A DNA stretch of 64,000 nucleotides from Streptomyces sp. SID12488 (lineage in GTDB: Bacteria > Actinomycetota > Actinomycetes > Streptomycetales > Streptomycetaceae), in NCBI RefSeq assembly GCF_010548275.1, contig NZ_JAAGLT010000028.1:1-64000 (forward strand), read 5' to 3'. Below, in pieces: positions 1-64,000 of this stretch. The notes under the pieces were generated by a model, which saw nothing but the letters and a program-made list of their open reading frames with translations, ran no database searches and was not told where the DNA came from. The translations under genes and the position numbers were made by a program. The number at the start of each line of letters is the position of its first letter. The first letter of the stretch is position 1.

Positions 1-1
1 C

Positions 2-142
2 CCCCTCGGCGAGTTGTGGTACCTCAAAGAACTCGCCGGCTGGCTGCGCGAACACCACCGCAGCCGCTTCCTCCTCACCGCACCCCCACTCAACCTCCCC
101 GGCACCCAAGGCAGCCCCCTCACACCGGTGGCCACCGTCTGA
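2..142 (+). CDS. Cyclase-family protein, C-terminal fragment
   Basis: Only the last 46 codons are in the window, ending at a TGA at 140-142; the start lies upstream. The tail reads PLGELWYLKEL, then FLLTAPPLNLPGTQGSPLTP. The APPLNLPG-x-x-GSP signature is the usual C-terminus of the cyclase family (PF04199), which includes kynurenine formamidase-like metal-dependent hydrolases. The substrate cannot be told from this fragment. The gene converges on the E1 dehydrogenase gene and shares a hairpin terminator with it. The family call is fairly safe; the function is unknown. Confidence 0.7.
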   Translation, partial: PLGELWYLKELAGWLREHHRSRFLLTAPPLNLPGTQGSPLTPVATV

Positions 143-154
143 CACGGACCGAGT

Positions 155-201
155 GAAGGAGGGGCCCCAGGACTTGAAATTGGTCCTGGGGCCCCTCCTT
201 C
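155..201. terminator. Bidirectional hairpin terminator
   Basis: A perfect 18-bp inverted repeat (155-172 with 184-201, 11-nt loop) lies between the ends of two converging genes. The arms are GC-rich, with AAGGAGGGGCCCCAGGA-type sequence. It can serve the cyclase gene on the plus strand and the E1 gene on the minus strand. Confidence 0.85.
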
Positions 202-219
202 GTCCGTCCTCCGGTGCGG

Positions 220-2232
220 TCAGACCGCCGCGATCCGTCGCAGCGTCTCGGCGATCGTGTCCTGCGACGGCAGCCACACCCGCTCCAACGAGGGCGCGTA
301 CGGCGCCGGCACATGCGGCGGGGCCACGCGTGTCACCGGAGCGTCCAGGTGCCAGAACCCCTCGTCCACTGCGAGCGCGGCCAGTTCGGCTCCGACGCCG
401 AAGTCCCGTACGGCCTCGTGGGCGATGACCAGGCGGTTGGTCTTGGCGAGGGAGGCGAGCACGGTCTCCCGGTCCAGCGGGGCGACCGTACGCAGATCGA
501 TCACCTCCACGCTCACTCCCTCGGCGGCCAGCGCATCCGCGGCGGCCAGGCAGTCCTGGACCATCCGTGACCAGGAGACCAGGGTGATGTCGGTGCCCTC
601 GCGGATCACCTTGGCCTTGCCCAGCGGGATCAGGTGGTCGGCCGGCGGGCGCGGGCCCTTGAGGCCGTACTGGAGACGGTTCTCCACGAAGACCACCGGG
701 TTCGGGTCCTGGATGGCGGCGCGCAGGAGGCCGTACGTGTCGGCCGGGTTGGACGGCATGACCACCGTCAGGCCGGGGATGTGGGCGAGCAGCGCCTCCA
801 GGCTCTGCGAGTGCTGGCTGCCCGAGGAGCGGCCCGCGCCGAACTGGGTGCGGACGACGAGCGGCATGGAGGCCCGGCCGCCGGTCATGAAGCGCAACTT
901 GGCTGCCTGGTTGAGCAGCATGTCGAGGGCGACGCCGATGAAGTCCATGTACATGATCTCGACCACCGGCTTCATCCCGGCCATGGCCGCCCCGACCGCC
1001 GTCCCGAGGATGGCACTCTCGCTGATCGGCGTGTCACGGACCCGGCCGGGGAAGGCGTCGGCCAGGCCTCGGGTGAGGCCGAAGACGTTGCCGCCCGCGC
1101 CGATGTCGATCCCGGCGAGGAACACGTCGGGGTCGGCGGTGAGTTCGTGTTCCAGGGCGAGGCGTACGGCATCCATCGAGCGGAAGACCTCGCCGTCGGC
1201 GGGGGCCGGCTCGGGGATCGTGGAGCGCGGCGCCGAGACGAAGTCGTACAGGGTCTCGGGGGCCGGCTCGGGCAGGCTCCTGGCCCACTCCACGGCCGCC
1301 TCGATCTCCTTGTCGATCTCCTCGTCGACGGCGTCGGCCAGTACGGCCGGGACGCCGGCCGCCGCCAGGTGGCGGCGGGCGACCAGCAGCGGGTCGCGCT
1401 CCTTGGCGGCGGCGACCTCCTCGGCGCTGCGGTAACGCTCGGGGTCCCCCTCGTAGTGGCCGTGCCAGCGATAGGTCTCGGCCTCCACGAGGACGGGCCC
1501 CGCGCCGCCGCGCAGGCGTTCCACCACGTCGTTCATCAGCGCCGCCACCGCGAGGACGTCGTTGCCGTCGACATGCGCGTAGTCGATGCCGTACCCGGCG
1601 GCGCGGGCGGAGAGCGGGGCGCGGTGCTGTTCGGACGCGGGCGAGAACTCGGAGTAGTGGTTGTTCTCGCAGAGGAAGACGACGGGCAGGTCCCAAACGG
1701 CGGCCAGGTTGACGGCCTCGTGGAACATGCCCTGGGCGACCGCGCCGTCCCCGAAGAACGCCACGACCACGTCTCCCGCGGCGCGCAGCTTGGCCGCGGT
1801 GGCCACCCCGGTGGCGATCGGCAGGCCGGCGCCGACGATGCCGTTGGCGCCGTAGATGCCGAGGCCCGGGTCGGCGATGTGCATCGAGCCGCCGCGGCCG
1901 TGACAGGTCCCGGCCTCCTTGCCCATCAGCTCGGCCATCATGGACGCCGTGTCGAGGCCCTTGGCCAGGACGTGGCCGTGCCCCCGATGGGTGGAGGTGA
2001 TTCCGTCGCCGGCGCGCAGCGGCCAGCAGGCGCCCACCGCACTGGCCTCCTGGCCGATCGACAGGTGCAGGAAGCCGGGGATCTCCGTCGCCTTGTACAG
2101 GACGGACGCCCGCTCCTCGAAGCGCCGGATGCGTCGCATGCGGCGGTACATTTCCAGGAGCTGTTCCGCGTGCGCGGAGCCGGTGGAAACGGCGGAACCG
2201 GTCGTTGTCTGGTGGGGTGCCTCGGTCGTCAT
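220..2232 (-). CDS. Fused alpha/beta E1 component, thiamine-diphosphate 2-oxoacid dehydrogenase type
   Basis: This 670-residue protein joins a full E1-alpha domain (about 1-330) to a full E1-beta transketolase domain (about 345-670), as in acetoin or branched-chain 2-oxoacid dehydrogenases. The ThDP/Mg motif GDGAVAQG begins at residue 161 and runs to ENN near 190. The alpha phosphorylation-loop type sequence RGGSMHI and the beta-domain segment FGAGRSSGSQHSQS are present. The start is ATG 2232 with GAGGA upstream. No E2, E3 or lipoyl protein is encoded in the window, so partner proteins must be elsewhere or the enzyme acts alone. It is divergent from a TetR gene, and its probable -10 lies inside a shared operator-like motif. 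The substrate is unknown. Confidence 0.85.
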   Translation of the reverse strand: MTTEAPHQTTTGSAVSTGSAHAEQLLEMYRRMRRIRRFEERASVLYKATEIPGFLHLSIGQEASAVGACWPLRAGDGITSTHRGHGHVLAKGLDTASMMAELMGKEAGTCHGRGGSMHIADPGLGIYGANGIVGAGLPIATGVATAAKLRAAGDVVVAFFGDGAVAQGMFHEAVNLAAVWDLPVVFLCENNHYSEFSPASEQHRAPLSARAAGYGIDYAHVDGNDVLAVAALMNDVVERLRGGAGPVLVEAETYRWHGHYEGDPERYRSAEEVAAAKERDPLLVARRHLAAAGVPAVLADAVDEEIDKEIEAAVEWARSLPEPAPETLYDFVSAPRSTIPEPAPADGEVFRSMDAVRLALEHELTADPDVFLAGIDIGAGGNVFGLTRGLADAFPGRVRDTPISESAILGTAVGAAMAGMKPVVEIMYMDFIGVALDMLLNQAAKLRFMTGGRASMPLVVRTQFGAGRSSGSQHSQSLEALLAHIPGLTVVMPSNPADTYGLLRAAIQDPNPVVFVENRLQYGLKGPRPPADHLIPLGKAKVIREGTDITLVSWSRMVQDCLAAADALAAEGVSVEVIDLRTVAPLDRETVLASLAKTNRLVIAHEAVRDFGVGAELAALAVDEGFWHLDAPVTRVAPPHVPAPYAPSLERVWLPSQDTIAETLRRIAAV

Positions 2233-2294
2233 GCGCGTCCTCGCAATGATCGCGCGGGCGGTACAAGGCCGCGCCGCCGGAGTCCATCTTTTAA

Positions 2295-2310
2295 TGTACC
2301 GTCTGGTCTA
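2295..2310. promoter_or_regulatory. Operator-like motif I, copy A (TAGACC-N4-GGTACA)
   Basis: Read on the minus strand the site is TAGACC AGAC GGTACA. The same 6-4-6 arrangement is found at 6506-6521 and 47214-47229. The minus-strand TACATT at its end is a plausible -10 for the E1 gene, so a bound repressor would block it. The divergent TetR gene at 2448 is the natural candidate regulator, but this is inference. Confidence 0.6.
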
Positions 2311-2447
2311 GCAAACTGGTCAAGCACAATAGAACGAGGTCCCGGACCCGCTTCCCCCCGGATGTGCCACCGGCCGTCCGGACGCGGGCCCGAGGCCATG
2401 TCTCATCGGCACGTCGAAATGTCGACACATCAGGCGGGGAGAACCAC

Positions 2448-3155
2448 ATGCCACGACCACCGGGCCATGGGCCGGACTACGAGGTCCGACGCCAGAAGAT
2501 CATCGACACCGCGGCGACCCTCTTCGCCCGTTACGGCTACGCGGCGACGTCCATCAACGAACTGGGCCGTGCGGTCGGGCTCGCCAAGGGCGCGCTGTAC
2601 TACTACATCGGGTCCAAGGAGAACCTGCTGATCGAGATCCAGTCGCGGGTGATGGGTCCGCTGCTGTCCCGTGCCCGGGAGATCGCCGGCCTCGACGCGG
2701 ACCCGCTGGTGCGGCTGCGGCTGCTGTCGGAGTCGCTGCTGACGATCATCTTCCGCAGACTCGACCACATCTGGGTCTACGAGCACGACTACCGCAGCCT
2801 CACCGGCGACTACCTCGACACGCTGCTCGGCCAGCGCGCGGAGTTCGAGCAACTGGTCCGGGGACTGCTCACGGAGGCCGTGGAGCAGGGCACCTTCCGC
2901 GCGGTCGAACCGCACCTGGCCACCCTGCAGTTCCTGAATCTGCACAACCACACCTACCAATGGGTGAAGCCGGACGGCGACTGGGACGCCTCGTACCTGT
3001 CCAGCGAGTACTGCGACACCCTGCTGCGGGGGTTCGGAGCACCCGGCGCCGCCCTGCCGGACGTGGAGCAGGAGGCCGCGGCCTTCAAGCGCGACCGGCC
3101 GGACCTGCCGCTCGACCCCGAGGCCGTGTGGCAGCCGGCCGCCCTGGCGAGCTGA
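2448..3155 (+). CDS. TetR-family transcriptional regulator
   Basis: The protein has 235 residues. A TetR helix-turn-helix lies at about residues 12-60 (KIIDTAATLFARYGY, then INELGRAVGLAKGALYYYIGSKENL). The C-terminal half is the long helical ligand-binding domain with a FadR/KstR2-like flavour. ATG 2448 is chosen over an upstream in-frame ATG at 2364 because GGGGAG sits six bases before it. The gene is divergent from the fused E1 gene with operator motif I between them. TetR regulators of this type in actinobacteria commonly respond to acyl-CoA or steroid-CoA intermediates; the ligand here is not known. Confidence 0.85.
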   Translation: MPRPPGHGPDYEVRRQKIIDTAATLFARYGYAATSINELGRAVGLAKGALYYYIGSKENLLIEIQSRVMGPLLSRAREIAGLDADPLVRLRLLSESLLTIIFRRLDHIWVYEHDYRSLTGDYLDTLLGQRAEFEQLVRGLLTEAVEQGTFRAVEPHLATLQFLNLHNHTYQWVKPDGDWDASYLSSEYCDTLLRGFGAPGAALPDVEQEAAAFKRDRPDLPLDPEAVWQPAALAS

Positions 3156-3207
3156 GCCGGCCTGTACCACCAGCACGACCGACACGGCCGGTTCAGCCGG
3201 TACAGGG

Positions 3208-3229
3208 GCCCGCGGCACGCGCCGCGGGC
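3208..3229 (+). terminator. Hairpin terminator after the TetR gene
   Basis: A perfect 9-bp GC stem (3208-3216 with 3221-3229, loop ACGC) is followed by TTCTTCGT. It lies between the TetR gene and the converging acyl-CoA dehydrogenase gene. Confidence 0.7.
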
Positions 3230-3274
3230 TTCTTCGTGTCCCGCACCGGCCTGCTCGTGCCATGCTCGCCCGTG

Positions 3275-4429
3275 TCACGCCTGCTTCAGCAACGCCCGGG
3301 CTATGACGTCGCGTTGGATCTCGTTCGTGCCCTCGCCGATCTCCAGGATCTTGGCGTCGGCATAGAACCGCGAGATCTCCGACTCCCGCACATAGCCGTA
3401 TCCGCCGTGGATCTGCACCGCCTGGGATGCCGCACGGTTGGCCACCTCGGAGGCGTACAGCTTGGCCATGGCGGCCTCCGTGCCGTACGGGCGCCCCTGG
3501 TCGGCGAGCCAGGCGGCGCGGTAGACCATCCAGCGGGCGGCCTGGAACTCCGTACCGATGTCGGCGATCTTGTGAGCGACCGCCTGGAAGGCCGACAGCG
3601 GGCGGCCGAACTGGTGGCGTTCCGTGGCGTGTTTGACAGCCAGTGCGAGCGCCGCCCTGGTCAGCGACAGACCCAGCGCGGCCACACTGACACGGCCCTT
3701 GTCGAGGACGGCGAGGAACTGGCGCAGCCCGTTGCCCTCTTCGCCGATCAGATGGTCCTCGGCGATCCAGCAGTCCTCGAAGACCAGTTCCCGGGTGTCC
3801 ATGGCGTGCCAGCCGAGCTTCTTCAGCTTGGCGCCGCAGCTGTAACCGGGCGTCCCGGTCGGGACGTAGAAGGTGGCGAACCGTTTCCGCCCGTCCTCGC
3901 CCTTGCCGGTCGTGGCCAGCAGGGTGACGCCCTGGCTGATGTCGGTACCGGCGTTGGTGATGAACATCTTGGTGCCGTTGATCAGCCAGCCCCCGTCCGC
4001 CCGGCGGGCCGTGGTGGTGATGCCGGCCGCGTCGGACCCGGCACCGGGCTCGGTCAGGCCGAACGCCCCGATGGCCTCGCCCCTGGCCAGCGGGGCCAGC
4101 CAGCGCTGCTTCTGCGTCTCGGTGCCGTAGGTCAGGAGCGGCAGCGTGGCGATGGTCGAGTGCGCGTTCCAGGAGGAGGCGACCGACTGGTCGGCCGCGC
4201 CGAGTTCCTCCATGACCGCGACGTAGGAGACCATGTCGGAGCCCGCGCCGCCGTACTCCTCGGGCACGAGCATGCCCATCAGGCCGAGTTCGCCGAGCTT
4301 GGTGAAGATCTTGGTCGGGAACGTCTCGGTCTCGGACCACTGCGCGGCGTTCGGAGCGATCTCCTTCGCCGCGAACTCGCGGACCATCTCCTGGAGGTCC
4401 CGGGTCTCCTCCGGCAGGTCGAAATCCAT
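3275..4429 (-). CDS. Acyl-CoA dehydrogenase (short/branched-chain type)
   Basis: At 384 residues this is a full-length FAD acyl-CoA dehydrogenase introducing the alpha-beta double bond in beta-oxidation. It shows the FAD/substrate motif GAFGLTEPGAGSDAAG, the WLINGTKMFITNA segment and the C-terminal QIHGGYGYVRESEISRFYAD. The catalytic base is present: Glu366 in GEGTNEIQR. It begins at ATG 4429, with the upstream alcohol dehydrogenase gene ending at 4431, so the two are probably cotranscribed. It is the only homodimer/tetramer-type dehydrogenase in the window with the canonical EGT glutamate, which suggests a small or branched acyl-CoA substrate. Confidence 0.9.
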   Translation of the reverse strand: MDFDLPEETRDLQEMVREFAAKEIAPNAAQWSETETFPTKIFTKLGELGLMGMLVPEEYGGAGSDMVSYVAVMEELGAADQSVASSWNAHSTIATLPLLTYGTETQKQRWLAPLARGEAIGAFGLTEPGAGSDAAGITTTARRADGGWLINGTKMFITNAGTDISQGVTLLATTGKGEDGRKRFATFYVPTGTPGYSCGAKLKKLGWHAMDTRELVFEDCWIAEDHLIGEEGNGLRQFLAVLDKGRVSVAALGLSLTRAALALAVKHATERHQFGRPLSAFQAVAHKIADIGTEFQAARWMVYRAAWLADQGRPYGTEAAMAKLYASEVANRAASQAVQIHGGYGYVRESEISRFYADAKILEIGEGTNEIQRDVIARALLKQA

Positions 4430-4430
4430 G

Positions 4431-5489
4431 TCACAGTCCCTTCGGAGTCAGCAGCACCTTGAGGTGCCTGGCCCGGTCGGCGGCCAGGTCCGCGAAGACC
4501 CCGGCTCCGTCCGCGAGCGCGAAACGCCCGGTGACCAGAGCGGAGGCGTCCAGGCGCCCGGTGCTCATCAGGTCGATCACGCGGGGGATGTCGAAGTTGT
4601 AGCCGAGGGTGCCGACCACGGAGCGCTCGTAGAAGACGAGTTGCCCCATGTCGAACTCGACGCTGCCGTGCCCGACACCGGCCAGCACGACCCGTCCGCC
4701 GCGCCGCACCGTGGCGACGGCCTGGCCGGCGAGCGCGGGCACACCGGTCGCGTCGATGACGACGTCGGGGCCGATGCGTCCGGTCTTCAGGAACACCTCG
4801 CGGCGTACGTCCGTCTCGCGCGGGTCGAACGCCTCGGTGACCCCGAGGCCGAGCAGCAACTCGCGGCGCCCTGCGAGGGGTTCGCTCACATAGAGCCCGG
4901 CGGCACCCGCGATACGGGCCGCGAGGACCACGGCGACGCCGATCGGGCCGCCGCCGACGACCAGGACGTTGTCGCCCGGCCGTACTCCCGCCCGGGTGAC
5001 TGCGTGCAGGCCCACGGCGAGGGGTTCGGCGACGGCCGCCATCTCGTCGCTGACGTTGTCGGGCAGCCGGGTCAGCCCGCCGAGCGGCACGGTGACGCGG
5101 TCGGCGAAGGCACCGGGTGAGGCGAGGCCGACGGAGCCGCTCCTGGGGCAGATGTGGTACTCGCCCCGTGTGCACCAGAAGCAGACACCGCAGCTCCAGA
5201 CGGGGTCGGCGGTCACCCGGTCGCCAATCGCGATGCCAAGTGTCTCGGTGCCCAACGCGACCACTGTGCCGCTGAGTTCGTGGCCGAGGGCGAGCGGTGG
5301 GGCGGCGCCGGTGAGGGGGTGTGCGCTGTCGCGGATCATGTGGGGGCCTTCGAGAAACTCGTGCAGGTCCGTGCCGCAGACTCCGCACCAGCTCACTTCC
5401 ACGACGGCCTCGTTGGGTGCGGGGTCGGGAAGATCCGGGACCTCCTCCAGGCGCAGGTCTCGGGCGCCGTGCCAGCGCAGGGCCTTCAT
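4431..5489 (-). CDS. Zinc-dependent alcohol dehydrogenase (butanediol/sorbitol dehydrogenase type)
   Basis: The protein has 352 residues from ATG 5489, preceded by a strong AAAGGAGGG; longer in-frame extensions lack such a site. The catalytic zinc ligands are Cys38 and His70-Glu71, and the structural zinc cysteines are 100, 103, 106 and 114. The Rossmann motif VLVVGGGPIGVAV follows near residue 175. It probably oxidises a secondary alcohol or vicinal diol with NAD. It sits directly upstream of the acyl-CoA dehydrogenase gene with a one-base gap. Confidence 0.88.
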   Translation of the reverse strand: MKALRWHGARDLRLEEVPDLPDPAPNEAVVEVSWCGVCGTDLHEFLEGPHMIRDSAHPLTGAAPPLALGHELSGTVVALGTETLGIAIGDRVTADPVWSCGVCFWCTRGEYHICPRSGSVGLASPGAFADRVTVPLGGLTRLPDNVSDEMAAVAEPLAVGLHAVTRAGVRPGDNVLVVGGGPIGVAVVLAARIAGAAGLYVSEPLAGRRELLLGLGVTEAFDPRETDVRREVFLKTGRIGPDVVIDATGVPALAGQAVATVRRGGRVVLAGVGHGSVEFDMGQLVFYERSVVGTLGYNFDIPRVIDLMSTGRLDASALVTGRFALADGAGVFADLAADRARHLKVLLTPKGL

Positions 5490-5545
5490 GCTTTCCCTCC
5501 TTTCGTGTCGTGGTGGTCGGTGCGGTGCGTTGCACGCTGCGGGCC

Positions 5546-5604
5546 TGTGGGGGCTGGTCGCGCACACGCGGCGGAGCCGCAAATCGATACAGCCCCGCGC
5601 CCCT
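5546..5604. repeat. Streptomyces intergenic repeat, copy 1
   Basis: The sequence GTGGGGGCTGGTCGCGC is followed by ACGCGGCGGAGCCGC and AGCCCCGCGCCCCT. Near-identical copies are at 8733, 28016, 40716, 48867/48969 and 62536, always in gaps between genes. The ends can pair as GGGGCTG/CAGCCCC-like stems, so it may act as a terminator or processing element. Confidence 0.7.
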
Positions 5605-5616
5605 CGGGCGGCGCCC

Positions 5617-6408
5617 TTACGGGGCGCCTTGCCCGGGGTTCTCGAAGTGGGCCTTGCCCGGGCCGTGCTCCAGGAACGACCGGAGGCCCGTCGTCGCGTC
5701 CTGTGTGCCGAACACCCCGGTGAACAGGGAGCGTTCGAGGGCGAGGCCGGCGGACATGGAGGTGTCGGTGCCGTGGTTGACGGCCTCCTTGATGGCCTCC
5801 AGGGCTGCCGCCGGGCCCTCGGCGAGGCGGTGGGCATAGCGGAGGGCGGAGGCGTGTACCTCAGGCGCCGGGACCACCTCGTCCACCAGGCCCAGCCCGA
5901 GTGCCTCGGTCGCGTCCACCCGGCGGCCGGTCATCAGCAGGTTCTTGGCGCGGGACGGGCCGATCAGGCGGGTCAGCCGCTGGGTGCCGCCCGAGCCGGG
6001 GATGATTCCGAGCAGAACCTCGGGCTGGCCGAGGAGCGCGTCGTCGGCCGCGATGCGGTAGTCGGCGGCGAGGGCCAGTTCGAGGCCGCCGCCGAGCGCG
6101 TACCCGGTGATCGCCGCGACGACCGGCATGGGCAGCTGGGCCACCTCGTCGAAGGTGCGCTGCAGGGCCCGGTTCCAGCCCCGGACCTCCTCGATGCCCA
6201 TCGCCGCGAGCGCCTTGACGTCCGCACCGGCGGCGAACAGCCGCTCACCGCCGTAGAGCACGACGGCCCGTACCCGGGGTGAGTCGGCCAGTTCGCGTAC
6301 GCGGGTGGCGAGTTCGTCGCGCTGGGCTGTGTCGAAGGCGTTCATCGGCGGGTGGTCGAGGCGGACCGTGACAACGGGTCCGTCGGTGTCGAGACGGATA
6401 CGCGGCAC
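5617..6408 (-). CDS. Enoyl-CoA hydratase (crotonase family)
   Basis: This 263-residue crotonase hydrates 2-enoyl-CoA to 3-hydroxyacyl-CoA. The oxyanion-hole segment RLFAAGADVKAL and both catalytic glutamates are visible, in ALGGGLELALAADY and GQPEVLLGIIPGSGGTQRL. The start is GTG 6408 with GAGGAGG seven bases upstream. It is divergent from a CoA ligase gene, and operator motif I lies in the shared 213-bp promoter region. The substrate is unassigned. Confidence 0.9.
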   Translation of the reverse strand: MPRIRLDTDGPVVTVRLDHPPMNAFDTAQRDELATRVRELADSPRVRAVVLYGGERLFAAGADVKALAAMGIEEVRGWNRALQRTFDEVAQLPMPVVAAITGYALGGGLELALAADYRIAADDALLGQPEVLLGIIPGSGGTQRLTRLIGPSRAKNLLMTGRRVDATEALGLGLVDEVVPAPEVHASALRYAHRLAEGPAAALEAIKEAVNHGTDTSMSAGLALERSLFTGVFGTQDATTGLRSFLEHGPGKAHFENPGQGAP

Positions 6409-6505
6409 CAGGGCCTCCTCATCGGGGGAAACAAGGCGAACTCACCGGCGCGCAGATGGTTGTCGATGGGTTCGTGTCGTCGTACAGTTCGGCCAACAAG
6501 TTTTA

Positions 6506-6521
6506 TAGACCAAGAGGTACA
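6506..6521. promoter_or_regulatory. Operator-like motif I, copy B, overlapping the CoA ligase promoter
   Basis: TAGACC AAGA GGTACA is on the plus strand. TACACT at 6518-6523 is a good -10 hexamer for the plus-strand CoA ligase gene and overlaps the right half-site. The 6-4-6 arrangement and flanks match the copies at 2295 and 47214. Confidence 0.65.
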
Positions 6522-6621
6522 CTAAATCATGGTAGCGGGCAACCAACCGGCCGGAACCCGCCTTTCCGTATGAGCGGTGGCAAGAAGCATTCGCCGTGCA
6601 GACACAGAGCGAGAGAGACCC

Positions 6622-8154
6622 GTGCACAATTTCGCGAGCATCCTCGATTACCACCTGACCCAGCGGCCCGAAGCCGTGGCCGTCACACAGGAGGACCGCC
6701 GCCTGACGGTGCGCGAGCTCCATGACCGGGTCAACCGGCTGGCCGCGGGCCTGACGGAGCTGGGCGTCCGGCGCGGCGACGTCGTCGGGCTGCTGCTCTA
6801 CAACCGGCCGGAGTTCCTGGAACTCGTCTATGCGGCCAACCGCGTCGGGGCGGTCTTCCTCCCGCTGAACTACCGCCTGTCCGAGGAGGAATGGGCGTAC
6901 ATTCTGGGCCACTCCCAGGCGAAGGCGATCGTCACCGAACCGGAGTTCGTTCGGGCGGCCGACCGGATCGCCGGGAAACTCGACGGTCTGGAGCAGCGCA
7001 TCCTGGTGGACGGGGAAGCGGAATCGGACGAGTGGACCAATTACGAGGCGCTGCTCGACCGGCACGAGGGCGCCCGGGTGGACCCGGTCGAGGTCGGGCC
7101 GGACGACCTCCAGCGGCTGATGTACACCTCGGGCACCACTTCACGCCCCAAGGGTGTGCGCATCACGTACGGCAATCTGCACGCGAAGAACGTGTCCCAG
7201 ATCGTCCACTTCGGCCTCACCGCGGCGGACACCACACTCGTGGCCGGGCCGCTCTACCACGTCGGCGGCCTGGACATGCCCGCCCTTCCCGTGCTGTACG
7301 CGGGCGGCGGTGTGGTCCTCCAACGCAAGTTCGACGCGCCGGGTGTGCTGCGGGCCATCGAGGAGCACAAGGTCACCAACGCGTGGCTGGCGCCTGTGAT
7401 GGTCAACGCCGTCCTGGAGGTGCCGGACCGGGACTCGTACGACACCACCTCGATGCGCTTCATCGTGGGCGGCGGCGAGAAGACCCCCGAACCGGTGCTG
7501 CGGCGCATCATGAACGCGTTCCCGAACGCCTGGTTCGCCGACGCGTACGGCCTGACCGAGACGGTCTCGGGCGACACCTTCCTCGACCGCGAGCACGCCC
7601 TGTCCAAACTGGGCTCGGTCGGCCGGCCCGTACCGCACACCCGGATCCGGATCGTCGACGACACCGACAAGGAGGCCCCGGCGGGCGAGCTCGGCGAGAT
7701 CACGCTGCGCGGCCCGAAGGTCTTCGCGGGCTACTGGCGCGACGAGAAGGCGACGGCCGCGGCCCTGCGGGACGGCTGGTTCCACACCGGCGACATCGGA
7801 CACGTCGACGAGGAGGGCTTCCTCTACATCGACGACCGCAAGAAGGACATGATCGTCTCCGGCGGCGAGAACATCGCCACCCCCGAGGTCGAACGGGTCC
7901 TGTACGAGCACCCGGCCGTCCTGGAGGCGGCGGTCGTCGGCCTGACCCACCCGCGCTGGGGCGAGGTCCCGCGCGCCTTCGTGGTGTTCCGGCCGGGCAC
8001 CGAAGCCGGCGTCGACGAGCTGCGGGAGTTCTGTCACGGACGCCTGGCGAAGTTCAAGGTGCCGGCCCGCTTCGACGTCGTCGACGAACTCCCCCGCACC
8101 CCCTCGGGCAAGGTTCTCAAGCGGACGTTGCGCGACATCCCCGCGGAGAGCTGA
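6622..8154 (+). CDS. Acyl-CoA synthetase (AMP-forming CoA ligase)
   Basis: The protein has about 510 residues and activates a carboxylic acid to its CoA thioester through an acyl-adenylate. The P-loop MYTSGTTSRPKG is at about 167-178, followed by YGLTET, GWFHTGDIGHVDEEGFLYI, DRKKDMIVSGGENI and the C-terminal lysine motif RTPSGKVLKR. GTG 6622 is preferred because GAGAGAG lies just upstream; an in-frame GTG at 6577 is possible. The stop is two bases before the ATG of a broken SDR gene, so the two once formed an operon. It resembles FadD-type ligases; the substrate is not clear. Confidence 0.88.
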   Translation: MHNFASILDYHLTQRPEAVAVTQEDRRLTVRELHDRVNRLAAGLTELGVRRGDVVGLLLYNRPEFLELVYAANRVGAVFLPLNYRLSEEEWAYILGHSQAKAIVTEPEFVRAADRIAGKLDGLEQRILVDGEAESDEWTNYEALLDRHEGARVDPVEVGPDDLQRLMYTSGTTSRPKGVRITYGNLHAKNVSQIVHFGLTAADTTLVAGPLYHVGGLDMPALPVLYAGGGVVLQRKFDAPGVLRAIEEHKVTNAWLAPVMVNAVLEVPDRDSYDTTSMRFIVGGGEKTPEPVLRRIMNAFPNAWFADAYGLTETVSGDTFLDREHALSKLGSVGRPVPHTRIRIVDDTDKEAPAGELGEITLRGPKVFAGYWRDEKATAAALRDGWFHTGDIGHVDEEGFLYIDDRKKDMIVSGGENIATPEVERVLYEHPAVLEAAVVGLTHPRWGEVPRAFVVFRPGTEAGVDELREFCHGRLAKFKVPARFDVVDELPRTPSGKVLKRTLRDIPAES

Positions 8155-8156
8155 CC

Positions 8157-8712
8157 ATGGCCGGCGTCAACACCGACCTGCGCCTCGACGGCCGTACCGC
8201 CTGGGTGACCGGTGCCGGGAAGGGGCTCGGCCGGGCCATCGCGGTCGCCCTGGCCCAGGCCGGGGCGAACGTGGCGGTGACGGCCCGTACGGCGGCAAGG
8301 CACTGGCGCTGCCTGGGCCCGTCGCCGACTCCGCCGCCGTACGTTCCCTGATGGAGGGCGTCGTCGAGTGGGCGGGCCGGCTCGACGTGGTGATCAACTG
8401 CGCCGGGGTCAGTCCGCACTTCAGCCGGAGCGAGCGGGTCACCGACGAGGACCGGCAGCGCGTGATCGCCGTCAACCTCCAGGGCACCTTCCACTGCTGC
8501 CGTGAGGCCGGGCGGGTCAGGCCGGAGCAGGGCTCCGGGGCGATCGCCAACATCTCCTCGGTGCACGCGAGCACGGGGTTCGAGTTCGAGCGGATCGCCG
8601 CGTACGCCGCCGGCAAGGGTGGGGTCGAGACGCTCACCAAGTCGCCGGCTATGGAGTGGGCGGACCGGGGGGTGCGGGTGGCCTTGGCGGCCTGCGGTGA
8701 ACCTGCCAACGG
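8157..8712 (+). pseudogene. Broken short-chain dehydrogenase (SDR) gene
   Basis: The SDR start is intact: ATG 8157, then AWVTGAGKGLGRAIAVALA. After VTARTA the reading frame shifts and the original frame stops at 8349-8351. In the next frame the SDR sequence resumes (GKALALPGPVADS, then LDVVINCAG and the active-site YAAGKGG). The loss between them removes roughly a dozen expected residues. The C-terminal part after EWADRGVRV is missing: the sequence runs into unrelated codons and then the intergenic repeat at 8733. Two separate lesions make function unlikely. In intact form it would follow the CoA ligase as a 3-hydroxyacyl-type dehydrogenase. Confidence 0.8.
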
Positions 8713-8732
8713 GGTTGTTCGTTGGGTGCGGG

Positions 8733-8794
8733 TCTGTGGGGACTTGTCGCGCCCACGCGGCGGAGCCGCAAATCGATACAGCCCCGCGCCCCTA
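8733..8794. repeat. Streptomyces intergenic repeat, copy 2
   Basis: GTGGGGACTTGTCGCGC, CGGCGGAGCCGCAAATCGAT and AGCCCCGCGCCCCT are shared almost base for base with copy 1 at 5546. It directly follows the truncated end of the SDR pseudogene, so the deletion endpoint is at or near this repeat. Confidence 0.7.
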
Positions 8795-8811
8795 TCGGGG
8801 GCGCGTTCTGC

Positions 8812-9600
8812 TCAGCCGATTCCGAAGTGGTCCTCGGAGACCGCCTTTACCGCGTTCACCACCAACGGGGCCACCAGTTCCAGGGAGGAGCTGCCGTCGC
8901 CGACGACCGAGATCGCGGCGATCGGGCCTTCGGGGCCGCGGAGGGCGAGGCCTACGCAGCCGAGGTCGGGGAAACACTCTCCGCGGTCGATTGCCAGGCC
9001 GTTGCGGCGGCGCACTGTTCGGAGTTCGCTGTGCAGGTGGTCGAGGTGACCGATGCTGTGGTCGGTGCGGCGCTCGATCAGCTGTGCGTACCGCGTGTCG
9101 ATCTCCTCGGGGCTCAGCCAGGCGAGCATGGCCTTGCCGAGGCCGGTGCAGTGGGCGACCGCGCGGCCCCCGACCTTCGACGGGATGTCGACCGCCGCCC
9201 GGCCTCCGATCTTGTCCAGGTAGTAGATCTCGGGCCCGTCGAGCACGGCCAGATGGACGACCATTCGGGTACGGACGGCCAGGTCGAGGAGGTGGGGCGC
9301 GGCGGCCGACCGCAGCGCGCTGTGGCCGATCTCCCGGCCGCCCAGGCCGAGCGCCCGCTGTCCCAGCGTGTATCCGGCCACCGTGTGGCGCAGCCAGTCC
9401 AGGCGGACCAGCTGGTCGAGTATCCGGTGGGTGGTGGAGCGCGGGAGATGGGTCCGGCGCGAGACCGTCTCGAGCGTCAGATGGGTCTGCGGACGTTCGA
9501 AAAGGTCCATGATCAGCGTCACGCGCTCCATCATCGACGGAGGCAGTACCTGCCCGACGACCTCGGAGGGTCGCGAGTCCAGGCGAAGGGCAGACGTCAT
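8812..9600 (-). CDS. IclR-family transcriptional regulator
   Basis: The protein has 262 residues from ATG 9600, preceded by AGAGAGG; an in-frame ATG at 9621 is less well placed. The N-terminal winged helix includes LTLETVSRRTHLPRSTTHRIL. The C-terminal effector domain has the typical IclR segments VGGRAVAHCTGLGKAMLA and FPDLGCVGLALRGPEG. IclR proteins often control aromatic or steroid catabolism. It lies next to the SDR pseudogene and faces the hsaF operon end across a 188-bp gap; its target is unknown. Confidence 0.88.
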   Translation of the reverse strand: MTSALRLDSRPSEVVGQVLPPSMMERVTLIMDLFERPQTHLTLETVSRRTHLPRSTTHRILDQLVRLDWLRHTVAGYTLGQRALGLGGREIGHSALRSAAAPHLLDLAVRTRMVVHLAVLDGPEIYYLDKIGGRAAVDIPSKVGGRAVAHCTGLGKAMLAWLSPEEIDTRYAQLIERRTDHSIGHLDHLHSELRTVRRRNGLAIDRGECFPDLGCVGLALRGPEGPIAAISVVGDGSSSLELVAPLVVNAVKAVSEDHFGIG

Positions 9601-9739
9601 CGTCGGTGCCTCTCTGCTCAAACTGAAATCAATTCTAGTTCGGCTTCGGCGTCAAGGTACCAATGCCATGGGCCGTAGAGAAAGAGTCGTGCACCGACTA
9701 ATTGGGGCGGTCGGTCTAATAATCCGGGGACGCAAAAAA

Positions 9740-9777
9740 GTACCGCTCCCCGGAAGACTGCTTCCGGGGAGCGGTAC
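9740..9777 (-). terminator. Intrinsic terminator of the hsaEGF operon
   Basis: A perfect 17-bp stem (9740-9756 with 9761-9777, loop ACTG) is followed on the minus strand by a T6 run. It lies 12 bases past the end of hsaF and is a textbook rho-independent terminator. Confidence 0.92.
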
Positions 9778-9788
9778 GACGGCCGGCG

Positions 9789-10802
9789 TCAGCTCCGGGT
9801 GAGGTCCAGGGCGATGTCCACGATCATGTCCTCCTGGCCGCCGACGAGCCCGCGCCTGCCGACCTCCAGGAGGATCGTGCGGGCGTCGAGGCCGTAGCGC
9901 TCCGCCGCCGCCTCGGCATGGCGCAGGAAACTGGAGTAGGCGCCGGCGTAGCCGAGGGTCAGGGTCTCCCGATCCACGCGCACCGGTCGGTCCTGGAGCG
10001 GGCGGACCAGGTCCTCGGCGGCGTCCTGGAGGGCGAACAGGTCGCAGTCGTGCTTCCAGCCCTGGAGGTTGGCGACGGCTATGAACGGCTCGATCGGGCA
10101 GTTGCCCGCGCCTGCGCCCTGTCCGGCGAGCGACGCGTCGACCCGGGCCACCCCCTCCTCGACGGCCACCACCGAGTTGGCCACCGAGAGGGACAGGTTC
10201 TCGTGCGCGTGGATGCCGATCTGGGTCTCCGGATCGAGGACGTCCCGGTAGGCACGGATCCGGTCGCGCACCCCGTCCATGGTCAGCCGGCCGCCGGAGT
10301 CGGTGACGTACACGCAGTGCGCGCCGTACGACTCCATCAGCTTCGCCTGCCCGGCGAGGACCTCCGGGGACGCCATGTGGGCCATCATCAGGAACCCGGA
10401 GACGTCCATGCCGAGTTCGCGGGCGGTGGAGATGTGCTGGGCGGCGACGTCCGCCTCCGTGCAGTGCGTGGCGATGCGCACCGAGCGGACCCCGAGGGCG
10501 TAGGCCCGCTTGAGTTCGACGATCGTGCCGATACCGGGCAGCAGGAGAGAGGTGAGGGTGGCGCGCTCGATCACGTCCGCCGCCGCCTCGATCCACTCCC
10601 AGTCGGTGTTGCTGCCCGGCCCGTAGTTGAGGCTGCCGCCGGCCAGACCGTCGCCGTGGGCGACCTCGATGGCGTCCACGCCCGCCTGGTCGAGGGCCTT
10701 GGAGATCTTCGCGACGAACTCGGGGGTGATCCGGTGCCGGATGGCGTGCATCCCGTCCCGGAGGGTGACGTCCTGGACGTAGAGCCTGGGGGTGGCGGTC
10801 AC
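9789..10802 (-). CDS. hsaF: 4-hydroxy-2-oxovalerate/4-hydroxy-2-oxohexanoate aldolase
   Basis: The protein has 337 residues, the usual length for DmpG/BphI/HsaF. It cleaves 4-hydroxy-2-oxoacids to pyruvate and an aldehyde using a divalent metal. The start has the conserved [15 protein letters not shown] with the metal-binding Asp, and the metal-ligand HAHEN motif comes near residue 200. It begins at GTG 10802, overlapping the end of the dehydrogenase gene by four bases, as expected for the aldolase-dehydrogenase channeling complex. In steroid degradation the product pair is pyruvate and propanal. Confidence 0.93.
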
Positions 10803-11803
10803 TTGGTCACCTCGGTGGTCGCCTCGTTGGTCGCGTCGTTGGTCGCGTCGGAGGAGAATCGCTGGGCGATGCGCTCGGCGACGCGCAGGGCGGCCGAGGT
10901 CATGATGTCGAGGTTGCCGGCGTAGGCGGGCAAGTAGTGGGCGGCGCCCTCCACTTCGAGGAACACGGAAACCTTCGTGGTCACCTCGGAGGGGTCGCCG
11001 GTGAAGAGCGTGTGCACCGGGTCGCCCTCGGGGACCGGCGTGAACTGGACCTGCTGCTTGAGCCGGTAGCCCGGCACGTACTCGGCTACCGCCGCGACCA
11101 TCTCCTCGACGGAGGTACGGATCGCCTCATGGTCGGCGTCGCCGATCAGGCAGTACACCGTGTCCCGCATGATCAGGGGCGGTTCGGCCGGGTTCAGCAC
11201 GATGATCGCCTTGCCGCGCCGGGCGCCGCCCACCTTCTCGATCGCCCCGGACGTCGTCTCGGTGAACTCGTCGATGTTGGCCCGGGTGCCGGGCCCGGCC
11301 GACTTCGAGGCGATCGAGGCGACGATCTCGGCGTAGGGCACGGGAGTGACGCGGCTGACCGCGTGGACGATCGGGATCGTCGCCTGGCCGCCGCAGGTGA
11401 CCATGTTCAGGTTGTCGACAGCGTTGTCGGCGGCATCGGCGTTCGCGAGGTGCTCGTCCAGGTTCACCGGTGGCACCACGAACGGGCCGATGGCCGCAGG
11501 GGTGAGGTCGACAAGGCGTTTGCCGTACGGGGCGAGCTTCTTGGCGTTCTCGACGTGGGCCTTCGCCGACGTGGCGTCGAAGACGATGCCGATCTCGTCG
11601 AAGCCGTCCATACGGATCAGTCCGTCCACGCCCTCGTGCGTGGTGGGGACCTTCAGACGGGCGGCGCGCGCCAGTCCGTCCGAGTCCGGGTCGATGCCCA
11701 CCATCGCGGCCATCTCCAGGGTGTCGGACAGGCGCAGCACCTTGATCATCAGGTCGGTGCCGATGTTGCCGGAGCCGATAACGGCCACCTTGGTCTTCGT
11801 CAT
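10799..11803 (-). CDS. hsaG: Acylating acetaldehyde/propanal dehydrogenase
   Basis: This 334-residue protein of the DmpF/BphJ/HsaG family converts the aldehyde released by HsaF to acyl-CoA with NAD and CoA. The Rossmann motif [14 protein letters not shown] is at the N-terminus and the catalytic cysteine is in [12 protein letters not shown]. It overlaps the hydratase and aldolase genes by four bases on each side. The C-terminus is odd: after the conserved domain comes a repeat-coded tail with [14 protein letters not shown], encoded by direct repeats at about 10802-10854. Confidence 0.93.
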
Positions 11804-12639
11804 CCGTCTTCCTCAAGTCCCTTGGTGGAGAAGGTCGCTGTCACCGTGCCCAGGCCCGACATCTCGGCCCGTACTGTGCTGCCCGGCGGGGTGGGGACGA
11901 GTGGGCCCAGGGCACCCGAGAGCACGACCTGGCCGGCGCGCAGCGGGTCGCCGAACTCCCGGGCGGTACGCGCCAGCCACAGCAGCGCGGCGAGGGGGTC
12001 GCCGAGGCAGGCGGCTCCGGTGCCCTCGGACGCGAGCTCGCCGTCGGCGTACAACCGCATGGTGACGTCCCGGGGTTCGAACTCCTTGAGGCCGACTCGC
12101 TCGCCGCCGAGGACGAACAGGCCGCTGGAGGCGTTGTCGGCGACCGTGTCCGTGATCGCGATGTCCCAGTCGGCGACCCGGCTGTCCACGATCTCCAGCG
12201 CGGCCACGGCGTGTCCGACCGCCGCGCGGACCCGTTCCAGGTCGAGGTCGTCGTCGTCCAGGTCGGCGGCGAGCACGAAGGCGATCTCCGCCTCGACCCT
12301 GGGCTGCAGCAGCCGCTCACTGGGGACCTCCGGGAGCCCGGAGACGTCCATGTCGTCCAGCAGGACCCCGAAGTCGGGCCGGTCGACGCCGACTTGGCGC
12401 TGGACGGACTCGTTCGTGAGCCCGATCTTGCGGCCGACGACCCGAGCTCCGGCGGTGATCCGGTCGCCGATGACGCGTTGCTGAACGGCGTAGGCGAGGC
12501 CGATGTCGCTCGTGCCGAGCAGGTCCCGTACGGGTGCGCACGGCTTGTGGTCCCGGGCCGCGCCGGCCAGTCGCGCGGCCGCCTCGGCGACGACGGCCGC
12601 GCGCTGCGCGACGGCCGTCGGTTCCCCAATGTCTGTCAT
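11800..12639 (-). CDS. hsaE: 2-keto-4-pentenoate (2-hydroxyhexadienoate) hydratase
   Basis: The protein has 279 residues from ATG 12639, with GAGG six bases upstream; a much longer in-frame extension has no support. It matches the MhpD/BphH/HsaE hydratase family: [23 protein letters not shown], then [12 protein letters not shown] and [12 protein letters not shown], including the metal-binding Glu-x-Glu. In the steroid pathway it hydrates 2-hydroxyhexa-2,4-dienoate released by HsaD. It is first in an hsaE-hsaG-hsaF operon and is divergent from kstD. Confidence 0.92.
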
Positions 12640-12703
12640 TCGCATCCTCAGCTCGTACCGGTTCTCCAGCCTGAGCGGCCCCGGCGCGTGGCAGGCACTG
12701 ACG

Positions 12704-12718
12704 TTCCGCTGAGCGGGA
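12704..12718. promoter_or_regulatory. Operator-like motif III, copy 1 (kstD/hsaE divergent region)
   Basis: TTCCGCTGAGCGGGA is a near-perfect 7-1-7 palindrome in the 291-bp gap between hsaE and kstD. Close matches are at 16216-16230 (hsaC/hsaD gap) and 55749-55763 (upstream of hsaA). A proposed operator for the ring-opening genes; the regulator is not identified. Confidence 0.6.
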
Positions 12719-12740
12719 CTGGGGTGTCGACCGGGCGGCG

Positions 12741-12755
12741 TCTCGCTGAGCGAGA
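12741..12755. promoter_or_regulatory. Operator-like motif III, copy 2 (perfect palindrome)
   Basis: TCTCGCTGAGCGAGA is a perfect 7-1-7 palindrome with the same CGCTGAGCG core as copy 1, and its centre lies 37 bp away. The rest of the gap up to 12930 holds a C-rich direct repeat (ACGCACCCCC) at about 12877-12900 and no gene. Confidence 0.55.
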
Positions 12756-12930
12756 TGGCCGAACAGCGGGGCGGCGGCGGCTCGTTACCGTCGTCCGGCG
12801 CACTGCTGAACGGCTGGTGGCGCGAGGCTGTCAACCACCTCCGTCCGACGTCCCCCACCTGTGGTCGCAGTCCCCCCACGCACCCCCACGCACCCCCACC
12901 AAGAACGTCGGCATTCATGAGGAGGTCATC

Positions 12931-14532
12931 GTGAGCATCAACGAAGATGTCTACGACGTGGTCGTCGTAGGGTCCGGCGGAGGTCTGGTCGGGGCGTACG
13001 TGGCTGCTTCGCGCGGCCTGCGCACGCTCGTCATCGAGAAGACCGACCGGGTGGGCGGCACCACCGCCTACTCCGGTGCCGGGCTCTGGTTCCCGGGCTC
13101 CGCACCGCTGCGACGGGCCGGCGTCGACGACGGGGTCGAGGGCTCCCGGACGTATCTGCGCACCATCGTCGACGACCGTTCCCGGGAGAAGCGTCAGGAC
13201 GCCTACCTGCGGGCGGGCGCCCAGCTGATCGACGAGCTGGAGCAGAACGAGTGGTTCCGGTCGTTCGTGTACGCGCCCGTGCCGGAGTACTACGCGGACG
13301 CCCCCGGCGCCTCCCCCGCCGGGCACACCATCTTCCCGCCGGAGATTCCCGCGGCCGAACTCGGCGAGCACGCCCGGCTCGTGCGCGAGCCCGTCTCGAT
13401 GGAGCGGTGGGGCGTCGACCAGGGCCCCGTGCTCAATGGTGGCCGCGCGCTGATCGGCAGGGCGCTGGCCGCGTTCCTGGAGACCGGCAACGGCACGCTC
13501 CGGCTCGACACCGCGCTGGAGAGTCTGATCGTCGAGGACGGCAGGGTCGTCGGCGTGAACGCCGTCAGCGACGGCGAGCCCGTCCGGATCCGAGCCTCGC
13601 GGGGCGTGATCCTCGCCGCCGGCGGCTTCGAGCGGGACCCCGAACTGCGCAGGAAGCACCAGCCGCCGCTCACCGGCGAGTGGTCACACGGCGCGCCGGG
13701 CAACACCGGCGACGCCCTGCTGGCCGGCATGGCGGTCGGTGCCGCCACCGACCTGCTCGACGAGGCCTGGCTCGTGCCGGGCCTGGTGTGGCCGGACGGG
13801 CTGCCCGCCTTCCACACGGGCACGCGGGGCGGGATCTGGGTCAACGCCGCAGGTGAGCGCTTCATGAACGAGACCCGCCCGTACGACCAGGCCGGGCACG
13901 AGATCCTCCGGCTGCACACGACGACAGGGGTCTCGCACATCCCCGCCCACTGGATCATCGACCAGCGCCAGCTCGACCGGGACAGCTTCGGCGGCCCGGC
14001 CGACGAGCCGGTGCGCCCCGAGTGGTTCGAGTCGGGCGCGCTGAAGAGGGCCGACTCCCTTGAGGAGGTGGCGAAGCTGATCGACGTACCGCTCGACACC
14101 CTGCGCGAGACCATCGAGGAGTTCAACGGCTACGCGCCCACCGGGGTCGACGAGAGGTTCCATCGCGGAGAGTCGCCCTGGGACCAGATCGCCCACCATG
14201 TGCTCGGCTTCCCCGCCCTGCCCGTGCTCAACTACCCCGCGCCTCCCACGCCCGACTGGCCGAACCCGCTGCTGCTGCCGCTGGACACCCCGCCGTACTA
14301 CGTCGCGACCATCCTCCCGGCCGACATCGGCACCAAGGGCGGCCTGACGACCGACGAGAACGCGCGGGTGCTGCGGCCCGACGGCAGTGCGATCGACGGG
14401 CTCTACGCGAGCGGGAACACCGCGGCGGCGATGTCCGGACGCGTGTATCCGGGTGCGGGGACTCCGATCGGTTCGAGTCTCGCCTTCTCCTACCTCGCGG
14501 TGCTCGACATCATCGCCGACGCAAGGGACTGA
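12931..14532 (+). CDS. kstD: 3-ketosteroid delta-1-dehydrogenase
   Basis: The protein has 533 residues from GTG 12931, with GAGGAGG five bases upstream. The FAD Rossmann motif VVVGSGGGLVGA is at about 11-22 and the C-terminal FAD/substrate motif is SGRVYPGAGTPIGSSLAFSYL. That segment holds the tyrosine and glycine which in Rhodococcus KstD1 lie in the active site, and PVPEYYADAPG fits the region of the other catalytic tyrosine. It dehydrogenates the 1,2 bond of 3-ketosteroid ring A, a prerequisite for aromatisation. It is divergent from hsaE and followed by a hairpin. Fumarate reductase/KstD-like flavoproteins of other specificity remain a small alternative. Confidence 0.88.
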   Translation: MSINEDVYDVVVVGSGGGLVGAYVAASRGLRTLVIEKTDRVGGTTAYSGAGLWFPGSAPLRRAGVDDGVEGSRTYLRTIVDDRSREKRQDAYLRAGAQLIDELEQNEWFRSFVYAPVPEYYADAPGASPAGHTIFPPEIPAAELGEHARLVREPVSMERWGVDQGPVLNGGRALIGRALAAFLETGNGTLRLDTALESLIVEDGRVVGVNAVSDGEPVRIRASRGVILAAGGFERDPELRRKHQPPLTGEWSHGAPGNTGDALLAGMAVGAATDLLDEAWLVPGLVWPDGLPAFHTGTRGGIWVNAAGERFMNETRPYDQAGHEILRLHTTTGVSHIPAHWIIDQRQLDRDSFGGPADEPVRPEWFESGALKRADSLEEVAKLIDVPLDTLRETIEEFNGYAPTGVDERFHRGESPWDQIAHHVLGFPALPVLNYPAPPTPDWPNPLLLPLDTPPYYVATILPADIGTKGGLTTDENARVLRPDGSAIDGLYASGNTAAAMSGRVYPGAGTPIGSSLAFSYLAVLDIIADARD

Positions 14533-14540
14533 CCACCCCA

Positions 14541-14585
14541 CGCGGCTGTGCCCGGGCCACCTGTCGTGTCCCGGGCACAGCCGCG
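14541..14585 (+). terminator. Hairpin terminator after kstD
   Basis: A perfect 16-bp inverted repeat (14541-14556 with 14570-14585, 13-nt loop) starts nine bases after the kstD stop. No long T run follows. Confidence 0.8.
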
Positions 14586-14589
14586 CCTT

Positions 14590-14637
14590 CGTGTCCGTAC
14601 TCGTACTCGTGTCTGCGTCTGCGTCCGTGTCCGTGTT
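14590..14637. repeat. Hexanucleotide tandem repeat
   Basis: Eight consecutive six-base units of the CGTGTC/CGTACT/TGCGTC type fill the gap between the kstD terminator and the TetR stop. It is a degenerate microsatellite with no evident coding role. Confidence 0.8.
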
Positions 14638-15245
14638 CAGGGCGCGGCGATCAGTCGTGCGGCCAGGTGCAGGTCCGCCTCCGCCTGCTCGGTGGTGATC
14701 TCCTCGGTCAGCATGGCCACGAACAGACCCCACCAGCTGTAGACGAGCAGCCGCACCCTGCTGCGCGCGGTCTCCGCATCCGCGCGGCAACCGAGCAGGT
14801 ACAGGAGGCGCTGTCCCAGGGCCCTTTCGACGATGTCGAACCGGGTCGGGACGACGCTCGCGTACTCCGTGAACGACGACAACGCCACGGCCGCCGCCAG
14901 CAGGGGGCTGGCCAGCAGCTTCCCGCTCAGCGTGACGAGCGTCCGCGCCACCTCCGTCGCCGGGTCGTTCCCGTCGGCGGCGGGAGGAGTGGCATCCCGG
15001 CACCCGAGGAACTGCTCGATGTGCCATTCGAGGACGGACAGGAACAGATACGGCTTGGACGGGAAGTAGCGGTACAGCGTGGCGATCGCGACGCCGGCCT
15101 CCCTGGCCACGTCCTGCATCTGCACCCGGGCGAGCCCCTCGCGGGCGCCGAGTTCGGAGGCGGCGCGCAGGATGCGTACCTGGCGGGCGGCCTGGCGGCT
15201 CGACACGGGAGCGGCGGGTTGCCGTACCTCTGCGGGTCTCGCCAC
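14637..15245 (-). CDS. TetR-family regulator downstream of hsaD
   Basis: The protein has about 202 residues. The helix-turn-helix spans about residues 22-68 (RILRAASELGAREGL, then MQDVAREAGVAIATLYRYFPSKPYLF). The C-terminal domain is helical and family-like. The start used is GTG 15245, which has only a weak ribosome site. It lies 58 bp after hsaD on the same strand, so the pair is probably an operon, and it faces kstD. Position makes it a candidate regulator of the kstD/hsa genes and of motif III; this is inference. Confidence 0.82.
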   Translation of the reverse strand: MARPAEVRQPAAPVSSRQAARQVRILRAASELGAREGLARVQMQDVAREAGVAIATLYRYFPSKPYLFLSVLEWHIEQFLGCRDATPPAADGNDPATEVARTLVTLSGKLLASPLLAAAVALSSFTEYASVVPTRFDIVERALGQRLLYLLGCRADAETARSRVRLLVYSWWGLFVAMLTEEITTEQAEADLHLAARLIAAP

Positions 15246-15303
15246 GTCGTCGGCCCCCCAGGTCGCATGTCGTCGAGTCTCCCCGCCGCGTCGCTCAGGA
15301 GGC

Positions 15304-16173
15304 TCAGGAGGCGTCCGGGCGGGTCAGGAAGGCCAGCACCGCGCTCTCCCAGGCCGCCTTCTGCTCGATCATGGCCCAGTGCCCGCAGTCGGGTAGGACG
15401 TGCAACTCGGCCCTGGGGATGGTGCGCATCGGCAGCAGCGCGTTGTCCAGCGGGGTGACCCGGTCGTCGCGGCCCCAGGTCAGCAGCGTGGGTGCGGTGA
15501 CCTTGTGGAGCGCCGCCCAGATGGGCTGGTCGGAGTGGGCCTGGGCGGCCATCATCGCGGCCATCGCCTGCCGGCCGTAGATCCGGCGGGACGCCTCCAG
15601 CGTCGCCGGGTCGGTGGCGCTCGCCCAGCGCTCCTCGATCAGTTCGTCGGTGAGGAGGGCGGGGTTGTGGACCATCGACCGCAGCCACTGCACGAGGTTC
15701 TCGCGGGTGGGGTTCTCGGTGAACTCCACCAGCAGGTTGAGCCCTTCGCTGGGCGCCGGCGAGAGGATGTTGCGGCCCACTCCCCCGATGGTCACGACCC
15801 TGCGGAACAGGTCCTTGTGGGCGACCGCGAGGCCCACGGCCACGTATCCGCCCATGGAGTTGCCGACGACGTCCACCTGGTCGAGCCCGAGGCCTTCGAG
15901 GAAGCGCAGTACGGCCTTCGGGGCCGCAGCCATCGGGTTCTCGTCGGTCGGGTCGCTCACGCCGAAGCCGGGGAACTCCAGGGCGAGGGTGCGGAAGTGC
16001 TGGGCGAACACGGGGAGGTTGCCCCGGTAGTTGCGCCAGCCGGTCACCCCGGGTCCCGACCCGTGCAGCAGGAGCAGCGGCGGTCCGTCGCCCGCCTCGT
16101 GGTAGCGCAACACGCCCTCGTCGGTGGGGAGTTCGCGCAGGGTGTTCTCGTACGTCAGGGAGGTGAGTGTCAT
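15304..16173 (-). CDS. hsaD: 4,5-9,10-diseco-steroid meta-cleavage product hydrolase
   Basis: A 289-residue alpha/beta hydrolase of the BphD/HsaD C-C bond hydrolase group. The oxyanion segment HGSGPGVTGWRNYRGNLP matches this group, the nucleophile is Ser106 in GNSMGG, and the Asp and His come in WGRDDRVTPLDNALL and LPDCGHWAMIEQ. It hydrolyses the ring-cleaved diseco-steroid made by HsaC. It is divergent from hsaC across a 159-bp gap holding motif III, and is followed by a TetR gene. The ATG at 16173 has a poor ribosome site. Confidence 0.92.
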   Translation of the reverse strand: MTLTSLTYENTLRELPTDEGVLRYHEAGDGPPLLLLHGSGPGVTGWRNYRGNLPVFAQHFRTLALEFPGFGVSDPTDENPMAAAPKAVLRFLEGLGLDQVDVVGNSMGGYVAVGLAVAHKDLFRRVVTIGGVGRNILSPAPSEGLNLLVEFTENPTRENLVQWLRSMVHNPALLTDELIEERWASATDPATLEASRRIYGRQAMAAMMAAQAHSDQPIWAALHKVTAPTLLTWGRDDRVTPLDNALLPMRTIPRAELHVLPDCGHWAMIEQKAAWESAVLAFLTRPDAS

Positions 16174-16215
16174 GGCAGCACCGTGCCACCGGGCAGTCTG
16201 CGCCCGTGGGTGGGC

Positions 16216-16230
16216 TCCCGATCAGTGGGA
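16216..16230. promoter_or_regulatory. Operator-like motif III, copy 3 (hsaC/hsaD divergent region)
   Basis: On the minus strand the site is TCCCACTGATCGGGA, which matches TTCCGCTGANCGGGA at 12 of 14 fixed positions. It is centred in the promoter region shared by hsaD and hsaC. Confidence 0.55.
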
Positions 16231-16332
16231 CGGTCCCGGCGGTGGGTGGCGCGGGCTGTCTAGCGTCGTGGACGTAGCGATGCCGGGGGCCCTCGGGCCG
16301 CCCGGACCTGATCAATGCGAGGGGAGGACCTG

Positions 16333-17205
16333 ATGGGTGTTCGCTCACTCGGGTACCTGCGTCTGGAGTCCAACGACATCGACAAGTGGAAGGCCTTCGG
16401 GGGCGACTTCCTCGGCCTGATGCCAGTCGAGGGCGGTGATCCCGAGTCCCTCCACTTCCGGATGGACGACTATCCGGCCCGCATCGTGGTCTCTCCGGGG
16501 GCCCAGCCCGGGATGACGGCGCTGGGCTTCGAGGTTCTCGACGAGCGGGAGCTGGCGGGGCTGGTCGCGGATGTCGAGAAGGCCGGCATCAAGGTGACGG
16601 CCGGCACCGAGGTCGAGGCCGCGGCGCGGAAGGTCACGGGCTTCGTCAAGTTCAACGACCCGGGTGGCAACCCGGTCGAGCTGTTCTACGGCACGACTCT
16701 CGACCATGTGCCGGTGCAGACCCCGCTGGTGTCGGAGTTCGTCACCGGCGACATGGGCTTCGGGCACGCCATCATCTCCGCCGAGGACGCCCGGGGCACG
16801 TTCGAGTTCTACGTCAACGTGCTGGGCTTCATCGAGCGGAACACCATGCGCTCACCGGGCGGCACGACCTGGTTCATGGGCTGCAACCCCCGTCACCACA
16901 CCCTCGGAGTGACGCCGATGCCCGGTCCGGGGCGGCTGCTGCACTTCATGGTCGAGGGCGCGACGCTGGACGACGTGGGGCGCGCGCTTGACCGGGCCGG
17001 GAAGTACGAGGTCCCGATGATGCACTCGCTGGGCAAGCACACCAACGACCACATGGTGTCGTTCTACGTCTGGTCACCGGAGAACTACGCCGTCGAGTTC
17101 GGCTGGAACGGCCTGAAGGTGCCCGAGCCGGTACCCGTCTACGAGATCACCGACGGCGCGTTCTGGGGCCACCACTTCACACCGCCGCCGATGCCGGGCG
17201 GCTGA
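16333..17205 (+). CDS. hsaC: 3,4-dihydroxy-9,10-secosteroid extradiol dioxygenase
   Basis: The protein has 290 residues from ATG 16333, five bases after GGGGAGG; an in-frame ATG at 16315 is less likely. It is a two-domain type I extradiol dioxygenase like BphC/HsaC. The Fe(II) ligands fit His145 (GHAII), His204 (LLHFMVE) and Glu255 (AVEFGWNG), and the acid-base histidines fit the NPRHHTLGV and HTNDHMVSFYV segments. In the steroid pathway it cleaves the catechol ring A of 3,4-DHSA. It is divergent from hsaD and ends at a long palindromic terminator. Confidence 0.93.
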   Translation: MGVRSLGYLRLESNDIDKWKAFGGDFLGLMPVEGGDPESLHFRMDDYPARIVVSPGAQPGMTALGFEVLDERELAGLVADVEKAGIKVTAGTEVEAAARKVTGFVKFNDPGGNPVELFYGTTLDHVPVQTPLVSEFVTGDMGFGHAIISAEDARGTFEFYVNVLGFIERNTMRSPGGTTWFMGCNPRHHTLGVTPMPGPGRLLHFMVEGATLDDVGRALDRAGKYEVPMMHSLGKHTNDHMVSFYVWSPENYAVEFGWNGLKVPEPVPVYEITDGAFWGHHFTPPPMPGG

Positions 17206-17223
17206 GCGGACCGCTTGGACATG

Positions 17224-17269
17224 ACCGAGCCCCAGGGTTTCCGGTGCACCGGAAACCCTGGGGCTCGGT
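17224..17269. terminator. Perfect 46-bp palindrome, bidirectional terminator
   Basis: The whole of 17224-17269 is a perfect palindrome with 23-base arms and no loop bases of its own. It lies between the converging ends of hsaC and the ferredoxin operon and probably terminates both. Confidence 0.88.
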
Positions 17270-17299
17270 TGTCGTGGGGCCCAGTTGTCGTGCGGGATG

Positions 17300-17488
17300 T
17301 CATTCGACAGTGATCGCCCGTTCCGGGCAGGCCCGTTCACCGTCGTGGGCTGCCGTTTCGAGACCTTCCGGGACCTCTCCGTCGACGGGCAGTACGTAGC
17401 CGTCGTCGTCGAGGCGGAAGAGTCCGGGTGCCGCCGCCGCGCACCGGGCGTGGCCCGAGCAGGACGCCTTGTCGATGGTGACCTTCAC
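17300..17488 (-). CDS. [3Fe-4S]-type ferredoxin
   Basis: A 62-residue ferredoxin with Cys10, Cys16 and Cys54-Pro55 and a histidine (His13) in place of the usual second cysteine (CSGHARC, then RACPERA). That pattern marks the single-cluster 3Fe-4S or divergent 4Fe-4S ferredoxins which deliver electrons to P450s in actinobacteria. It starts at GTG 17488 behind AGGAG, 14 bases after the mycofactocin-type SDR gene, in the amidohydrolase operon. No P450 is adjacent; the only one in the window is at 35955. Confidence 0.9.
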   Translation of the reverse strand: MKVTIDKASCSGHARCAAAAPGLFRLDDDGYVLPVDGEVPEGLETAAHDGERACPERAITVE

Positions 17489-17502
17489 GAACCACTCCTG
17501 TT

Positions 17503-18315
17503 CTACGGCTTGTTGGTCGACCCCGCGTCGACGGTGAACTGCAGGCCGGTGACGTATCTCGCCTCTTCCGAGGCGAGGAACAGGACCGCGTTCGACACGT
17601 CCCGGGGCTCGACGTACGGAGCGTGGGTGTTCATCGCGGCGAGGGCGAACATCGGTTCCCGGGCGGCGAGTTCATCGATCGGTACGCCGACGGTGATGCC
17701 CGTGTCGCTGACGCCGGTGGGGTGGACCGTGTTCACCCGGATGCGGTGCGTGCCGAGTTCGTTGGACAGGGCCTTCATCAGGCCGACCACGCCGTGCTTG
17801 GCGGCCACGTAGTGGGCGTACGGCACATGACCGCGGATTCCGGCCGCCGAGCTGATCATGATGATCGAGCCGCCGTTGCCCGCTTCGATCATCCCCGGGA
17901 GCGCCGCCCGTGCCGTGTTCCAGGCGCCCTTGAGGTTGACATCGACGACGACGTCCCAGGCCTCCTCGGACAGCTGCCAGGCGGAACCCGAACTCATGAC
18001 ACCGGCGTTGGCGACGACCACGTCGAGACGCCCGAACTCCTCGTGCGCGGCGTCGACGGCGGCCCGCATCTCGGTGATCGAGCGGACGTCGGCCTGGACG
18101 GCGACGCATCGCCGGCCCGTCGCCCGCACCAACTCGGCGGTCTCCTCCAGCTGTTCCTTCGACGCGAGCGAGTAGGGCAGCGCGTCGCTGATGTCGTGGC
18201 AGACGTCGGTGATGACGACGTCCGCGCCCTCCTCGGCCAGCCGTACGGCGTGGGAGCGGCCCTGGCCGCGCGCCGCACCCGTGATGAGCGCGACCTTGTC
18301 CTCAACTCGCCCCAT
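17503..18315 (-). CDS. Mycofactocin-coupled SDR-family oxidoreductase
   Basis: The protein has 270 residues. The N-terminus ALITGAARGQGRSHAVRLAEEGADVV and the inserted segment with DALPYSLASKEQLEET are the features of the mycofactocin-coupled SDR family (TIGR03971), in which NAD is held tightly and re-oxidised through mycofactocin. The active-site YxxxK is YVAAKHG, and the tail GLQFTVDAGSTNKP fits the family. The start codon follows a GAGG that overlaps the stop of the small coiled-coil gene. With an mft locus in the same window, dependence on mycofactocin is likely. The alcohol substrate is unknown. Confidence 0.88.
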   Translation of the reverse strand: MGRVEDKVALITGAARGQGRSHAVRLAEEGADVVITDVCHDISDALPYSLASKEQLEETAELVRATGRRCVAVQADVRSITEMRAAVDAAHEEFGRLDVVVANAGVMSSGSAWQLSEEAWDVVVDVNLKGAWNTARAALPGMIEAGNGGSIIMISSAAGIRGHVPYAHYVAAKHGVVGLMKALSNELGTHRIRVNTVHPTGVSDTGITVGVPIDELAAREPMFALAAMNTHAPYVEPRDVSNAVLFLASEEARYVTGLQFTVDAGSTNKP

Positions 18316-18322
18316 GGCAACC

Positions 18323-18583
18323 TCAGTTCTTCGAGTGGTCGGTCAGGTTCGTGGAGTTCGTAAAGTTCGTCGGGTTCGTCAGATCCTCAGCGGCCTCGCG
18401 CAGTGCGCGCAGCCGCCTCTGGAGGAGTTCGCGTTCGGCCTCGGCCTCGTCGTCCGCGCCGAGTTCGGCCAGGCGTACGTCCGTCTCGGCGATCTCCGTG
18501 AGGAGCCTGCCGTGGGCCTCCTCGCGGGTGAGCAGGTCCAGGTCGGTCCAGTCGGACCGCTCGGACTCCGGCCGCCTGCTCAT
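18323..18583 (-). CDS. Small coiled-coil hypothetical protein with TN-repeat tail
   Basis: The protein has 86 residues and its ATG overlaps the amidohydrolase stop by four bases, so expression is coupled. The centre is strongly charged and helical (LTREEAHGRLLTEIAETDVRL, then EAERELLQRRLRALREAAED) and could form a coiled coil. The C-terminus is a short repeat, TNPTNFTNSTNLT, coded by nine-base direct repeats near 18341-18382. I do not recognise the family. A role as partner of the amidohydrolase or SDR is only a guess from the operon. Confidence 0.7.
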   Translation of the reverse strand: MSRRPESERSDWTDLDLLTREEAHGRLLTEIAETDVRLAELGADDEAEAERELLQRRLRALREAAEDLTNPTNFTNSTNLTDHSKN

Positions 18584-19725
18584 GCGGGGAGGTTGTAGAG
18601 GCGGCGGGCGTTCAGCTCCACGATCTTGTGCACCTCGTCGTCCGGTACGTCGACGAGGACCTCGGCGGCGTAGGCGCGGCTCCCCGGCCAGTACGAGTCG
18701 GAGTGGGGGTAGTCGCACTCCCAGGTGATCTTGTCGACGCCGACGTGGTGGCGTACCTCGACGCCGAAGCGGTCGTCGATGAAGCAGCCGTGGAAGTGCT
18801 TGTGGAACAGCTCCGAGGGCCGCACGGTCTGGTTGACGTTCTGGTAGAAGCGGTGCCGCTCCCAGGTACCGTCACTGCGTTCCAGCAGGTACGGGATCCA
18901 GCCGATGCCACCCTCGGACAGCCCGATCTTCAGCTTGGGGTGCTTGTGGAGCACCGGGGAGAAGAGCAGGTCGGCGGTGGCGTACATGGCGTTGGTGCCG
19001 AACAGGGCGATCGTCACCGCGAACGGCGCCTCGTCGGCCGTTTTCGGCGCCTTGCCCGAGGTGCCGAAGTGCAGGCACAGGGGCATGTCGGTCTCCTCGG
19101 CCGCCGAGAACACCGGGTCCCAGTGGTCGGTGTGGAAGGAAGGCAGGCCGCGCGGGGCCGGGTTCTCCGGGAAGGAGATCGCCTTGGCGCCCTTGGCGGC
19201 GGTCCGGTGGATCTCGGCGACGCAGGCCTCGACGTCCCACAACGGCAGGATCACCAGGGGGATGAGCCGGCCGGGCGCGGTGGCGCACCACTCGTCGAGG
19301 ACGAAGTCGTTCCACGCCTGGACGCACAGCAGCGCGAGCCGACGGTCCCTGCCCTCCATGAAGACATGGCCCGAGAACCCCGGGAAGGACGGGAAGGACA
19401 ACGCCCCCCAGACCCCGTCGAGGTCCATGTCGCGCAGGCGGGCCTTCGGGTCGTAGCAGCCCGGGATCATCTCGTCGTAGCGCGTCGGTTCGAGGCCGAA
19501 CTCCTCGGGATTCTTGCCCGCCACCGCGTTGAGGCCGATGTAGGGGTAGATCCGGTCCTCGTAGACCCACACCTCGGCGGGGGCCTGACCCGCTCCGCGT
19601 GGCTGCTCGACGCTCCGGGGGCCCGCCTCCCGGTACTTCGCGGGCAGTCGGTCGGACCACAGCCGTGGGGGCTCGATCAGGTGGTCGTCGGTCGACAGCA
19701 ACTTCATCCATGGCTGCAACGGCAT
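18580..19725 (-). CDS. Amidohydrolase-2 family metal-dependent hydrolase
   Basis: The protein has 381 residues from ATG 19725. The start shows STDDHLIEPPRLW and the C-terminal half holds WECDYPHSDSYWPG, the metal-site motifs of the PF04909 family (ACMSD-like decarboxylases and hydrolases). It is first in an operon with the small coiled-coil protein, the mycofactocin SDR and the ferredoxin. A second member of the family is at 45869. The reaction could be hydrolysis or decarboxylation of a catabolic intermediate; the sequence alone does not tell which. Confidence 0.85.
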   Translation of the reverse strand: MPLQPWMKLLSTDDHLIEPPRLWSDRLPAKYREAGPRSVEQPRGAGQAPAEVWVYEDRIYPYIGLNAVAGKNPEEFGLEPTRYDEMIPGCYDPKARLRDMDLDGVWGALSFPSFPGFSGHVFMEGRDRRLALLCVQAWNDFVLDEWCATAPGRLIPLVILPLWDVEACVAEIHRTAAKGAKAISFPENPAPRGLPSFHTDHWDPVFSAAEETDMPLCLHFGTSGKAPKTADEAPFAVTIALFGTNAMYATADLLFSPVLHKHPKLKIGLSEGGIGWIPYLLERSDGTWERHRFYQNVNQTVRPSELFHKHFHGCFIDDRFGVEVRHHVGVDKITWECDYPHSDSYWPGSRAYAAEVLVDVPDDEVHKIVELNARRLYNLPA

Positions 19726-19773
19726 CCTTGCGCTCCCTCGGTCTCGGAGACTCTCCAGCATCGGCACATTGCG

Positions 19774-19790
19774 TGTACTGATCGGGTCTC
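19774..19790. promoter_or_regulatory. Degenerate motif I-like site
   Basis: TGTACTGATCGGGTCTC in the gap between the divergent amidohydrolase and SDR genes resembles motif I (TGTACC-N4-GGTCTA on this strand), with one extra spacer base and two changed positions. It is weaker than the three main copies and may be chance. Confidence 0.3.
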
Positions 19791-19900
19791 ACTCAGTGGA
19801 AGAAAAAGATGAAACCCCTTACTTCTCACGGATCATGGATGTGAGCCAGATCCCTCCATGGAGATTCAGGCTACTCTTTTATTCGATGGAAGGAGACCCC

Positions 19901-20764
19901 ATGGGTCGAGTGCAGGACAAGGTCGTCTTCATCACGGGGGCGGCACGCGGCCAGGGCCGGGCCCAGGCGATCCGGCTCGCCGCGGAGGGCGCCGACATCA
20001 TCGCGGTGGACCTCTGCGAGGACATCGCCACCAACGGCTACGCGCTGGCCACCGACGCCGACCTGGACGAGACGGTGCGTCAGGTCGAGAAGCTCGGGCG
20101 GCGCATCGTCGCCCGCAAGGCCGATGTGCGCGAACCGACGGCTCTCAAGGCTGCCGTGGCCGAGGGAGTGGCCGAACTCGGGCGGCTCGACGCGGTCGTC
20201 GCCCAGGCAGGGATCTGCCCGCTGGGCCCCGGTCAGACCGCCCAGGCCTTCCTGGACGCCGTCACCGTCGACTTCAACGGGGTGGTGCACGCCGTCGACG
20301 CGGCGCTCCCCCATCTGCCCGACGGCGCCTCGATCGTGGCCACCGGGTCCATCGCCGGGCTGATCCCGGCGACCACGGACAACCCGGCCAACGGCCCCGG
20401 CGGGCTGGGCTACTCCTTCGCCAAGCGCCAAGTTGCCGCGTTCGTCCACGACTTGGCGACGGTGCTCGCATCCCGGCGGATCCGCGTGAACGCGCTGCAC
20501 CCGACGAACGTCAACACGGACATGCTCAACAGCGACCTCATGTACCGGTCGTTCCGGCCCGACCTGGAGAACCCGACCCGCGAGGACGCGCTGCCCAGCT
20601 TCCCCGCGACGACCGGCTTCGGCATCCCCTACGTCGAGCCCGAGGACATCGCCGACACCGTGCTCTTCCTGGTCTCGGACGAGTCCCGCTACGTCACCGG
20701 CATGCAGATGCGCGTCGACGCGGCCGGATACGTCAAGCGGCGCCCCCAACTGCCCAACTTCTGA
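19901..20764 (+). CDS. Mycofactocin-coupled SDR-family oxidoreductase
   Basis: The protein has 287 residues from ATG 19901, behind GGAAGGAG. It carries the same hallmarks as the SDR at 17503: FITGAARGQGRAQAIRLAAEGADII, an insertion after the second strand (CEDIATNGYALATDADLDET) and the tail GMQMRVDAAGYVKRR. The active-site region is YSFAKRQ after a serine-containing strand. It is divergent from the amidohydrolase operon that encodes the first such SDR. It is probably an NAD-retaining alcohol dehydrogenase served by mycofactocin. Confidence 0.88.
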   Translation: MGRVQDKVVFITGAARGQGRAQAIRLAAEGADIIAVDLCEDIATNGYALATDADLDETVRQVEKLGRRIVARKADVREPTALKAAVAEGVAELGRLDAVVAQAGICPLGPGQTAQAFLDAVTVDFNGVVHAVDAALPHLPDGASIVATGSIAGLIPATTDNPANGPGGLGYSFAKRQVAAFVHDLATVLASRRIRVNALHPTNVNTDMLNSDLMYRSFRPDLENPTREDALPSFPATTGFGIPYVEPEDIADTVLFLVSDESRYVTGMQMRVDAAGYVKRRPQLPNF

Positions 20765-20786
20765 GCGGGTTTCACTCAAACGGGGT

Positions 20787-21779
20787 TCATGCCGCGCCTC
20801 CGCCCGTCATGTCGATGACCACCTTCCCGGTGGTCCGGCGTTCCGCGACGTCGGTCAGGGCGGCGGCCACGTCGGCGAGGGGGTGGACGCGGGAGACGAG
20901 CGGGCGCATCCCGTCGCGGACCATCCCGGCGAGCGCCCGGTCGCCGGCGGCAACCGCGTCCGGGGCGTACTGGCGCAGCATGCGGATCTCGAAGCCCCGT
21001 ACGACCGCGTCCTTGAGCAGGACCAGGTTCAGCGGGATCCGTGGGATCTTCCCGTCGGCGTAGCCCACGGTGACGAACCGGCCGCCCCGCCGCAGTGCTC
21101 GCAGGGCGGCCTCCGCGTGGTCGCCGCCCACCGGGTCGACGACGAGGTGGGCGCCCTCGCCGTCGGTCAGTTCACGGATCCGGGTCTTCAGGTCCTCGCG
21201 GACGTAGTCCACGCCCGCCACCGCCCCGAGTTTGCGTGCGACCGCCAGCCGCTCCTGACTCGACGCCGCCGCGACCACTCGCATCCCGAGCCTGGTCCCG
21301 ACGTCGACGGCCGCCGAGCCGACCCCACCCGCGGCACCGAGCACGGTCGCCCACTCCCCCGCCTCGCCCCGCCCGACGGTGGTCAGGGCGTGGTAGGCGG
21401 TCGCGTACGTCACGTGGAACGCGGCGGCGTGGACCATGTCGAGCCCCTCCGGGACCGGACGCAGACCGGACACGGGCACCACGACCTGCTCGGCGAAGGC
21501 GCCGGTCAGCACCGCCCCGGCCACGGGTGACCCCACCGGAGGTCCGGACACCCCGGGCCCCAGCGCGGCCACGACGCCGGCGAACTCGCTGCCCGGCGTG
21601 AACGGCAGGGGCGCGGGGACCTGGTAGCGGTCCGCCACGAGCAGTACGTCGGGGAAGTTGACGGCAGCGGCGTGCACCCGCACCAGCACCTCCCCCGGGC
21701 CGGGTTCGAGGTCACCGAGTTCGACGACACTCAGGCCGCCAGGGGGCCCGTACTCCGTACAGCATGCGGCTCTCATCAT
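20787..21779 (-). CDS. Quinone oxidoreductase-type NADPH-dependent MDR protein
   Basis: The protein has 330 residues from ATG 21779, which overlaps the stop of the preceding dehydrogenase gene. It is a zinc-free medium-chain dehydrogenase/reductase: the GroES-like half has AAAVNFPDVLLVADRYQ, and the cofactor half has WATVLGAAGGVGSAAVDVG. Members reduce quinones or 2-enoyl thioesters. It closes a four-gene beta-oxidation operon (20787-24978), so an enoyl-CoA or enone reductase role is plausible. Confidence 0.85.
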   Translation of the reverse strand: MMRAACCTEYGPPGGLSVVELGDLEPGPGEVLVRVHAAAVNFPDVLLVADRYQVPAPLPFTPGSEFAGVVAALGPGVSGPPVGSPVAGAVLTGAFAEQVVVPVSGLRPVPEGLDMVHAAAFHVTYATAYHALTTVGRGEAGEWATVLGAAGGVGSAAVDVGTRLGMRVVAAASSQERLAVARKLGAVAGVDYVREDLKTRIRELTDGEGAHLVVDPVGGDHAEAALRALRRGGRFVTVGYADGKIPRIPLNLVLLKDAVVRGFEIRMLRQYAPDAVAAGDRALAGMVRDGMRPLVSRVHPLADVAAALTDVAERRTTGKVVIDMTGGGAA

Positions 21780-22996
21780 CGTGTCCTCTCCGCAGGGGGC
21801 GCAGTGGGCATCGCCGGGTCCCGGGGCAGGCCCAGTACCTGTTCGGCGATGGTGTTGCGCTGGATCTCGGCGGTGCCCGCCCCGATGGACGAGGCCCGGG
21901 TGCGCAGGAAGCCCCACACCCAGCGCCCACGCTGGACGGCGTGCGGATCACGGCGCCCGAGGATGCCGTAGGCGCCCAGCAACTCCACGGCGAACTCGTG
22001 CAGTTCCTGTTCGAAGGTCACGATGAAGAGCCGTGACGTCGAGGACGCGGGCCCGGGCTCGCCCTTCGTCATGATGTCGGCGATGGTCCGCATCCCGGTC
22101 AGGCGCATGATCCGCACCCGGATCTCGAAGTCCGCGAGGCGGTCGCGCACCAGGGGGTCCGATGTCGCGCCGCGCTCGCGCGCCAGCTCGATCAGTTCGT
22201 CGAGGACGCGCCGGTACAGCGCCGCCTGGTTCATCGCGCCGGCCGCGCGTTCATGGCCGAGGCTGGTCCGTACGAGGGGCCAGCCGCCGTTCTCCGGGCC
22301 GATCCGGTCAGCCACCGGCACCCGTACGTCGTCGAAGAAGATCTCGCAGAAGTGCGCGTCGCCGGTCAGGTCCCGCAGCGGGCGCACGCTCACTCCCGGG
22401 GCGCGGGCGTCGATCAGCAGATAACTGATGCCGTCCTGGCGGGAGTCGGGCGGTCCCGTGCGGACCAGGGTGAAGAGGATGTCGGCGATGTCGGCCGAAC
22501 TGTTCCAGACCTTCTGCCCGTTGACGAGGTACACGGCACCCGAGTCGTCCGGTCCGCCGCCTTCCCGCCGGGCGGTCGTCCGCAGCGCGGGCAGGTCCGA
22601 GCCTGCCTCCGGTTCCGAATAGCCCTGCGCCCAGACGGAGTCGCCGCGCAGCATGGGGCGCAGGAAGCGCTCCTTCTGTTCGGGGGTGCCGTACTTGATG
22701 AGGGTCGGCGCCGCGATGCCGAGCCCGGTGCCGAGAGGTCCTGGCACCCGGGCTTTCGCGTACTCCTCTTGGTAGATCACCTGTTGGGCGAAGTCCAGCT
22801 CCATGCCGCCGTGTTCGCGCGGCCAGCTCGGACCGGCGTATCCGGCGTCGAACAGGGTGGCCAGCCATGCCTTCTGCCACGGGAGTCGCTCGGCGGGGTC
22901 CTTGGGGCGGCGGCCGGGGTGACGGTCCGCCAGGAAGGTTCGGAGGCGGGCTCTGAACTCCTTGTCGGTGAGCACCGCTTGGGCCGGCGAGGTCAC
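21776..22996 (-). CDS. Acyl-CoA dehydrogenase, FadE subfamily with non-canonical active-site motif
   Basis: The protein has 406 residues with the flavin-binding segment WAQGYSEPEAGSDLPAL and WNSSADIADILFTLVRT. The C-terminal motif is IGAGTAEIQRNTIAEQVLGLPR, where the usual glutamate before GT is alanine. Dehydrogenases of this group in mycobacterial steroid side-chain degradation act as alpha2beta2 heteromers, with the base supplied at another position or by the partner. It overlaps both neighbours by four bases (SDR upstream, quinone oxidoreductase downstream). Confidence 0.85.
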   Translation of the reverse strand: MTSPAQAVLTDKEFRARLRTFLADRHPGRRPKDPAERLPWQKAWLATLFDAGYAGPSWPREHGGMELDFAQQVIYQEEYAKARVPGPLGTGLGIAAPTLIKYGTPEQKERFLRPMLRGDSVWAQGYSEPEAGSDLPALRTTARREGGGPDDSGAVYLVNGQKVWNSSADIADILFTLVRTGPPDSRQDGISYLLIDARAPGVSVRPLRDLTGDAHFCEIFFDDVRVPVADRIGPENGGWPLVRTSLGHERAAGAMNQAALYRRVLDELIELARERGATSDPLVRDRLADFEIRVRIMRLTGMRTIADIMTKGEPGPASSTSRLFIVTFEQELHEFAVELLGAYGILGRRDPHAVQRGRWVWGFLRTRASSIGAGTAEIQRNTIAEQVLGLPRDPAMPTAPPAERTR

Positions 22997-23760
22997 CTCG
23001 GGGCCATGCGGATGGCGCCGTCGAGGCGGACGGTCTGGCCGTTGAGGTACGGGTTCTCCAGCATCTCGATGGCCAGGCGGGCGTAGTCGTCCGGGGTACC
23101 GAGCCGCTTGGGGTGCGGGACGGACGCGGCGAGTCCGTCGCGGATGTCCTCGCGGAGCCGGCCGAGCATGGGGGTGTCCATGACGCCCGGCGCGATGGTG
23201 TTCACCCGGATCTGCCAGCTGGCCAGATCACGGGCGGCGAGCAGGGTGATGCCGTGCACGCCCGCCTTGGCGGCGGTGTAGGAGGTCTGGCCGATCTGGC
23301 CGTCGAACGCGGCGACCGACGCGGTCAGGACCACCGCGCCGCGGTCGCCGTCGACGATGTCGTTGGCGGCGAGCCGGGCGGCGGCCAGCCGCAGCACGTT
23401 GTAGGTGCCGATCAGGTTGACCCGTACGACCTCGGCGAACGTGTCGAGTTCGCCGGGGTTTCGGTCGCGGTCGATGATCCGGGTGCGGTCGCCGCCACGG
23501 CCCGCGCAGTGCACGACGAAGCGCAGCGGGCCGAGTTCGGCGGCGGTGTCGAGGGCGGCGGCGACCGCGGCCTCGTCGGTGACGTCGGCGCGGACGAAGC
23601 GGGCGGCGTCACCGAGGTCAGCGACCGCCTTGACGCCCTGCTCCTCGGAGATGTCGGCGAGAACGACCTGGCCGCCACGCTCGATGATCCGGCGGGCGGT
23701 GGCCAGGCCGAGGCCGGAGGCACCTCCGGTGACCAGCGCCGATGAACCGTCGATGTTCAT
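22993..23760 (-). CDS. SDR, 3-hydroxyacyl-CoA dehydrogenase type II (HSD10-like)
   Basis: The protein has 255 residues from ATG 23760, with GAGGAG six bases upstream. It shows LVTGGASGLGLATARRI, a VHCAG strand, the active-site YTAAKAG and the tail NPYLNGQTVRLDGAIRMAPR. The sequence GAVVLTASVAAFDGQIGQTSY is typical of the 17-beta-HSD10/HADH2 group, which oxidises 3-hydroxyacyl-CoA and some hydroxysteroids with NAD. It lies in an operon between two acyl-CoA dehydrogenase genes. A close paralogue is at 51506. Confidence 0.88.
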   Translation of the reverse strand: MNIDGSSALVTGGASGLGLATARRIIERGGQVVLADISEEQGVKAVADLGDAARFVRADVTDEAAVAAALDTAAELGPLRFVVHCAGRGGDRTRIIDRDRNPGELDTFAEVVRVNLIGTYNVLRLAAARLAANDIVDGDRGAVVLTASVAAFDGQIGQTSYTAAKAGVHGITLLAARDLASWQIRVNTIAPGVMDTPMLGRLREDIRDGLAASVPHPKRLGTPDDYARLAIEMLENPYLNGQTVRLDGAIRMAPR

Positions 23761-23829
23761 TTCCCACTCCTCACGGGGCACTTCTTGAATGGGATTGCAT
23801 GGCAGTGCATGGGGTTGGGTGGGACGGGG

Positions 23830-24978
23830 TCACAGTCCCAGGGATTTACTGATGATGGTCTTCAGGACCTCGCTGGTGCCGCCGTAGATACGGGTCACCC
23901 TGGCGTCCGCGTACAGTCGCGCGATCGGTGATTCGAGGATGTAGCCGTAGCCGCCGTGCAGTTGGAGGCAGCGGTCGACGACTCGGCCCTGCGTCTCGGT
24001 GCAGAACAGCTTGGTCCTGGCCGCGTCGACGGGGCTCAGGTCGCCTGCGACGAGCGCCGTGATCGCCGCGTCCAGCAAAGCCTGTGCGGCCGTCACCTCG
24101 GTGTCCAGGGCGGCGAGTTCGAACTTCGTGTTCTGGAAGTGGGCGACCGGTTTCCCGAAGACGGTCCGGTCGCGTACGTAGGTGACGGTCAGGTCGATCG
24201 CGGCGCGGGCCTGGGCGACGGCGCCGACCGCGATGGCCAGCCGCTCCTGGGCCAGGTTGCGGCCGAGGAGGGAGAAGGCCGCGCCTTCCTCACCGAGCAG
24301 GTTGGCGGCGGGGACGCGGACGTCGGCGAAGGACAGCTCCACGGTGTCCTGGACCTGGAGGCCGATCTTCTCCAGCTTGCGCCCGACCTCGAACCCGGTC
24401 ATTCCCTTCTCCACCACCAGCAGGGACAGCCCGGCACGCCGGTTGTCCGGATCGGTGGCGGTGCGGGCCACAACGATCACCAGGTCGGCGTGGTGGCCGC
24501 CGGTGATGAACGTCTTCGCCCCGTTGAGGACGTAGTGGTCACCGTCGCGGACAGCTTTCGTCACGACGCCGGCCAGGTCCGAGCCGGTGCCGGGTTCGCT
24601 CATCGCGACCGCGGTGTACAGCTCGCCCGAGGCCAGCCCGGGGAACCAGCGGGCCCGCTGCTCGGCGTTGGCCAGCCCCGTGAAGTACGGGACGACCACG
24701 TCGAGATGGGTGCGCAGGCCGCCCAGTGTCACGCCGGCACGGGCGCACTCCTCCTGGATGACGACGTTGAAACGGTAGTCGTCCGAGCCGCCTCCGCCGT
24801 ACTCCTCGGGGATCGCCGTACCGATGATGCCGAGCTTGCCTAGTGCGGTGAACAACTCACGGGGGACGAGTGCGGCGCGGCGCCAGTCCTCGTACACCGG
24901 GAGCACGTCGCGGGCGATGAAGTCGCGGACCAGGAGACGGAAGTCCTCATGATCCTGTTCGAACAGGGTCCGGCGCAT
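23830..24978 (-). CDS. Acyl-CoA dehydrogenase (FadE13/long-chain or isovaleryl type)
   Basis: The protein has 382 residues from ATG 24978, with GGAGGAG upstream. The flavin motif is TAVAMSEPGTGSDLAG and the C-terminal HGGYGYILESPIARLYAD is intact. The EGT glutamate is replaced by glycine (RIYGGTSEVLKTIISK), but a glutamate in NLAQERLAIA sits where isovaleryl- and long-chain dehydrogenases keep their base. It is therefore probably active. It is first in the 20787-24978 operon, and its promoter carries a CGTATACT motif. Confidence 0.88.
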   Translation of the reverse strand: MRRTLFEQDHEDFRLLVRDFIARDVLPVYEDWRRAALVPRELFTALGKLGIIGTAIPEEYGGGGSDDYRFNVVIQEECARAGVTLGGLRTHLDVVVPYFTGLANAEQRARWFPGLASGELYTAVAMSEPGTGSDLAGVVTKAVRDGDHYVLNGAKTFITGGHHADLVIVVARTATDPDNRRAGLSLLVVEKGMTGFEVGRKLEKIGLQVQDTVELSFADVRVPAANLLGEEGAAFSLLGRNLAQERLAIAVGAVAQARAAIDLTVTYVRDRTVFGKPVAHFQNTKFELAALDTEVTAAQALLDAAITALVAGDLSPVDAARTKLFCTETQGRVVDRCLQLHGGYGYILESPIARLYADARVTRIYGGTSEVLKTIISKSLGL

Positions 24979-25004
24979 CACAGCTCCTCCAGTGGACCCT
25001 ATTC

Positions 25005-25012
25005 AGTATACG
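25005..25012 (-). promoter_or_regulatory. AGTRYACT-like motif over a -10 box (acyl-CoA dehydrogenase promoter)
   Basis: On the minus strand CGTATACT is followed by GAAT. TATACT is a good -10 for the 23830-24978 gene, 27 bases from its ATG. The site belongs to the AT-rich motif II family seen at 34128, 38613, 43767, 44639, 47336 and 50207. Confidence 0.5.
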
Positions 25013-25080
25013 TAATTGCCTCCCTCGGTCCAGAGTGATCCGGAAAGTGGCAGTACACAGCCATGCATGACTGCACCTTG

Positions 25081-26553
25081 TCAGTGCCACCAGGGAATGA
25101 GTGCATCCAAATGCCGCCCCATCCGGTGGCGGGCGACCCCCGCGTCGCCCTGCACGATGGCGTCGAGGATGCGCTGGTGCACGTGCTGGACCTCCTCGGC
25201 GGCCGTGTCGCCGGGCAGCGGGCGGTCGTGGCCGGAGGCGTGCCGGCGGAACAGTTCGGTGATGATGGAGAGGAAGAGCGACAGCACCGGATTGTCGGCC
25301 AGGGCGGCGAGTTCGGAGTGGAACAGGTCGGCCTTGCGGAGTTCGTCGGCCGGGCCCTCGGTGGGCCAGCGGACGGCCTTCGTGAGGCGTTCGACGACCT
25401 CGGTGTCGCCCCTGGCGTGCCGGGCGGTCACTCTGGCGATGATGCCGAGTTCGATGGCGTTGCGGACGATCCGCAGGTCCTCGGCCGTGACGCCCTGGTA
25501 TTCGAGGAAGAGGGCCATCGTGTCGATGCTGGCCTGCGGTTCCGGCGCGGTGACGACCAGTCCGCCGCCGGGGCCCCGGCGCATCCGCGCGACCGAGTGG
25601 TACTCCAGGAGCCGCACGGCCTCCCGCAGCACGGCCCGGCTGATGCCGTAGCGGGCCAGCAGATCGGCCTCCGAGCCGAGCACCATGCCGATCTGCCAGC
25701 CCCGCGCCGCGATGTCGTCGTGGATCCGGGCGGCCACCACTTCGGCGAGCTTGGCCCGCAGGCCCTCGACGAGTTCCGGCTCGATCACGTTCCCGGAGAT
25801 CCGCTGGCCGCGATGCACCCGGTGCTTCTCGATCCAGGCGGCGACCGACTCCAGGTGGGCGGTGAGTTCGGACTGCGCGCGGGCGCCGTCGTCGGCGATC
25901 ACGGCCTCTACGACCGCGCGGTGGGCCCGGTGCGAGGTCTCCTTCGCCGCATGCATCTCGGCCTTGGTGACCCGGCGGGAGGTGTGCGCGTACCGGGCGG
26001 TGAGGCGGGTGAGCACGTCGACGAACAGGTGCAGCACCGGGTTTCCCGACAGTTGCCCGAGCACCGGGTGCAGGGGGTCCTGCGAATGGACCGACGGATC
26101 GTCCCAGTGGGCGAGTTCGGCTTCGAGCGTGGCTCGGAGGGTGGCGATGCCCTCTTCGGTGATGCGGTCCGCGGCGAGGCCCGCGGCGATCGGTTCGAGG
26201 AGCCGGCGGGCCTGGAGCAGGTCGGTGACACTGGTGCCGACGTACTCGAGGTAGATCACCATGGCCCGGGTCGCCGGTCCCGCGTCGGGGGCGCAGACGA
26301 TCAGGCCGCCGTTCGGGCCGCGCCGCATCCGGGCGACCTGATGGTGCTCGACCAGCCGTACCGCCTCGCGCAGCACCGCACGGCTCACACCCAGCCGCTC
26401 CCGCAGGTCCACCTCGGAGCCCAGGGACTCGCCGACGGGCCAGCCCTGGCGGATCACGGTCGCCTCGATGCGGTGCGCGGTCTGTGCGGCCAGTTTGCCG
26501 ACCGGGACACCGGTCTCGCCGTCGGCGGGTTCGCGGTCGACGGCAGTCGCCAT
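25081..26553 (-). CDS. Tandem GntR/FadR regulator (two full wHTH-FCD units)
   Basis: The 490-residue protein holds two complete FadR-subfamily regulators in a row. The first winged helix is at about 19-88 with an FCD domain at 105-240; the second winged helix is at 264-337 with an FCD domain at 350-485. The two DNA-recognition segments are almost identical (SRAVLREAVRLVEHHQVARM and SRAVLREAVRLLEYHSVARM), so both should read a similar half-site. Single GntR proteins dimerise to do this. It sits between two beta-oxidation units and divergent from the dehydrogenase at 26769. GT-N2-AC in motif II fits a GntR-type operator, but the link is inference. Confidence 0.9.
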   Translation of the reverse strand: MATAVDREPADGETGVPVGKLAAQTAHRIEATVIRQGWPVGESLGSEVDLRERLGVSRAVLREAVRLVEHHQVARMRRGPNGGLIVCAPDAGPATRAMVIYLEYVGTSVTDLLQARRLLEPIAAGLAADRITEEGIATLRATLEAELAHWDDPSVHSQDPLHPVLGQLSGNPVLHLFVDVLTRLTARYAHTSRRVTKAEMHAAKETSHRAHRAVVEAVIADDGARAQSELTAHLESVAAWIEKHRVHRGQRISGNVIEPELVEGLRAKLAEVVAARIHDDIAARGWQIGMVLGSEADLLARYGISRAVLREAVRLLEYHSVARMRRGPGGGLVVTAPEPQASIDTMALFLEYQGVTAEDLRIVRNAIELGIIARVTARHARGDTEVVERLTKAVRWPTEGPADELRKADLFHSELAALADNPVLSLFLSIITELFRRHASGHDRPLPGDTAAEEVQHVHQRILDAIVQGDAGVARHRMGRHLDALIPWWH

Positions 26554-26713
26554 GGGGCCAACTCCTCAGCGGGGATATTGCGGATCCCCAGTCTATTCGT
26601 CGGTGGCGCGGGTGACGTGCGAGGCGGGTGCCTGACGCCGAGATCGGATCGGCGTTTCCCGTTCTGCTCCTGGTCTCCGGAGGTCTCTGGCGAGAGACAT
26701 TCAGCACGGTTAG

Positions 26714-26721
26714 AGTACCCT
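26714..26721 (+). promoter_or_regulatory. Degenerate AGTRYACT-type site before the dehydrogenase gene
   Basis: TTAGAGTACCCTCATTT in the 215-bp gap between the tandem GntR gene and the divergent dehydrogenase gene resembles motif II. It lies about 50 bases before ATG 26769. Confidence 0.35.
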
Positions 26722-26768
26722 CATTTCGAGATCGTGCGCATGACGACGACGTTGAGGAGCCGGCAGCG

Positions 26769-27965
26769 ATGCGACTGGAGTCCACCCCCGAACTCGAGGC
26801 GTTCCGGAGGAAGGTGCGGGCCTTCGTCGCCGAGCACGCGCCCGGCGTCAAGACCCACTCCGGTGTGCGCGCCCCGGAGCCGGAACTGATGCCGGAAATC
26901 CGGGAGTGGACCGCGAAGCTGTACGGGGCGGGCTTCCTCGGCGTCGACTGGCCCACCGAGTACGGCGGCCGGCCCGACTCCCACCCCCTCGAACCGTTCG
27001 TCGTCGCCGAGGAGATCGCCCGCGCCCGCACCTGGCCGCCCGTCGGTGCGGCCTCGCTGGCCTCGGGTGCCCTGCTCGACTTCGGCACCGACGAGCAGCG
27101 TGCTCGCTTCCTGCCCCGCATCCGGGCTTGCGAGGACGTGTGGTGCCAGCTGTTCAGTGAACCGGAGGCGGGGAGTGATCTGGCCTCGCTGCGGACCCGG
27201 GCGCGCCGGGAGGGCGGGGCCGACGGCGACGGCGCCGTGTTCGTCGTCGACGGTCAGAAGGTGTGGACGACCAACGGTCAACATGCCGACATGGGATACC
27301 TGTTGGCGCGCACCGACGGGGACGCGCCCAAGCACAAGGGCATCACCGCGTTCGCGCTGGACATGCGCAGCCCGGGGGTCGACATCCGGCCGCTGCGCGA
27401 GATCACCGGGACCACCGACTTCAACGAGGTCTTCCTCGACGGCGTCCGGATTCCGGCCGCGAACGTCATCGGCCGGGTGAACGACGGCTGGCGGGTGGCG
27501 ATGAGCAGCCTCGGGCGTGAGCGTTCCGGAGTGGCCGCGCGCGGCGCCGAGTTGTCCGCCGTACTGGACGACCTGGTGCGGCTCGCGGAGGAGACGCCGG
27601 TCGGCGGCCGGCCCGCGCTGGAGGACTCCGCCACCCGGCAGACGATCGGGGAGCTGGCGGCTCGGGTGCAGGTGAACGCGGCGATGATCTCGCTGGCGCA
27701 GTCGCGGATGCTGCACGGTACGGAGGGGGTGGGGGACGCCCTGCTGGGCAAGATCTTCTTCAGTGAACTCAACCATGATCTGGCCGAGTTCGGGCTGCGG
27801 CTGCAAGGGACTGACGGGTTGCTCGTCGAGGGCGACGCGGGAGTTGTGGCGGGTGGGTGGTGGCAGGACGCGCATCTGTACTCGCGGGCGTACACCATTG
27901 CTGGTGGGGCCAACGAGGTTTTGCGTACGCAGGTTGCTGAGCGAGGGCTTGGGTTGCCTCGCTAG
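26769..27965 (+). CDS. Acyl-CoA dehydrogenase, FadE subfamily lacking the canonical base
   Basis: The protein has 398 residues from ATG 26769, nine bases after GAGGAG. It shows the N-terminal FLGVDWPTEYGG, the flavin motif WCQLFSEPEAGSDLASLR and WTTNGQHADMGYLLART. The C-terminus is SRAYTIAGGANEVLRTQVAERGLGLPR, with glycine and alanine replacing the EGT motif. This resembles FadE17/FadE28-type subunits of mycobacterial heteromeric dehydrogenases. It is a single gene divergent from the tandem GntR regulator, and is followed by the intergenic repeat. Confidence 0.85.
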   Translation: MRLESTPELEAFRRKVRAFVAEHAPGVKTHSGVRAPEPELMPEIREWTAKLYGAGFLGVDWPTEYGGRPDSHPLEPFVVAEEIARARTWPPVGAASLASGALLDFGTDEQRARFLPRIRACEDVWCQLFSEPEAGSDLASLRTRARREGGADGDGAVFVVDGQKVWTTNGQHADMGYLLARTDGDAPKHKGITAFALDMRSPGVDIRPLREITGTTDFNEVFLDGVRIPAANVIGRVNDGWRVAMSSLGRERSGVAARGAELSAVLDDLVRLAEETPVGGRPALEDSATRQTIGELAARVQVNAAMISLAQSRMLHGTEGVGDALLGKIFFSELNHDLAEFGLRLQGTDGLLVEGDAGVVAGGWWQDAHLYSRAYTIAGGANEVLRTQVAERGLGLPR

Positions 27966-28015
27966 GCGCTCCGCGAGAAGGGGCGCGATGTGTTGTTTTT
28001 TCGTCTGCTGCGCCG

Positions 28016-28070
28016 TCGTGGCTTGTCGCGCCCCGCGGCGGAGCCGTAAATGTCACAGCCCCGCGCCCCT
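28016..28070. repeat. Streptomyces intergenic repeat, copy 3
   Basis: TCGTGGCTTGTCGCGCCCC, CGGCGGAGCCG and CACAGCCCCGCGCCCCT are the same elements as in copies 1 and 2. It sits between two converging genes. The short T6 run at 27996-28001 upstream may help termination. Confidence 0.65.
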
Positions 28071-28097
28071 GACAGCAGCAGGGCACCCCCTTCTGGA

Positions 28098-29240
28098 TCA
28101 GAGCAGCTCGATGATCGTCGCGTTTGCCGTGCCGCCGCCCTCGCACATTGTCTGGAGGCCGTACCTCAGGCCCTGTTGGCGCATCCTCGCCAGCAGCCGT
28201 GTCATCAGGATGGCGCCCGAGCCGCCCAACGGATGGCCTACGCCGATCGCGCCGCCCAGGGGGTTGAGGCGTTCGGGGTCGGCGCCCGTCTCGGCCAGCC
28301 AGGCCAACGGGACCGGGGCGAACGCCTCATTCACCTCGTACACGCCCATGTCCTCGATGGACAGCCCGGAGCGGCGCAGCACCTTTTCGGTCGCGGGGAT
28401 CGGGCCCAGGAGCATGGTGATCGGGTCCGCGCCGCTCACCGCTCCCGTGTGGTAGCGGGCGATCGGGGTGAGGCCTAGGTCGCGGGCGCGTTCCGGGGTG
28501 GTGATGAGCAGGGCGGCGGCGCCGTCGGAGATCTGGGAGGAGTTTCCGGCGTGGATCACGCCGTCCTCCCTGAACGACGGCTTGAGCCTGGCCAGCGTGT
28601 CGGGGGTCGTGCCCCGCCGCAGCCCCTCATCGACGGTGAACTTGGTGCCGTCCACCTCGATCGGCACGACGTGGTCGTCGAAGACGCCCGAGTCGATCGC
28701 GGCGGCTGCCTTGGCGTGCGAGTCGGAGGCGAACTCGTCGAGCCGGTGACGGCTCAACTTCCAGCGTTCCGCGATGAGTTCGGCTCCGACGCCCTGGCTG
28801 AACTCGAAGCCGTCATAGCGGGCGATGGCGGCGGGTCCGTACGGCTGTCCAGTGGTCCGGTGCGAGCCGAGCGGCACCCGGCTCATGGTCTCGACACCGC
28901 CCGCCACCACCAGGTCGTACTGGCCCGACATCACGGCGTGCGCGGCCTGGTCGACCGCCTGCTGGCTGGAGCCGCAGGCCCGGTTGACGGTGACGGCCGG
29001 GACGTGTTCGGGCCAGCCCGCGGCGAGTACGGCGAACCGGCCGACGTTGCTGGACTGGTCGCCGATCTGGGTGACACAGCCCCAGACCACGTCGTCCACC
29101 GTGCCGGGGTCGATGCCGGTGCGCCGGACGAGGGCCTTGAGCACCTCGGCCGACAGATCGGCCGCGTGCACCGAGGCCAGCGAGCCGTTGCGCTTGCCGA
29201 TCGGGGCGCGCACGGCGTCGACGATGACGGCGTCTCGCAT
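28098..29240 (-). CDS. Thiolase (acetyl-CoA acyltransferase)
   Basis: The protein has 380 residues from ATG 29240, with AAAGGA upstream. All thiolase catalytic motifs are present: the nucleophilic Cys in NRACGSSQQAVDQAAH, the His in GGAIGVGHPLGGSGA and the second Cys in TMCEGGGTANA. It cleaves 3-ketoacyl-CoA in beta-oxidation. The sequence is of the FadA5-like group used for large substrates, but that assignment is soft. It is last in the 28098-34092 run of minus-strand genes, 11 bases after the CaiB-type gene. Confidence 0.92.
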   Translation of the reverse strand: MRDAVIVDAVRAPIGKRNGSLASVHAADLSAEVLKALVRRTGIDPGTVDDVVWGCVTQIGDQSSNVGRFAVLAAGWPEHVPAVTVNRACGSSQQAVDQAAHAVMSGQYDLVVAGGVETMSRVPLGSHRTTGQPYGPAAIARYDGFEFSQGVGAELIAERWKLSRHRLDEFASDSHAKAAAAIDSGVFDDHVVPIEVDGTKFTVDEGLRRGTTPDTLARLKPSFREDGVIHAGNSSQISDGAAALLITTPERARDLGLTPIARYHTGAVSGADPITMLLGPIPATEKVLRRSGLSIEDMGVYEVNEAFAPVPLAWLAETGADPERLNPLGGAIGVGHPLGGSGAILMTRLLARMRQQGLRYGLQTMCEGGGTANATIIELL

Positions 29241-29251
29241 GGGAAATCCTT

Positions 29252-30403
29252 TCAGTCGGTCGGGAGTTGCGCTGCGGCACCGCTGTCCAGCAGCGCTTCG
29301 ATGCCGTCGACCTGCCAGTCCCTGAACACGGCGCGGGTGTCCGCGCCGACCGCAGGCGCTGTGGTCGCGGGGCAGGTCGGGGTGTCCGAGAAGCGTGGTG
29401 CGGCGGCCGGCTGGACGACACCGTCCGGTGCGGTCAGGGTGGAGCGGGCGGCCAGGTGGGGGTGGGCTGCCGCCTCGGTGAGGCTCAGGACGGGGGCCAC
29501 GCACGCGTCGGTGCCCTCGAACAGGGCCGCCCACTCGTCGCGGGTGCGCTCCGCGAACCGTTTCTCCAGCAGTTGCCGCAGCTGCGGCCAGGTCGAGCGG
29601 TCGTGCTGCCGGTCCGGGTCGACGCCCAGGTCGAGCAGCTCGACCAGGCGCCGGTAGAACTTGCGCTCCAGCGCGCCGACCGCCACATGGCGGCCGTCCC
29701 GGGTCTCGTACACGGAGTAGAAGGGCCAGCCTCCGTCGAAGCGGTTGACCCCGCGCTCGTCGTTCCACTCGCCCCGCCCGAGCTTGCCGAAGGTGCTGGC
29801 GAGGAGGTGGGCGGTGCCGTCGACGATGGCTGCGTCCACGACCTGGCCCCTGCCTGTGCGCGCGGCGGCGTGCAGGGCGGCCAGGATGCCGATCACGAGA
29901 TAGCAGCCGCCACCCCCGAAGTCGCCGACGAGGTTGAGCGGGATGCGCGGCGGGCCGCCCTCCTCCCCGATCGCGCCCAGAGCGCCCGTCAGCGCGATGT
30001 AGGTGATGTCGTGTCCGGCGGCGGCGGCCAGCGGACCGTCCTGGCCCCAGCCGGTCATCCGGCCGTAGACCAGGCGGGCGTTGCGGGCCAGGCAGTCGTG
30101 CGGCCCGATGCCCAGCCGTTCGGTGACACCGGGGCGGAATCCCTCGGTCAACACGTCGGCCCGCTCGACGAGTTGGAGGAGCGCGGCGGCTCCGGCCGGG
30201 TGCTTCAGGTCGAGTACGACCGACCGTTTCCCCCGGTTGAGTACGTCCGCCGGTCCACCCGCGTCCGGTTCGTCCGCCCGACCGGGCCGGTCCACCCTGA
30301 CGACCTCCGCCCCGAGGTCGGCGAGCAGCATCCCGGCGAACGGCCCCGGTCCGATGCCACCGAGTTCGACGACCCGGCAGCCGACGAGAGGTCCCGTCGT
30401 CAT
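29252..30403 (-). CDS. CaiB/BaiF family, alpha-methylacyl-CoA racemase-like
   Basis: The protein has 383 residues from ATG 30403, behind GGGAGGG. It is a family III CoA enzyme with the racemase pattern: catalytic His in AAGHDITYIALTGAL and Asp in NLVGDFGGGGCYLVIG. The N-terminus VVELGGIGPGPFAGMLLADLGAEVVRVDR is typical. An alpha-methylacyl-CoA racemase would interconvert 2R and 2S methyl branches, as needed for sterol or isoprenoid side chains before dehydrogenation. It is followed by the thiolase gene and preceded by an 85-bp gap that may hold a promoter. Confidence 0.85.
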   Translation of the reverse strand: MTTGPLVGCRVVELGGIGPGPFAGMLLADLGAEVVRVDRPGRADEPDAGGPADVLNRGKRSVVLDLKHPAGAAALLQLVERADVLTEGFRPGVTERLGIGPHDCLARNARLVYGRMTGWGQDGPLAAAAGHDITYIALTGALGAIGEEGGPPRIPLNLVGDFGGGGCYLVIGILAALHAAARTGRGQVVDAAIVDGTAHLLASTFGKLGRGEWNDERGVNRFDGGWPFYSVYETRDGRHVAVGALERKFYRRLVELLDLGVDPDRQHDRSTWPQLRQLLEKRFAERTRDEWAALFEGTDACVAPVLSLTEAAAHPHLAARSTLTAPDGVVQPAAAPRFSDTPTCPATTAPAVGADTRAVFRDWQVDGIEALLDSGAAAQLPTD

Positions 30404-30488
30404 GGTCACCCTCCCAGCCCAGTTCAATTTGCGCACGATTACGGATACTCAATTCCGAGCACTTGATTTCGTACCGAGTACGCCGGTG

Positions 30489-31253
30489 TCAGCGGCCCTT
30501 CCAGACCGCCTCCCGCTTCTCCGCGAACGCGGCGGCCCCTTCACGGGCGTCCTCCGACCGGAAGACGGGAGCGGCGATCTCGAACTGTCGCGCCCACCCC
30601 TCCTCCAGCGTCCAGTCCGGGGCGTGGCTCGCGATCTCCTTGGTGGCCGCGACGGCGAGGGGACCGTTCGACGCGATGGTCGAGGCGAGTGCGAGTGCGC
30701 CGTCGAGGGCGCCGCCCTCGTCGGTGAGCCGGTTGACGAGGCCGACCTCGGCCGCCCGTACCGCGCTGATCGGTTCGCCGGTGAGCAGCAGTTCCAGCGC
30801 GACGGCGTACGGGATGCGGCGCGGGAGGTGGAGGGCCGCGCCGGCGCGGGCGACCAGGGACCGTCGCACCTCGGGGACGCCGAGCCGTGCCGTGCGAGAA
30901 GCGACCACCAGGTCACAGGCCAGCAGGAGTTCGAAGCCGCCGGCCAGAGCCCAGCCCTCGACCGCGGCGACCAGCGGTTTGAGCGGGGGTGTCAGGGTGA
31001 TCCCGCACAGTCCGCGGCCCTCGATCGCGGGCGACTCGCCGCGCAGCCACGCCTTGAGGTCCATTCCGGCCGAGAACGTGCCGCCGGCTCCCGTGAGGAC
31101 GCCCGCCCTCAACTCGTCCGACTCGTCGAGCTCGTCCACCGCTGCCGCCACTCCGGCGGCCACCCCGGCGTCCAGCGCGTTCTTCACCGCCGGGCGGTTG
31201 ATCGTGATGACCTGGACCGCGCCTCGGCGCTCCACCAGCACCTCGTCGGACAC
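30489..31253 (-). CDS. Enoyl-CoA hydratase (crotonase family)
   Basis: The protein has 254 residues from GTG 31253, with GGAGGTAGAC upstream inside the end of the MaoC gene. The oxyanion segment TFSAGMDLKAW and both catalytic glutamates are visible (AGGFELLLACDLVV and LGVPEVRRSL). It is probably a true 2-enoyl-CoA hydratase. It is third in the CoA ligase-MaoC-crotonase operon running from 34092. Confidence 0.9.
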   Translation of the reverse strand: MSDEVLVERRGAVQVITINRPAVKNALDAGVAAGVAAAVDELDESDELRAGVLTGAGGTFSAGMDLKAWLRGESPAIEGRGLCGITLTPPLKPLVAAVEGWALAGGFELLLACDLVVASRTARLGVPEVRRSLVARAGAALHLPRRIPYAVALELLLTGEPISAVRAAEVGLVNRLTDEGGALDGALALASTIASNGPLAVAATKEIASHAPDWTLEEGWARQFEIAAPVFRSEDAREGAAAFAEKREAVWKGR

Positions 31254-31255
31254 GT

Positions 31256-32581
31256 CTACCTCCGCGAATCGTTCAACTGATCGCCGGTCACGGCGAATTG
31301 GGCCAGTTCATGGGCGACCATGCCGTCCAGGTCCTCGGCCGGCGGTGCCGGGAGGTCGACCGCACGATCGCGGGTCGGCAGCAGGACGACGGCCGTTCCG
31401 GGCGTGGTCACCTCACCGCGCTGGTTCTCGCACCGCACCTCGATGTGCACCTCGGCCCGCCCGTCCACCCGCCGTTTGTCTACGACCGTGCCGCGTGCCC
31501 AGGTGGTGTCGCCGAGATAGTTGAACTTGCGGTGCTCGCAGCGCAGTTTCCACAGCCAGCCGTCGTCGCCGATCCAGTCGGTGAGCAGATGGCACAGCCA
31601 GGTCTCACGCATCCCGCCGTAGTCGTACGAGTTCGGCAGCCCGAGTTCCTTCGCCCGCTCGGGTTCCCAGTGCAGCCGCTGCACGGTGTCCGGGATGTTC
31701 AACGGGTTCGGCGGATACAGTCCCGGCACCTTGCGCCGGACACGCGCGGCGATCCCGAAGGCCCCCGGCGGGGTGAGCTGCATACCCCAGCCCAGATGCC
31801 AGACGACCACGTCCGTGGTGGTGAGCGGCCCCTTCACGCGGGGCTGGAGTTCGTCGCCGATCTCGACGTCCTCCCAGAAGCGGGGTTCGGCGCCGCGCCG
31901 GGTCTCGGCCGCGTAGGCGGCGTCTATCTCGGCGAGTTGGTCGGCAGTGTAGGGCTCCTGCGCCAGGTGTTCCTTGGCGCGCTTCTTCGACGTGTGCCGT
32001 TCGGCGTTGATCCAGGTGCCCCGCCGCAGGGCGTGCATCTCGCCCCGCCCGTTGGCGTAGAGGTAGTCGCGGACGACGTGTGCCGTGCGCCCGCCGAAGC
32101 TGCTGCGCTTGAGATGGACGCCCACCTGGGTCTGCAACACCCGGCATCTGTCGCCCACTTGAAGCGGGCGCCACCACTCGAACTCCATCACCGCCTGGTA
32201 GGAACCGAGTCCGGCGAAGGGGTCGCCCTTCAGCAGCGCCTTCGTCTCCGGGTCCGGCTTCGGGGCGGCGTCCTCCCCCATCGTGTAGAGGAACGTGGGT
32301 GGTGCGACGAGCGAGCCCCAGCGGGTGCGGGCCGCGTGGTCCGGGTCGCAGTACAGGGGGTTGGCGTCGCCGTAGCCGTACGCGAAGTGGCGTACGCCGT
32401 CCCAGGTCACCTCGTAGTTGTGCGGGGGGTTGTGCTGGGGCTGGGGAACGCCCAGGCGGCACCGGGAACGCTCGACCGCCTCGTCCGTCAGCACGCCGAA
32501 CCGCTCGGCGGCTTTCTCCTGCGTACCCGTCTGCGCATCCGACTGGGTTTCCGTCTTGGTGTCCATCTGGGGGCCGGTCAC
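31256..32581 (-). CDS. MaoC-like (double hot-dog) acyl-CoA hydratase
   Basis: The protein has 441 residues from GTG 32581, which overlaps the ligase stop. Two hot-dog units are apparent: an N-terminal FAS1-like dehydratase part (about 40-215, including FAYGYGDANPLYCDP and GSLVAPPTFLYTMG) and a C-terminal part (about 235-430). Such fused MaoC enzymes hydrate bulky enoyl-CoAs in sterol side-chain degradation. The first 25 residues are a hydrophilic TQ-rich leader. With a crotonase next door, the operon has two hydratase types. Confidence 0.82.
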   Translation of the reverse strand: MTGPQMDTKTETQSDAQTGTQEKAAERFGVLTDEAVERSRCRLGVPQPQHNPPHNYEVTWDGVRHFAYGYGDANPLYCDPDHAARTRWGSLVAPPTFLYTMGEDAAPKPDPETKALLKGDPFAGLGSYQAVMEFEWWRPLQVGDRCRVLQTQVGVHLKRSSFGGRTAHVVRDYLYANGRGEMHALRRGTWINAERHTSKKRAKEHLAQEPYTADQLAEIDAAYAAETRRGAEPRFWEDVEIGDELQPRVKGPLTTTDVVVWHLGWGMQLTPPGAFGIAARVRRKVPGLYPPNPLNIPDTVQRLHWEPERAKELGLPNSYDYGGMRETWLCHLLTDWIGDDGWLWKLRCEHRKFNYLGDTTWARGTVVDKRRVDGRAEVHIEVRCENQRGEVTTPGTAVVLLPTRDRAVDLPAPPAEDLDGMVAHELAQFAVTGDQLNDSRR

Positions 32582-34092
32582 CGCTGCTCCTCCTTGACGC
32601 GCTCCTGTTGTGCGAGCCGGACGCGGACCAGTTCCAGCAGATCCACGCGGCTGACCTTGCTCGACGGGGTCCGGGGCAGCGCGTCGACGACGACGATGTG
32701 CGCCGGCACCTCGTACGGGGTGAGCCGGGACCGGCAGAGGGCGACGAGTTCGGCGGTGTCCGGGACCGGCAGGTCAGGCTCGGTCTCGACCGCCGCGACC
32801 GGTATCTCGCCGAGCCTCGGGTCCGGCAGGCCGGCGACGGCCGCCTCGCGGACGGCCGGGTGGGTCTCCAGGACGCGTCGGACAGTCTCCGGCTGCACCT
32901 TGAAGCCGCCGCGGATGATGGCGTCGTCCGTGCGGCCCTCGATCCAGACGAACCCGTCGGCGTCGATCCGGGCGAGATCGCTGGTCCGCGTCCAGGCCCG
33001 GCCGCCCCGGGTGCTCTGCTCGGTGCGGACCTCCAGGGTGCCGGGCCTGCCGACGGGCAGCTCGACGTGGTCCTCGCCGGTCACTCTCAGTTCGACACCG
33101 GCGAAGGCGCGGCCTGCGCTGCCCGCTTTCCGCTGCCACCAGCGCTCGTGCAGCGGCAGCGTCCATCCGGCCACCGCTCCGGCGAACTCGGTGGCCCCGT
33201 AGGTCATGAGGACGGGGATGCCGTACGTATGGAAGAACGCGTCGGCGAGTTCCGCCGGGCAGGGCGCGGTTCCGGACGTGACGACCTGGAGGCTCGCCAG
33301 CCGCTCCTGCGGGACGCCCGCGTCGAGTACGGCGCGGATGGCGGCCGGTACCAGGCTCGCCGCACGCAACCGGTGGCGCTCCACGGCGCCCACCCAGGGT
33401 TCGACGGCAAACCTGGGCATGAGAAGCATGCGGCGACCGGTGGCGAGACAGGCGAGTGCCCGCCACAGGCCGCTGATGTGCACGAGCGGGGTGGCCACGA
33501 GCGCCGCCGACCTCGACAGCATCCGCGCGTCCTTCGGGGTCTGGCCGCCGGAGGCGAGGGCCTGTTCCAACTGTCCGATGCGCAGGTGCACGCGTTTCGG
33601 AGGGCCGGTGGTGCCCGAGGTGAGCATCTCCACGGCGACGTCGAGGCCGGCTGCGGGTGCCCCGGCGGACGGTGTGCCGCCCGCGAGCCTGATGGTGCCG
33701 TCGGCGCCTGCCTCCAGGGCCGCGCCGCGACCTGTCACCGTACCCAACACGCCCTCGCGGGACAGGACTTCGGCGCCGGCGACGACGACGGGCGGTTCAC
33801 AGCGCGCGATGTCGGCGGCGAGGCGCGCGGCAGGCTGCAAGGGGCTCAGCATCACCAGGCAGCGCCCGGAGGCGATCACCGCGGCGACCACGGCCACGTG
33901 CTCGGGCCTGTTCTCCAGGACGACGCCGACGCGGCCACCGGCGGGCAGCCCCAGCGCGTCGAGCACGTCGACGACATCACGCGCGGTCGCCTGGATCTGC
34001 CCCCAGGTCCACCAGTCGCCCTCGTACTCGATCGCCTCGGCGTTGGCCGGTGCCTCGGTCAGTAGCCGGGACAGGCGGTCGCGAATTCCCAC
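32578..34092 (-). CDS. Acyl-CoA synthetase (AMP-forming), variant
   Basis: The 504-residue ANL-superfamily enzyme has P-loop EMLTSGTTGPPKRVHLR, then MTYGATEFAG, the hinge-side RTSDLARIDADGFVWIEGRTDD and a C-terminal RTPSSKVSR. It is somewhat diverged: the usual YGxTE is YGATE, and the acyl-binding region is short. ATG 34092 follows GGGAGGAG. It is first in a ligase-MaoC-crotonase operon. An AGTACACT site lies 36 bases upstream. Confidence 0.85.
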   Translation of the reverse strand: MGIRDRLSRLLTEAPANAEAIEYEGDWWTWGQIQATARDVVDVLDALGLPAGGRVGVVLENRPEHVAVVAAVIASGRCLVMLSPLQPAARLAADIARCEPPVVVAGAEVLSREGVLGTVTGRGAALEAGADGTIRLAGGTPSAGAPAAGLDVAVEMLTSGTTGPPKRVHLRIGQLEQALASGGQTPKDARMLSRSAALVATPLVHISGLWRALACLATGRRMLLMPRFAVEPWVGAVERHRLRAASLVPAAIRAVLDAGVPQERLASLQVVTSGTAPCPAELADAFFHTYGIPVLMTYGATEFAGAVAGWTLPLHERWWQRKAGSAGRAFAGVELRVTGEDHVELPVGRPGTLEVRTEQSTRGGRAWTRTSDLARIDADGFVWIEGRTDDAIIRGGFKVQPETVRRVLETHPAVREAAVAGLPDPRLGEIPVAAVETEPDLPVPDTAELVALCRSRLTPYEVPAHIVVVDALPRTPSSKVSRVDLLELVRVRLAQQERVKEEQR

Positions 34093-34127
34093 GGGAGGAG
34101 CCTTTCGTCACCAGATCAGAGCGATAA

Positions 34128-34135
34128 AGTACACT
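34128..34135. promoter_or_regulatory. Motif II site (AGTACACT) before the ligase operon
   Basis: AAAGTACACTGAAT lies between the CoA ligase start and the next operon end. On the minus strand the overlapping TACTTT could be part of a -10. The rest of the 178-bp gap shows no gene. Confidence 0.5.
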
Positions 34136-34270
34136 GAATTAGCGAACACCAGGTCACGGATTCCCATATTTTCCGCCCAAAGTGACGAGATCTATGCAAT
34201 TCAGTGACCTGAACTTGCGGTGCGGAGACCCACGAAGGCCGTGCCGGGGGCCGTCGCACCTGGGGCCGTT

Positions 34271-35458
34271 CTAGATCCCGACCAGGTCCGCCAGTCGGGC
34301 CCGGTGCGACGCCGGGCTGCCGAAGAGTTGCTCGGACGACTTCGCGCGCTTCAGGTACAGATGCGCGTCGTGTTCCCACGTGTAGCCGATGCCGCCGTGG
34401 ATCTGGATGTTCTCCTTGGCGGCATGGGTGAAGGTGTTCGCGCAGTACGCGGCGGCGAGCGCGGCGGACACCGGCAGTTCGTCCGGTTCCCCGGCGGCCA
34501 CGGACATCGCGCGGTAGGCCGCCGAGCGGGCGGACTCGACCTGGAGGAGCATGTCGGCGCACTTGTGCTTGACCGCCTGGAACGAACCGATGGGACGGCC
34601 GAACTGGACCCGGACCTTCGCGTACTCCACTGCTGCGTCCAGGCACGCCTGTGCCCCGCCGACCTGCTCGGCGGCCAGGGCAACGGCCACGAGGTCGACG
34701 ACGGCCCGCAGATACTCCGTGGCGTCCCCCTCCGGGCCGACCCGCACTGCGGTCACCCCGTCGAGGTCGATCCGCGCCAGGCGCCGCGTCGGGTCGAGTG
34801 TCTCCAGCCGGGTGCGGGTCACACCGGTCGCCGTGCCGTCCACGGCGAACAGGCCGGGGCCTGTGTCCGCGCGGGCGGCGATGAGCAGCAGGTCAGCGCT
34901 GTGGCCGTCGGGCACGAACATCTTCGTGCCCGAAACCCGCCAGCCCGTGTCGCCCCTTTCGTCGTGCGTCGCCGAGGCCGCCACGTCCTCGACGCGCCAC
35001 GACCCGCCCGTCTCGGCCAGCGCCAGGGTGCCGGTCAGCGAGCCGTCGGCGATCGGGGGCAACCAGCGCGCCTTGGCCATGTCGTCGCCGGACGCGGTGA
35101 GTGCCTGGCCGGCGAGGGCCACGGTGGCGAAGTACGGCGAGGGCAACAGGACCCGCCCCAACTCCTCCAGGACGATCCCCAACTCGACCGGGCCGCCGCC
35201 GAAACCGTCGTACTCCTCAGGCAACGCGATTCCGTGCAGGCCGAGTTGGGCCGCCATCTGGTGCCAGAGCACCGGGTCGTGGCCCTCCTCGGACTCCATC
35301 GAGCGGCGCACCGCCTCGCTCGACGCCTTGTCCGCCAGGAAGCGGCGCAGCGTCGAACGGAGTACCTCGTGCTCCTCGGTGAAGGTGGTGAAGGCCGGTG
35401 CCACGTACGTCGTGTCCTTCTCTGTCAATGCCGCCACTGTCACTACGGCAGCTGTCAC
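34271..35458 (-). CDS. Acyl-CoA dehydrogenase-like subunit (FadE partner type)
   Basis: The protein has about 395 residues. It keeps QFGRPIGSFQAVKHKCADM and IQIHGGIGYTWEHDAHLYLKRAKSS, but the EGT base motif is absent and the flavin motif is worn (LALAETGGSWRVEDVAAS). This pattern marks the second subunit of heteromeric FadE complexes such as FadE27/FadE29. It overlaps the VOC gene by four bases and is last in the CaiB-P450-VOC operon. A likely partner is one of the dehydrogenases at 21776 or 26769. Confidence 0.82.
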   Translation of the reverse strand: MTAAVVTVAALTEKDTTYVAPAFTTFTEEHEVLRSTLRRFLADKASSEAVRRSMESEEGHDPVLWHQMAAQLGLHGIALPEEYDGFGGGPVELGIVLEELGRVLLPSPYFATVALAGQALTASGDDMAKARWLPPIADGSLTGTLALAETGGSWRVEDVAASATHDERGDTGWRVSGTKMFVPDGHSADLLLIAARADTGPGLFAVDGTATGVTRTRLETLDPTRRLARIDLDGVTAVRVGPEGDATEYLRAVVDLVAVALAAEQVGGAQACLDAAVEYAKVRVQFGRPIGSFQAVKHKCADMLLQVESARSAAYRAMSVAAGEPDELPVSAALAAAYCANTFTHAAKENIQIHGGIGYTWEHDAHLYLKRAKSSEQLFGSPASHRARLADLVGI

Positions 35459-35958
35459 CGGGGTGTCTGTCGGGACGTATGTTGGGGCGTCTTCGACCGC
35501 AGGTAGGCGGCGAAGTCCGGCATCCGGGCGCGGTCCACGATCTCGATGCGCAGGCCGGAGGGCGCCAGGTGGTAGGCGAAGATCGACGGTGCTCCGTCGA
35601 TCACTGCGCAGGCCTCAAGGGCGAAACCCGCCTCCTCCAGCCGTTTCGACGTCGCCGGGACGTCGTCGCAGAAGTAGCCGAGGTGGTGCGTGGCGATGTG
35701 CTCGGCCGCCGTCCACGGTGTCCCCGGGATCTCCTGGACGAGTTCGATGTGCGGGGCGTCGAGCGAGTACGCGAAGCGCAGAGGCAGCACACGTTCGCCG
35801 TCGGCGAGGCGGACCGGCAGTTCGGCGTACATGGTCTCGGTCCACCGGTAGCCCGCAACCTCTGTCAGCCGGGTCTTCCACTCGTCGACGTCCGAGACCA
35901 CGATCCCCGTGTGGTAGAGGTCGGCCGCGCTGAGCGGACGGTCCGTCGCGGCGCTCAC
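35455..35958 (-). CDS. VOC-superfamily (glyoxalase-like) protein
   Basis: The protein has 167 residues from GTG 35958, overlapping the P450 stop. It has the paired beta-alpha-beta-beta-beta layout: the first unit starts DLYHTGIVVSDVDEWKTRL, the second near HHLGYFCDDVPATSKRLEEAGF and ends GLRIEIVDRA. Histidines at the start of each unit and a C-terminal glutamate could bind a metal. Epimerase, isomerase or lyase activities are all known in the superfamily. The coupling to a P450 and an acyl-CoA dehydrogenase suggests an acyl-CoA intermediate as substrate. Confidence 0.75.
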   Translation of the reverse strand: MSAATDRPLSAADLYHTGIVVSDVDEWKTRLTEVAGYRWTETMYAELPVRLADGERVLPLRFAYSLDAPHIELVQEIPGTPWTAAEHIATHHLGYFCDDVPATSKRLEEAGFALEACAVIDGAPSIFAYHLAPSGLRIEIVDRARMPDFAAYLRSKTPQHTSRQTPR

Positions 35959-37154
35959 CAGGCGAGCCGGAGCTGCTTGATGCCGTACATGTTGCCGTGC
36001 GCCTCGATGCCCTGGCTGGGCTCGACCTCGTAGTCCGGGATGCGCCGGTGCCATTCCTCGATCGCCACGTTGAGTTCCAGGCGGGCGAGGTGCGAGCCGA
36101 GGCAGCGGTGCGGGCCCGAGCCGAAGGCGATGTGGTTGGTGGTGTCCCGGTGCAGGTCCACCTCCAGGGGGTTGTCGTACCGTCCGGGGTCGCGGTTGGT
36201 GACCGCGACCGGGAGCATCACCATGTCGCCGGCGCGGACCGGGCAGCCGCCGATCTCGACGTCCCGTGTCGCCTTGCGGGCCGGGACGACGGGCGAGTAG
36301 ACGCGCAGGATCTCCTCCACGGCGGTGGGGACGAGGGAGGGGTCGGCGACGATCGCCGCACGCTGCTCGGGGTGCGTGGCGAAGTGGTAGAGCGCCCAGC
36401 CGAGCGAGATCGGGACGGTGTCGAAGCCCGCCTGGAAGAACAGGACGCAGAACGCGTGCATGTCCCGGTCGCTGATCTTCTCGCCGTCGATCGTCCAGGT
36501 CATCGCACGTGACAGCAGGTCGTCGCGCGGGGCCTCGCGGCGCAGGGCGATCTGCTCGTCGAAGTAGTCAGACACGGCGTTCATGGCCGTCAACTGCCGC
36601 TGTCCGTCAGGGTCTTCGCCGTAGGTCAGGTGCAGCAGGTCGTGTGTCCAGTGGAGGAACTGGCCGAGGTCCTCCGCCGGCAGGCCCATCAGGTCCATGA
36701 AGATCCGGGTCGGGAACCGGCGGGCGAAGGCGTCGAGGACATCGGCGCTTTGGGCGTCTTTCAGGCCGTCGATCAGGTCGCCGGCGATCTTCCTTATCTT
36801 CGGCTCGTCGGCGGCGGCGGCTTTCGGGGAGAAGTGCTTGCCCAACAGCCGTCGCCACTCGGTGTGCTGGGGCGGGTCCAGCATCTCCGGGATCCACAGG
36901 AACCGCGGATTCGGGTTGAGCACCGTCACCGACTCGCTGGAGAACGTCCGCCAGTCCTGGAGTGCCCGTTGGATCGCCTCGCTCTCGGTGACAACCCAAT
37001 AGCCTTGCGCGATGGTGCTCCGGAACCCGGAGTGGGTGACGGCGAGTTCGTCCCAGCGCTGTTGATGGCTGAGCACCGGTCCGCTGAGCCGGTTGTCGAA
37101 GTGGTAGGCGGGGACTCCCTCATGGGTTCCCTCGGGTTCGAGTGTCGTGCTCAT
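35955..37154 (-). CDS. Cytochrome P450
   Basis: A 399-residue soluble bacterial P450. The I-helix oxygen-activation motif is AGFDT (about 242-246), the ExxR region is EEILRV, and the heme-thiolate loop is FGSGPHRCLG with Cys351. ATG 37154 follows GAGAGGAG. The reading frame is open further upstream through a tandem repeat, but a longer start has no ribosome site. It lies in an operon with a CaiB-type gene, a VOC protein and a FadE subunit. Steroid or terpenoid hydroxylation is plausible; CYP family assignment needs a search. The window ferredoxin at 17300 may be its electron donor. Confidence 0.92.
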   Translation of the reverse strand: MSTTLEPEGTHEGVPAYHFDNRLSGPVLSHQQRWDELAVTHSGFRSTIAQGYWVVTESEAIQRALQDWRTFSSESVTVLNPNPRFLWIPEMLDPPQHTEWRRLLGKHFSPKAAAADEPKIRKIAGDLIDGLKDAQSADVLDAFARRFPTRIFMDLMGLPAEDLGQFLHWTHDLLHLTYGEDPDGQRQLTAMNAVSDYFDEQIALRREAPRDDLLSRAMTWTIDGEKISDRDMHAFCVLFFQAGFDTVPISLGWALYHFATHPEQRAAIVADPSLVPTAVEEILRVYSPVVPARKATRDVEIGGCPVRAGDMVMLPVAVTNRDPGRYDNPLEVDLHRDTTNHIAFGSGPHRCLGSHLARLELNVAIEEWHRRIPDYEVEPSQGIEAHGNMYGIKQLRLAW

Positions 37155-37199
37155 CACGGCTCCTCTCGTCGTACGTTCGTCACGTCGTCCGCCGTCACG

Positions 37200-37276
37200 C
37201 CGTACGGGGGTCATGTCGTGCGGGTCAGCTCGTACTGGGTCGTCTCGTACGGGGTCGTCTCGCACGGGGTCGTTAC
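37200..37276. repeat. Degenerate 15-bp tandem repeat upstream of the P450 gene
   Basis: About five imperfect copies of GTCGTCTCGTACGGG lie in the 127-bp gap between the CaiB-type gene and the P450 gene. Read in the P450 frame they code DDPVRDDPVRADP-like residues, but no ribosome site precedes them. Confidence 0.7.
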
Positions 37277-37281
37277 GGGGG

Positions 37282-38514
37282 TCACGTCGCCGCCCCGTCG
37301 ATCTTGAGCGCGATGAGCTCCTCCTCGCCGATGCCGAGCGAGCGCAGGACGTCGTCGGTGTGTTCCGCGAACAGGGGAGCCCGGGTCAGGGTGGCCGGGG
37401 TCTCGTCGAACTGGACGGGATTGGCGACCAGTTCACGGTCGACCCCTTCGGCGTCCACGACGGGGGCGATGAGACCGTTGGCCCGCAGCGCAGGATCCTG
37501 ACCGACCTCCCACGCGCTCTGCACCGCCGCCCACTGGCCCTCGCCCCGGGAGAGGATCTCGACCCACTCGTCGTACGGGCGGGACGCGATGAGCCCGGCG
37601 ACGATCTCGGCGGCCTCGCTGGCGTTCGCCATCAACTTCTCGGCGCTGTCGAAGCGTTCGTCGCGGGCGATTTCCTCACGGCCGGCCAGCTTGCAGAACT
37701 CGGGCCAGTACCGGCCGGGTTGCAGCATCGACAGTTCGATCCAGCGGCCGTCCGAGCTGCGGTAGGCCCCGATGAGGGGGTTGGTGGCCGAGCCGTACCG
37801 GGGTTGGATGTTCACCGGGAGCGGGCCGCCGTTCATCAGCGCCATGTTGACCGTGAACTGCGTCGCCCAGGCGCCCACACCGAGCAACGACACGTCCACG
37901 ACTGACGGTTCGCCGGTCGTGGCGCGGGAGTAGAGGGCGGCGGCAATCCCTCCGGCGATGGTCATGCCGCCGATCGCGTCGCCGTAGGCACCGGCCGGCA
38001 TCCGGATCATCCGGTCCGCGCCGACCGGGGTGACCCCGGCGGCGCTGCCACCGCGCGCCCAGAAGGCCGTGCTGTCGTAGCCGCCCTTGCGCGCCTCCTC
38101 CCCACGGGCGCCGAAGCCGCTGCCCCGGACGTAGATGATGTCCGGGTTGACCGCCCGGACGTCGTCGACGTCGATGCGCAGCTTCGCCCTCGCGTCGGGC
38201 AGGAAGTTCGTGAGGAACACGTCGCTGTTGCGGATGAGTTCGTCCAGCACGCGCCGCGCGGACGGCTTCTCCAGCGCGAGGCCGACGCTGCGTTTCCCGC
38301 GGTTGGGTCCCTCCACGATCGGGAAGAACGACGACTCCTTGCTGACTGCGTCGTACCCGAGCACCCGCACCAGGCCGCGCTGACCGTCACCCCGTTCGGC
38401 GTGCTCGATCTTGATCACGTCGGCACCCCAGTCCGCGAGGACGGCACCCGCCGCCGGGACGAAGGTGAACTGCGCGACCTCGAGAACCCGCACACCTTCC
38501 ATGGGCCTCTGCAT
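37282..38514 (-). CDS. CaiB/BaiF family CoA transferase
   Basis: A 410-residue family III CoA-transferase. The catalytic aspartate fits MPAGAYGDAIGGMTIAGG, and the N-terminus GVRVLEVAQFTFVPAAGAVLADWGADVIKIEH is typical. Unlike the racemase-like paralogue at 29252, it lacks the GHDI histidine, so CoA transfer between acids is the better guess. It is first in the operon with the P450, VOC and FadE genes. ATG 38514 lies nine bases after GGAGGAG. Confidence 0.85.
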   Translation of the reverse strand: MQRPMEGVRVLEVAQFTFVPAAGAVLADWGADVIKIEHAERGDGQRGLVRVLGYDAVSKESSFFPIVEGPNRGKRSVGLALEKPSARRVLDELIRNSDVFLTNFLPDARAKLRIDVDDVRAVNPDIIYVRGSGFGARGEEARKGGYDSTAFWARGGSAAGVTPVGADRMIRMPAGAYGDAIGGMTIAGGIAAALYSRATTGEPSVVDVSLLGVGAWATQFTVNMALMNGGPLPVNIQPRYGSATNPLIGAYRSSDGRWIELSMLQPGRYWPEFCKLAGREEIARDERFDSAEKLMANASEAAEIVAGLIASRPYDEWVEILSRGEGQWAAVQSAWEVGQDPALRANGLIAPVVDAEGVDRELVANPVQFDETPATLTRAPLFAEHTDDVLRSLGIGEEELIALKIDGAAT

Positions 38515-38612
38515 CGGACCAACTCCTCCGAGCCTGAACGCTCCTGAGAAACGCTATTGCGCATACCCAATCAACGAAGAACGCGCTCCAGTATGGACCG
38601 AGGGCCGTAAAA

Positions 38613-38620
38613 AGTATACT
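38613..38620 (+). promoter_or_regulatory. Motif II site and -10 of an apparently leaderless promoter
   Basis: AAAGTATACTGTT; TATACT (38615-38620) is a strong -10 hexamer, and the ATG of the dehydrogenase gene begins only nine bases later with no ribosome site. The transcript therefore probably starts at or next to the ATG. Confidence 0.65.
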
Positions 38621-38629
38621 GTTTTCGTC

Positions 38630-39964
38630 ATGCTGGATTTCTCGATCGAACCCGATTTCCAGGCCAAGCTGGACTGGGCGACGACCTTCGTACGCGAGGA
38701 GGTCGAGCCGCTCGACCTCCTGTTCCCGCACGGGGGCGACCCGTACGACACCCGCAACGGGAAGGCCCGTGCGATCCTGCGGCCGCTTCAGGACAAGGTC
38801 CGGGCGCAGGATCTGTGGGCCTGCCATCTCGGCCCCGAACTGGGCGGCGCGGGGTACGGACAGGTCAGGCTCGCGTACCTCAACGAGATCCTCGGCCGCT
38901 CCTACTGGGCCCCGACGGTCTTCGGTACCGCCGCCCCGGACACCGGCAACGCCGAGATCCTCGCCATGTTCGGCACCGAGGAGCAGAAGGCCCGCTATCT
39001 GCGGCCCTTGCTCGACGGGGACATCGTCTCCACCTTCTCGATGACCGAACCGCAGGCGGGCGCCGATCCCAAGGAGTTCGTCTGCCATGCCCGGCGCGAC
39101 GGGGAGGAGTGGGTGATCGACGGCGAGAAGTGGTTCTCGTCCAACGCCCGTTACGCCGCCTTCCTCATCGTCATGGCCGTCACCGACCCTGACGCGCCGC
39201 CGCACGCCCGTATGTCGATGTTCGTCGTGCCCGCCGAGACACCTGGCATCGAGATCAAGCGCAACGTCGGCACGATGGACGAACGCGACAACCTCGACGA
39301 GGGCATCCACGCCTACATCCGCTACGACCAGGTCCGGGTCCCGCTCGACGCCATGCTCGGCGGCCCGGGCGAGGGCTTCAAGGTCGCCCAGGCGCGCCTC
39401 GGCGGGGGCCGGGTCCATCACGCGATGCGTACGGTGGGCAAGTGCACGCGTGCCTTCGACATGATGTGCGAACGGGCGCTGTCCCGCCGTACGCAGGGCA
39501 CCCTGCTCGCGGAGAAGCAGGCGGTGCAGCAGTTCATCGCGGACTCCTGGGTGGAGTTGCAGCAGTTCCGGCTGCTCGTGCTGCACACCGCCTGGCTCAT
39601 CGACACCCAGCCGCACGGCGCGGCCCGCACCCAGATCGCGATGTGCAAGGTCCAGACGGCGAAGGTGCTGCACGACATCATCCAGCGCGCGCTGCATGTG
39701 CACGGCTCGCTCGGTACGACCAACGAACTGCCGCTCGCCAAGTGGTGGATGGCCGCACCGAACCTCGCCCTCGCCGACGGCCCCACCGAGGTGCACCGCA
39801 CCACGATCGCCAAGCGGCTGTTGAAGAACTACCGGCCGGCGGAGGGCTTGTTCCCGAGCGAGCACATCCCACCGAAGCTTGAGGCCGCGCGTAAGCGGTA
39901 CGCGCACATCGTCGAGGACGAGGGTCTCGCGGGGCGGGCGGACGTACGACGGGCGGACTTGTGA
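38630..39964 (+). CDS. ACAD10/ACAD11-like acyl-CoA dehydrogenase
   Basis: The protein has 444 residues from ATG 38630. The flavin motif is FSMTEPQAGADPKEFVCHARRD and WFSSNARYAAFLIVMAVT. The end, HVHGSLGTTNELPLAKWWM and LADGPTEVHRTTIAKRLLKN, is the hallmark of the ACAD10/ACAD11 group (DGPxEVH in place of EGT). In animals these are fused to an APH-like kinase domain, and the pair handles 4-hydroxyacyl-CoAs. A separate APH-like gene lies at 40801. Its stop overlaps the next SDR start by four bases. Confidence 0.88.
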   Translation: MLDFSIEPDFQAKLDWATTFVREEVEPLDLLFPHGGDPYDTRNGKARAILRPLQDKVRAQDLWACHLGPELGGAGYGQVRLAYLNEILGRSYWAPTVFGTAAPDTGNAEILAMFGTEEQKARYLRPLLDGDIVSTFSMTEPQAGADPKEFVCHARRDGEEWVIDGEKWFSSNARYAAFLIVMAVTDPDAPPHARMSMFVVPAETPGIEIKRNVGTMDERDNLDEGIHAYIRYDQVRVPLDAMLGGPGEGFKVAQARLGGGRVHHAMRTVGKCTRAFDMMCERALSRRTQGTLLAEKQAVQQFIADSWVELQQFRLLVLHTAWLIDTQPHGAARTQIAMCKVQTAKVLHDIIQRALHVHGSLGTTNELPLAKWWMAAPNLALADGPTEVHRTTIAKRLLKNYRPAEGLFPSEHIPPKLEAARKRYAHIVEDEGLAGRADVRRADL

Positions 39965-40707
39965 GCGGCGACCTGTTCGATCTGTCCGGCAAGGTCGCGC
40001 TCGTCACCGGGGGCAGTCGGGGGTTGGGGCGCGCGATGGTGCGGGCCTTCGCCGGCGCCGGGGCGGATGTGGTGATCGCCAGTCGGAAAATGGACGCGTG
40101 CGAGGGGGTCGCGGAGGAGGTGCGCGACCTGGGGCGGCGTGCGTTGCCGGTCGCGGCGCACGTGGGGCACTGGGGCGACCTCGGTCTGCTCGTCGACGCC
40201 GCGTACGGGGAGTTCGGGAAGGTCGACGTGCTCGTCAACAACGCCGGGATGTCGCCGTTGGCGCCGTCGTCGGCGGAGACCAGTGAGGAGTTGTTCGACA
40301 AGGTGATCGGGGTCAACTTCAAGGGGCCGTTCCGGCTCGCCTCGCTGATCGGGGAGCGGATGGCGGCGGGGGACGGCGGCTCGATCATCAACGTCTCCTC
40401 GTCAGGAGCGTTGTTTCCGCAGCCGCGGTTCGGTCCTTATGCCGGGGCGAAGGCCGCGTTGAATGCGCTGACCACTGTGTTCGCTTTGGAGTACGGGCCG
40501 ACGGTGCGTGTGAACACGATCTCGGCGGGGCCGTTTCTGACCGACATCTCCAAGGCCTGGCCGGAGGAGAAGCGGGAGAGTACGCGTAGTGCGGTGGGGC
40601 GACCTGGGCGGCCGGAGGAGATCATCAGTACGGCGCTGTATCTGGCCAGTGATGCGTCCAGTTATACGACTGGGGCGTTGATTCGGGTGGATGGCGGGTT
40701 GTACTGA
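39961..40707 (+). CDS. SDR-family oxidoreductase
   Basis: The protein has 248 residues from GTG 39961, translationally coupled to the ACAD11-like gene. It has the NAD(P) motif LVTGGSRGLGRAMVRAF, VNNAG, a catalytic serine strand INVSSSG, the active-site YAGAKAA and the tail GALIRVDGGLY: a standard classical SDR. It probably oxidises a hydroxyacyl-CoA or alcohol made in the same pathway. The downstream gap holds the intergenic repeat. Confidence 0.88.
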   Translation: MSGDLFDLSGKVALVTGGSRGLGRAMVRAFAGAGADVVIASRKMDACEGVAEEVRDLGRRALPVAAHVGHWGDLGLLVDAAYGEFGKVDVLVNNAGMSPLAPSSAETSEELFDKVIGVNFKGPFRLASLIGERMAAGDGGSIINVSSSGALFPQPRFGPYAGAKAALNALTTVFALEYGPTVRVNTISAGPFLTDISKAWPEEKRESTRSAVGRPGRPEEIISTALYLASDASSYTTGALIRVDGGLY

Positions 40708-40715
40708 CACTGCGG

Positions 40716-40764
40716 GTCGGTGGGGGCTGGTCGCGCAGTTCCCCGCGCCCCTGTCGGGGCGCGG
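40716..40764. repeat. Streptomyces intergenic repeat, copy 4
   Basis: GTGGGGGCTGGTCGCGCAG, then TTCCCCGCGCCCCTGTCGGG, between two converging genes. The final CCCCGCGCCCCTGTCGGGGCGCGGG part forms a hairpin and may terminate both operons. Confidence 0.7.
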
Positions 40765-40800
40765 GTCTGCGGTCGGCTTTCCCTGGATCGCTCAGACACC

Positions 40801-41826
40801 TCAGCCCAGCAGTTGCATCGCCTCGGTCAACAGGACCGGCAGCGCCGGCAGCATTCTGCGGTGCATGTCCGTCAAGTGGTCTGCCTTGCGGCCACGCTTG
40901 ATCAAGAGCGCGGTGGCCGCCGACTCCTTGTACTTCGTCAGGGCCTCGAACCACCTCAGGTCCGGGAGCCGTTCGCCCCGCGCTTCCTCGTAGATGTCGA
41001 TGAGTTCGGCCTTGCCCGGCATGCCGGTCGGCTGCTCCGACAGGGACGCCGGGTGGTGGGCTTCGTCCGTGAAGAAGGTCAGCCAGGTGATGTCGACCCG
41101 CGGGTCGCCGAGCGACCAGATCTCCCAGTCGATGACCGCGTTGACCGAGTCCGCGTCGCACAGTGTGTTGCCGAGCCGGTAGTCGCCGTGGGTGAACACC
41201 GGCATCAGTGCGGCGGGCACGGTGGCGAGCAGCCGTTCCGCGACCGCCTCGTAGCCGGTGCGCAGGTCCTCGGAAACCGTCGTGAACGCCCGGGTCCAGC
41301 GGTTGATCTCGGCGCCGGGCGTGACCACCGGCTCCACGGCGAGGGCGGTCCGCTTGGGGTCCGCTCGGTGCAGGTGGGCGAGCATCCGGGCCGCGTCGAG
41401 GGCACGGGCCCGTACCTGTGCGGCGGGCAGTGTCCCCCGGGGCACGAGCACCGGTTCCACGCACTCCCCGGGTACCAATTCCATGGCTACGAAAGGCTGC
41501 TGGGCCGGGGGTGCGCCCTTCTCCCAGAACAGCACCTTCGGTACCCGTACACCGGGCACGCCCGCCAGCACCTGCATGAGTCGTGCCTGACGCAACACGT
41601 CCCGGTTGCGGACCGGTTGGAGGCCGGGCGGGGCGACTTTGAGGACGACACGCTCGTATCCGGCGGGGACACCCTCCAGTTCGGCGACGTAGGTGAGGCT
41701 CGATGTGCCGCCGGTGAGCGGTTCGACCGACTCCACCGTGCCCTCTGGGGCCCAGCCGCGCAGTGCCGTGGCTGTGCGCTGCGTCAACTCCGGTATCGGG
41801 TCGGTGCTGTTGGCGACGGTGCTCAT
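40801..41826 (-). CDS. APH-family (ACAD10/11-type) kinase-like protein
   Basis: The protein has 341 residues from ATG 41826, with GAGAG upstream. It has the aminoglycoside phosphotransferase fold: nucleotide-binding LTGGTSSLTYVAEL, lysine in VVLKVAPPG, catalytic loop THGDYRLGNTLCD and metal-binding AVIDWEIWSLGDPRVD. This set matches the kinase domain of ACAD10/ACAD11 rather than antibiotic kinases. It probably phosphorylates a hydroxyacyl-CoA for a partner dehydrogenase. It is last in an operon with a CoA ligase and faces the ACAD11-like operon. Confidence 0.85.
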   Translation of the reverse strand: MSTVANSTDPIPELTQRTATALRGWAPEGTVESVEPLTGGTSSLTYVAELEGVPAGYERVVLKVAPPGLQPVRNRDVLRQARLMQVLAGVPGVRVPKVLFWEKGAPPAQQPFVAMELVPGECVEPVLVPRGTLPAAQVRARALDAARMLAHLHRADPKRTALAVEPVVTPGAEINRWTRAFTTVSEDLRTGYEAVAERLLATVPAALMPVFTHGDYRLGNTLCDADSVNAVIDWEIWSLGDPRVDITWLTFFTDEAHHPASLSEQPTGMPGKAELIDIYEEARGERLPDLRWFEALTKYKESAATALLIKRGRKADHLTDMHRRMLPALPVLLTEAMQLLG

Positions 41827-41886
41827 GGACCGGTCTCTCATCCTTGTCGGCCGACGCCCTGGCAGCGGCGTACGTCGGTCAGCGGG

Positions 41887-43386
41887 TCAACGGTCGGCAG
41901 TCAGGGCCTCGACGATGTCGCGGCGCACGAGCTTGCCGGTCGGGGTGCGGGGCAGTTCGGCCCAACGGGTGATGCGCTCCGGCGTCTTCGAGCCGCGCAG
42001 GGTGCCGCGCACCTGTGCGCGCAGGTCCCCGGCGTCGAGCTCCGCGCCGTCCCGGACCACGACCACGGCCTCGATGCGCTGGCCCCACTCCTCGTCCGGG
42101 ACACCGACGACGACCGCGTCCAGCACATCCGGGTGACGCAGCAGGACGTCCTCGATCTCGGCGGGCGCGATGTTCTCGGCGCCCCGGATGATCGTGTCGT
42201 CGGCCCTGCCCTCGATGTGGAGATAGCCGTCGGCGTCGATCCGCCCCTGGTCGCGCGTGTGGAAGAACCCGCGCTCGTCGACCGAGGAACCCTGCCCCGC
42301 GTACTCCCCCGACACCTGGTCGCCGCGCACCCAGATCTGCCCCGTCTCACCGGGGGCGGCCATCGCGCCGGATGCGTCACGGACCTCCAACTCGACACCC
42401 GGCACCGGCAGACCGGCCGAACCGAGCCGGGCCCGTACCGCCGGATCGTGGCTCGCGACGGCCGTCCGGTGTTCCTGCGGGCCCAGGACCGTGATGGTGG
42501 ACGAGGTCTCCGTCAGCCCGTAGGCGTTCACGAAGTCGACGTGCGTCCAGGCGCGCAGCGCGGTCTCGATCACCCGTACGGGCATCCTGGCCCCGCCGTA
42601 GGCGAGCGCGCGCAGCGAGGGCACCGATCGGTCCAGGCCGTCGGTGTCCATGAGGCGGGCGAGCATCGTCGGCACCACCATCGCGTTGGTGACGCGCTGC
42701 CGCCGTACGAGGTCCAGCCAGCCCTCCGGAGTGAACTGGTCGAGGCTCAGGGCACGGCGCCCCGCGTACAGGTTCGTCAGCACGTTGGACACGGCGGCGA
42801 TATGGTACGGCGGCACGCTCACCAGGGCTGCCTCGTCCGGGCCCGCGCCGGCGAACTCCACTGTGCCGAGTACGTACGACACGAGGTTGTGGTGGCGCAG
42901 GACCACGCCCTTCGGCGTCGAGGTCGTGCCGCTCGTGTAGATGAGGACCGCCGGGGAGTCGGGTGACTGCGCCGATTCCTCGTCACCCGGAGTGGGTGGA
43001 GCCTGGGCCACCTGGGTGAGCCACTGGTCCGGGCTGCGCACCGCCAGCCCGGCCCGGCGCAACGCCTCACCGTGTTCCGGGTCGGCGATGCCCAGGGCGC
43101 GGGGGTGGTTCGCCAGCAGCGTGTCCAACTGTGCTTCACCCAGCCGGTAGTTGACCGGGATCAGCGGGACTCCGGCGCGGGCGGCGGCGAACAGTGCGAC
43201 CGGGAGGGCCGGGCCGTTCACCGCCAGGTACACGATCGCGTCGGCGTCGGCCGCACGCACCGACCGCGCCCCGCCGACGGCCAGTTCACGCAGTCGCGGG
43301 GCGGTCAGCCCGTCGTCCGTGCGCCCGATCAGGACCCGGTCGTCGAATCCCTCGGCGGCCATGTCCAGCAGCATCGCTATGTTCAT
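41887..43386 (-). CDS. Acyl-CoA synthetase (AMP-forming CoA ligase)
   Basis: The 499-residue ANL enzyme has P-loop [21 protein letters not shown], then [45 protein letters not shown] and the C-terminal [11 protein letters not shown]. It activates a carboxylate to the CoA ester. It lies between a small hypothetical protein gene upstream (15 bases) and the APH-like kinase gene downstream, which suggests a ligase-kinase-dehydrogenase route for a hydroxy acid. Confidence 0.88.
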
Positions 43387-43401
43387 CAGCCGTTCCCGCC
43401 C

Positions 43402-43713
43402 TCAGTCCGAGGCCGGGAGCGGCTTGGCGCTCTTCATCGGCATGGGTACGCCGTTCACCGCCAGCGTGCCCTGCCCCTGCTTGGTGCAGAGCAGTTCCAG
43501 GCCGAGGCCCTCGTCGGCGTACCGCTTGCCCAGCAGGGAACCGCCCATCAGCTCGGGGTCGGCCGTGCCGGTGACGGCGGGCCCCGGCCCGTTCGCCTCA
43601 GCCATGGCCGCTCCGCCGCAGGTGATCTCCAACTCCTGCTCCGGGCAGCGAACGACGATCACCGCCGTGGTGTCGACCGTACTGGCGAGCATCTGCCCCA
43701 CACGTGGCCTCAT
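43402..43713 (-). CDS. Small conserved-looking hypothetical protein
   Basis: The protein has 103 residues from ATG 43713, seven bases after GGAGGG. It has two cysteine spots ([18 protein letters not shown] and [13 protein letters not shown]) and a glycine-rich end; there is no signal peptide or membrane segment. I do not recognise the family. It is first in the operon with the CoA ligase and the APH-like kinase, divergent from the odd crotonase gene. A metal-binding or acyl-handling accessory role is possible but unproven. Confidence 0.65.
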
Positions 43714-43766
43714 CGCAGGTCCCTCCGCGGATCTTGTTCCGTTCCGGTGCCCGAAGACCAGAAAAA

Positions 43767-43774
43767 AGTATACT
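43767..43774 (+). promoter_or_regulatory. Motif II site and -10 (crotonase promoter)
   Basis: AAAAAGTATACTACTTA lies in the gap between the divergent hypothetical and crotonase genes; TATACT (43769-43774) can serve as -10 for the plus-strand operon, giving a leader of about 60 bases. Confidence 0.55.
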
Positions 43775-43840
43775 ACTTACCTAGATCACGTCGAGATGAC
43801 GAGACGACGAACTGAGACAACATGACGAACGGAGTGCCGG

Positions 43841-44614
43841 GTGGAACTCAAGACCGTCCTGTTCGAGGTGACCGACCACGTCGCCACGATCACCCTGAAC
43901 CGGCCCGAGGTCATGAACGGCTTCAACCAGCGGATGCTGGAGGAGTTCTCCGCCCTCTGGCAGACCGTCAGGACAGACGACGACGTGCACGTCGTCGTGT
44001 TGCGGGGCGCGGGCGAGCGGGCGTTCTGCACGGGCATGGACGTGAAGGAGGGCATCGACCGCCACCCCAACGTCTGGTCGCAGACCGACCCCGGGGAGTT
44101 CCTCTCGCCGAAGCTCAACCAGGTGTGGAAACCCCTGGTCTGCGCGGTGCACGGGATGGCCGCCGGCGGCGCCTTCTACTGGCTCAACGAGGCCGACATC
44201 GTGATCTGCTCCGACGACGCCACCTTCTTCGATCCGCACGTCAGCTACGGACTCACCGCGGCCCTGGAGCCGATCGGCCTCGCCCGGCGCATCCCCCTCG
44301 GCGAGGCACTGCGCATCGCACTGCTCGGCCTGGACGAGCGCGTGTCGGCGGCCCGCGCCCTGCAGATCGGCCTGGTCAGTGAGGTGCTCCCACGTGCGGA
44401 ACTGTGGGAGCGCGCCGACGGCATCGCCCGCATCATCGCCGCCAAACCGCCCGCCGCGATCCAGGGCACCGTCCGGGCGATCTGGGAGTCGCTCGACTCG
44501 ACGCGCACCCAGGCACTGCGCACCGGACTGTCGTACACACAGATCGGCAACCCCGTCGGGAAAGCCGAGATCGACCGTGCCGAGGTGCCCCGGGCGCAGT
44601 GGACACTGCGCTGA
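43841..44614 (+). CDS. Crotonase-fold protein lacking both catalytic glutamates
   Basis: The protein has 257 residues from GTG 43841, with GGAG six bases upstream. The fold is clear (FCTGMDVKEG and VHGMAAGGAFYWLNEADIVI). At the two hydratase glutamate positions it has a tyrosine (GGAFYW for GGxxEL) and DPHVSYGLTA in place of QPE-x-LLG. It is therefore not a standard hydratase. Isomerase, hydrolase, decarboxylase or retro-Claisen activities are known in the superfamily. It is followed by an LLM flavoprotein gene. Confidence 0.85.
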   Translation: MELKTVLFEVTDHVATITLNRPEVMNGFNQRMLEEFSALWQTVRTDDDVHVVVLRGAGERAFCTGMDVKEGIDRHPNVWSQTDPGEFLSPKLNQVWKPLVCAVHGMAAGGAFYWLNEADIVICSDDATFFDPHVSYGLTAALEPIGLARRIPLGEALRIALLGLDERVSAARALQIGLVSEVLPRAELWERADGIARIIAAKPPAAIQGTVRAIWESLDSTRTQALRTGLSYTQIGNPVGKAEIDRAEVPRAQWTLR

Positions 44615-44638
44615 CACTCCCTTAGCCTGCATCAAAAG

Positions 44639-44646
44639 AGTGCACT
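44639..44646. promoter_or_regulatory. Motif II site (AGTGCACT)
   Basis: AAAAGAGTGCACTTTATAAAG lies just after the crotonase stop and about 55 bases before the LLM gene. It suggests a second promoter within the unit. Confidence 0.4.
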
Positions 44647-44701
44647 TTATAAAGATCGCAGGGATCGCAGAGACCATAAAGGTCATGAAGGGGAGGCTTC
44701 C

Positions 44702-45763
44702 ATGTTGTTCGGCATGCCCTGGCCCGGCCGGGACGTCGCTCGGGAGGCCGAGCAGGCCGGTGCAGGCGCCTTCTGCGCCGGGGAGTTCGTCGACCACGAC
44801 GCCTACCTCACGGTGGCCGACATCGTGGCGAACACCGAACACGCCCTTGCTGGTCCCGCCATCGCCTACGCGTTCGCCCGCACGCCCTACGCGCACGCCA
44901 CCGCCCTGCGCCAGCTGCACGCGCAGGCGCCGGGCCGACTGTTCCTCGGTCTGGGCAGCGCCGCCTTCAGGATCAACCGGGACTGGCTGGGCGTACCCGC
45001 CGAACGGCCGGTGGCCCGGATCGCCGAGACGATCGGTGCGGTGCGGGCGTGGCTGCACGCCGAGAACGGCGAAAGGGTCAGCTACTCCGGGGAGTTCTAC
45101 TCGCTCGACGCCGATGTCCGGGCGCCGGTGCTCGGCCGGCTGGACATCCCGGTCCTGCTCGCCGCGTTCAACACCGGTATGGCCGCGACCGCAGGTCGGG
45201 TCGCCGACGGAGTGATCGGGCACGGGCTGTTCACCTCCTCCTGGTGGAACGACGTCGTACGGCCCTCGGTCGAGCGTGGCGCGGGCAGCACGGCCGGCGG
45301 CGACCCGGAGCCGCGCTTTCTCGAACACGGCTGGATCATCACGGCAGTTGACGACTCCGCGCCCGAACGCGCCGTCGCGGACGCCCGCCGGATGATCGCC
45401 TTCTACCTCACGGTGAAGACGTACGACCCTTACGTCGCCCACCACGGCTGGGAGGAACCGGTCGCCCGACTCCGCGCCGCGTTCCGGATGGGCGACACCG
45501 ATGCCATGGCCCGGGCGGTCACCGACGAGATGGTCGCCGGGATCGCCGTCTGCGGGACGACCACCGAGGCGAAGGACGCCCTCGTCCGCCGCGCCGGCTC
45601 CCTCCCCCGCGACGTCGGCTACTTCGCGCCCCCGAGCTTCATGGTGAGCGGGCGGCGACGGGCCGCGTACGCCCGGGCCTCCCTCGCCCTGATCGGCGCT
45701 GTACCGGACACGCCGGATGCGCCGGACACACCGGTTGTACCGGATGTTCCGGAATTCCCCTGA
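44702..45763 (+). CDS. LLM-class (luciferase-like) flavin/F420-dependent oxidoreductase
   Basis: The protein has 353 residues from ATG 44702, behind GGGGAGG. It is a TIM-barrel luciferase-like protein: GAGAFCAGEFVDHDAYLT, then RLFLGLGSAAFRINRDWLG and AATAGRVADGVIGHGLFTS. Members use F420 or FMN; actinobacterial ones mostly use F420. The last 20 residues are a proline-rich repeat tail (VPDTPDAPDTPVVPDVP), coded by direct repeats at about 45701-45756, which is not part of the fold. The substrate is unknown. Confidence 0.82.
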   Translation: MLFGMPWPGRDVAREAEQAGAGAFCAGEFVDHDAYLTVADIVANTEHALAGPAIAYAFARTPYAHATALRQLHAQAPGRLFLGLGSAAFRINRDWLGVPAERPVARIAETIGAVRAWLHAENGERVSYSGEFYSLDADVRAPVLGRLDIPVLLAAFNTGMAATAGRVADGVIGHGLFTSSWWNDVVRPSVERGAGSTAGGDPEPRFLEHGWIITAVDDSAPERAVADARRMIAFYLTVKTYDPYVAHHGWEEPVARLRAAFRMGDTDAMARAVTDEMVAGIAVCGTTTEAKDALVRRAGSLPRDVGYFAPPSFMVSGRRRAAYARASLALIGAVPDTPDAPDTPVVPDVPEFP

Positions 45764-45778
45764 TTCACGCACGCGAGC

Positions 45779-45822
45779 GACCGGCCCCCGGAGCGTGGAC
45801 ACTCACACTCCGGGGGCCGGTC
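45779..45822. terminator. Bidirectional hairpin terminator
   Basis: A 15-bp GC-rich inverted repeat (GACCGGCCCCCGGAG, 45779-45793, with 45808-45822) lies between the converging LLM and amidohydrolase genes. Confidence 0.8.
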
Positions 45823-45868
45823 CATGGCGCACCGCCGGCCGGCCGGGATCAGCCGCGGATCAGGCAGC

Positions 45869-47146
45869 TCAGGCGTCCTGCGGAAGCGGCGCGAGCTTCT
45901 TGCTCTTGTCGAAGTGCACGACGTCTGCGAGCGTGCCGCCGAGGATGGCCGCGCGGTCCTCGTCCGGGACTCCGTCGAAGTTCTCCGCGATGCACTCGGC
46001 GCTGTCGCGGAAGGTGCCCTCGGCGTGCGGGTAGTCGTTGCCCCACATGACCGTGGAGAGGCCGGTGATGTGGCGGGCCTTGACGGCGGTCGGATCGTCC
46101 GCGAACTGCACGTGGATCTGGCGCCGGACGTACTCGGTGGGCTTGAGCGGGTAGGGCCACTTGTCGTTGATGGCGAACAGCCGCCCCATGGAGGGCTGTT
46201 CGGTCGGGGGGCGGTTGTCGTCCCAGAAGCCGAGCCACCAGTCGGGGTCCTGGCCGGTGCCGGTCTTCCACGCCTTGTCCATGTAGCCCATGAAGGAGAC
46301 CAGCCAGCCGGCCGTGTACTCGATCAGGTTGAAGTGCAGGTCGGGGAAGCGCTCGCACACTCCGCCGCCGACGAGGCCGGCGATGATGCCCTGCGGACCG
46401 GCCACGGCCGACCCCACCGCGAAGCCCATGGTGCGGCCCGCCACCATGTCGTCGGTCAGGTTGCCCTTGCCCATGTTCATGGCGTTCATCAGGCCCCGGA
46501 CGGTGACCGCCGTCTCGGACACCGCCTCCTTGACCTTCACCCCGCCGGTGGCCACGTGGATGAAGACCGGCAGCCCGTGCGCCTGGGCGGCGGCCCAGAC
46601 CGGGTCGTACTCCCGCGAGTAGAAGGGCAGCGGCGGGATCTCCGGCAGGAGGATCGCCCCGAGGCCCAGCCGCGCGATCCGCTCGATCTCCGCGACGGCC
46701 TCGGGCACGTTCGTCAGCGGGATCGCCGCCGTCGGGCGCAGCCGGTCCTTGTACGGCAGATACCGCTCGACCAGGTAGTCGTTCCAGACGCGGGCGTGCG
46801 CCATGGACAGTTCGTGATCGTCGGTGAACAGGACGAACAGCGAGAGGTTCGGGAACATCACCGAGGCGTCGACGCCGTCGATGTTCATGTCCCGGAGGAT
46901 GTGCTCGGGATCGCCGTCCGGGGTCTCCCCGCCGGTCTGACGGTATTTGGAGATGGTCCAGCCGTCGAACCCGATGGTGTGCAGTTTCTTGAACTCCGTG
47001 TGCCCGCCCGGCACGATCGGCTCGTCGAGCGTGAACTCCTCTTCCCAGAGGGCCCGTTCACGCAGGTTCTTGGGGAGCCGGGTCTTGAAGAGATCGACCG
47101 GCTCGATGATGTGTGAATCGCCGGAGACGACGAATTCCTTGAACAC
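45869..47146 (-). CDS. Amidohydrolase-2 family metal-dependent hydrolase
   Basis: The protein has 425 residues from GTG 47146. SGDSHIIEPVDLF at the N-terminus and MWGNDYPHAEGTFRDS near the C-terminus are the metal-site motifs of PF04909 proteins. It is a distant paralogue of the protein at 18580. It has its own promoter, with TTGACT and TAACTT spaced 17 bases around motif I. The reaction is unassigned; hydrolysis or decarboxylation of a catabolic intermediate is expected for the family. Confidence 0.85.
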   Translation of the reverse strand: MFKEFVVSGDSHIIEPVDLFKTRLPKNLRERALWEEEFTLDEPIVPGGHTEFKKLHTIGFDGWTISKYRQTGGETPDGDPEHILRDMNIDGVDASVMFPNLSLFVLFTDDHELSMAHARVWNDYLVERYLPYKDRLRPTAAIPLTNVPEAVAEIERIARLGLGAILLPEIPPLPFYSREYDPVWAAAQAHGLPVFIHVATGGVKVKEAVSETAVTVRGLMNAMNMGKGNLTDDMVAGRTMGFAVGSAVAGPQGIIAGLVGGGVCERFPDLHFNLIEYTAGWLVSFMGYMDKAWKTGTGQDPDWWLGFWDDNRPPTEQPSMGRLFAINDKWPYPLKPTEYVRRQIHVQFADDPTAVKARHITGLSTVMWGNDYPHAEGTFRDSAECIAENFDGVPDEDRAAILGGTLADVVHFDKSKKLAPLPQDA

Positions 47147-47205
47147 AGGCGGTACCTCTTTCGAACATCGTTGTTCGCGCAGAATCCACCCCGCGGATGA
47201 GGCCG

Positions 47206-47234
47206 AAGTTACCTGTACCGATCGGTCTAGTCAA
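47206..47234 (-). promoter_or_regulatory. Promoter of the amidohydrolase gene with motif I copy C
   Basis: On the minus strand TTGACT (47229-47234) and TAACTT (47206-47211) are spaced 17 bases. Motif I, TAGACC GATC GGTACA, occupies 47214-47229, that is, the spacer. The motif matches the copies at 2295 and 6506. A repressor here would directly exclude RNA polymerase. Confidence 0.7.
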
Positions 47235-47335
47235 TGATTCAGCATACGGATTAGCGGCCCGCCCCGTTCAAGAACCCTGACGGACGCCTGACTCAGGGCT
47301 GATCACCGCACACTCTTCCCTCACGCCTGCAATTA

Positions 47336-47343
47336 AGTACACT
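47336..47343 (+). promoter_or_regulatory. Motif II site and -10 of a leaderless ALDH promoter
   Basis: TTAAGTACACTCAA; TACACT (47338-47343) is a -10 with only seven bases to ATG 47351 and no ribosome site, so the ALDH mRNA is probably leaderless. Confidence 0.7.
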
Positions 47344-47350
47344 CAACTAC

Positions 47351-48829
47351 ATGACAACGGCCTACTCGTTCTCTTCGCAGCTCTACATTGACGGGCGCTA
47401 CACGGACGGCGATTCGAAAGCGTCGCTCGTCGTGCGCAATCCGGCGACGGAGGAATTGATCGCCGAGGTCCCCCAGTCCTCGCTCACGGATGTGCGGCGC
47501 GCCGTCGCGGCGGCGCGCCGGGCCTTCGACGAGGGCCCATGGCCCCGGCTGAAGCCCGACGAGCGGGCCGCGGTGCTGTTGCGTATGGCCGAGGAGATGG
47601 AGCGCCGACTCCCGGACCTCGTCGCCGTCAACATCGCCGAGGCGGGATCGGTCCGTCCGCTCGCGGAGAGCCTGCAGACCCGCGTGCCGGTGGCGCACCT
47701 GCGCGACATGGCGGAGCGGGTCATGCCGACGTTCGCCTGGGAGCGCCCGATGCAGCCCACCGTCGCACCGGGCATCGGCATCTCCCAAGGAGTGCTGCGC
47801 CGCGAGGCGTTCGGCGTGTGCGCCCTGATCTCCGCCTACAACTTCCCCTTCTTCCTCAGCATGATGAAGGTGATCCCGGCTCTCGCGGCGGGCTGCACAG
47901 CCGTACTGAAACCGGCGCCCGCGACTCCTCTGGAGTCCCTCCTGATCGGCGACTTCGCCGACGCCGCCGGACTGCCCCCGGGCGTGCTGAACATCGTCAC
48001 CGGCGACATCGAGGCCGGCCGGGAGCTGACCACCCACCCCATGGTGGACCTGGTCAGCTTCACCGGGTCGGACACCGTCGGGCGCACGGTCTACGCCCAG
48101 GCCTCGGCCTCCCTGAAGAAGGTCGTCCTCGAACTCGGCGGCAAGTCGGCCAGTATCGTCCGCGCCGACGCCGACCTCGACGGCGCCGTACGGTCCGCGC
48201 TGGCGGGCATCACCACGCACGCCGGACAGGGCTGCTCGCTGCTGACCCGCACGCTCGTCCACGAGTCCGTCCACGACGAACTGGTCGCCCGGCTGAGCGA
48301 GGGTCTCGGCGCTGTCCGGGTGGGCGACCCGGCGGACCCGGCCACCACCATGGGCCCGCTGATCAGCGAGGCCCAGCGGGACAAGGTCGAGAAGCTGATC
48401 CGCGTCGGCGAGGAGGAAGGGGCCCGGATCGTCCACGGCGGCAAACGCCCGGCGGGCCTCGACCGGGGCTACTTCGTGGAACCCACCCTCTTCACCGGCG
48501 TCGACAACGGCATGACCGTCGCGCGTACGGAGTTCTTCGGGCCGGTCGGCGTCGTCATCCCGTTCGCCAGCGACGAGGAGGCGGTCCGGATCGCGAACGA
48601 CAGCCCGTACGGCCTCGCCGGCGCCGTCTGGAGCGCCGACACCGTGGCCGCCCACGAGATCGCGTCGCGCGTCAGGGCCGGCGGGGTGACGATCAACGGC
48701 GGCAGCGCGGGCGTGAACCCACGGGCCGCCTTCGGCGGGTACAAGCAGAGCGGACTCGGCCGGGAGTGGGGCGAGTTCGGGCTCGACGAGTATCTGCAGA
48801 CCAAGACGGTCAGCTGGGCGGCACGGTAG
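47351..48829 (+). CDS. Aldehyde dehydrogenase (NAD(P)-dependent)
   Basis: The protein has 492 residues, the usual length. The catalytic cysteine is Cys295 in GQGCSLLTR and the general base is Glu261 in LELGGKSA; the fold markers ISAYNFPFFLSMMKVIPALAAG and FTGSDTVGR are present. It oxidises an aldehyde to the acid. It is divergent from the amidohydrolase gene with motifs I and II between them. After its stop come two inverted copies of the intergenic repeat. Confidence 0.92.
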   Translation: MTTAYSFSSQLYIDGRYTDGDSKASLVVRNPATEELIAEVPQSSLTDVRRAVAAARRAFDEGPWPRLKPDERAAVLLRMAEEMERRLPDLVAVNIAEAGSVRPLAESLQTRVPVAHLRDMAERVMPTFAWERPMQPTVAPGIGISQGVLRREAFGVCALISAYNFPFFLSMMKVIPALAAGCTAVLKPAPATPLESLLIGDFADAAGLPPGVLNIVTGDIEAGRELTTHPMVDLVSFTGSDTVGRTVYAQASASLKKVVLELGGKSASIVRADADLDGAVRSALAGITTHAGQGCSLLTRTLVHESVHDELVARLSEGLGAVRVGDPADPATTMGPLISEAQRDKVEKLIRVGEEEGARIVHGGKRPAGLDRGYFVEPTLFTGVDNGMTVARTEFFGPVGVVIPFASDEEAVRIANDSPYGLAGAVWSADTVAAHEIASRVRAGGVTINGGSAGVNPRAAFGGYKQSGLGREWGEFGLDEYLQTKTVSWAAR

Positions 48830-48866
48830 CGCTCCGCTGGGTGAGCGGTTCTTCGGCCGCGGCCCG

Positions 48867-48999
48867 GTGGGGGCTGGTCGCGCCCACGCGGCGGAGCCGC
48901 ATATCGACACGGCCCCGCGCCCCCAAAAGAGGATGCCGGCTGCGCCGCCTTCTCTTTTGTCGCCCCGAAAAGGGCGCGGGGAACTGCGCGACCAACCAC
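48867..48999. repeat. Streptomyces intergenic repeat, copy 5 (inverted pair)
   Basis: A full copy (48867-48924) is followed by a second partial copy in reverse orientation (48969-48999, GGGCGCGGGGAACTGCGCGACCA...). The two can fold onto each other. Between them is an 8-bp AAAAGAGG/CTTCTCTTTT-type stem. It separates the converging ALDH and thiolase genes and is likely the terminator of both. Confidence 0.7.
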
Positions 49000-49026
49000 A
49001 ACAAACCCGCACCCCAAGAACACCCG

Positions 49027-50199
49027 TCACACCGTCAGCACCATCGCCGATCCCATCCCCCCACCCGCACACATCGCCGCGACCGCCGTCCCCCCTCCTC
49101 TGCGGCGCAACTCGTGCGCCAGGGTCACCACCATGCGAGTTCCCGTCGTCGCGATCGGATGGCCGAGACTGCATCCGCTCCCGAACGGATTCACCCGCTC
49201 CGGGTCGAGCCCCAGTTCACGAGTCGTGGCCACGGCAACCGCCGCGAACGCCTCGTTGACCTCGAAGAGGTCGACGTCCTCGACACCGAGTCCGGCCCGG
49301 CCGAGTGCCTTGCGGATCGCGGCGATCGGCGCCAGCCCCGTCTCGACCGGGTCCACGCCGACGCTCGCCCAGGACCGTACGGTCGCCAGGGGCGTCAGGC
49401 CGTGCGCGGCGGCGACGTCCGAACCGGCGACCACGACCGCCGCCGCGCCGTCGTTGATCCCGCTGGAGTTGCCCGCCGTGATGGAGAACCCCTCGATCTC
49501 GGGGTGCAGCACCTTCAGCGCGGCCAGCTTCTCGCCGGTGGTGTCGCGCCGAGGATGCTCGTCGATGTGGAAGGCCGAGGTCACCCCGTCCCTCCCCATG
49601 ACCTTCACCGGCACGATCTCGTCGTGGAACCGGCCCTCGTCGATGGCCCGTACGGCCCGCTCGTGCGAGCGCAGCGCCCACGCGTCCATCTCCTCGCGGG
49701 TGAGGCCGGCCAGCCGGGCCGTGTTCCAGCCGACGAGGACGCCCATGTCGTTGTTGGGGGCCTCGGGCGTCGGAACGTGGGTCGGCGCCATCCAGGGGTC
49801 CTGCCAGTCGTCGGTACCCGGGATCCGCCACCGGGCCACCGGCGCCGTGGACGACGAATGCGTGCCGCCCGCGACGACCACACGGTCCATTCCGGCCCGT
49901 ACGCTCCCGGCGGCGGTGGCCACGCTGGCCAGCCCGGAGGCGCAGTGCCGGTTGTGGGCCAATCCGGGTACGTGGGTCAGTCCGGCCTGAAGAGCCGCGT
50001 ACCGGGCGATGTCGCCGCCCCCGGCGAGGGATTCGCCGAGGACCACGTCATCGATCGTCTCCAGCGGCAGCCCACTGCGGTAGACGGCCTCGCGCACGAC
50101 GACGGTGGCGAGGTCGAAGGCGCTGGTGTCCCGCAGGGTCCCCCGTCGGGCGGTCCCGATCGCGGTACGGCACGCGGAGAGAAGCACGGCATCAACCAT
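49027..50199 (-). CDS. Thiolase (acetyl-CoA acyltransferase)
   Basis: A 390-residue thiolase. The nucleophilic cysteine is in NRHCASGLASVATAA, the histidine in GCSLGHPIATTGTR and the second cysteine in AAMCAGGGMGSAM; VNEAFAAVAVA is also canonical. It is a degradative-type enzyme, different in detail from the thiolase at 28098. The transcript seems leaderless: TACTCT as -10 lies seven bases before the ATG at 50199. It is divergent from a FadE-like gene. Confidence 0.92.
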   Translation of the reverse strand: MVDAVLLSACRTAIGTARRGTLRDTSAFDLATVVVREAVYRSGLPLETIDDVVLGESLAGGGDIARYAALQAGLTHVPGLAHNRHCASGLASVATAAGSVRAGMDRVVVAGGTHSSSTAPVARWRIPGTDDWQDPWMAPTHVPTPEAPNNDMGVLVGWNTARLAGLTREEMDAWALRSHERAVRAIDEGRFHDEIVPVKVMGRDGVTSAFHIDEHPRRDTTGEKLAALKVLHPEIEGFSITAGNSSGINDGAAAVVVAGSDVAAAHGLTPLATVRSWASVGVDPVETGLAPIAAIRKALGRAGLGVEDVDLFEVNEAFAAVAVATTRELGLDPERVNPFGSGCSLGHPIATTGTRMVVTLAHELRRRGGGTAVAAMCAGGGMGSAMVLTV

Positions 50200-50206
50200 G
50201 CAATTC

Positions 50207-50214
50207 AGAGTACT
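50207..50214 (-). promoter_or_regulatory. Motif II-like site and -10 of a leaderless thiolase promoter
   Basis: On the minus strand TTTAAGTACTCTGAATT; TACTCT is the -10 and the ATG begins seven bases later. The site is nearly the same as the ALDH site at 47336. Confidence 0.6.
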
Positions 50215-50329
50215 TAAATTGAGGAGAGATCAACAGGTTCTCCGTAGATCTCCCTGAAACTATGCGGTCAGCAACCGCTGAACAGTCGCGCACCTCGACC
50301 CGGCCTGGAAAAGAGGATACCTTGTTCCG

Positions 50330-51460
50330 GTGAACTTCGAGCTCAGCAAAGAGCAGAGCATGCTGCGCGAAGCCTCGCGCGACCTGCTGGCGGACCGGGC
50401 CCCGATCGAGCACGTACGGGCGTGGCTGGACCGCGACGAGGACGTGGACCCCGAGGTGTGGCGACTCACCGCCGATCTCGGCTGGCCCGGCCTCGGCCTG
50501 CCCGAGGAGTACGACGGCAGCGGCCAGGGGCTGGTGGAACTCGCCCTCGTCGCCGAGGAGTTGGGGTGCGCCCTCGGGCGAGGGCCGTTCGCGCCCACCG
50601 CCGTCGTCGGCCGGGCCCTTGCCGCCGGAGGCTCGCCCGGTCTGCGCTCGGAGGTGCTGCCCGTCCTGGCCGCCGGGTCGTCCTGGGCCACCTGGGCGTT
50701 CGCCGAGCCGCGGGCCCCCTGGTCCCTCGACGGCGTCCGCGCCACCGCCCGCGCCGTCGAGGACACGTTCGTCCTCGACGGGGTGAAGACGGCCGTGCAG
50801 GATGCCGGCGGCGCCCGCTGGCTGCTCGTCACCGCCCTGCACGAAGGCGGCCCGGCCTCGTTCCTCGTCGACCGTGACGCCCCAGGCGTCACGGTCAGGC
50901 GCCAACGCACCCTCGATCCGACCCGCGCGTTCCACGAGGTCCGTCTGGACGGCGTACGCGTCCCGCGCGACCGCCGCCTCACCGACGGGCCCGCCGCCAT
51001 CCAGCGGCTGCTCGACGAGGCGTCGGTGCTGCGGTGCGCCGACGCGCTCGGCGTGATGCGACGCCTGCTGGAGCTCACCGTCGAACACACCACGACCCGC
51101 GTGCAGTTCGGGCAGCCGATCGGCATCTTCCAGGCCGTCAAGCACTCCGCCGCCGACATGGCACTACTCGTGCACGGCACCCGCGCGGCCACCCACTACG
51201 CGGCGATGGCCGCCGACGCGGACACCGACGACGCGGCCCGCGCTGCCTGTGCCGCCGCCTCGTACGTCTCGGCGGGATCCGGCGAAGTCGCGGCCCGGGC
51301 GCTCCAACTGCACGGCGGCATCGGCTTCACCTGGGAGCACGACCTCCACCTCTATCTGCGCCGGGCCAGGGCGGACAGCGTCCTGTACGGCGACGCGGCC
51401 GTCCACCGCGACCGTCTGTGCGCCCTCCTGCGGTCCTCTCCCGCAGTCGCGTCCGCCTGA
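50330..51460 (+). CDS. Acyl-CoA dehydrogenase-like subunit (FadE partner type)
   Basis: The protein has 376 residues. It has QFGQPIGIFQAVKHSAADM and LQLHGGIGFTWEHDLHLYLRRAR; the flavin motif is degraded (WAFAEPRAPWSLDG) and the EGT base is absent, like the protein at 34271. Such subunits pair with a second FadE in alpha2beta2 complexes. GTG 50330 has no ribosome site; GATACC lies eight bases before it, so the mRNA may be leaderless. It is first in a dehydrogenase-SDR-SDR operon. Confidence 0.82.
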   Translation: MNFELSKEQSMLREASRDLLADRAPIEHVRAWLDRDEDVDPEVWRLTADLGWPGLGLPEEYDGSGQGLVELALVAEELGCALGRGPFAPTAVVGRALAAGGSPGLRSEVLPVLAAGSSWATWAFAEPRAPWSLDGVRATARAVEDTFVLDGVKTAVQDAGGARWLLVTALHEGGPASFLVDRDAPGVTVRRQRTLDPTRAFHEVRLDGVRVPRDRRLTDGPAAIQRLLDEASVLRCADALGVMRRLLELTVEHTTTRVQFGQPIGIFQAVKHSAADMALLVHGTRAATHYAAMAADADTDDAARAACAAASYVSAGSGEVAARALQLHGGIGFTWEHDLHLYLRRARADSVLYGDAAVHRDRLCALLRSSPAVASA

Positions 51461-51505
51461 GCGAGAAGAAGCGCGAAGATCCGAAGCAGACCCGAAAGGT
51501 TCCCG

Positions 51506-52270
51506 ATGGAGATCAAGGGCAAGAAGGCCGTGGTGTTCGGCGGCGCCTCCGGCATGGGCCGGGCCACCGCCGAGCTGCTCGCGGCCCGCGGCGCCGAGGT
51601 CGCCGTACTCGACCGTCCGGCGTCGGCGGGCGCCGAGGTCGCCGCCGCGTTCGGCGGAAGCTTCCACCCCGTCGACGTGACCGACTTCGAGGCGTCGGAG
51701 AGCGCGCTGGGTGCCGCCGTGGAAGCCCTGGGCGGGCTGCATGTGTCGGTCACGACCGCGGGCGGCGGCAGCGTACAGCGCACGCTCGGCAAGGACGGGC
51801 CGCACGACCTGGAGACCTTCCGCCGGGTGCTCGACCTCAACGCCGTCGCCACCTTCAACGTCAGCCGGCTGGCCGCCGCGCACATGAGCCGCAACGAGCC
51901 CGAGGAGCCGGACGGCGAGCGGGGCGTCATCGTCAACACATCGTCGATCGCCGCCTTCGAGGGGCAGATCGGCCAGGTCGCCTACTCGGCGGCCAAGGCC
52001 GCGATCGCCGGCATGAGCCTCACCATGGCCCGCGATCTCGGCTCGCTCGGCATCCGCGTCGTCGCCATCGCGCCCAGCCTGTTCGAGACGGGCGCCACCG
52101 AGAGGATCCCCGCCGAGGTACGGGCCGCACTGGTCAAGGACGCCGCGTTCCCCCGGCGGCTGGGGCATCCCGAGGAGTACGCGAAGCTCGCCCTCGCCGT
52201 CGTCGACAACCCGATGCTGAACGGCCAGTGCCTGCGTCTGGACGCCGGCCAGCGGTTCGGCCCGAAGTGA
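51506..52270 (+). CDS. SDR, 3-hydroxyacyl-CoA dehydrogenase type II (HSD10-like)
   Basis: The protein has 254 residues from ATG 51506, behind AAAGG. It shows VVFGGASGMGRATAELL, the catalytic serine strand IVNTSSIAAFEGQIGQ, YSAAKAA and the end NPMLNGQCLRLDAGQRFGPK. It is a paralogue of the SDR at 22993. The usual NNAG strand is changed to VTTAGGG. A 3-hydroxyacyl-CoA or hydroxysteroid dehydrogenase role is likely. Confidence 0.86.
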   Translation: MEIKGKKAVVFGGASGMGRATAELLAARGAEVAVLDRPASAGAEVAAAFGGSFHPVDVTDFEASESALGAAVEALGGLHVSVTTAGGGSVQRTLGKDGPHDLETFRRVLDLNAVATFNVSRLAAAHMSRNEPEEPDGERGVIVNTSSIAAFEGQIGQVAYSAAKAAIAGMSLTMARDLGSLGIRVVAIAPSLFETGATERIPAEVRAALVKDAAFPRRLGHPEEYAKLALAVVDNPMLNGQCLRLDAGQRFGPK

Positions 52271-52278
52271 GGTCCTGA

Positions 52279-53046
52279 ATGCCGGAAATCTCGCAAGACG
52301 CGGAACACCAGGGCAAGGTCGCCCTCATCACCGGGGGCGGCCGAGGATTCGGCAAGGCGTTCGGGGAGGCCCTGTCGGGCCTCGGCGCACATGTCGTGCT
52401 CGCCGACATCGACGGCGAAGCGGCGGCCGAGGCTGCCGCCGAACTCACCGCGAAGGGCCTGGGCGCGACCGGGGTCACCTGTGACGTCGCCGACGAGGAC
52501 GAGGTCGGCGCGGTCGTGAGCGGGATCGCCGAACGCCACGGCGGACTCGACATCCTGGTCAACAACGCAGGCCTGCACGCCGCCTACAACAGGCCGTTCA
52601 CCGAACTGGGACTGGCCAAGGTACGGCGAGTCCTCGACGTCAACGTCATGGGCACCGTCATCTGCACGCTCGCGGCCCAGCAGGCCATGCGGGGCCGGCC
52701 CGGCGCCTCCATCGTCAACATCTCGTCGTCGGCCGCCTATGCGAGCCGAAGCATCTACGGCGTGTCCAAGCTGGCCGTACGGGGTCTGACAGTGTCGTTC
52801 GCGCGCGAGTTCGCCGCCGACGGCATCCGGGTCAACGCGATCGCGCCGGGCCTGATCTTCACCGACGCCGTACGGGCTCAACTGTCCGTCGCCGAGGCCG
52901 AACGCGTCCTGGGCGAGCAGATCCTGCGGCAGGAGGGCCGGGAGCAGGACATCGTCGAGGCGCTGCTGTATCTGGTCTCGTCGAAGGCGTCCTTCGTCAC
53001 CGGTGAGACGCTGCGTGTGACGGGCGGATTCGCGCTGTCGGTCTAG
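52279..53046 (+). CDS. SDR-family oxidoreductase (FabG-like)
   Basis: The protein has 255 residues, with its ATG eight bases after the preceding SDR stop and GAGG upstream. It has the NAD(P) motif ALITGGGRGFGKAFGEAL, VNNAGL, NISSSAAY and the active-site YGVSKLA: a classical SDR. Two SDRs in tandem suggest two successive alcohol oxidations or different stereochemistry. It ends at a strong hairpin. Confidence 0.87.
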   Translation: MPEISQDAEHQGKVALITGGGRGFGKAFGEALSGLGAHVVLADIDGEAAAEAAAELTAKGLGATGVTCDVADEDEVGAVVSGIAERHGGLDILVNNAGLHAAYNRPFTELGLAKVRRVLDVNVMGTVICTLAAQQAMRGRPGASIVNISSSAAYASRSIYGVSKLAVRGLTVSFAREFAADGIRVNAIAPGLIFTDAVRAQLSVAEAERVLGEQILRQEGREQDIVEALLYLVSSKASFVTGETLRVTGGFALSV

Positions 53047-53054
53047 CCAGGAAC

Positions 53055-53096
53055 ACGGCTGGGGCCCCGCGACAACCGTCGCGGGGCCCCAGCCGT
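53055..53096. terminator. Strong bidirectional hairpin terminator
   Basis: A perfect 19-bp stem (53055-53073 with 53078-53096, loop AACC) lies between the SDR operon and the converging membrane-protein gene. Confidence 0.88.
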
Positions 53097-53108
53097 ATTG
53101 AGGCCGTC

Positions 53109-53849
53109 CTACACGGTCACCGGTTCGTTCTCCGGCTTTCCGGCCAGTTCCTGCTCCTCGTTGGTGATCGCCTTCAGCAGCACGTACGGCGTGGCGATCT
53201 TCCAGACGGCGTACGCGACCGAGGGGACGATGTTCGCGAGGATTCCGTTCCAGGCGAGCGGCCCGTCCTGGTTGAGGAAGACGAAGGCGCCCGGGATGAG
53301 CGTCACTCCCAGCACGATGCTCAGCCAGCCGTACCAGCGCGGGAAGAGCGGCTTCTCCCGGGTGTGGTCGATGAACGCGGCGTATCCGATCGACCAGACC
53401 TGGAGGACGAAGATGCAGGCGTTGCCCACGAACATCAGCCAGAAGATGTCGACCATCGCGGTCAGGACGTCGACGGAGTGGGCCTCCGGACGGTAGGCCG
53501 CCGCGGCGAGGATCGCGAGCGGGAAGAAGAACCCCAGCGGGGCCACCACGCCCGTGGTGAGCTGGGTCATTGACAGCAGTCCCCAGCCGCCCTCGACCCG
53601 GCGCAGCTGCAGGCTCGTCACGATGACATAGGGGTACTCGAAGGGGACGAGCAGAACCATCAGGGCGACACAGGTGAGGATCCCCGTGCGATGGTCCTTG
53701 AGGAAGGCGACGACGTCGTCGGGGCTCTCCGTCGGGCTCATCGGCGGCGTGAGGTGGCCCACGGCGAACGCGACGAGGAATCCCACGAAGAGGAACACAC
53801 CACACCACGCCGAAACTCTCTGGAGTCTTATATAGAGGTCCTTCTTCAT
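53109..53849 (-). CDS. Six-helix integral membrane protein of unknown function
   Basis: The protein has 246 residues from ATG 53849, behind GGGAG. Hydrophobic segments lie at about 16-34, 55-76, 95-117, 128-153, 174-195 and 203-226, with short charged loops and a polar C-terminus. I do not recognise a transporter motif. It is 48 bases downstream of hsaB on the same strand, so it may belong to the hsaAB unit and serve substrate entry, export or sensing. That is inference from position only. Confidence 0.75.
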   Translation of the reverse strand: MKKDLYIRLQRVSAWCGVFLFVGFLVAFAVGHLTPPMSPTESPDDVVAFLKDHRTGILTCVALMVLLVPFEYPYVIVTSLQLRRVEGGWGLLSMTQLTTGVVAPLGFFFPLAILAAAAYRPEAHSVDVLTAMVDIFWLMFVGNACIFVLQVWSIGYAAFIDHTREKPLFPRWYGWLSIVLGVTLIPGAFVFLNQDGPLAWNGILANIVPSVAYAVWKIATPYVLLKAITNEEQELAGKPENEPVTV

Positions 53850-53897
53850 TGCGGCTCCCTTGTATGCCGACCGGTTTCCACCGGTGTCTGCCGGTGT

Positions 53898-54470
53898 CTA
53901 CCGACCGATCTCGTCCCAGCCGACGAGCCTGTCCATGAGCACGCTCGCGCTCGACAGGTAGTCGCCGTATCCGCTCCGGAAGAACAGCAGCGGGGTCTTC
54001 ATCGACTCGACGCGCAGGTCCCGAACCCGCCCGACGACCAACAGGTGATCGCCGATCCCGACGATCTGTTCCACCGCGCAGTCGACCCAGGCGATGATCC
54101 CGTCCAGCACGGGATTGCCCAGAGCCGACGCCTGCCACGTGGCGCCCTCGAACCGTTGCCCGGTCGGCCCCGCCGCCAGCTGCCGCGACAGCCGCTCCTG
54201 GTTGCCCGCGAGCGCGTTGGCGCAGAAGCGGCCCGCGGTCCTGATCGTCCGCAGGGTCGCGGAGGAGCTGTCCGCCAGGAAGGACACCAGGGGCGGGTCC
54301 AGCGACACGGACGTGAAGGTACCGACGACCATCCCGTGCGGCCGTTCCTCGGCGTCCGTGGTGGTGACGGCGACCACGCTCGTGGGGAAGTTGCCCAGGA
54401 CGTCGCGGAACCGCCGCCCGTCGATCGCTTGCGCGTCCGCCGTCCCGGAGTGCGTCGCGCCGTCGCTCAT
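53898..54470 (-). CDS. hsaB: Flavin reductase component of the 3-HSA hydroxylase
   Basis: The protein has 190 residues from ATG 54470, overlapping the hsaA stop by four bases. It is a HpaC/HsaB-type NAD(P)H:flavin reductase: FRDVLGNFPTSVVAVTTT, then GMVVGTFTSVSLDPPLVSFL and DCAVEQIVGIGDHLLVVGRV. It supplies reduced flavin to HsaA for C4 hydroxylation of the 9,10-secosteroid phenol. The coupled order hsaA-hsaB is as expected for a two-component monooxygenase. Confidence 0.9.
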   Translation of the reverse strand: MSDGATHSGTADAQAIDGRRFRDVLGNFPTSVVAVTTTDAEERPHGMVVGTFTSVSLDPPLVSFLADSSSATLRTIRTAGRFCANALAGNQERLSRQLAAGPTGQRFEGATWQASALGNPVLDGIIAWVDCAVEQIVGIGDHLLVVGRVRDLRVESMKTPLLFFRSGYGDYLSSASVLMDRLVGWDEIGR

Positions 54471-55648
54471 ATCAGGATGCGCATCGGTTCGGGCAGTTCG
54501 AGGCCCATCGCGGCCAGCGCGTTCGCGTGATAGGCGGCTCCCGGCACATGGATCATGTGCTGAAGTCCGACATGCGCGTCGCGCCAGTACCGCTGCATCG
54601 GGTTGCCCTTCCGGATCGCGTTGCCGCCGGATCGGGCGAAGATCTCGTCCAGGGCGGCGACGGCCCGCCAGGCGCAACGGACCTGGTTTCGTCGTACGTT
54701 GGCCCGGTCCTCCAGGCTGATGGGCTTGCCCGCCTCGACCTGGTCGTACAACCGGCTGATGCCGTCGATGAGTTGGACCCGGGAGGCGGCGATCTCCGCC
54801 GCGGCCTCGCCGGCTGCGTAGAGGACGTACGGGTCGTCGCGCACCTGGACGCCGGTCACGGCGACCCGTTCCTTCTGCTGGGACAGGTGCAGGGCGAGCG
54901 CGCCCTCGCAGATGCCGATGACGGCCGCGGTGATGCCCAGCGGGAACATCGAGCTGAAGGGCAGTTTGTAGAGGGTGTCGGTGAGCCCGACGGCCTCCGC
55001 GGCGGCGCCGTCCTGGACCGTCTCCTGCCGGATGGCCCGGTAGTCGGGGATGAACGCCTTGTCGACGACGACGTCCTTGCTGCCGGTGCCGGACAGTCCG
55101 ACCACGTCCCAGGTGCCGTCGATGATCTCGTAGTCCGAGCGGGGCAGTACGACGTGCAGGACGGTGATGGGCCCGGCGGGCCTGCCCTTGCCGTCGCCCA
55201 GGAGCGCGCCGAGGAAGTCCCAGCCGCAGTGGTCGCTGCCCGAGGAGAACGGCCAGCGTCCGCTGAGGACATAGCCGCCGTCGACCGGTTCGGCGATGCC
55301 GTTGGGCATGTAGGGAGAGGCGATCCAGGTGTCCGGATTCTCGTCCCACACCTCGTGTGCGAGCCGGGGATCCATCTGGGCCAGCTCCCAGGGGTGCACC
55401 CCGACGACCCCGGCCACCCAGCCCGCGGCTCCGTCGTGCCGGGCGACCTCCATCACCGCTTCCGCGAAGTCCCGGGGGTGGGCGCCGAATCCGCCGAACT
55501 CCTTGGGCTGCAGGAGCCGGATGACCCCCGCCGACCGGAGCAGTTCGACGGTCCGGTCGCCCAGTTTGCCGAGTGACTCGTTCTCGTCTGCGAGTGCGGC
55601 CAGTTCGGAACCCAGCTCCTCGACACGACCGACCACTTCATGCGTCAC
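54467..55648 (-). CDS. hsaA: 3-hydroxy-9,10-secosteroid 4-monooxygenase, oxygenase component
   Basis: The protein has 393 residues from GTG 55648, eight bases after AGGAGG; this length matches HsaA. It has the acyl-CoA dehydrogenase fold of group D flavin monooxygenases: GWVAGVVGVHPWELAQ, WPFSSGSDHCGWDFLGAL, GLSGTGSKDVVVDKAFIP and a C-terminal GGNAIRKGNPMQRYWRDAHVGLQHM. It hydroxylates 3-HSA to the catechol cleaved by HsaC. Motif III lies in its 125-bp upstream gap, just after mftF. Confidence 0.9.
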   Translation of the reverse strand: MTHEVVGRVEELGSELAALADENESLGKLGDRTVELLRSAGVIRLLQPKEFGGFGAHPRDFAEAVMEVARHDGAAGWVAGVVGVHPWELAQMDPRLAHEVWDENPDTWIASPYMPNGIAEPVDGGYVLSGRWPFSSGSDHCGWDFLGALLGDGKGRPAGPITVLHVVLPRSDYEIIDGTWDVVGLSGTGSKDVVVDKAFIPDYRAIRQETVQDGAAAEAVGLTDTLYKLPFSSMFPLGITAAVIGICEGALALHLSQQKERVAVTGVQVRDDPYVLYAAGEAAAEIAASRVQLIDGISRLYDQVEAGKPISLEDRANVRRNQVRCAWRAVAALDEIFARSGGNAIRKGNPMQRYWRDAHVGLQHMIHVPGAAYHANALAAMGLELPEPMRILI

Positions 55649-55748
55649 GCCGCACACCTCCTGGTGACTGATCCATCGCGTACGCCGCACGTCCCCGGCG
55701 GCAGGATGTCAACAGTGTCGTGACGCCTCCCGAGGCCCGCTGAGCGCT

Positions 55749-55763
55749 TTCCGCTGACCGGGA
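55749..55763. promoter_or_regulatory. Operator-like motif III, copy 4 (upstream of hsaA)
   Basis: TTCCGCTGACCGGGA differs from copy 1 at one base. A CCGCTGAGCG half-like site lies just beside it (55737-55746). On the minus strand a TTGACA (55707-55712) follows, which may be the hsaA -35. Confidence 0.6.
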
Positions 55764-55773
55764 CAGGCCCGCC

Positions 55774-57203
55774 TCAGCGGGTGACGCGGGGCCGCAGCGC
55801 GGCGGTGGAGCGGCCCTTGAGGGCGGAGAACCACACGCCGGCGCCGTAGGCGAGGTCGTCGAGCCGGCGGGCGACGCCGTAGCGGAGCGGGTCGAGTGAA
55901 CCGTCACCGCGCCGGTACTCAAGTGCGATGTCGGCCAAAGCGGCGACCGCGGCGGCCCGGCGCATCCGCCGGGACACCAGGCAGCCGGCGGCGGTGAGCG
56001 GCCACCAGTGCCGGGTGAGCAGCGCGGAGGTCTGTGCCAGGGTGGCGAGCGCGCCGTTGCCCGCGAGCGGCACGGCCAGCCGGTACGGATGCCGGGTGCC
56101 GTCGAACTTACGGCCGATGCGCAGGACGACGATCCCGAGAACGGTCCCCGCCACCGGCGCCGACCAGCGCCGTTGGGCGAGCAGCGCGGCGGCGAACACC
56201 GCGCTCCAGGGCGCGAACACGGCCGGTGCGATGAACTCGGGGTGCCGCAGGGCGAGCGGATGCGCCCCGGTCCCGTACACGGCCTTGCGCAGGAACCAGT
56301 CGCCCACCCGCGTCCGATGCTCGTGGGAGGCCCTGACGGCGGGTTCGTGACGCACCCGCTGCCCCGCCCGGACCAGCCGCCAGCACAGGTCGACGTCCTC
56401 CCCCACCCGCATCCCCTCGTCGAACCCGCACCCGTCCCGCAGCGCGTCCACCCGCGCCACCGCACAGGCCGTCGGCGCCCAGGAGACGGGCGTGCCGGGG
56501 CGCACGAGGGCCGGGTGGGCGCCGAGGTCGAGGGAGGACCGGGTGTTCTCGTACCGCTCGATCCAGTTCGTGGCGTCGCTGGTCAGCCCGGTGATGCGGG
56601 GTACGGCCATGGCGACCCTGGGATCGGCGAAGTGCCGGAGCAGGGTCGGCACCGTGTCGGGGTCCAGCACGATGTCGGAGTCGGCGAGGACGACGTACGG
56701 CGTGTTCACATGGCGGAGGCCGGCGTTGCGCGCACCGGCGGGGCCTGCGTTCGTGTCCAGGGCGACCAGGCGGGCGCCGTACCGAGCGGCGACGGCCGCC
56801 AAGGCCGCCGGGTGCCGCGAGGCGTCGTCGACCACGATCACGGGAGGTCCCGTGCCGCCCATACCGCCTGTACCGCCCGTACCTCCTGTGCCGATGCTGC
56901 GCAGCAGCCGCTCCAGTTGACGCGCACGGTCGCGGACCGGGATCACGACCGTGTACCGGGGGTCGGGCGGCAACGGCAGCGAGTCGACGACGGGATGTGC
57001 CATGCCGCGGTCGATCAGCCGGTCCGCGAGGAGCGCGCTCGCCTTGTCCCGTACGGGAACTGTCCGGCCGACGAGGAGTCCGCGGGCCCGTGGCGTCAGC
57101 CGCAGCAGCCGGGTGGGGAACCCGCCGACGAGCGCGCGACCACCGTCGATGACCTTGGTATGCCGGTCGAACGCGACGACCACGCCGACTCCGACGGGAA
57201 GCG

Positions 57204-57207
<4 letters not shown>
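55774..57207 (-). CDS. mftF: Mycofactocin system glycosyltransferase
   Basis: The protein has 477 residues, starting in overlap with the mftE end. It is a GT2-type glycosyltransferase: YTVVIPVRDRARQLERLL, then VVDDASRHPAAL, VVLADSDIVLDPDTV and EDVDLCWRLVRAGQRV. A hydrophobic C-terminal half suggests membrane association. MftF adds a beta-1,4 glucan chain to premycofactocin. A GTGGTGGTGGMGGTG loop near residues 106-120, coded by five nine-base repeats (56849-56893), interrupts the nucleotide-binding domain. Confidence 0.92.
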
Positions 57208-57935
<728 letters not shown>

Positions 57936-57937
57936 GG

Positions 57938-59143
57938 TCAGGCGACCGGAGCGGGTCCAGGCAGGCCGGCGCCGCCCAGGGTCAGTGGGAAGCCCGGCGG
58001 TATCACCAGGTCCCCGGGCGACAGTTCATGGACGGAGGAGTGGCCGAGGCCCAGTACGGCCGAGTCGAGGCCGCCGCGCAGGATGTCCAGCACGTTCTCC
58101 ACACCGGCCTGCCCGTTGGCGGCCAGGCCCCACAGATAGGCGCGGCCGATCAGGACGGCTCGGGCGCCGAGGGCGAGGGCCTTGGCGACATCGCTGCCGC
58201 GTCGGATGCCGCCGTCCAGGAGGACTTCGACCTGGTCGCCGACGGCTTCCGCGACGGAGGGGAGCACGCGGATCGTGGCCGGGGTGGTGTCCAGGTTGTT
58301 CCCGCCGTGGTTGGACACGGACAGGGCCGACACCCCGGCGTCGACCGCCCGTCTGGCGTCGTCGACCCGGGTCACCCCCTTGAGCAGAAAGGGGCCGCCC
58401 CACTCCGCCCGCAGCCACTTGACGTCCTCCCAGGTCGGCGGCGTGGTCTGCATCCACTCGCCGTAGGCACCGAAGAAGGTGGGCGCCTCGCCGCCGGGCG
58501 CTCTCAGGTTGGGCACGGTGAGGTCGGGGACGCGCCCGGATCTGGCGTAGCGCCACAGCCAGCCGGGCCTGGGCAGCACGTCGGGGGCGAACTTCAGCAT
58601 GGTCCGGAGGTCGAGTTTCTCCGGGATCGCGGGGCTGCCCCAGTCCCGGCCGTGGGAGAACGACCAGTCCAGGGTGACGATGAGCGCCTTGGCGCCCGCC
58701 GCCCTCGCCCGGTCCATGCGCTGGACCATCGCGCTGCGCGTGCCGCTCCAGTACAGCTGGTAGAAGAAGTCCGGCTGTGCGTCGGACACCTCCTCCACCG
58801 GCTTGCTCGCGAACGAGCTGAGGCCCATGATGACGCCCCTGTTCGCGGCGGCCCGGGCCACGGCCACCTCCCCGTCCGGGTCGACCGCCTGCACACCGGT
58901 CGGCGAGATGAGCACGGGCAGCGCGGTGGGCACGCCCAGCACTGTCGTCGACAGGTCGCGCTGCGCGTGATGGCCCACGACGCGCGGGGCGAAGCCCAGT
59001 TCGGCGAAAGCCGTGATGTTGTCGTCGATGGTGCGCCCGCGCTCGGAGCCCGCGACGAGCGCGCCGTAGACCGAGCTCGGCAGCCGCTTCCTGGCCCGGC
59101 GCTGCGCCTCGGCCACCGTCTCGAACCAGGGGTTCCTAGGCAT
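57938..59143 (-). CDS. mftD: Premycofactocin synthase (FMN-dependent oxidase)
   Basis: The 401-residue FMN alpha-hydroxyacid oxidase-like TIM barrel has PVLISPTGVQAV, SVSNHGGNNLD (catalytic histidine), VLLDGGIRRGSDVAKALALGA and IGRAYLWGL. MftD oxidatively deaminates the released amine to give premycofactocin. The start overlaps mftC by eight bases, as usual in this operon. Confidence 0.93.
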   Translation of the reverse strand: MPRNPWFETVAEAQRRARKRLPSSVYGALVAGSERGRTIDDNITAFAELGFAPRVVGHHAQRDLSTTVLGVPTALPVLISPTGVQAVDPDGEVAVARAAANRGVIMGLSSFASKPVEEVSDAQPDFFYQLYWSGTRSAMVQRMDRARAAGAKALIVTLDWSFSHGRDWGSPAIPEKLDLRTMLKFAPDVLPRPGWLWRYARSGRVPDLTVPNLRAPGGEAPTFFGAYGEWMQTTPPTWEDVKWLRAEWGGPFLLKGVTRVDDARRAVDAGVSALSVSNHGGNNLDTTPATIRVLPSVAEAVGDQVEVLLDGGIRRGSDVAKALALGARAVLIGRAYLWGLAANGQAGVENVLDILRGGLDSAVLGLGHSSVHELSPGDLVIPPGFPLTLGGAGLPGPAPVA

Positions 59144-60362
59144 GTCTCGCGTCCTTTCCGGTGGGCGTCAACTCCAGCCCGGCCAGTGGGTGTTCGTCGC
59201 AGTCGCTTACCGGCGGCCTGACCGGTGGCCGGCGGGTGAGGACGAGGTCCACCGTCGTGCGGGAGTGGTCGCCGGACGGCTTCGGCACCCGGCTTCCGTC
59301 CCGTTGGGCCAGCAGTTCCTCGCCGTATCCCTGTACGCACTCGGGGTCGGGGCCGTCCAGCGGCAGCCCGGTGAAGAACTTCGCGGCCATGCAGCCGCCC
59401 TTGCAGGTGTCGTAGAACGCGCAGGAGGCGCAGGCTCCGCCGTGCTGCGGGGTCCGCAACCGCCGGAACAGCTCCGAGCCGCGCCACACCCCCGAAAAGC
59501 CCCCCGGTTCACGGACGTTGCCCGCGAGGAACTCGTCGTGGATGGCGAACGGGCAGGCGTACACGTCACCGACCGGGTCGATCAGACAGACGACGCGTCC
59601 GGCACCGCACAGGTTGAGACCGGGCAACGCCTCACCGTACGCGGAGAGATGGAAAAAGGAGTCCCCGGTCAGCACGTTCTCGCCGTGCGCCAACAGCCAG
59701 TCGTACAGCTCCCGTTGCTGGCCGGCCGTCGGATGCAGGTCATCCCAGACGTCGGCGCCGCGCCCGGAGGGCCGCAGCCGGGTCAGGCGCAGTTGGGCAC
59801 CGAAGCGGTCGGCGAGCGCCTTGAAGGCGTCCAGCTGCGGGATGTTGTGCCGGGTGCAGACCACGGAGATCTTGAAGTTCCGCATTCCGGCGGCGGCTAG
59901 GTTCTCCAGCGCCCGCAGCGCTGTGGCGTACGAACCGGTCCCGCGCACCGCGTCGTTGACGTCGGCGGTCGCGCCGTCGAGGGAGATCTGGACGTCCACG
60001 TAGTCGTAGTGGGCCAGGCGGGCGGCGGCGTCGGGGGTGATGCGGACGCCGTTGCTGGAGAACTTCACGCCCACGTGGTGTGCGGTGGCGTAGTCCAGGA
60101 GTTCCCAGAAGTCGGCGCGGACGGTCGGCTCGCCGCCACCGATGTTGACGTAGAAGACCTGCATGGCCTCCAGCTCGTCGATGACGGCCTTGGCCTCCTC
60201 GGTGCTCAGCTCACGGGGGTCGCGCCGGCCGGAGCTGGACAGACAGTGGGAGCAGGCCAGGTTGCAGGCGTAGGTCAGCTCCCAGGTGAGACAGATCGGC
60301 GCGTCGAGCCCGTGCTCGAACAGGTCGACCAGCCGTGGCGTGGCAGTAACGGGAGCGGTCAT
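59136..60362 (-). CDS. mftC: Mycofactocin radical SAM maturase
   Basis: A 408-residue radical SAM/SPASM enzyme. The SAM-cluster motif CNLACSHC uses Cys33, Cys37 and Cys40. The SPASM cysteines are in NLCGAGRVVCLIDPVGDVYAC, GGACASCAFYDTCKGGC and DPECVQGY. MftC decarboxylates and crosslinks the C-terminal Val-Tyr of MftA with MftB as chaperone. It overlaps mftB by four bases at the start. Confidence 0.95.
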   Translation of the reverse strand: MTAPVTATPRLVDLFEHGLDAPICLTWELTYACNLACSHCLSSSGRRDPRELSTEEAKAVIDELEAMQVFYVNIGGGEPTVRADFWELLDYATAHHVGVKFSSNGVRITPDAAARLAHYDYVDVQISLDGATADVNDAVRGTGSYATALRALENLAAAGMRNFKISVVCTRHNIPQLDAFKALADRFGAQLRLTRLRPSGRGADVWDDLHPTAGQQRELYDWLLAHGENVLTGDSFFHLSAYGEALPGLNLCGAGRVVCLIDPVGDVYACPFAIHDEFLAGNVREPGGFSGVWRGSELFRRLRTPQHGGACASCAFYDTCKGGCMAAKFFTGLPLDGPDPECVQGYGEELLAQRDGSRVPKPSGDHSRTTVDLVLTRRPPVRPPVSDCDEHPLAGLELTPTGKDARHA

Positions 60363-60643
60363 GGTGTCCTTCCGACGACCATCGACGACTGGACAAGGAC
60401 TGCCAACGCCCGGCCGTAGCGAGGGAGTTCGTCATCGCCGAGGCCCGCCGCCAGGCAGGCGGCACGGGCCGTGGGCGCCGCCGCCAGGGACTGGACGACG
60501 ACCAGCAGGCGACGGTCCTTGAGGAACGAGAGCTTGCGGGTCCCGAAGTGGTAGAGCAGCGCACCGAAGGGCTCCGGGCGTACGGAGACCTGCGGATGCA
60601 GGTCCCAGGCCCGGTCGAGGTCCAAAACGCCGGCCGTGGTCAT
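60359..60643 (-). CDS. mftB: Mycofactocin biosynthesis chaperone
   Basis: The protein has 94 residues from ATG 60643, eight bases after the mftA stop. It is a PqqD/RRE-like chaperone: HPQVSVRPEPFGALLYHFGTRKLSFLKDRRLL followed by a helical tail. MftB binds the MftA leader and delivers it to MftC. The ribosome site is weak, so translation may be coupled to mftA. Confidence 0.92.
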   Translation of the reverse strand: MTTAGVLDLDRAWDLHPQVSVRPEPFGALLYHFGTRKLSFLKDRRLLVVVQSLAAAPTARAACLAAGLGDDELPRYGRALAVLVQSSMVVGRTP

Positions 60644-60651
60644 GGCGCGGC

Positions 60652-60798
60652 CTAGTAGACGCCGCACATGCCGTCGATGGAGACCTCCTCGATGAGGTCG
60701 TCCGCCTCGATCAGCGACTCCAACGACTCTTCGGCCGGGGTCGCCTCACCCCGGATCTCGGTGGCCGGGACGGACTGGGTGACGTGGATCTCGGTCAT
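60652..60798 (-). CDS. mftA: Mycofactocin precursor peptide
   Basis: A 48-residue peptide from ATG 60798, with GGGAG six bases before. It ends in the conserved IDGMCGVY, whose terminal Val-Tyr becomes the cofactor. The leader is acidic (EESLESLIEADDLIEEVS), as in other MftA peptides. It is first in mftABCDEF, and TATTCT at 60837-60842 (minus strand) is a likely -10. Confidence 0.96.
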   Translation of the reverse strand: MTEIHVTQSVPATEIRGEATPAEESLESLIEADDLIEEVSIDGMCGVY

Positions 60799-60836
60799 GC
60801 GACTCTCCCTGTACATCGCTCCCATCGGACATCCGG

Positions 60837-60857
60837 AGAATAATGGCACCGAGTGCC
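60837..60857 (-). promoter_or_regulatory. mftA promoter with candidate MftR operator
   Basis: The minus-strand -10 TATTCT (60837-60842) is followed upstream by an inverted repeat GGCAC-CGA-GTGCC (60845-60857), lying in the -10/-35 spacer. A repressor bound here would block mftA and may also affect divergent mftG. Assignment to MftR is inference. Confidence 0.5.
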
Positions 60858-60940
60858 GAAAGTGAAGGGGCGGGGAGCCACGAGAACCGCGAGAGACACG
60901 CGAGGAACATTCGACGGACCCAGGAGAAGGTCAACTCCCC

Positions 60941-62488
60941 ATGCACCAGGCACAGATGACGCCCGACGTCATCGTCATAGGGGCCGGCGGCAGCGGCGCC
61001 GCCCTCGCGGCCCGGCTGACGGAGGACCCCGATCGCACCGTGCTGGTACTGGAGTCCGGCCCGGTGCCCCGCCAACTCTCGGCGTTCCCGGCCGAGTTGC
61101 TGGACGCGCGGCTCGTGCCCGGCGCACAGCCAGGGAACCCCGCGGTGCGTCGGTACCCGGCGCACCTCACACCGCGGCGGCCGTACACGGTCGTCCGGGG
61201 GCGTTTCCTCGGTGGCTCGACCACTGTCAACGGCGGGTACTTCGTGCGAGCCCGGCGCGAGGACTTCGACCGGTGGTCGGCAGCGGGCGGCGCCGCCTGG
61301 TCGTACGACGGTGTGCTGCCGTTCCTGCGGGCGCTGGAGACCGATCTCGACCACAGCGCCGACGTGTCGCATGGGACGACCGGCCCGGTGCGGGTACGGC
61401 GCACGGACCTGCGGCACCCCGCCGCCGTCGCGTTCCGGGACGCGGCCCACCACCTGGGTTTTCCACCGGAGCCCGACAAGAACGCCCAACAGGGACCGGG
61501 GTTCGGACCGGTCCCGTGCAACGCCGTCGACGGATTACGTCTCAACACCGGCCTCAGCTACCTGCTCCCCGCGCTCGACCGGCCCAACCTGACGGTGCGG
61601 GGCGGCAGTACGGTCCACCGGATCGTCATCGAGCACGGCCGCGCGACCGGCGTGGTCGTCGAACGTGATGGGCACCGCGAGACCGTGGAAGGCGGCGAAG
61701 TCGTCCTGTGCGCCGGGGCGTTGCGCTCCCCGCACCTGCTGCACCTCTCGGGCGTCGGACCGCGCCACGACCTGGAACGCCTCGGTATCGCCGTCGTCCG
61801 GGACGCCCCCGCCGTCGGAGTCCGGTTCGGCGACCATCCCCAGATCGTCATGGAGTGGACGCCCCGCTCCCCCCTACCCGAACCGGTCGGCTCCTGGCTC
61901 GGCGGGGGCCTGCATCTGCCAGCGTCGGACGGTCACCACCCGGACGGCGACTTGGAGATCCTCCAGTCACTCGTCCCCCTGTCCGGACTGGTCGGCGGGA
62001 CGGTGACCGTGCCCGGAGCGCCTCTCGCGCCCCTCGCGTTCCTCGTGTCCGTCCAGTCACCCGGTCTCGGGGGCCGTATGCGTACCCGGTCCGCCGACCC
62101 CGACGTACCCCCGAGCCTCGACTACAACTACCTACGGACCCCCGAGGACAGACGCCGGATGCGCGAGGCCGTCCGCACGACCGCCGCGCTGCTCGCCGCC
62201 CCCGCCTTCGGCAAGGTGTCCGCCGGCCTCGTCGAGCCGGGCCCCGGGACACTGGACGACGACCGGTCGCTCGACACCTGGATCCACGCCCACCTGGGCA
62301 CCTCCCACCACACCTGCGCCACGGTCCCCATGGGCCCCGCCGTCGACCCGTACGGGAGGGTGCACGGCATACGGGGCCTCCGAGTCGCGGACACCTCGAT
62401 CCTCCCCTCGGCCCCACTACGCGGCCCGGCGGCGACCGCCGTCCTCATCGGCGAGCTGATCGCGGACGCGATGCGCTCCGCGGGATAG
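60941..62488 (+). CDS. mftG: GMC-family oxidoreductase, mycofactocin-associated
   Basis: The protein has 515 residues from ATG 60941, with GGAGAAGG upstream; ATG 60956 is an alternative. GMC flavoprotein features: VIVIGAGGSGAALAARL, RFLGGSTTVNGGYF, LCAGALRSPHLLHLSGVG and, at the end, LGTSHHTCATVPMG with DTSILPSAPLRGPAATAVLIGELI. MftG passes electrons from reduced mycofactocin to the respiratory chain. It is divergent from mftA. It contains a TTA leucine codon (61535-61537, residue 199), rare in Streptomyces. Confidence 0.9.
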   Translation: MHQAQMTPDVIVIGAGGSGAALAARLTEDPDRTVLVLESGPVPRQLSAFPAELLDARLVPGAQPGNPAVRRYPAHLTPRRPYTVVRGRFLGGSTTVNGGYFVRARREDFDRWSAAGGAAWSYDGVLPFLRALETDLDHSADVSHGTTGPVRVRRTDLRHPAAVAFRDAAHHLGFPPEPDKNAQQGPGFGPVPCNAVDGLRLNTGLSYLLPALDRPNLTVRGGSTVHRIVIEHGRATGVVVERDGHRETVEGGEVVLCAGALRSPHLLHLSGVGPRHDLERLGIAVVRDAPAVGVRFGDHPQIVMEWTPRSPLPEPVGSWLGGGLHLPASDGHHPDGDLEILQSLVPLSGLVGGTVTVPGAPLAPLAFLVSVQSPGLGGRMRTRSADPDVPPSLDYNYLRTPEDRRRMREAVRTTAALLAAPAFGKVSAGLVEPGPGTLDDDRSLDTWIHAHLGTSHHTCATVPMGPAVDPYGRVHGIRGLRVADTSILPSAPLRGPAATAVLIGELIADAMRSAG

Positions 62489-62535
62489 GCAGTTGTGGGC
62501 GGGACCGTTGAACCCCCGTTCGGTACAGCGCCCTA

Positions 62536-62572
62536 CAAGGGGCGCGGGGAACTGCGCGACCAGCCACGACGG
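62536..62572. repeat. Streptomyces intergenic repeat, copy 6 (partial)
   Basis: AAGGGGCGCGGGGAACTGCG followed by CGACCAGCCACGAC is the same core as in copies 4 and 5. It lies between the converging mftG and mftR genes. Confidence 0.65.
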
Positions 62573-62623
62573 CGCCGCACCGAACCGACAACCCCTCGCA
62601 GCAGTTCTCCCGCCGAACATGGG

Positions 62624-63322
62624 TTACGGACCGGGAAACGCCCCGTCGAACCCAATGGCGAGCTGCCGCATCGCCTGATCCAGCAGCGCGCCCAGACTCG
62701 CCTCCTCGTCCTCCAGCCAGTGCTCGTAGGCGGCGATACACGCGGCCAGAGCGGCATGCCCCAGCAGCCGCGGCAGCAGGTCGGACACCGGCCGGCCCAT
62801 GCGCCGCGCGGCGAACTCCGTGACGAGCGCCCGCCACGTCGTGTAGCGCACGGTCGAGTCGGCATGGAGCGTGGGCACACGCAGGATCAGCGTCATCCGC
62901 TGCCGGTGCCAGGGCACCACCGCCGGGTCGAAACGGTTGAACTCGACCACCGCGCCGCGCAGCGCGTCCATCATCGGAGCGGCTGGGTCGGTCGCCGCCA
63001 GCAGGTGCTCGAGCCTCACCAGCTGGTCCTCGAAGTCGCCCCACACGAGGTCGTTCTTGGAGGCGAAGTAGCGGAAGAAGGTACGTCGGCCGATGCCTGC
63101 GGCGGCAGCGATGTCGTCGACAGTCGTCGCGTCGAAGCCCTGCCGGGCGAAGAGCTCGAAGCCCAGGCGTTCGAGAGCGGCCCGCGAGGTGACCCGAGGC
63201 CGGCCCGTACGGGTCGCCCCTTCCCGGGCGTCACCGCCCGCCGGGTACTCCGCCGACCGCACCCCAGCCGCTCCGCCCGCCACGCTCTCCCGCCGTCCCG
63301 TGTCAGCAACCACACCGCACAT
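62624..63322 (-). CDS. mftR: TetR-family regulator, MftR-like
   Basis: The protein has about 232 residues. The helix-turn-helix is clear (LERLGFELFARQGFDATTVDDIAAAAGIGRRTFFRYFASKNDLVW), and the C-terminus fits the mycofactocin-linked TetR group. MftR in mycobacteria represses mft and is released by long-chain acyl-CoA. The start is uncertain: ATG at 63322 or 63325 has only a weak ribosome site. It faces mftG across the partial repeat and is divergent from a CoA-binding protein gene. Position supports the symbol, sequence only moderately. Confidence 0.75.
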   Translation of the reverse strand: MCGVVADTGRRESVAGGAAGVRSAEYPAGGDAREGATRTGRPRVTSRAALERLGFELFARQGFDATTVDDIAAAAGIGRRTFFRYFASKNDLVWGDFEDQLVRLEHLLAATDPAAPMMDALRGAVVEFNRFDPAVVPWHRQRMTLILRVPTLHADSTVRYTTWRALVTEFAARRMGRPVSDLLPRLLGHAALAACIAAYEHWLEDEEASLGALLDQAMRQLAIGFDGAFPGP

Positions 63323-63390
63323 CATGCATCGGCCGAGCCCCCGGACACCCACCCCGGCGGCAACGCGGGGAATCATCGCAGGCGAGCCGC

Positions 63391-63407
63391 TGTTGTCGCG
63401 CACAACA
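63391..63407. promoter_or_regulatory. Inverted repeat TGTTGT-N5-ACAACA, candidate TetR operator
   Basis: A perfect 6-5-6 palindrome lies in the 154-bp gap between the MftR-like gene and the CoA-binding gene. It is the size and place expected for an autoregulatory TetR site; it is different from the palindrome before mftA. Confidence 0.5.
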
Positions 63408-63436
63408 ACGGCTGTACGAATCTCAATCACAGACCC

Positions 63437-63462
63437 CAGGCACGAATCCCAGGCACGAATCC
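63437..63462. repeat. 13-bp tandem duplication next to a ribosome site
   Basis: CAGGCACGAATCC is present twice in a row, ending two bases before the AAGGAGG of the CoA-binding gene. Confidence 0.85.
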
Positions 63463-63476
63463 CAAGGAGGCCCGGC

Positions 63477-63884
63477 GTGTACGGCGACCCAGCGACGATC
63501 CGCAGGATCCTGACCGAGCTCGGCGACACCTGGGCGATCGTGGGCCTGTCGTCGAACCAGCAGCGGGCCGCGTACCGCGTGGCCGAGGTGCTCCAGCGGC
63601 ACGGCAAGCGGATCGTCCCCGTCCACCCGAAGGCCGAGACGGTTCACGGCGAGCAGGGCTACGCCTCGCTGGCAGACATCCCCTTCGACGTCGATGTCGT
63701 CGACGTGTTCCTGAACAGCGACCTCGCCGGTCAGATCGCCGACGAAGCCGCCGCCATCGGTGCGAAGGCCGTCTGGTACCAGCTCGGCGTCATCGACGAG
63801 GCCGCGTACGACCGCACCCGCGCCGCCGGCCTCGACATGGTCATGGACCGCTGCCCGGCCATCGAGCTGCCCCGCCTCGGCTGA
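63477..63884 (+). CDS. CoA-binding domain protein (YccU-like)
   Basis: The protein has 135 residues from GTG 63477, six bases after AAGGAGG. A Rossmann-like CoA-binding domain covers the whole protein: WAIVGLSSNQQRAAYRVAEVLQRHG, VPVHPKAETVHGEQGYASLADIP, then GAKAVWYQLGVIDEAAYDRTRAAGLDMVMDRCPAIE. YccU-type proteins bind CoA but have no settled function. It is divergent from the MftR-like gene. Confidence 0.88.
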   Translation: MYGDPATIRRILTELGDTWAIVGLSSNQQRAAYRVAEVLQRHGKRIVPVHPKAETVHGEQGYASLADIPFDVDVVDVFLNSDLAGQIADEAAAIGAKAVWYQLGVIDEAAYDRTRAAGLDMVMDRCPAIELPRLG

Positions 63885-63911
63885 CCCTCGCACGGTCTCG
63901 TTCCGGCGGCC

Positions 63912-64000
63912 TCACTGTGCCGGCCCACCAGACCGACCCCGACGCCGCAGCAGGAGAAGTCCGCCCGCGAGAGCGGTGATTCCGGTCGCGGCGGTCCAGG
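63912..64000 (-). CDS. Surface or membrane protein, C-terminal fragment
   Basis: Only the last 28 codons are inside the window; the stop is at 63912-63914. They read WTAATGITALAGGLLLLRRR followed by GRSGGPAQ: one hydrophobic segment and then a cluster of arginines. This is the usual C-terminal anchor of Streptomyces wall-sorted or secreted membrane proteins. Any LPxTG-like motif would be beyond the window edge. The call is low-confidence because so little is seen. Confidence 0.45.
   Translation of the reverse strand, partial: WTAATGITALAGGLLLLRRRGRSGGPAQ

Follow-up and report, generated by a model that had tools for sequence, protein, structure and literature searches.

In a 64,000-nt stretch of Streptomyces sp. 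SID12488 DNA (hereafter the window), we found a gene for a regulator that carries two complete GntR wHTH plus FCD units on one chain. The protein is probably a covalent pseudo-dimer of an FCD-type GntR repressor that fills one operator. FadR-subfamily GntR regulators such as PdhR and NanR work as dimers or higher oligomers. Here the N- and C-terminal wHTHs of one chain would occupy the two half-sites of one AWWNAGTAYACTNWWT palindrome, and one polypeptide would do what its single-unit relatives would do as a homodimer. The palindromic motif clusters beside the tandem gene in several genera.

Two complete GntR-FCD units in one chain

The tandem gene is an ORF of 490 codons on the minus strand without an internal stop. 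Pfam matched the 490-aa chain with PF00392 (GntR) in two stretches (56.3 bits against a cut-off of 27) and with PF07729 (FCD) in two stretches (99 bits against a cut-off of 24.3). This bears out the first-pass annotation, which had described a fusion of two whole GntR-FCD regulators, and departs from the FadR-subfamily layout of one unit per chain. No WYL domain was called, as Pfam gave only FCD, GntR and a sub-cut-off Rrf2. The same annotation had noted near-identical recognition helices beside more divergent ligand domains. In the alignment, 12 of the 14 recognition-helix residues are indeed identical between the halves (0.86), with 62% identity for the wHTHs and 30% for the FCDs. Across 83 family sequences (80 loci, the window protein, L035 and L040), the median N/C identity is 59% for the wHTH, 33% for the FCD and 79% for the recognition helix.

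AlphaFold models of the window protein (64-row alignment) and of a Mycobacterium member (62-row alignment) reached pLDDT values of 84.7 and 89.2 and pTM values of 0.85 and 0.89, respectively. The pTM values indicate a confident relative placement of the two halves, which fits a packed pseudo-dimer. Both halves match FCD-GntR chains in structure libraries (for example 6az6, DhdR, NanR and CGL2915); no solved tandem was among the structure-library matches listed, the best of which were GntR-type chains covering one half each.

The tandem layout arose by internal duplication-fusion

We searched for other proteins of the same layout by a scan of genome contigs, with one genome per species. The scan returned 124 relatives, and the best 80 of the 124 were kept. 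All 80 span both halves and belong to named actinomycete loci, found in Streptomyces, Nocardia, Pseudonocardia, Amycolatopsis, Saccharopolyspora, Actinophytocola, Mycobacterium, Actinomadura, Rhodococcus, Frankia, Modestobacter and others. A stop or frameshift between the halves was looked for and found neither in the window nor in any of the 80 kept loci, each of which reads without interruption for 458-514 codons from the start of the match to the stop. A sequencing error, a chance fusion or a local assembly accident is thereby ruled out.

The tandem layout is a minority feature among genomes. At the cut-offs used, matches occurred in five of 297 family genomes, nine of 391 order genomes and nine of 396 phylum genomes, the own genome being included each time. 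Two of the nine matches in the phylum set (G550 and G708) are single-unit proteins, and the same set holds tandems from outside the class (G616 and G897). For the own genome, 30 FCD matches were listed; of these, the tandem frame alone shows two whole FCDs, and two further listed pieces, both on contig C127, belong to a single FCD. Some genomes hold more than one tandem-family gene. Three Actinomadura loci (L088, L091 and L097) have two adjoining ones, with a Pfam check in L088; Amycolatopsis acidicola has a second near the first (L058 14675-16051); Nocardia jiangxiensis, N. macrotermitis and Pseudonocardia parietis have two tandem loci each; and G897 has three tandems.

In a tree of 26 representative pairs and 18 own-genome single-regulator rows (17 of them different, from 28 FCD loci examined), the N halves formed one clade (98/88), the C halves another (100/98) and the two together a joint group (100/99). 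Sister N and C clades in the main family point to one old duplication-fusion before the family spread. A separate fusion in each lineage is ruled out by these clades for the main family, the deepest members standing apart. The main-family N and C clades were recovered again (94/86 and 100/99) in a wider tree, which combined 17 of the 26 representatives with four deep tandems, four close single-unit relatives and two outgroup rows. Three of the four singles branched outside the tandems at modest support (93/77, 89/68). The tree gave no resolved placement for the fourth single or for the deepest tandems (L125, L126, L129 and L130), and as the latter do not separate into an N and a C clade, there may have been more than one fusion. 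The tandem protein is an internal duplication-fusion, and a single event suffices for the main actinomycete family.

A palindrome precedes operons of the surrounding degradation cluster

By Pfam, the window is a degradation cluster with acyl-CoA dehydrogenases, SDRs, a thiolase, CoA-transferases, an enoyl-CoA hydratase, AMP-forming ligases and a P450. The 4-hydroxy-2-oxovalerate aldolase and the acetaldehyde dehydrogenase pass the NCBIfam cut-off, which the HsaC- and HsaD-like genes do not reach. Phylogenetic footprinting around the tandem gene revealed conserved blocks with GTATACT. The pattern GTATACTSAWT, taken from these footprints, occurs five times in the window with at most one mismatch, against 0.12 expected, and none of 100 shuffles reached five. 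The palindrome AWWNAGTAYACTNWWT precedes many operons of the surrounding CoA-thioester/ring-degradation cluster, which is a new observation here. As a predicted operator it is compatible in sequence with the GntR consensus NyGTNxACNy given in the available excerpt of PMC4494728.

A PWM built from seven window sites and covering both strands gave 12 window places of at least 15 bits, compared with a mean of 0.4 in 10 Markov sequences, and five of the 12 are non-training sites (Table 1). By our own ORF calling, a gene start lies at most 200 bp downstream of all 12 sites, and three of the sites fall inside a called ORF. In the 9.6-Mb genome, a pattern taken from the window sites (at most one mismatch) occurs at 11 places, eight of them in the window; this concentration is partly by construction because the motif was trained there, and the independent tests are other genomes and loci. 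A backward-read control pattern gave three rows in the own genome, and the 27 single-FCD loci of that genome yielded one PWM match, at 13.1 bits.

The tandem protein may well act as a repressor of the CoA-thioester/ring-degradation operons around it and regulate its own gene, because the predicted operators lie shortly before start codons, overlap by eye a -10-like TATACT and include one in the gene's own divergent promoter. A separate block, AATAGACTGGGGATCC, lies upstream of 26553; it is very conserved before the tandem gene in Streptomyces, differs from the operator motif and is probably the tandem gene's promoter. The meta-cleavage genes at 9789-17205 (aldolase, acetaldehyde dehydrogenase, HsaC-/HsaD-like) carry no site of at least 15 bits, and this stretch may be governed by the PcaR/PcaU-like regulator (8812-9621) and the regulator at 14637-15245 that is TetR-like by eye.

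Table 1. Positions in the window of the tandem regulator, its domains, neighbouring genes and predicted operators.
Feature	Position	Strand	Basis
Tandem GntR-FCD/GntR-FCD regulator, 490 aa	25081-26553	-	Pfam; 80/80 kept homologous loci intact (best 80 of 124)
First wHTH (GntR), residues 20-90	26284-26496	-	Pfam, AlphaFold model
First FCD sensor domain, residues 100-242	25828-26256	-	Pfam, alignment, AlphaFold model
Linker, residues 243-266	25756-25827	-	Model confidence low (249-266 under 50); weakly conserved
Second wHTH (GntR), residues 267-338	25540-25755	-	Pfam, AlphaFold model
Second FCD sensor domain, residues 348-486	25096-25512	-	Pfam, alignment, AlphaFold model
Acyl-CoA dehydrogenase 3' of tandem gene	23830-24981	-	Pfam
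SDR, then second acyl-CoA dehydrogenase, after 23830-24981	22993-23781; 21776-22996	-	Pfam
Divergent acyl-CoA dehydrogenase	26769-27965	+	Pfam; start inferred
Other regulator, PcaR/PcaU-like	8812-9621		
Other regulators, TetR-like	14637-15245; 2364-3155		By eye
Weaker predicted operator upstream of amidohydrolase-family gene 18580-19767 (-)	19864-19879	+	PWM 15.7, non-training
Predicted operator before acyl-CoA dehydrogenase 23830-24981	25001-25016	-	Streptomyces-conserved block; PWM 30.5, training; genome pattern
Predicted operator, divergent promoter of tandem gene/acyl-CoA dehydrogenase (start 26769, inferred)	26710-26725	+	PWM 19.3, training; Streptomyces-conserved; outside genome pattern
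Predicted operator before CoA-transferase 29252-30436	30438-30453	+	PWM 25.9, training; genome pattern
Predicted operator before AMP-forming ligase 32578-34092	34124-34139	+	PWM 27.9, training; genome pattern
Predicted operator before CoA-transferase 37282-38514	38609-38624	+	PWM 32.5, training; genome pattern
Weaker second site before CoA-transferase 37282-38514, 53 bp from 38609-38624	38556-38571		PWM 11.5
Predicted operator between ORFs 43402-43713 (-) and 43841-44614 (+)	43763-43778	+	PWM 28.3, training; genome pattern
Predicted operator before LLM-class-oxidoreductase-like 44702-45763 (below NCBIfam cut-offs)	44635-44650	+	PWM 15.6, non-training; genome pattern
Predicted operator, divergent promoter of 45869-47146 (-)/aldehyde-dehydrogenase-like 47351-48829 (+)	47237-47252	-	PWM 23.0, training; genome pattern
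Second predicted operator of 45869-47146/47351-48829 promoter, 95 bp away	47332-47347	+	PWM 22.9, non-training; genome pattern
Predicted operator, divergent promoter of 49027-50199 (-; thiolase-like by eye)/50330-51460 (+; acyl-CoA-dehydrogenase-like by eye)	50203-50218	+	PWM 16.7, non-training
Second predicted operator of 49027-50199/50330-51460 promoter, 107 bp away	50310-50325	+	PWM 16.8, non-training

The motif accompanies the tandem gene in other genera

The 14 carrier genomes (own included) contain 69 motif places, 51 of them within 50 kb of the tandem gene, and 20 genomes without a match at the cut-offs contain 20 places in all (by our count). With the PWM unchanged, a site of at least 20 bits was present at 59 of the 80 tandem loci (best 80 of 124) versus none of 400 Markov sequences; for Mycobacterium the count was 31 of 31 loci and for Streptomyces 14 of 14. 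At least 15 bits were reached in 67 of the 80 loci, against 13 of the 400 Markov sequences, and at least 13 bits in 70. The other 13 of these 80 loci have no site of at least 15 bits, and two carriers (G436 and G130) have no motif place near the tandem gene; divergent members must therefore have other operators.

In Mycobacterium, one site lies before the thiolase-like gene preceding the tandem gene and the other before a large acyl-CoA dehydrogenase, the two operators being about 2.7 kb apart. The conserved block in each case is one 16-18 bp palindrome, present in 31 and 27 of the 31 loci, and its flanks are conserved as well: a CACG lies just ahead of the first palindrome, and the second is followed by a GC-rich inverted repeat. 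Mycobacterium and Streptomyces loci have in common the tandem gene and two SDR groups, and two of the Streptomyces loci share the thiolase-like group as well. Close relatives of the other window regulators were absent among the mycobacterial neighbours (best match, 27 bits). The mycobacterial operators (L079-L119), which occupy two promoters only, mostly have one asymmetric core, AGTACACT, in common, and relative to the genes it is oriented alike in both promoters. A fused chain whose wHTHs are unequal could read a site of this kind in one direction. A protein with MEDS and HATPase domains follows the tandem gene in many Mycobacterium loci (cluster 11, 21 loci; L081 9518-10564, Pfam in L081); it is possibly a second signalling layer.

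Unfused proteins provide a further comparison. Two single-unit relatives from other classes, L142 (21.4 bits) and L143 (13.7 bits), have the motif in the promoter shared with a divergent SDR-like gene, and two others, L159 and L161, have no motif site. The motif beside two single-unit relatives is most simply read as one palindrome being recognised by homodimer and fused chain alike. We think it likely that both wHTHs of one chain would sit on one AWWNAGTAYACTNWWT palindrome, which the single-palindrome footprint and the pTM values fit. The claim of the first-pass annotation that a chain could bind a palindromic site alone is very probably right for the single chain, given that both wHTHs are constrained (pN/pS 0.060/0.104, see below), that the predicted operator is a single palindrome found beside two of the four single-unit relatives, and that pTM is 0.85/0.89. 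The word 'alone' may be incomplete, as phased operator pairs suggest two chains at some promoters.

Paired operators tend to be helically phased

We defined operator pairs as two operators at most 300 bp apart and compared their centre distances with DNA turns. The 26 groups of paired operators gave R 0.56 at 10.5 bp. The test was conceived after the spacings had been seen, and the groups lack full independence (a site in L105 belongs to two of them). When the spacing was limited to 150 bp (23 groups), random spacings reached the observed best R in one of 5000 draws. When both sites had at least 13 bits (nine groups), R was 0.79 at 10.5 bp, and its best value was likewise reached in one of 5000 draws. 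At 10.8-11 bp, R exceeds its value at 10.5 bp, and out-of-phase pairs exist (0.67 for L088 at 49 bp and for L081 at 91 bp). Helically phased pairs suggest contact or cooperation between two chains, and chains on two operators, mostly 53-120 bp apart, may plausibly touch on one DNA face.

The same phasing would also be expected if tandem chains formed an obligate dimer, that is, a pseudo-tetramer in which the FCDs pair, two palindromes are bridged and the DNA is looped. Precedent exists in Atu1419, a tetrameric FCD GntR whose looping of two palindromes is described in the accessible part of PMC7797058. We consider this reading unlikely, though it survives better than the other alternatives, because the mycobacterial promoters have one strong site each (31 and 27 of 31 loci), which could still loop across some 2.7 kb, and several window promoters also have a single strong site. 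A single chain filling one operator, with contact between chains where operators are paired, is the reading we prefer.

Both sensor domains retain metal-site histidines

In the first FCD, His162, His211 and His233 are kept in 83, 82 and 81 of the 83 sequences, respectively, and the acid Asp/Glu159 in 80. The second FCD keeps His412, His459 and His481 in 83, 83 and 80 sequences, and the acid beside them is poorly conserved (Asp409, in 40 of 83 only). By sequence alignment, these correspond to the metal-holding FCD histidines of TM0439 and Ps5454, and E. coli FadR is without the triad, according to the available passages of PMC7674646. Loss of ligand residues in one FCD was thus looked for, and the metal-site histidines proved to be kept in both halves.

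The first-pass annotation had pictured a single-chain FadR that senses two different acyl-CoAs with AND/OR logic. Two inputs are possible because both sensor domains are retained and diverged, and the regulated operons do handle CoA thioesters. An acyl-CoA ligand is unsupported because Pfam called FCD and no FadR_C domain in the tandem protein, because the fatty-acid FadR model TIGR02812 (fadR_gamma equivalog) scored 21.3 bits against a cut-off of 249.2, and because both halves have the His triad that E. coli FadR lacks in the cited passages. We therefore regard the acyl-CoA version as distinctly unlikely. Each FCD might instead form a metal-assisted pocket that takes up an intermediate of the pathway (a carboxylate or derivative), and filling of one or both pockets might release the DNA. 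The two effectors, or their affinities, may differ because the pockets diverge.

Both halves are constrained and the motif follows the tandem gene

Among 12 Streptomyces comparisons (the 12 equal-length relatives of 14 supplied, two of other length being left out), pN/pS was 0.060 for wHTH-N and 0.104 for wHTH-C, and 0.172 for FCD-N and 0.154 for FCD-C. Both halves are held by purifying selection, the wHTHs more strongly than the FCDs. Over the 83 sequences, recognition-helix and wing residues are also largely kept in both halves. This pattern speaks against the idea that one half works and the other wHTH (or FCD) is a relic or structural part, the protein being an ordinary GntR-like homodimer formed through its N- or C-halves. 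Such an arrangement could draw on the differences between the wHTHs (N81 versus G329 and R51 versus L299) and on the non-conserved acid of the C half, yet with all four domains constrained it is very unlikely.

The palindrome could also belong to another regulator of the cluster (8812-9621, 14637-15245 or 2364-3155) or be a promoter element, with the tandem protein controlling something else. Those regulator genes do sit in the same cluster, and the TATACT in the sites resembles a -10 by eye. Against this, the motif hardly occurs elsewhere in the own genome (three of the 11 places) or in the 20 genomes without a match. It accompanies the tandem gene in Mycobacterium, whereas the best mycobacterial match to any other regulator of the window is 27 bits, and it stands beside two single-unit relatives in other classes, with a GT-N2-AC core of the GntR kind in terms of the excerpt of PMC4494728. 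We judge the whole alternative very improbable, and ownership by another window regulator appears unlikely. A general promoter element is ruled out by the three own-genome places outside the window and the 20 places in the 20 matchless genomes. We infer that the tandem protein, rather than another regulator, binds the AWWNAGTAYACTNWWT motif.

Comparison with known systems

Like PdhR, LldR/CGL2915, NanR, DgoR and DhdR of the FadR subfamily, each half of the tandem protein is one complete unit by Pfam and fold, with a predicted palindromic operator of GT..AC core and the His triad of the FCD metal site. The listed regulators have one unit per chain, the solved chains having about 220-265 residues, whereas the tandem protein has two. 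The single units are therefore ordinary FCD-GntR. We found no description of a tandem GntR-FCD regulator in the open-licence literature, where the fused architecture is apparently undescribed; the genes are in public genomes.

The mycobacterial tandem loci have an acyl-CoA dehydrogenase upstream and a P450 nearby. They resemble the M. tuberculosis order Rv3061c (fadE22)-Rv3060c-cyp136, in which Rv3060c is annotated as a FadR-type GntR and probably has about 490 aa. The available part of PMC2018728 pairs Rv3060c with MSMEG_5201, listed as 254 aa, and that of PMC4535907 calls Rv3060c a FadR that probably regulates isocitrate lyase; the architecture of Rv3060c is not described in the literature passages that name it. 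As a tentative broader picture, a widespread actinobacterial repressor family, probably including Rv3060c, may have arisen when fusion converted a homodimer into an obligate heterodimer with two pockets. A single chain would then serve one palindrome, diverged metal-containing pockets would sense two pathway intermediates, and pairs of chains would lock phased operators.

A homodimeric repressor detects one signal through two equal pockets, and a conserved single-chain version with diverged pockets contrasts with it. With their predicted operator, the tandem proteins lend themselves to two questions: can a fused repressor combine two signals, and how much symmetry does an operator still need when the halves of the dimer are covalently joined? 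They also supply a testable operator and regulon for a type of regulator that many mycobacteria have; the unfused relatives, of which two retain that operator, can serve as control.

Two published systems come closest in part. Atu1419 shares the FCD fold, and its four wHTHs bridging two palindromes are a model for the phased pairs; it differs in having four separate chains and 10-bp palindromes and in belonging to the VanR group, as far as the accessible part of PMC7797058 tells. PafBC is likewise actinobacterial and can hold two homologous HTH-sensor units in one chain, being naturally fused in Arthrobacter aurescens and others and encoded by two separate genes in most actinobacteria. It differs from the tandem protein in its WYL sensor domains, its role as an activator of DNA-damage genes and its non-palindromic motif (from the available passages of PMC6789036). 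By analogy, and in another family, PafBC is the best precedent for the tandem architecture.
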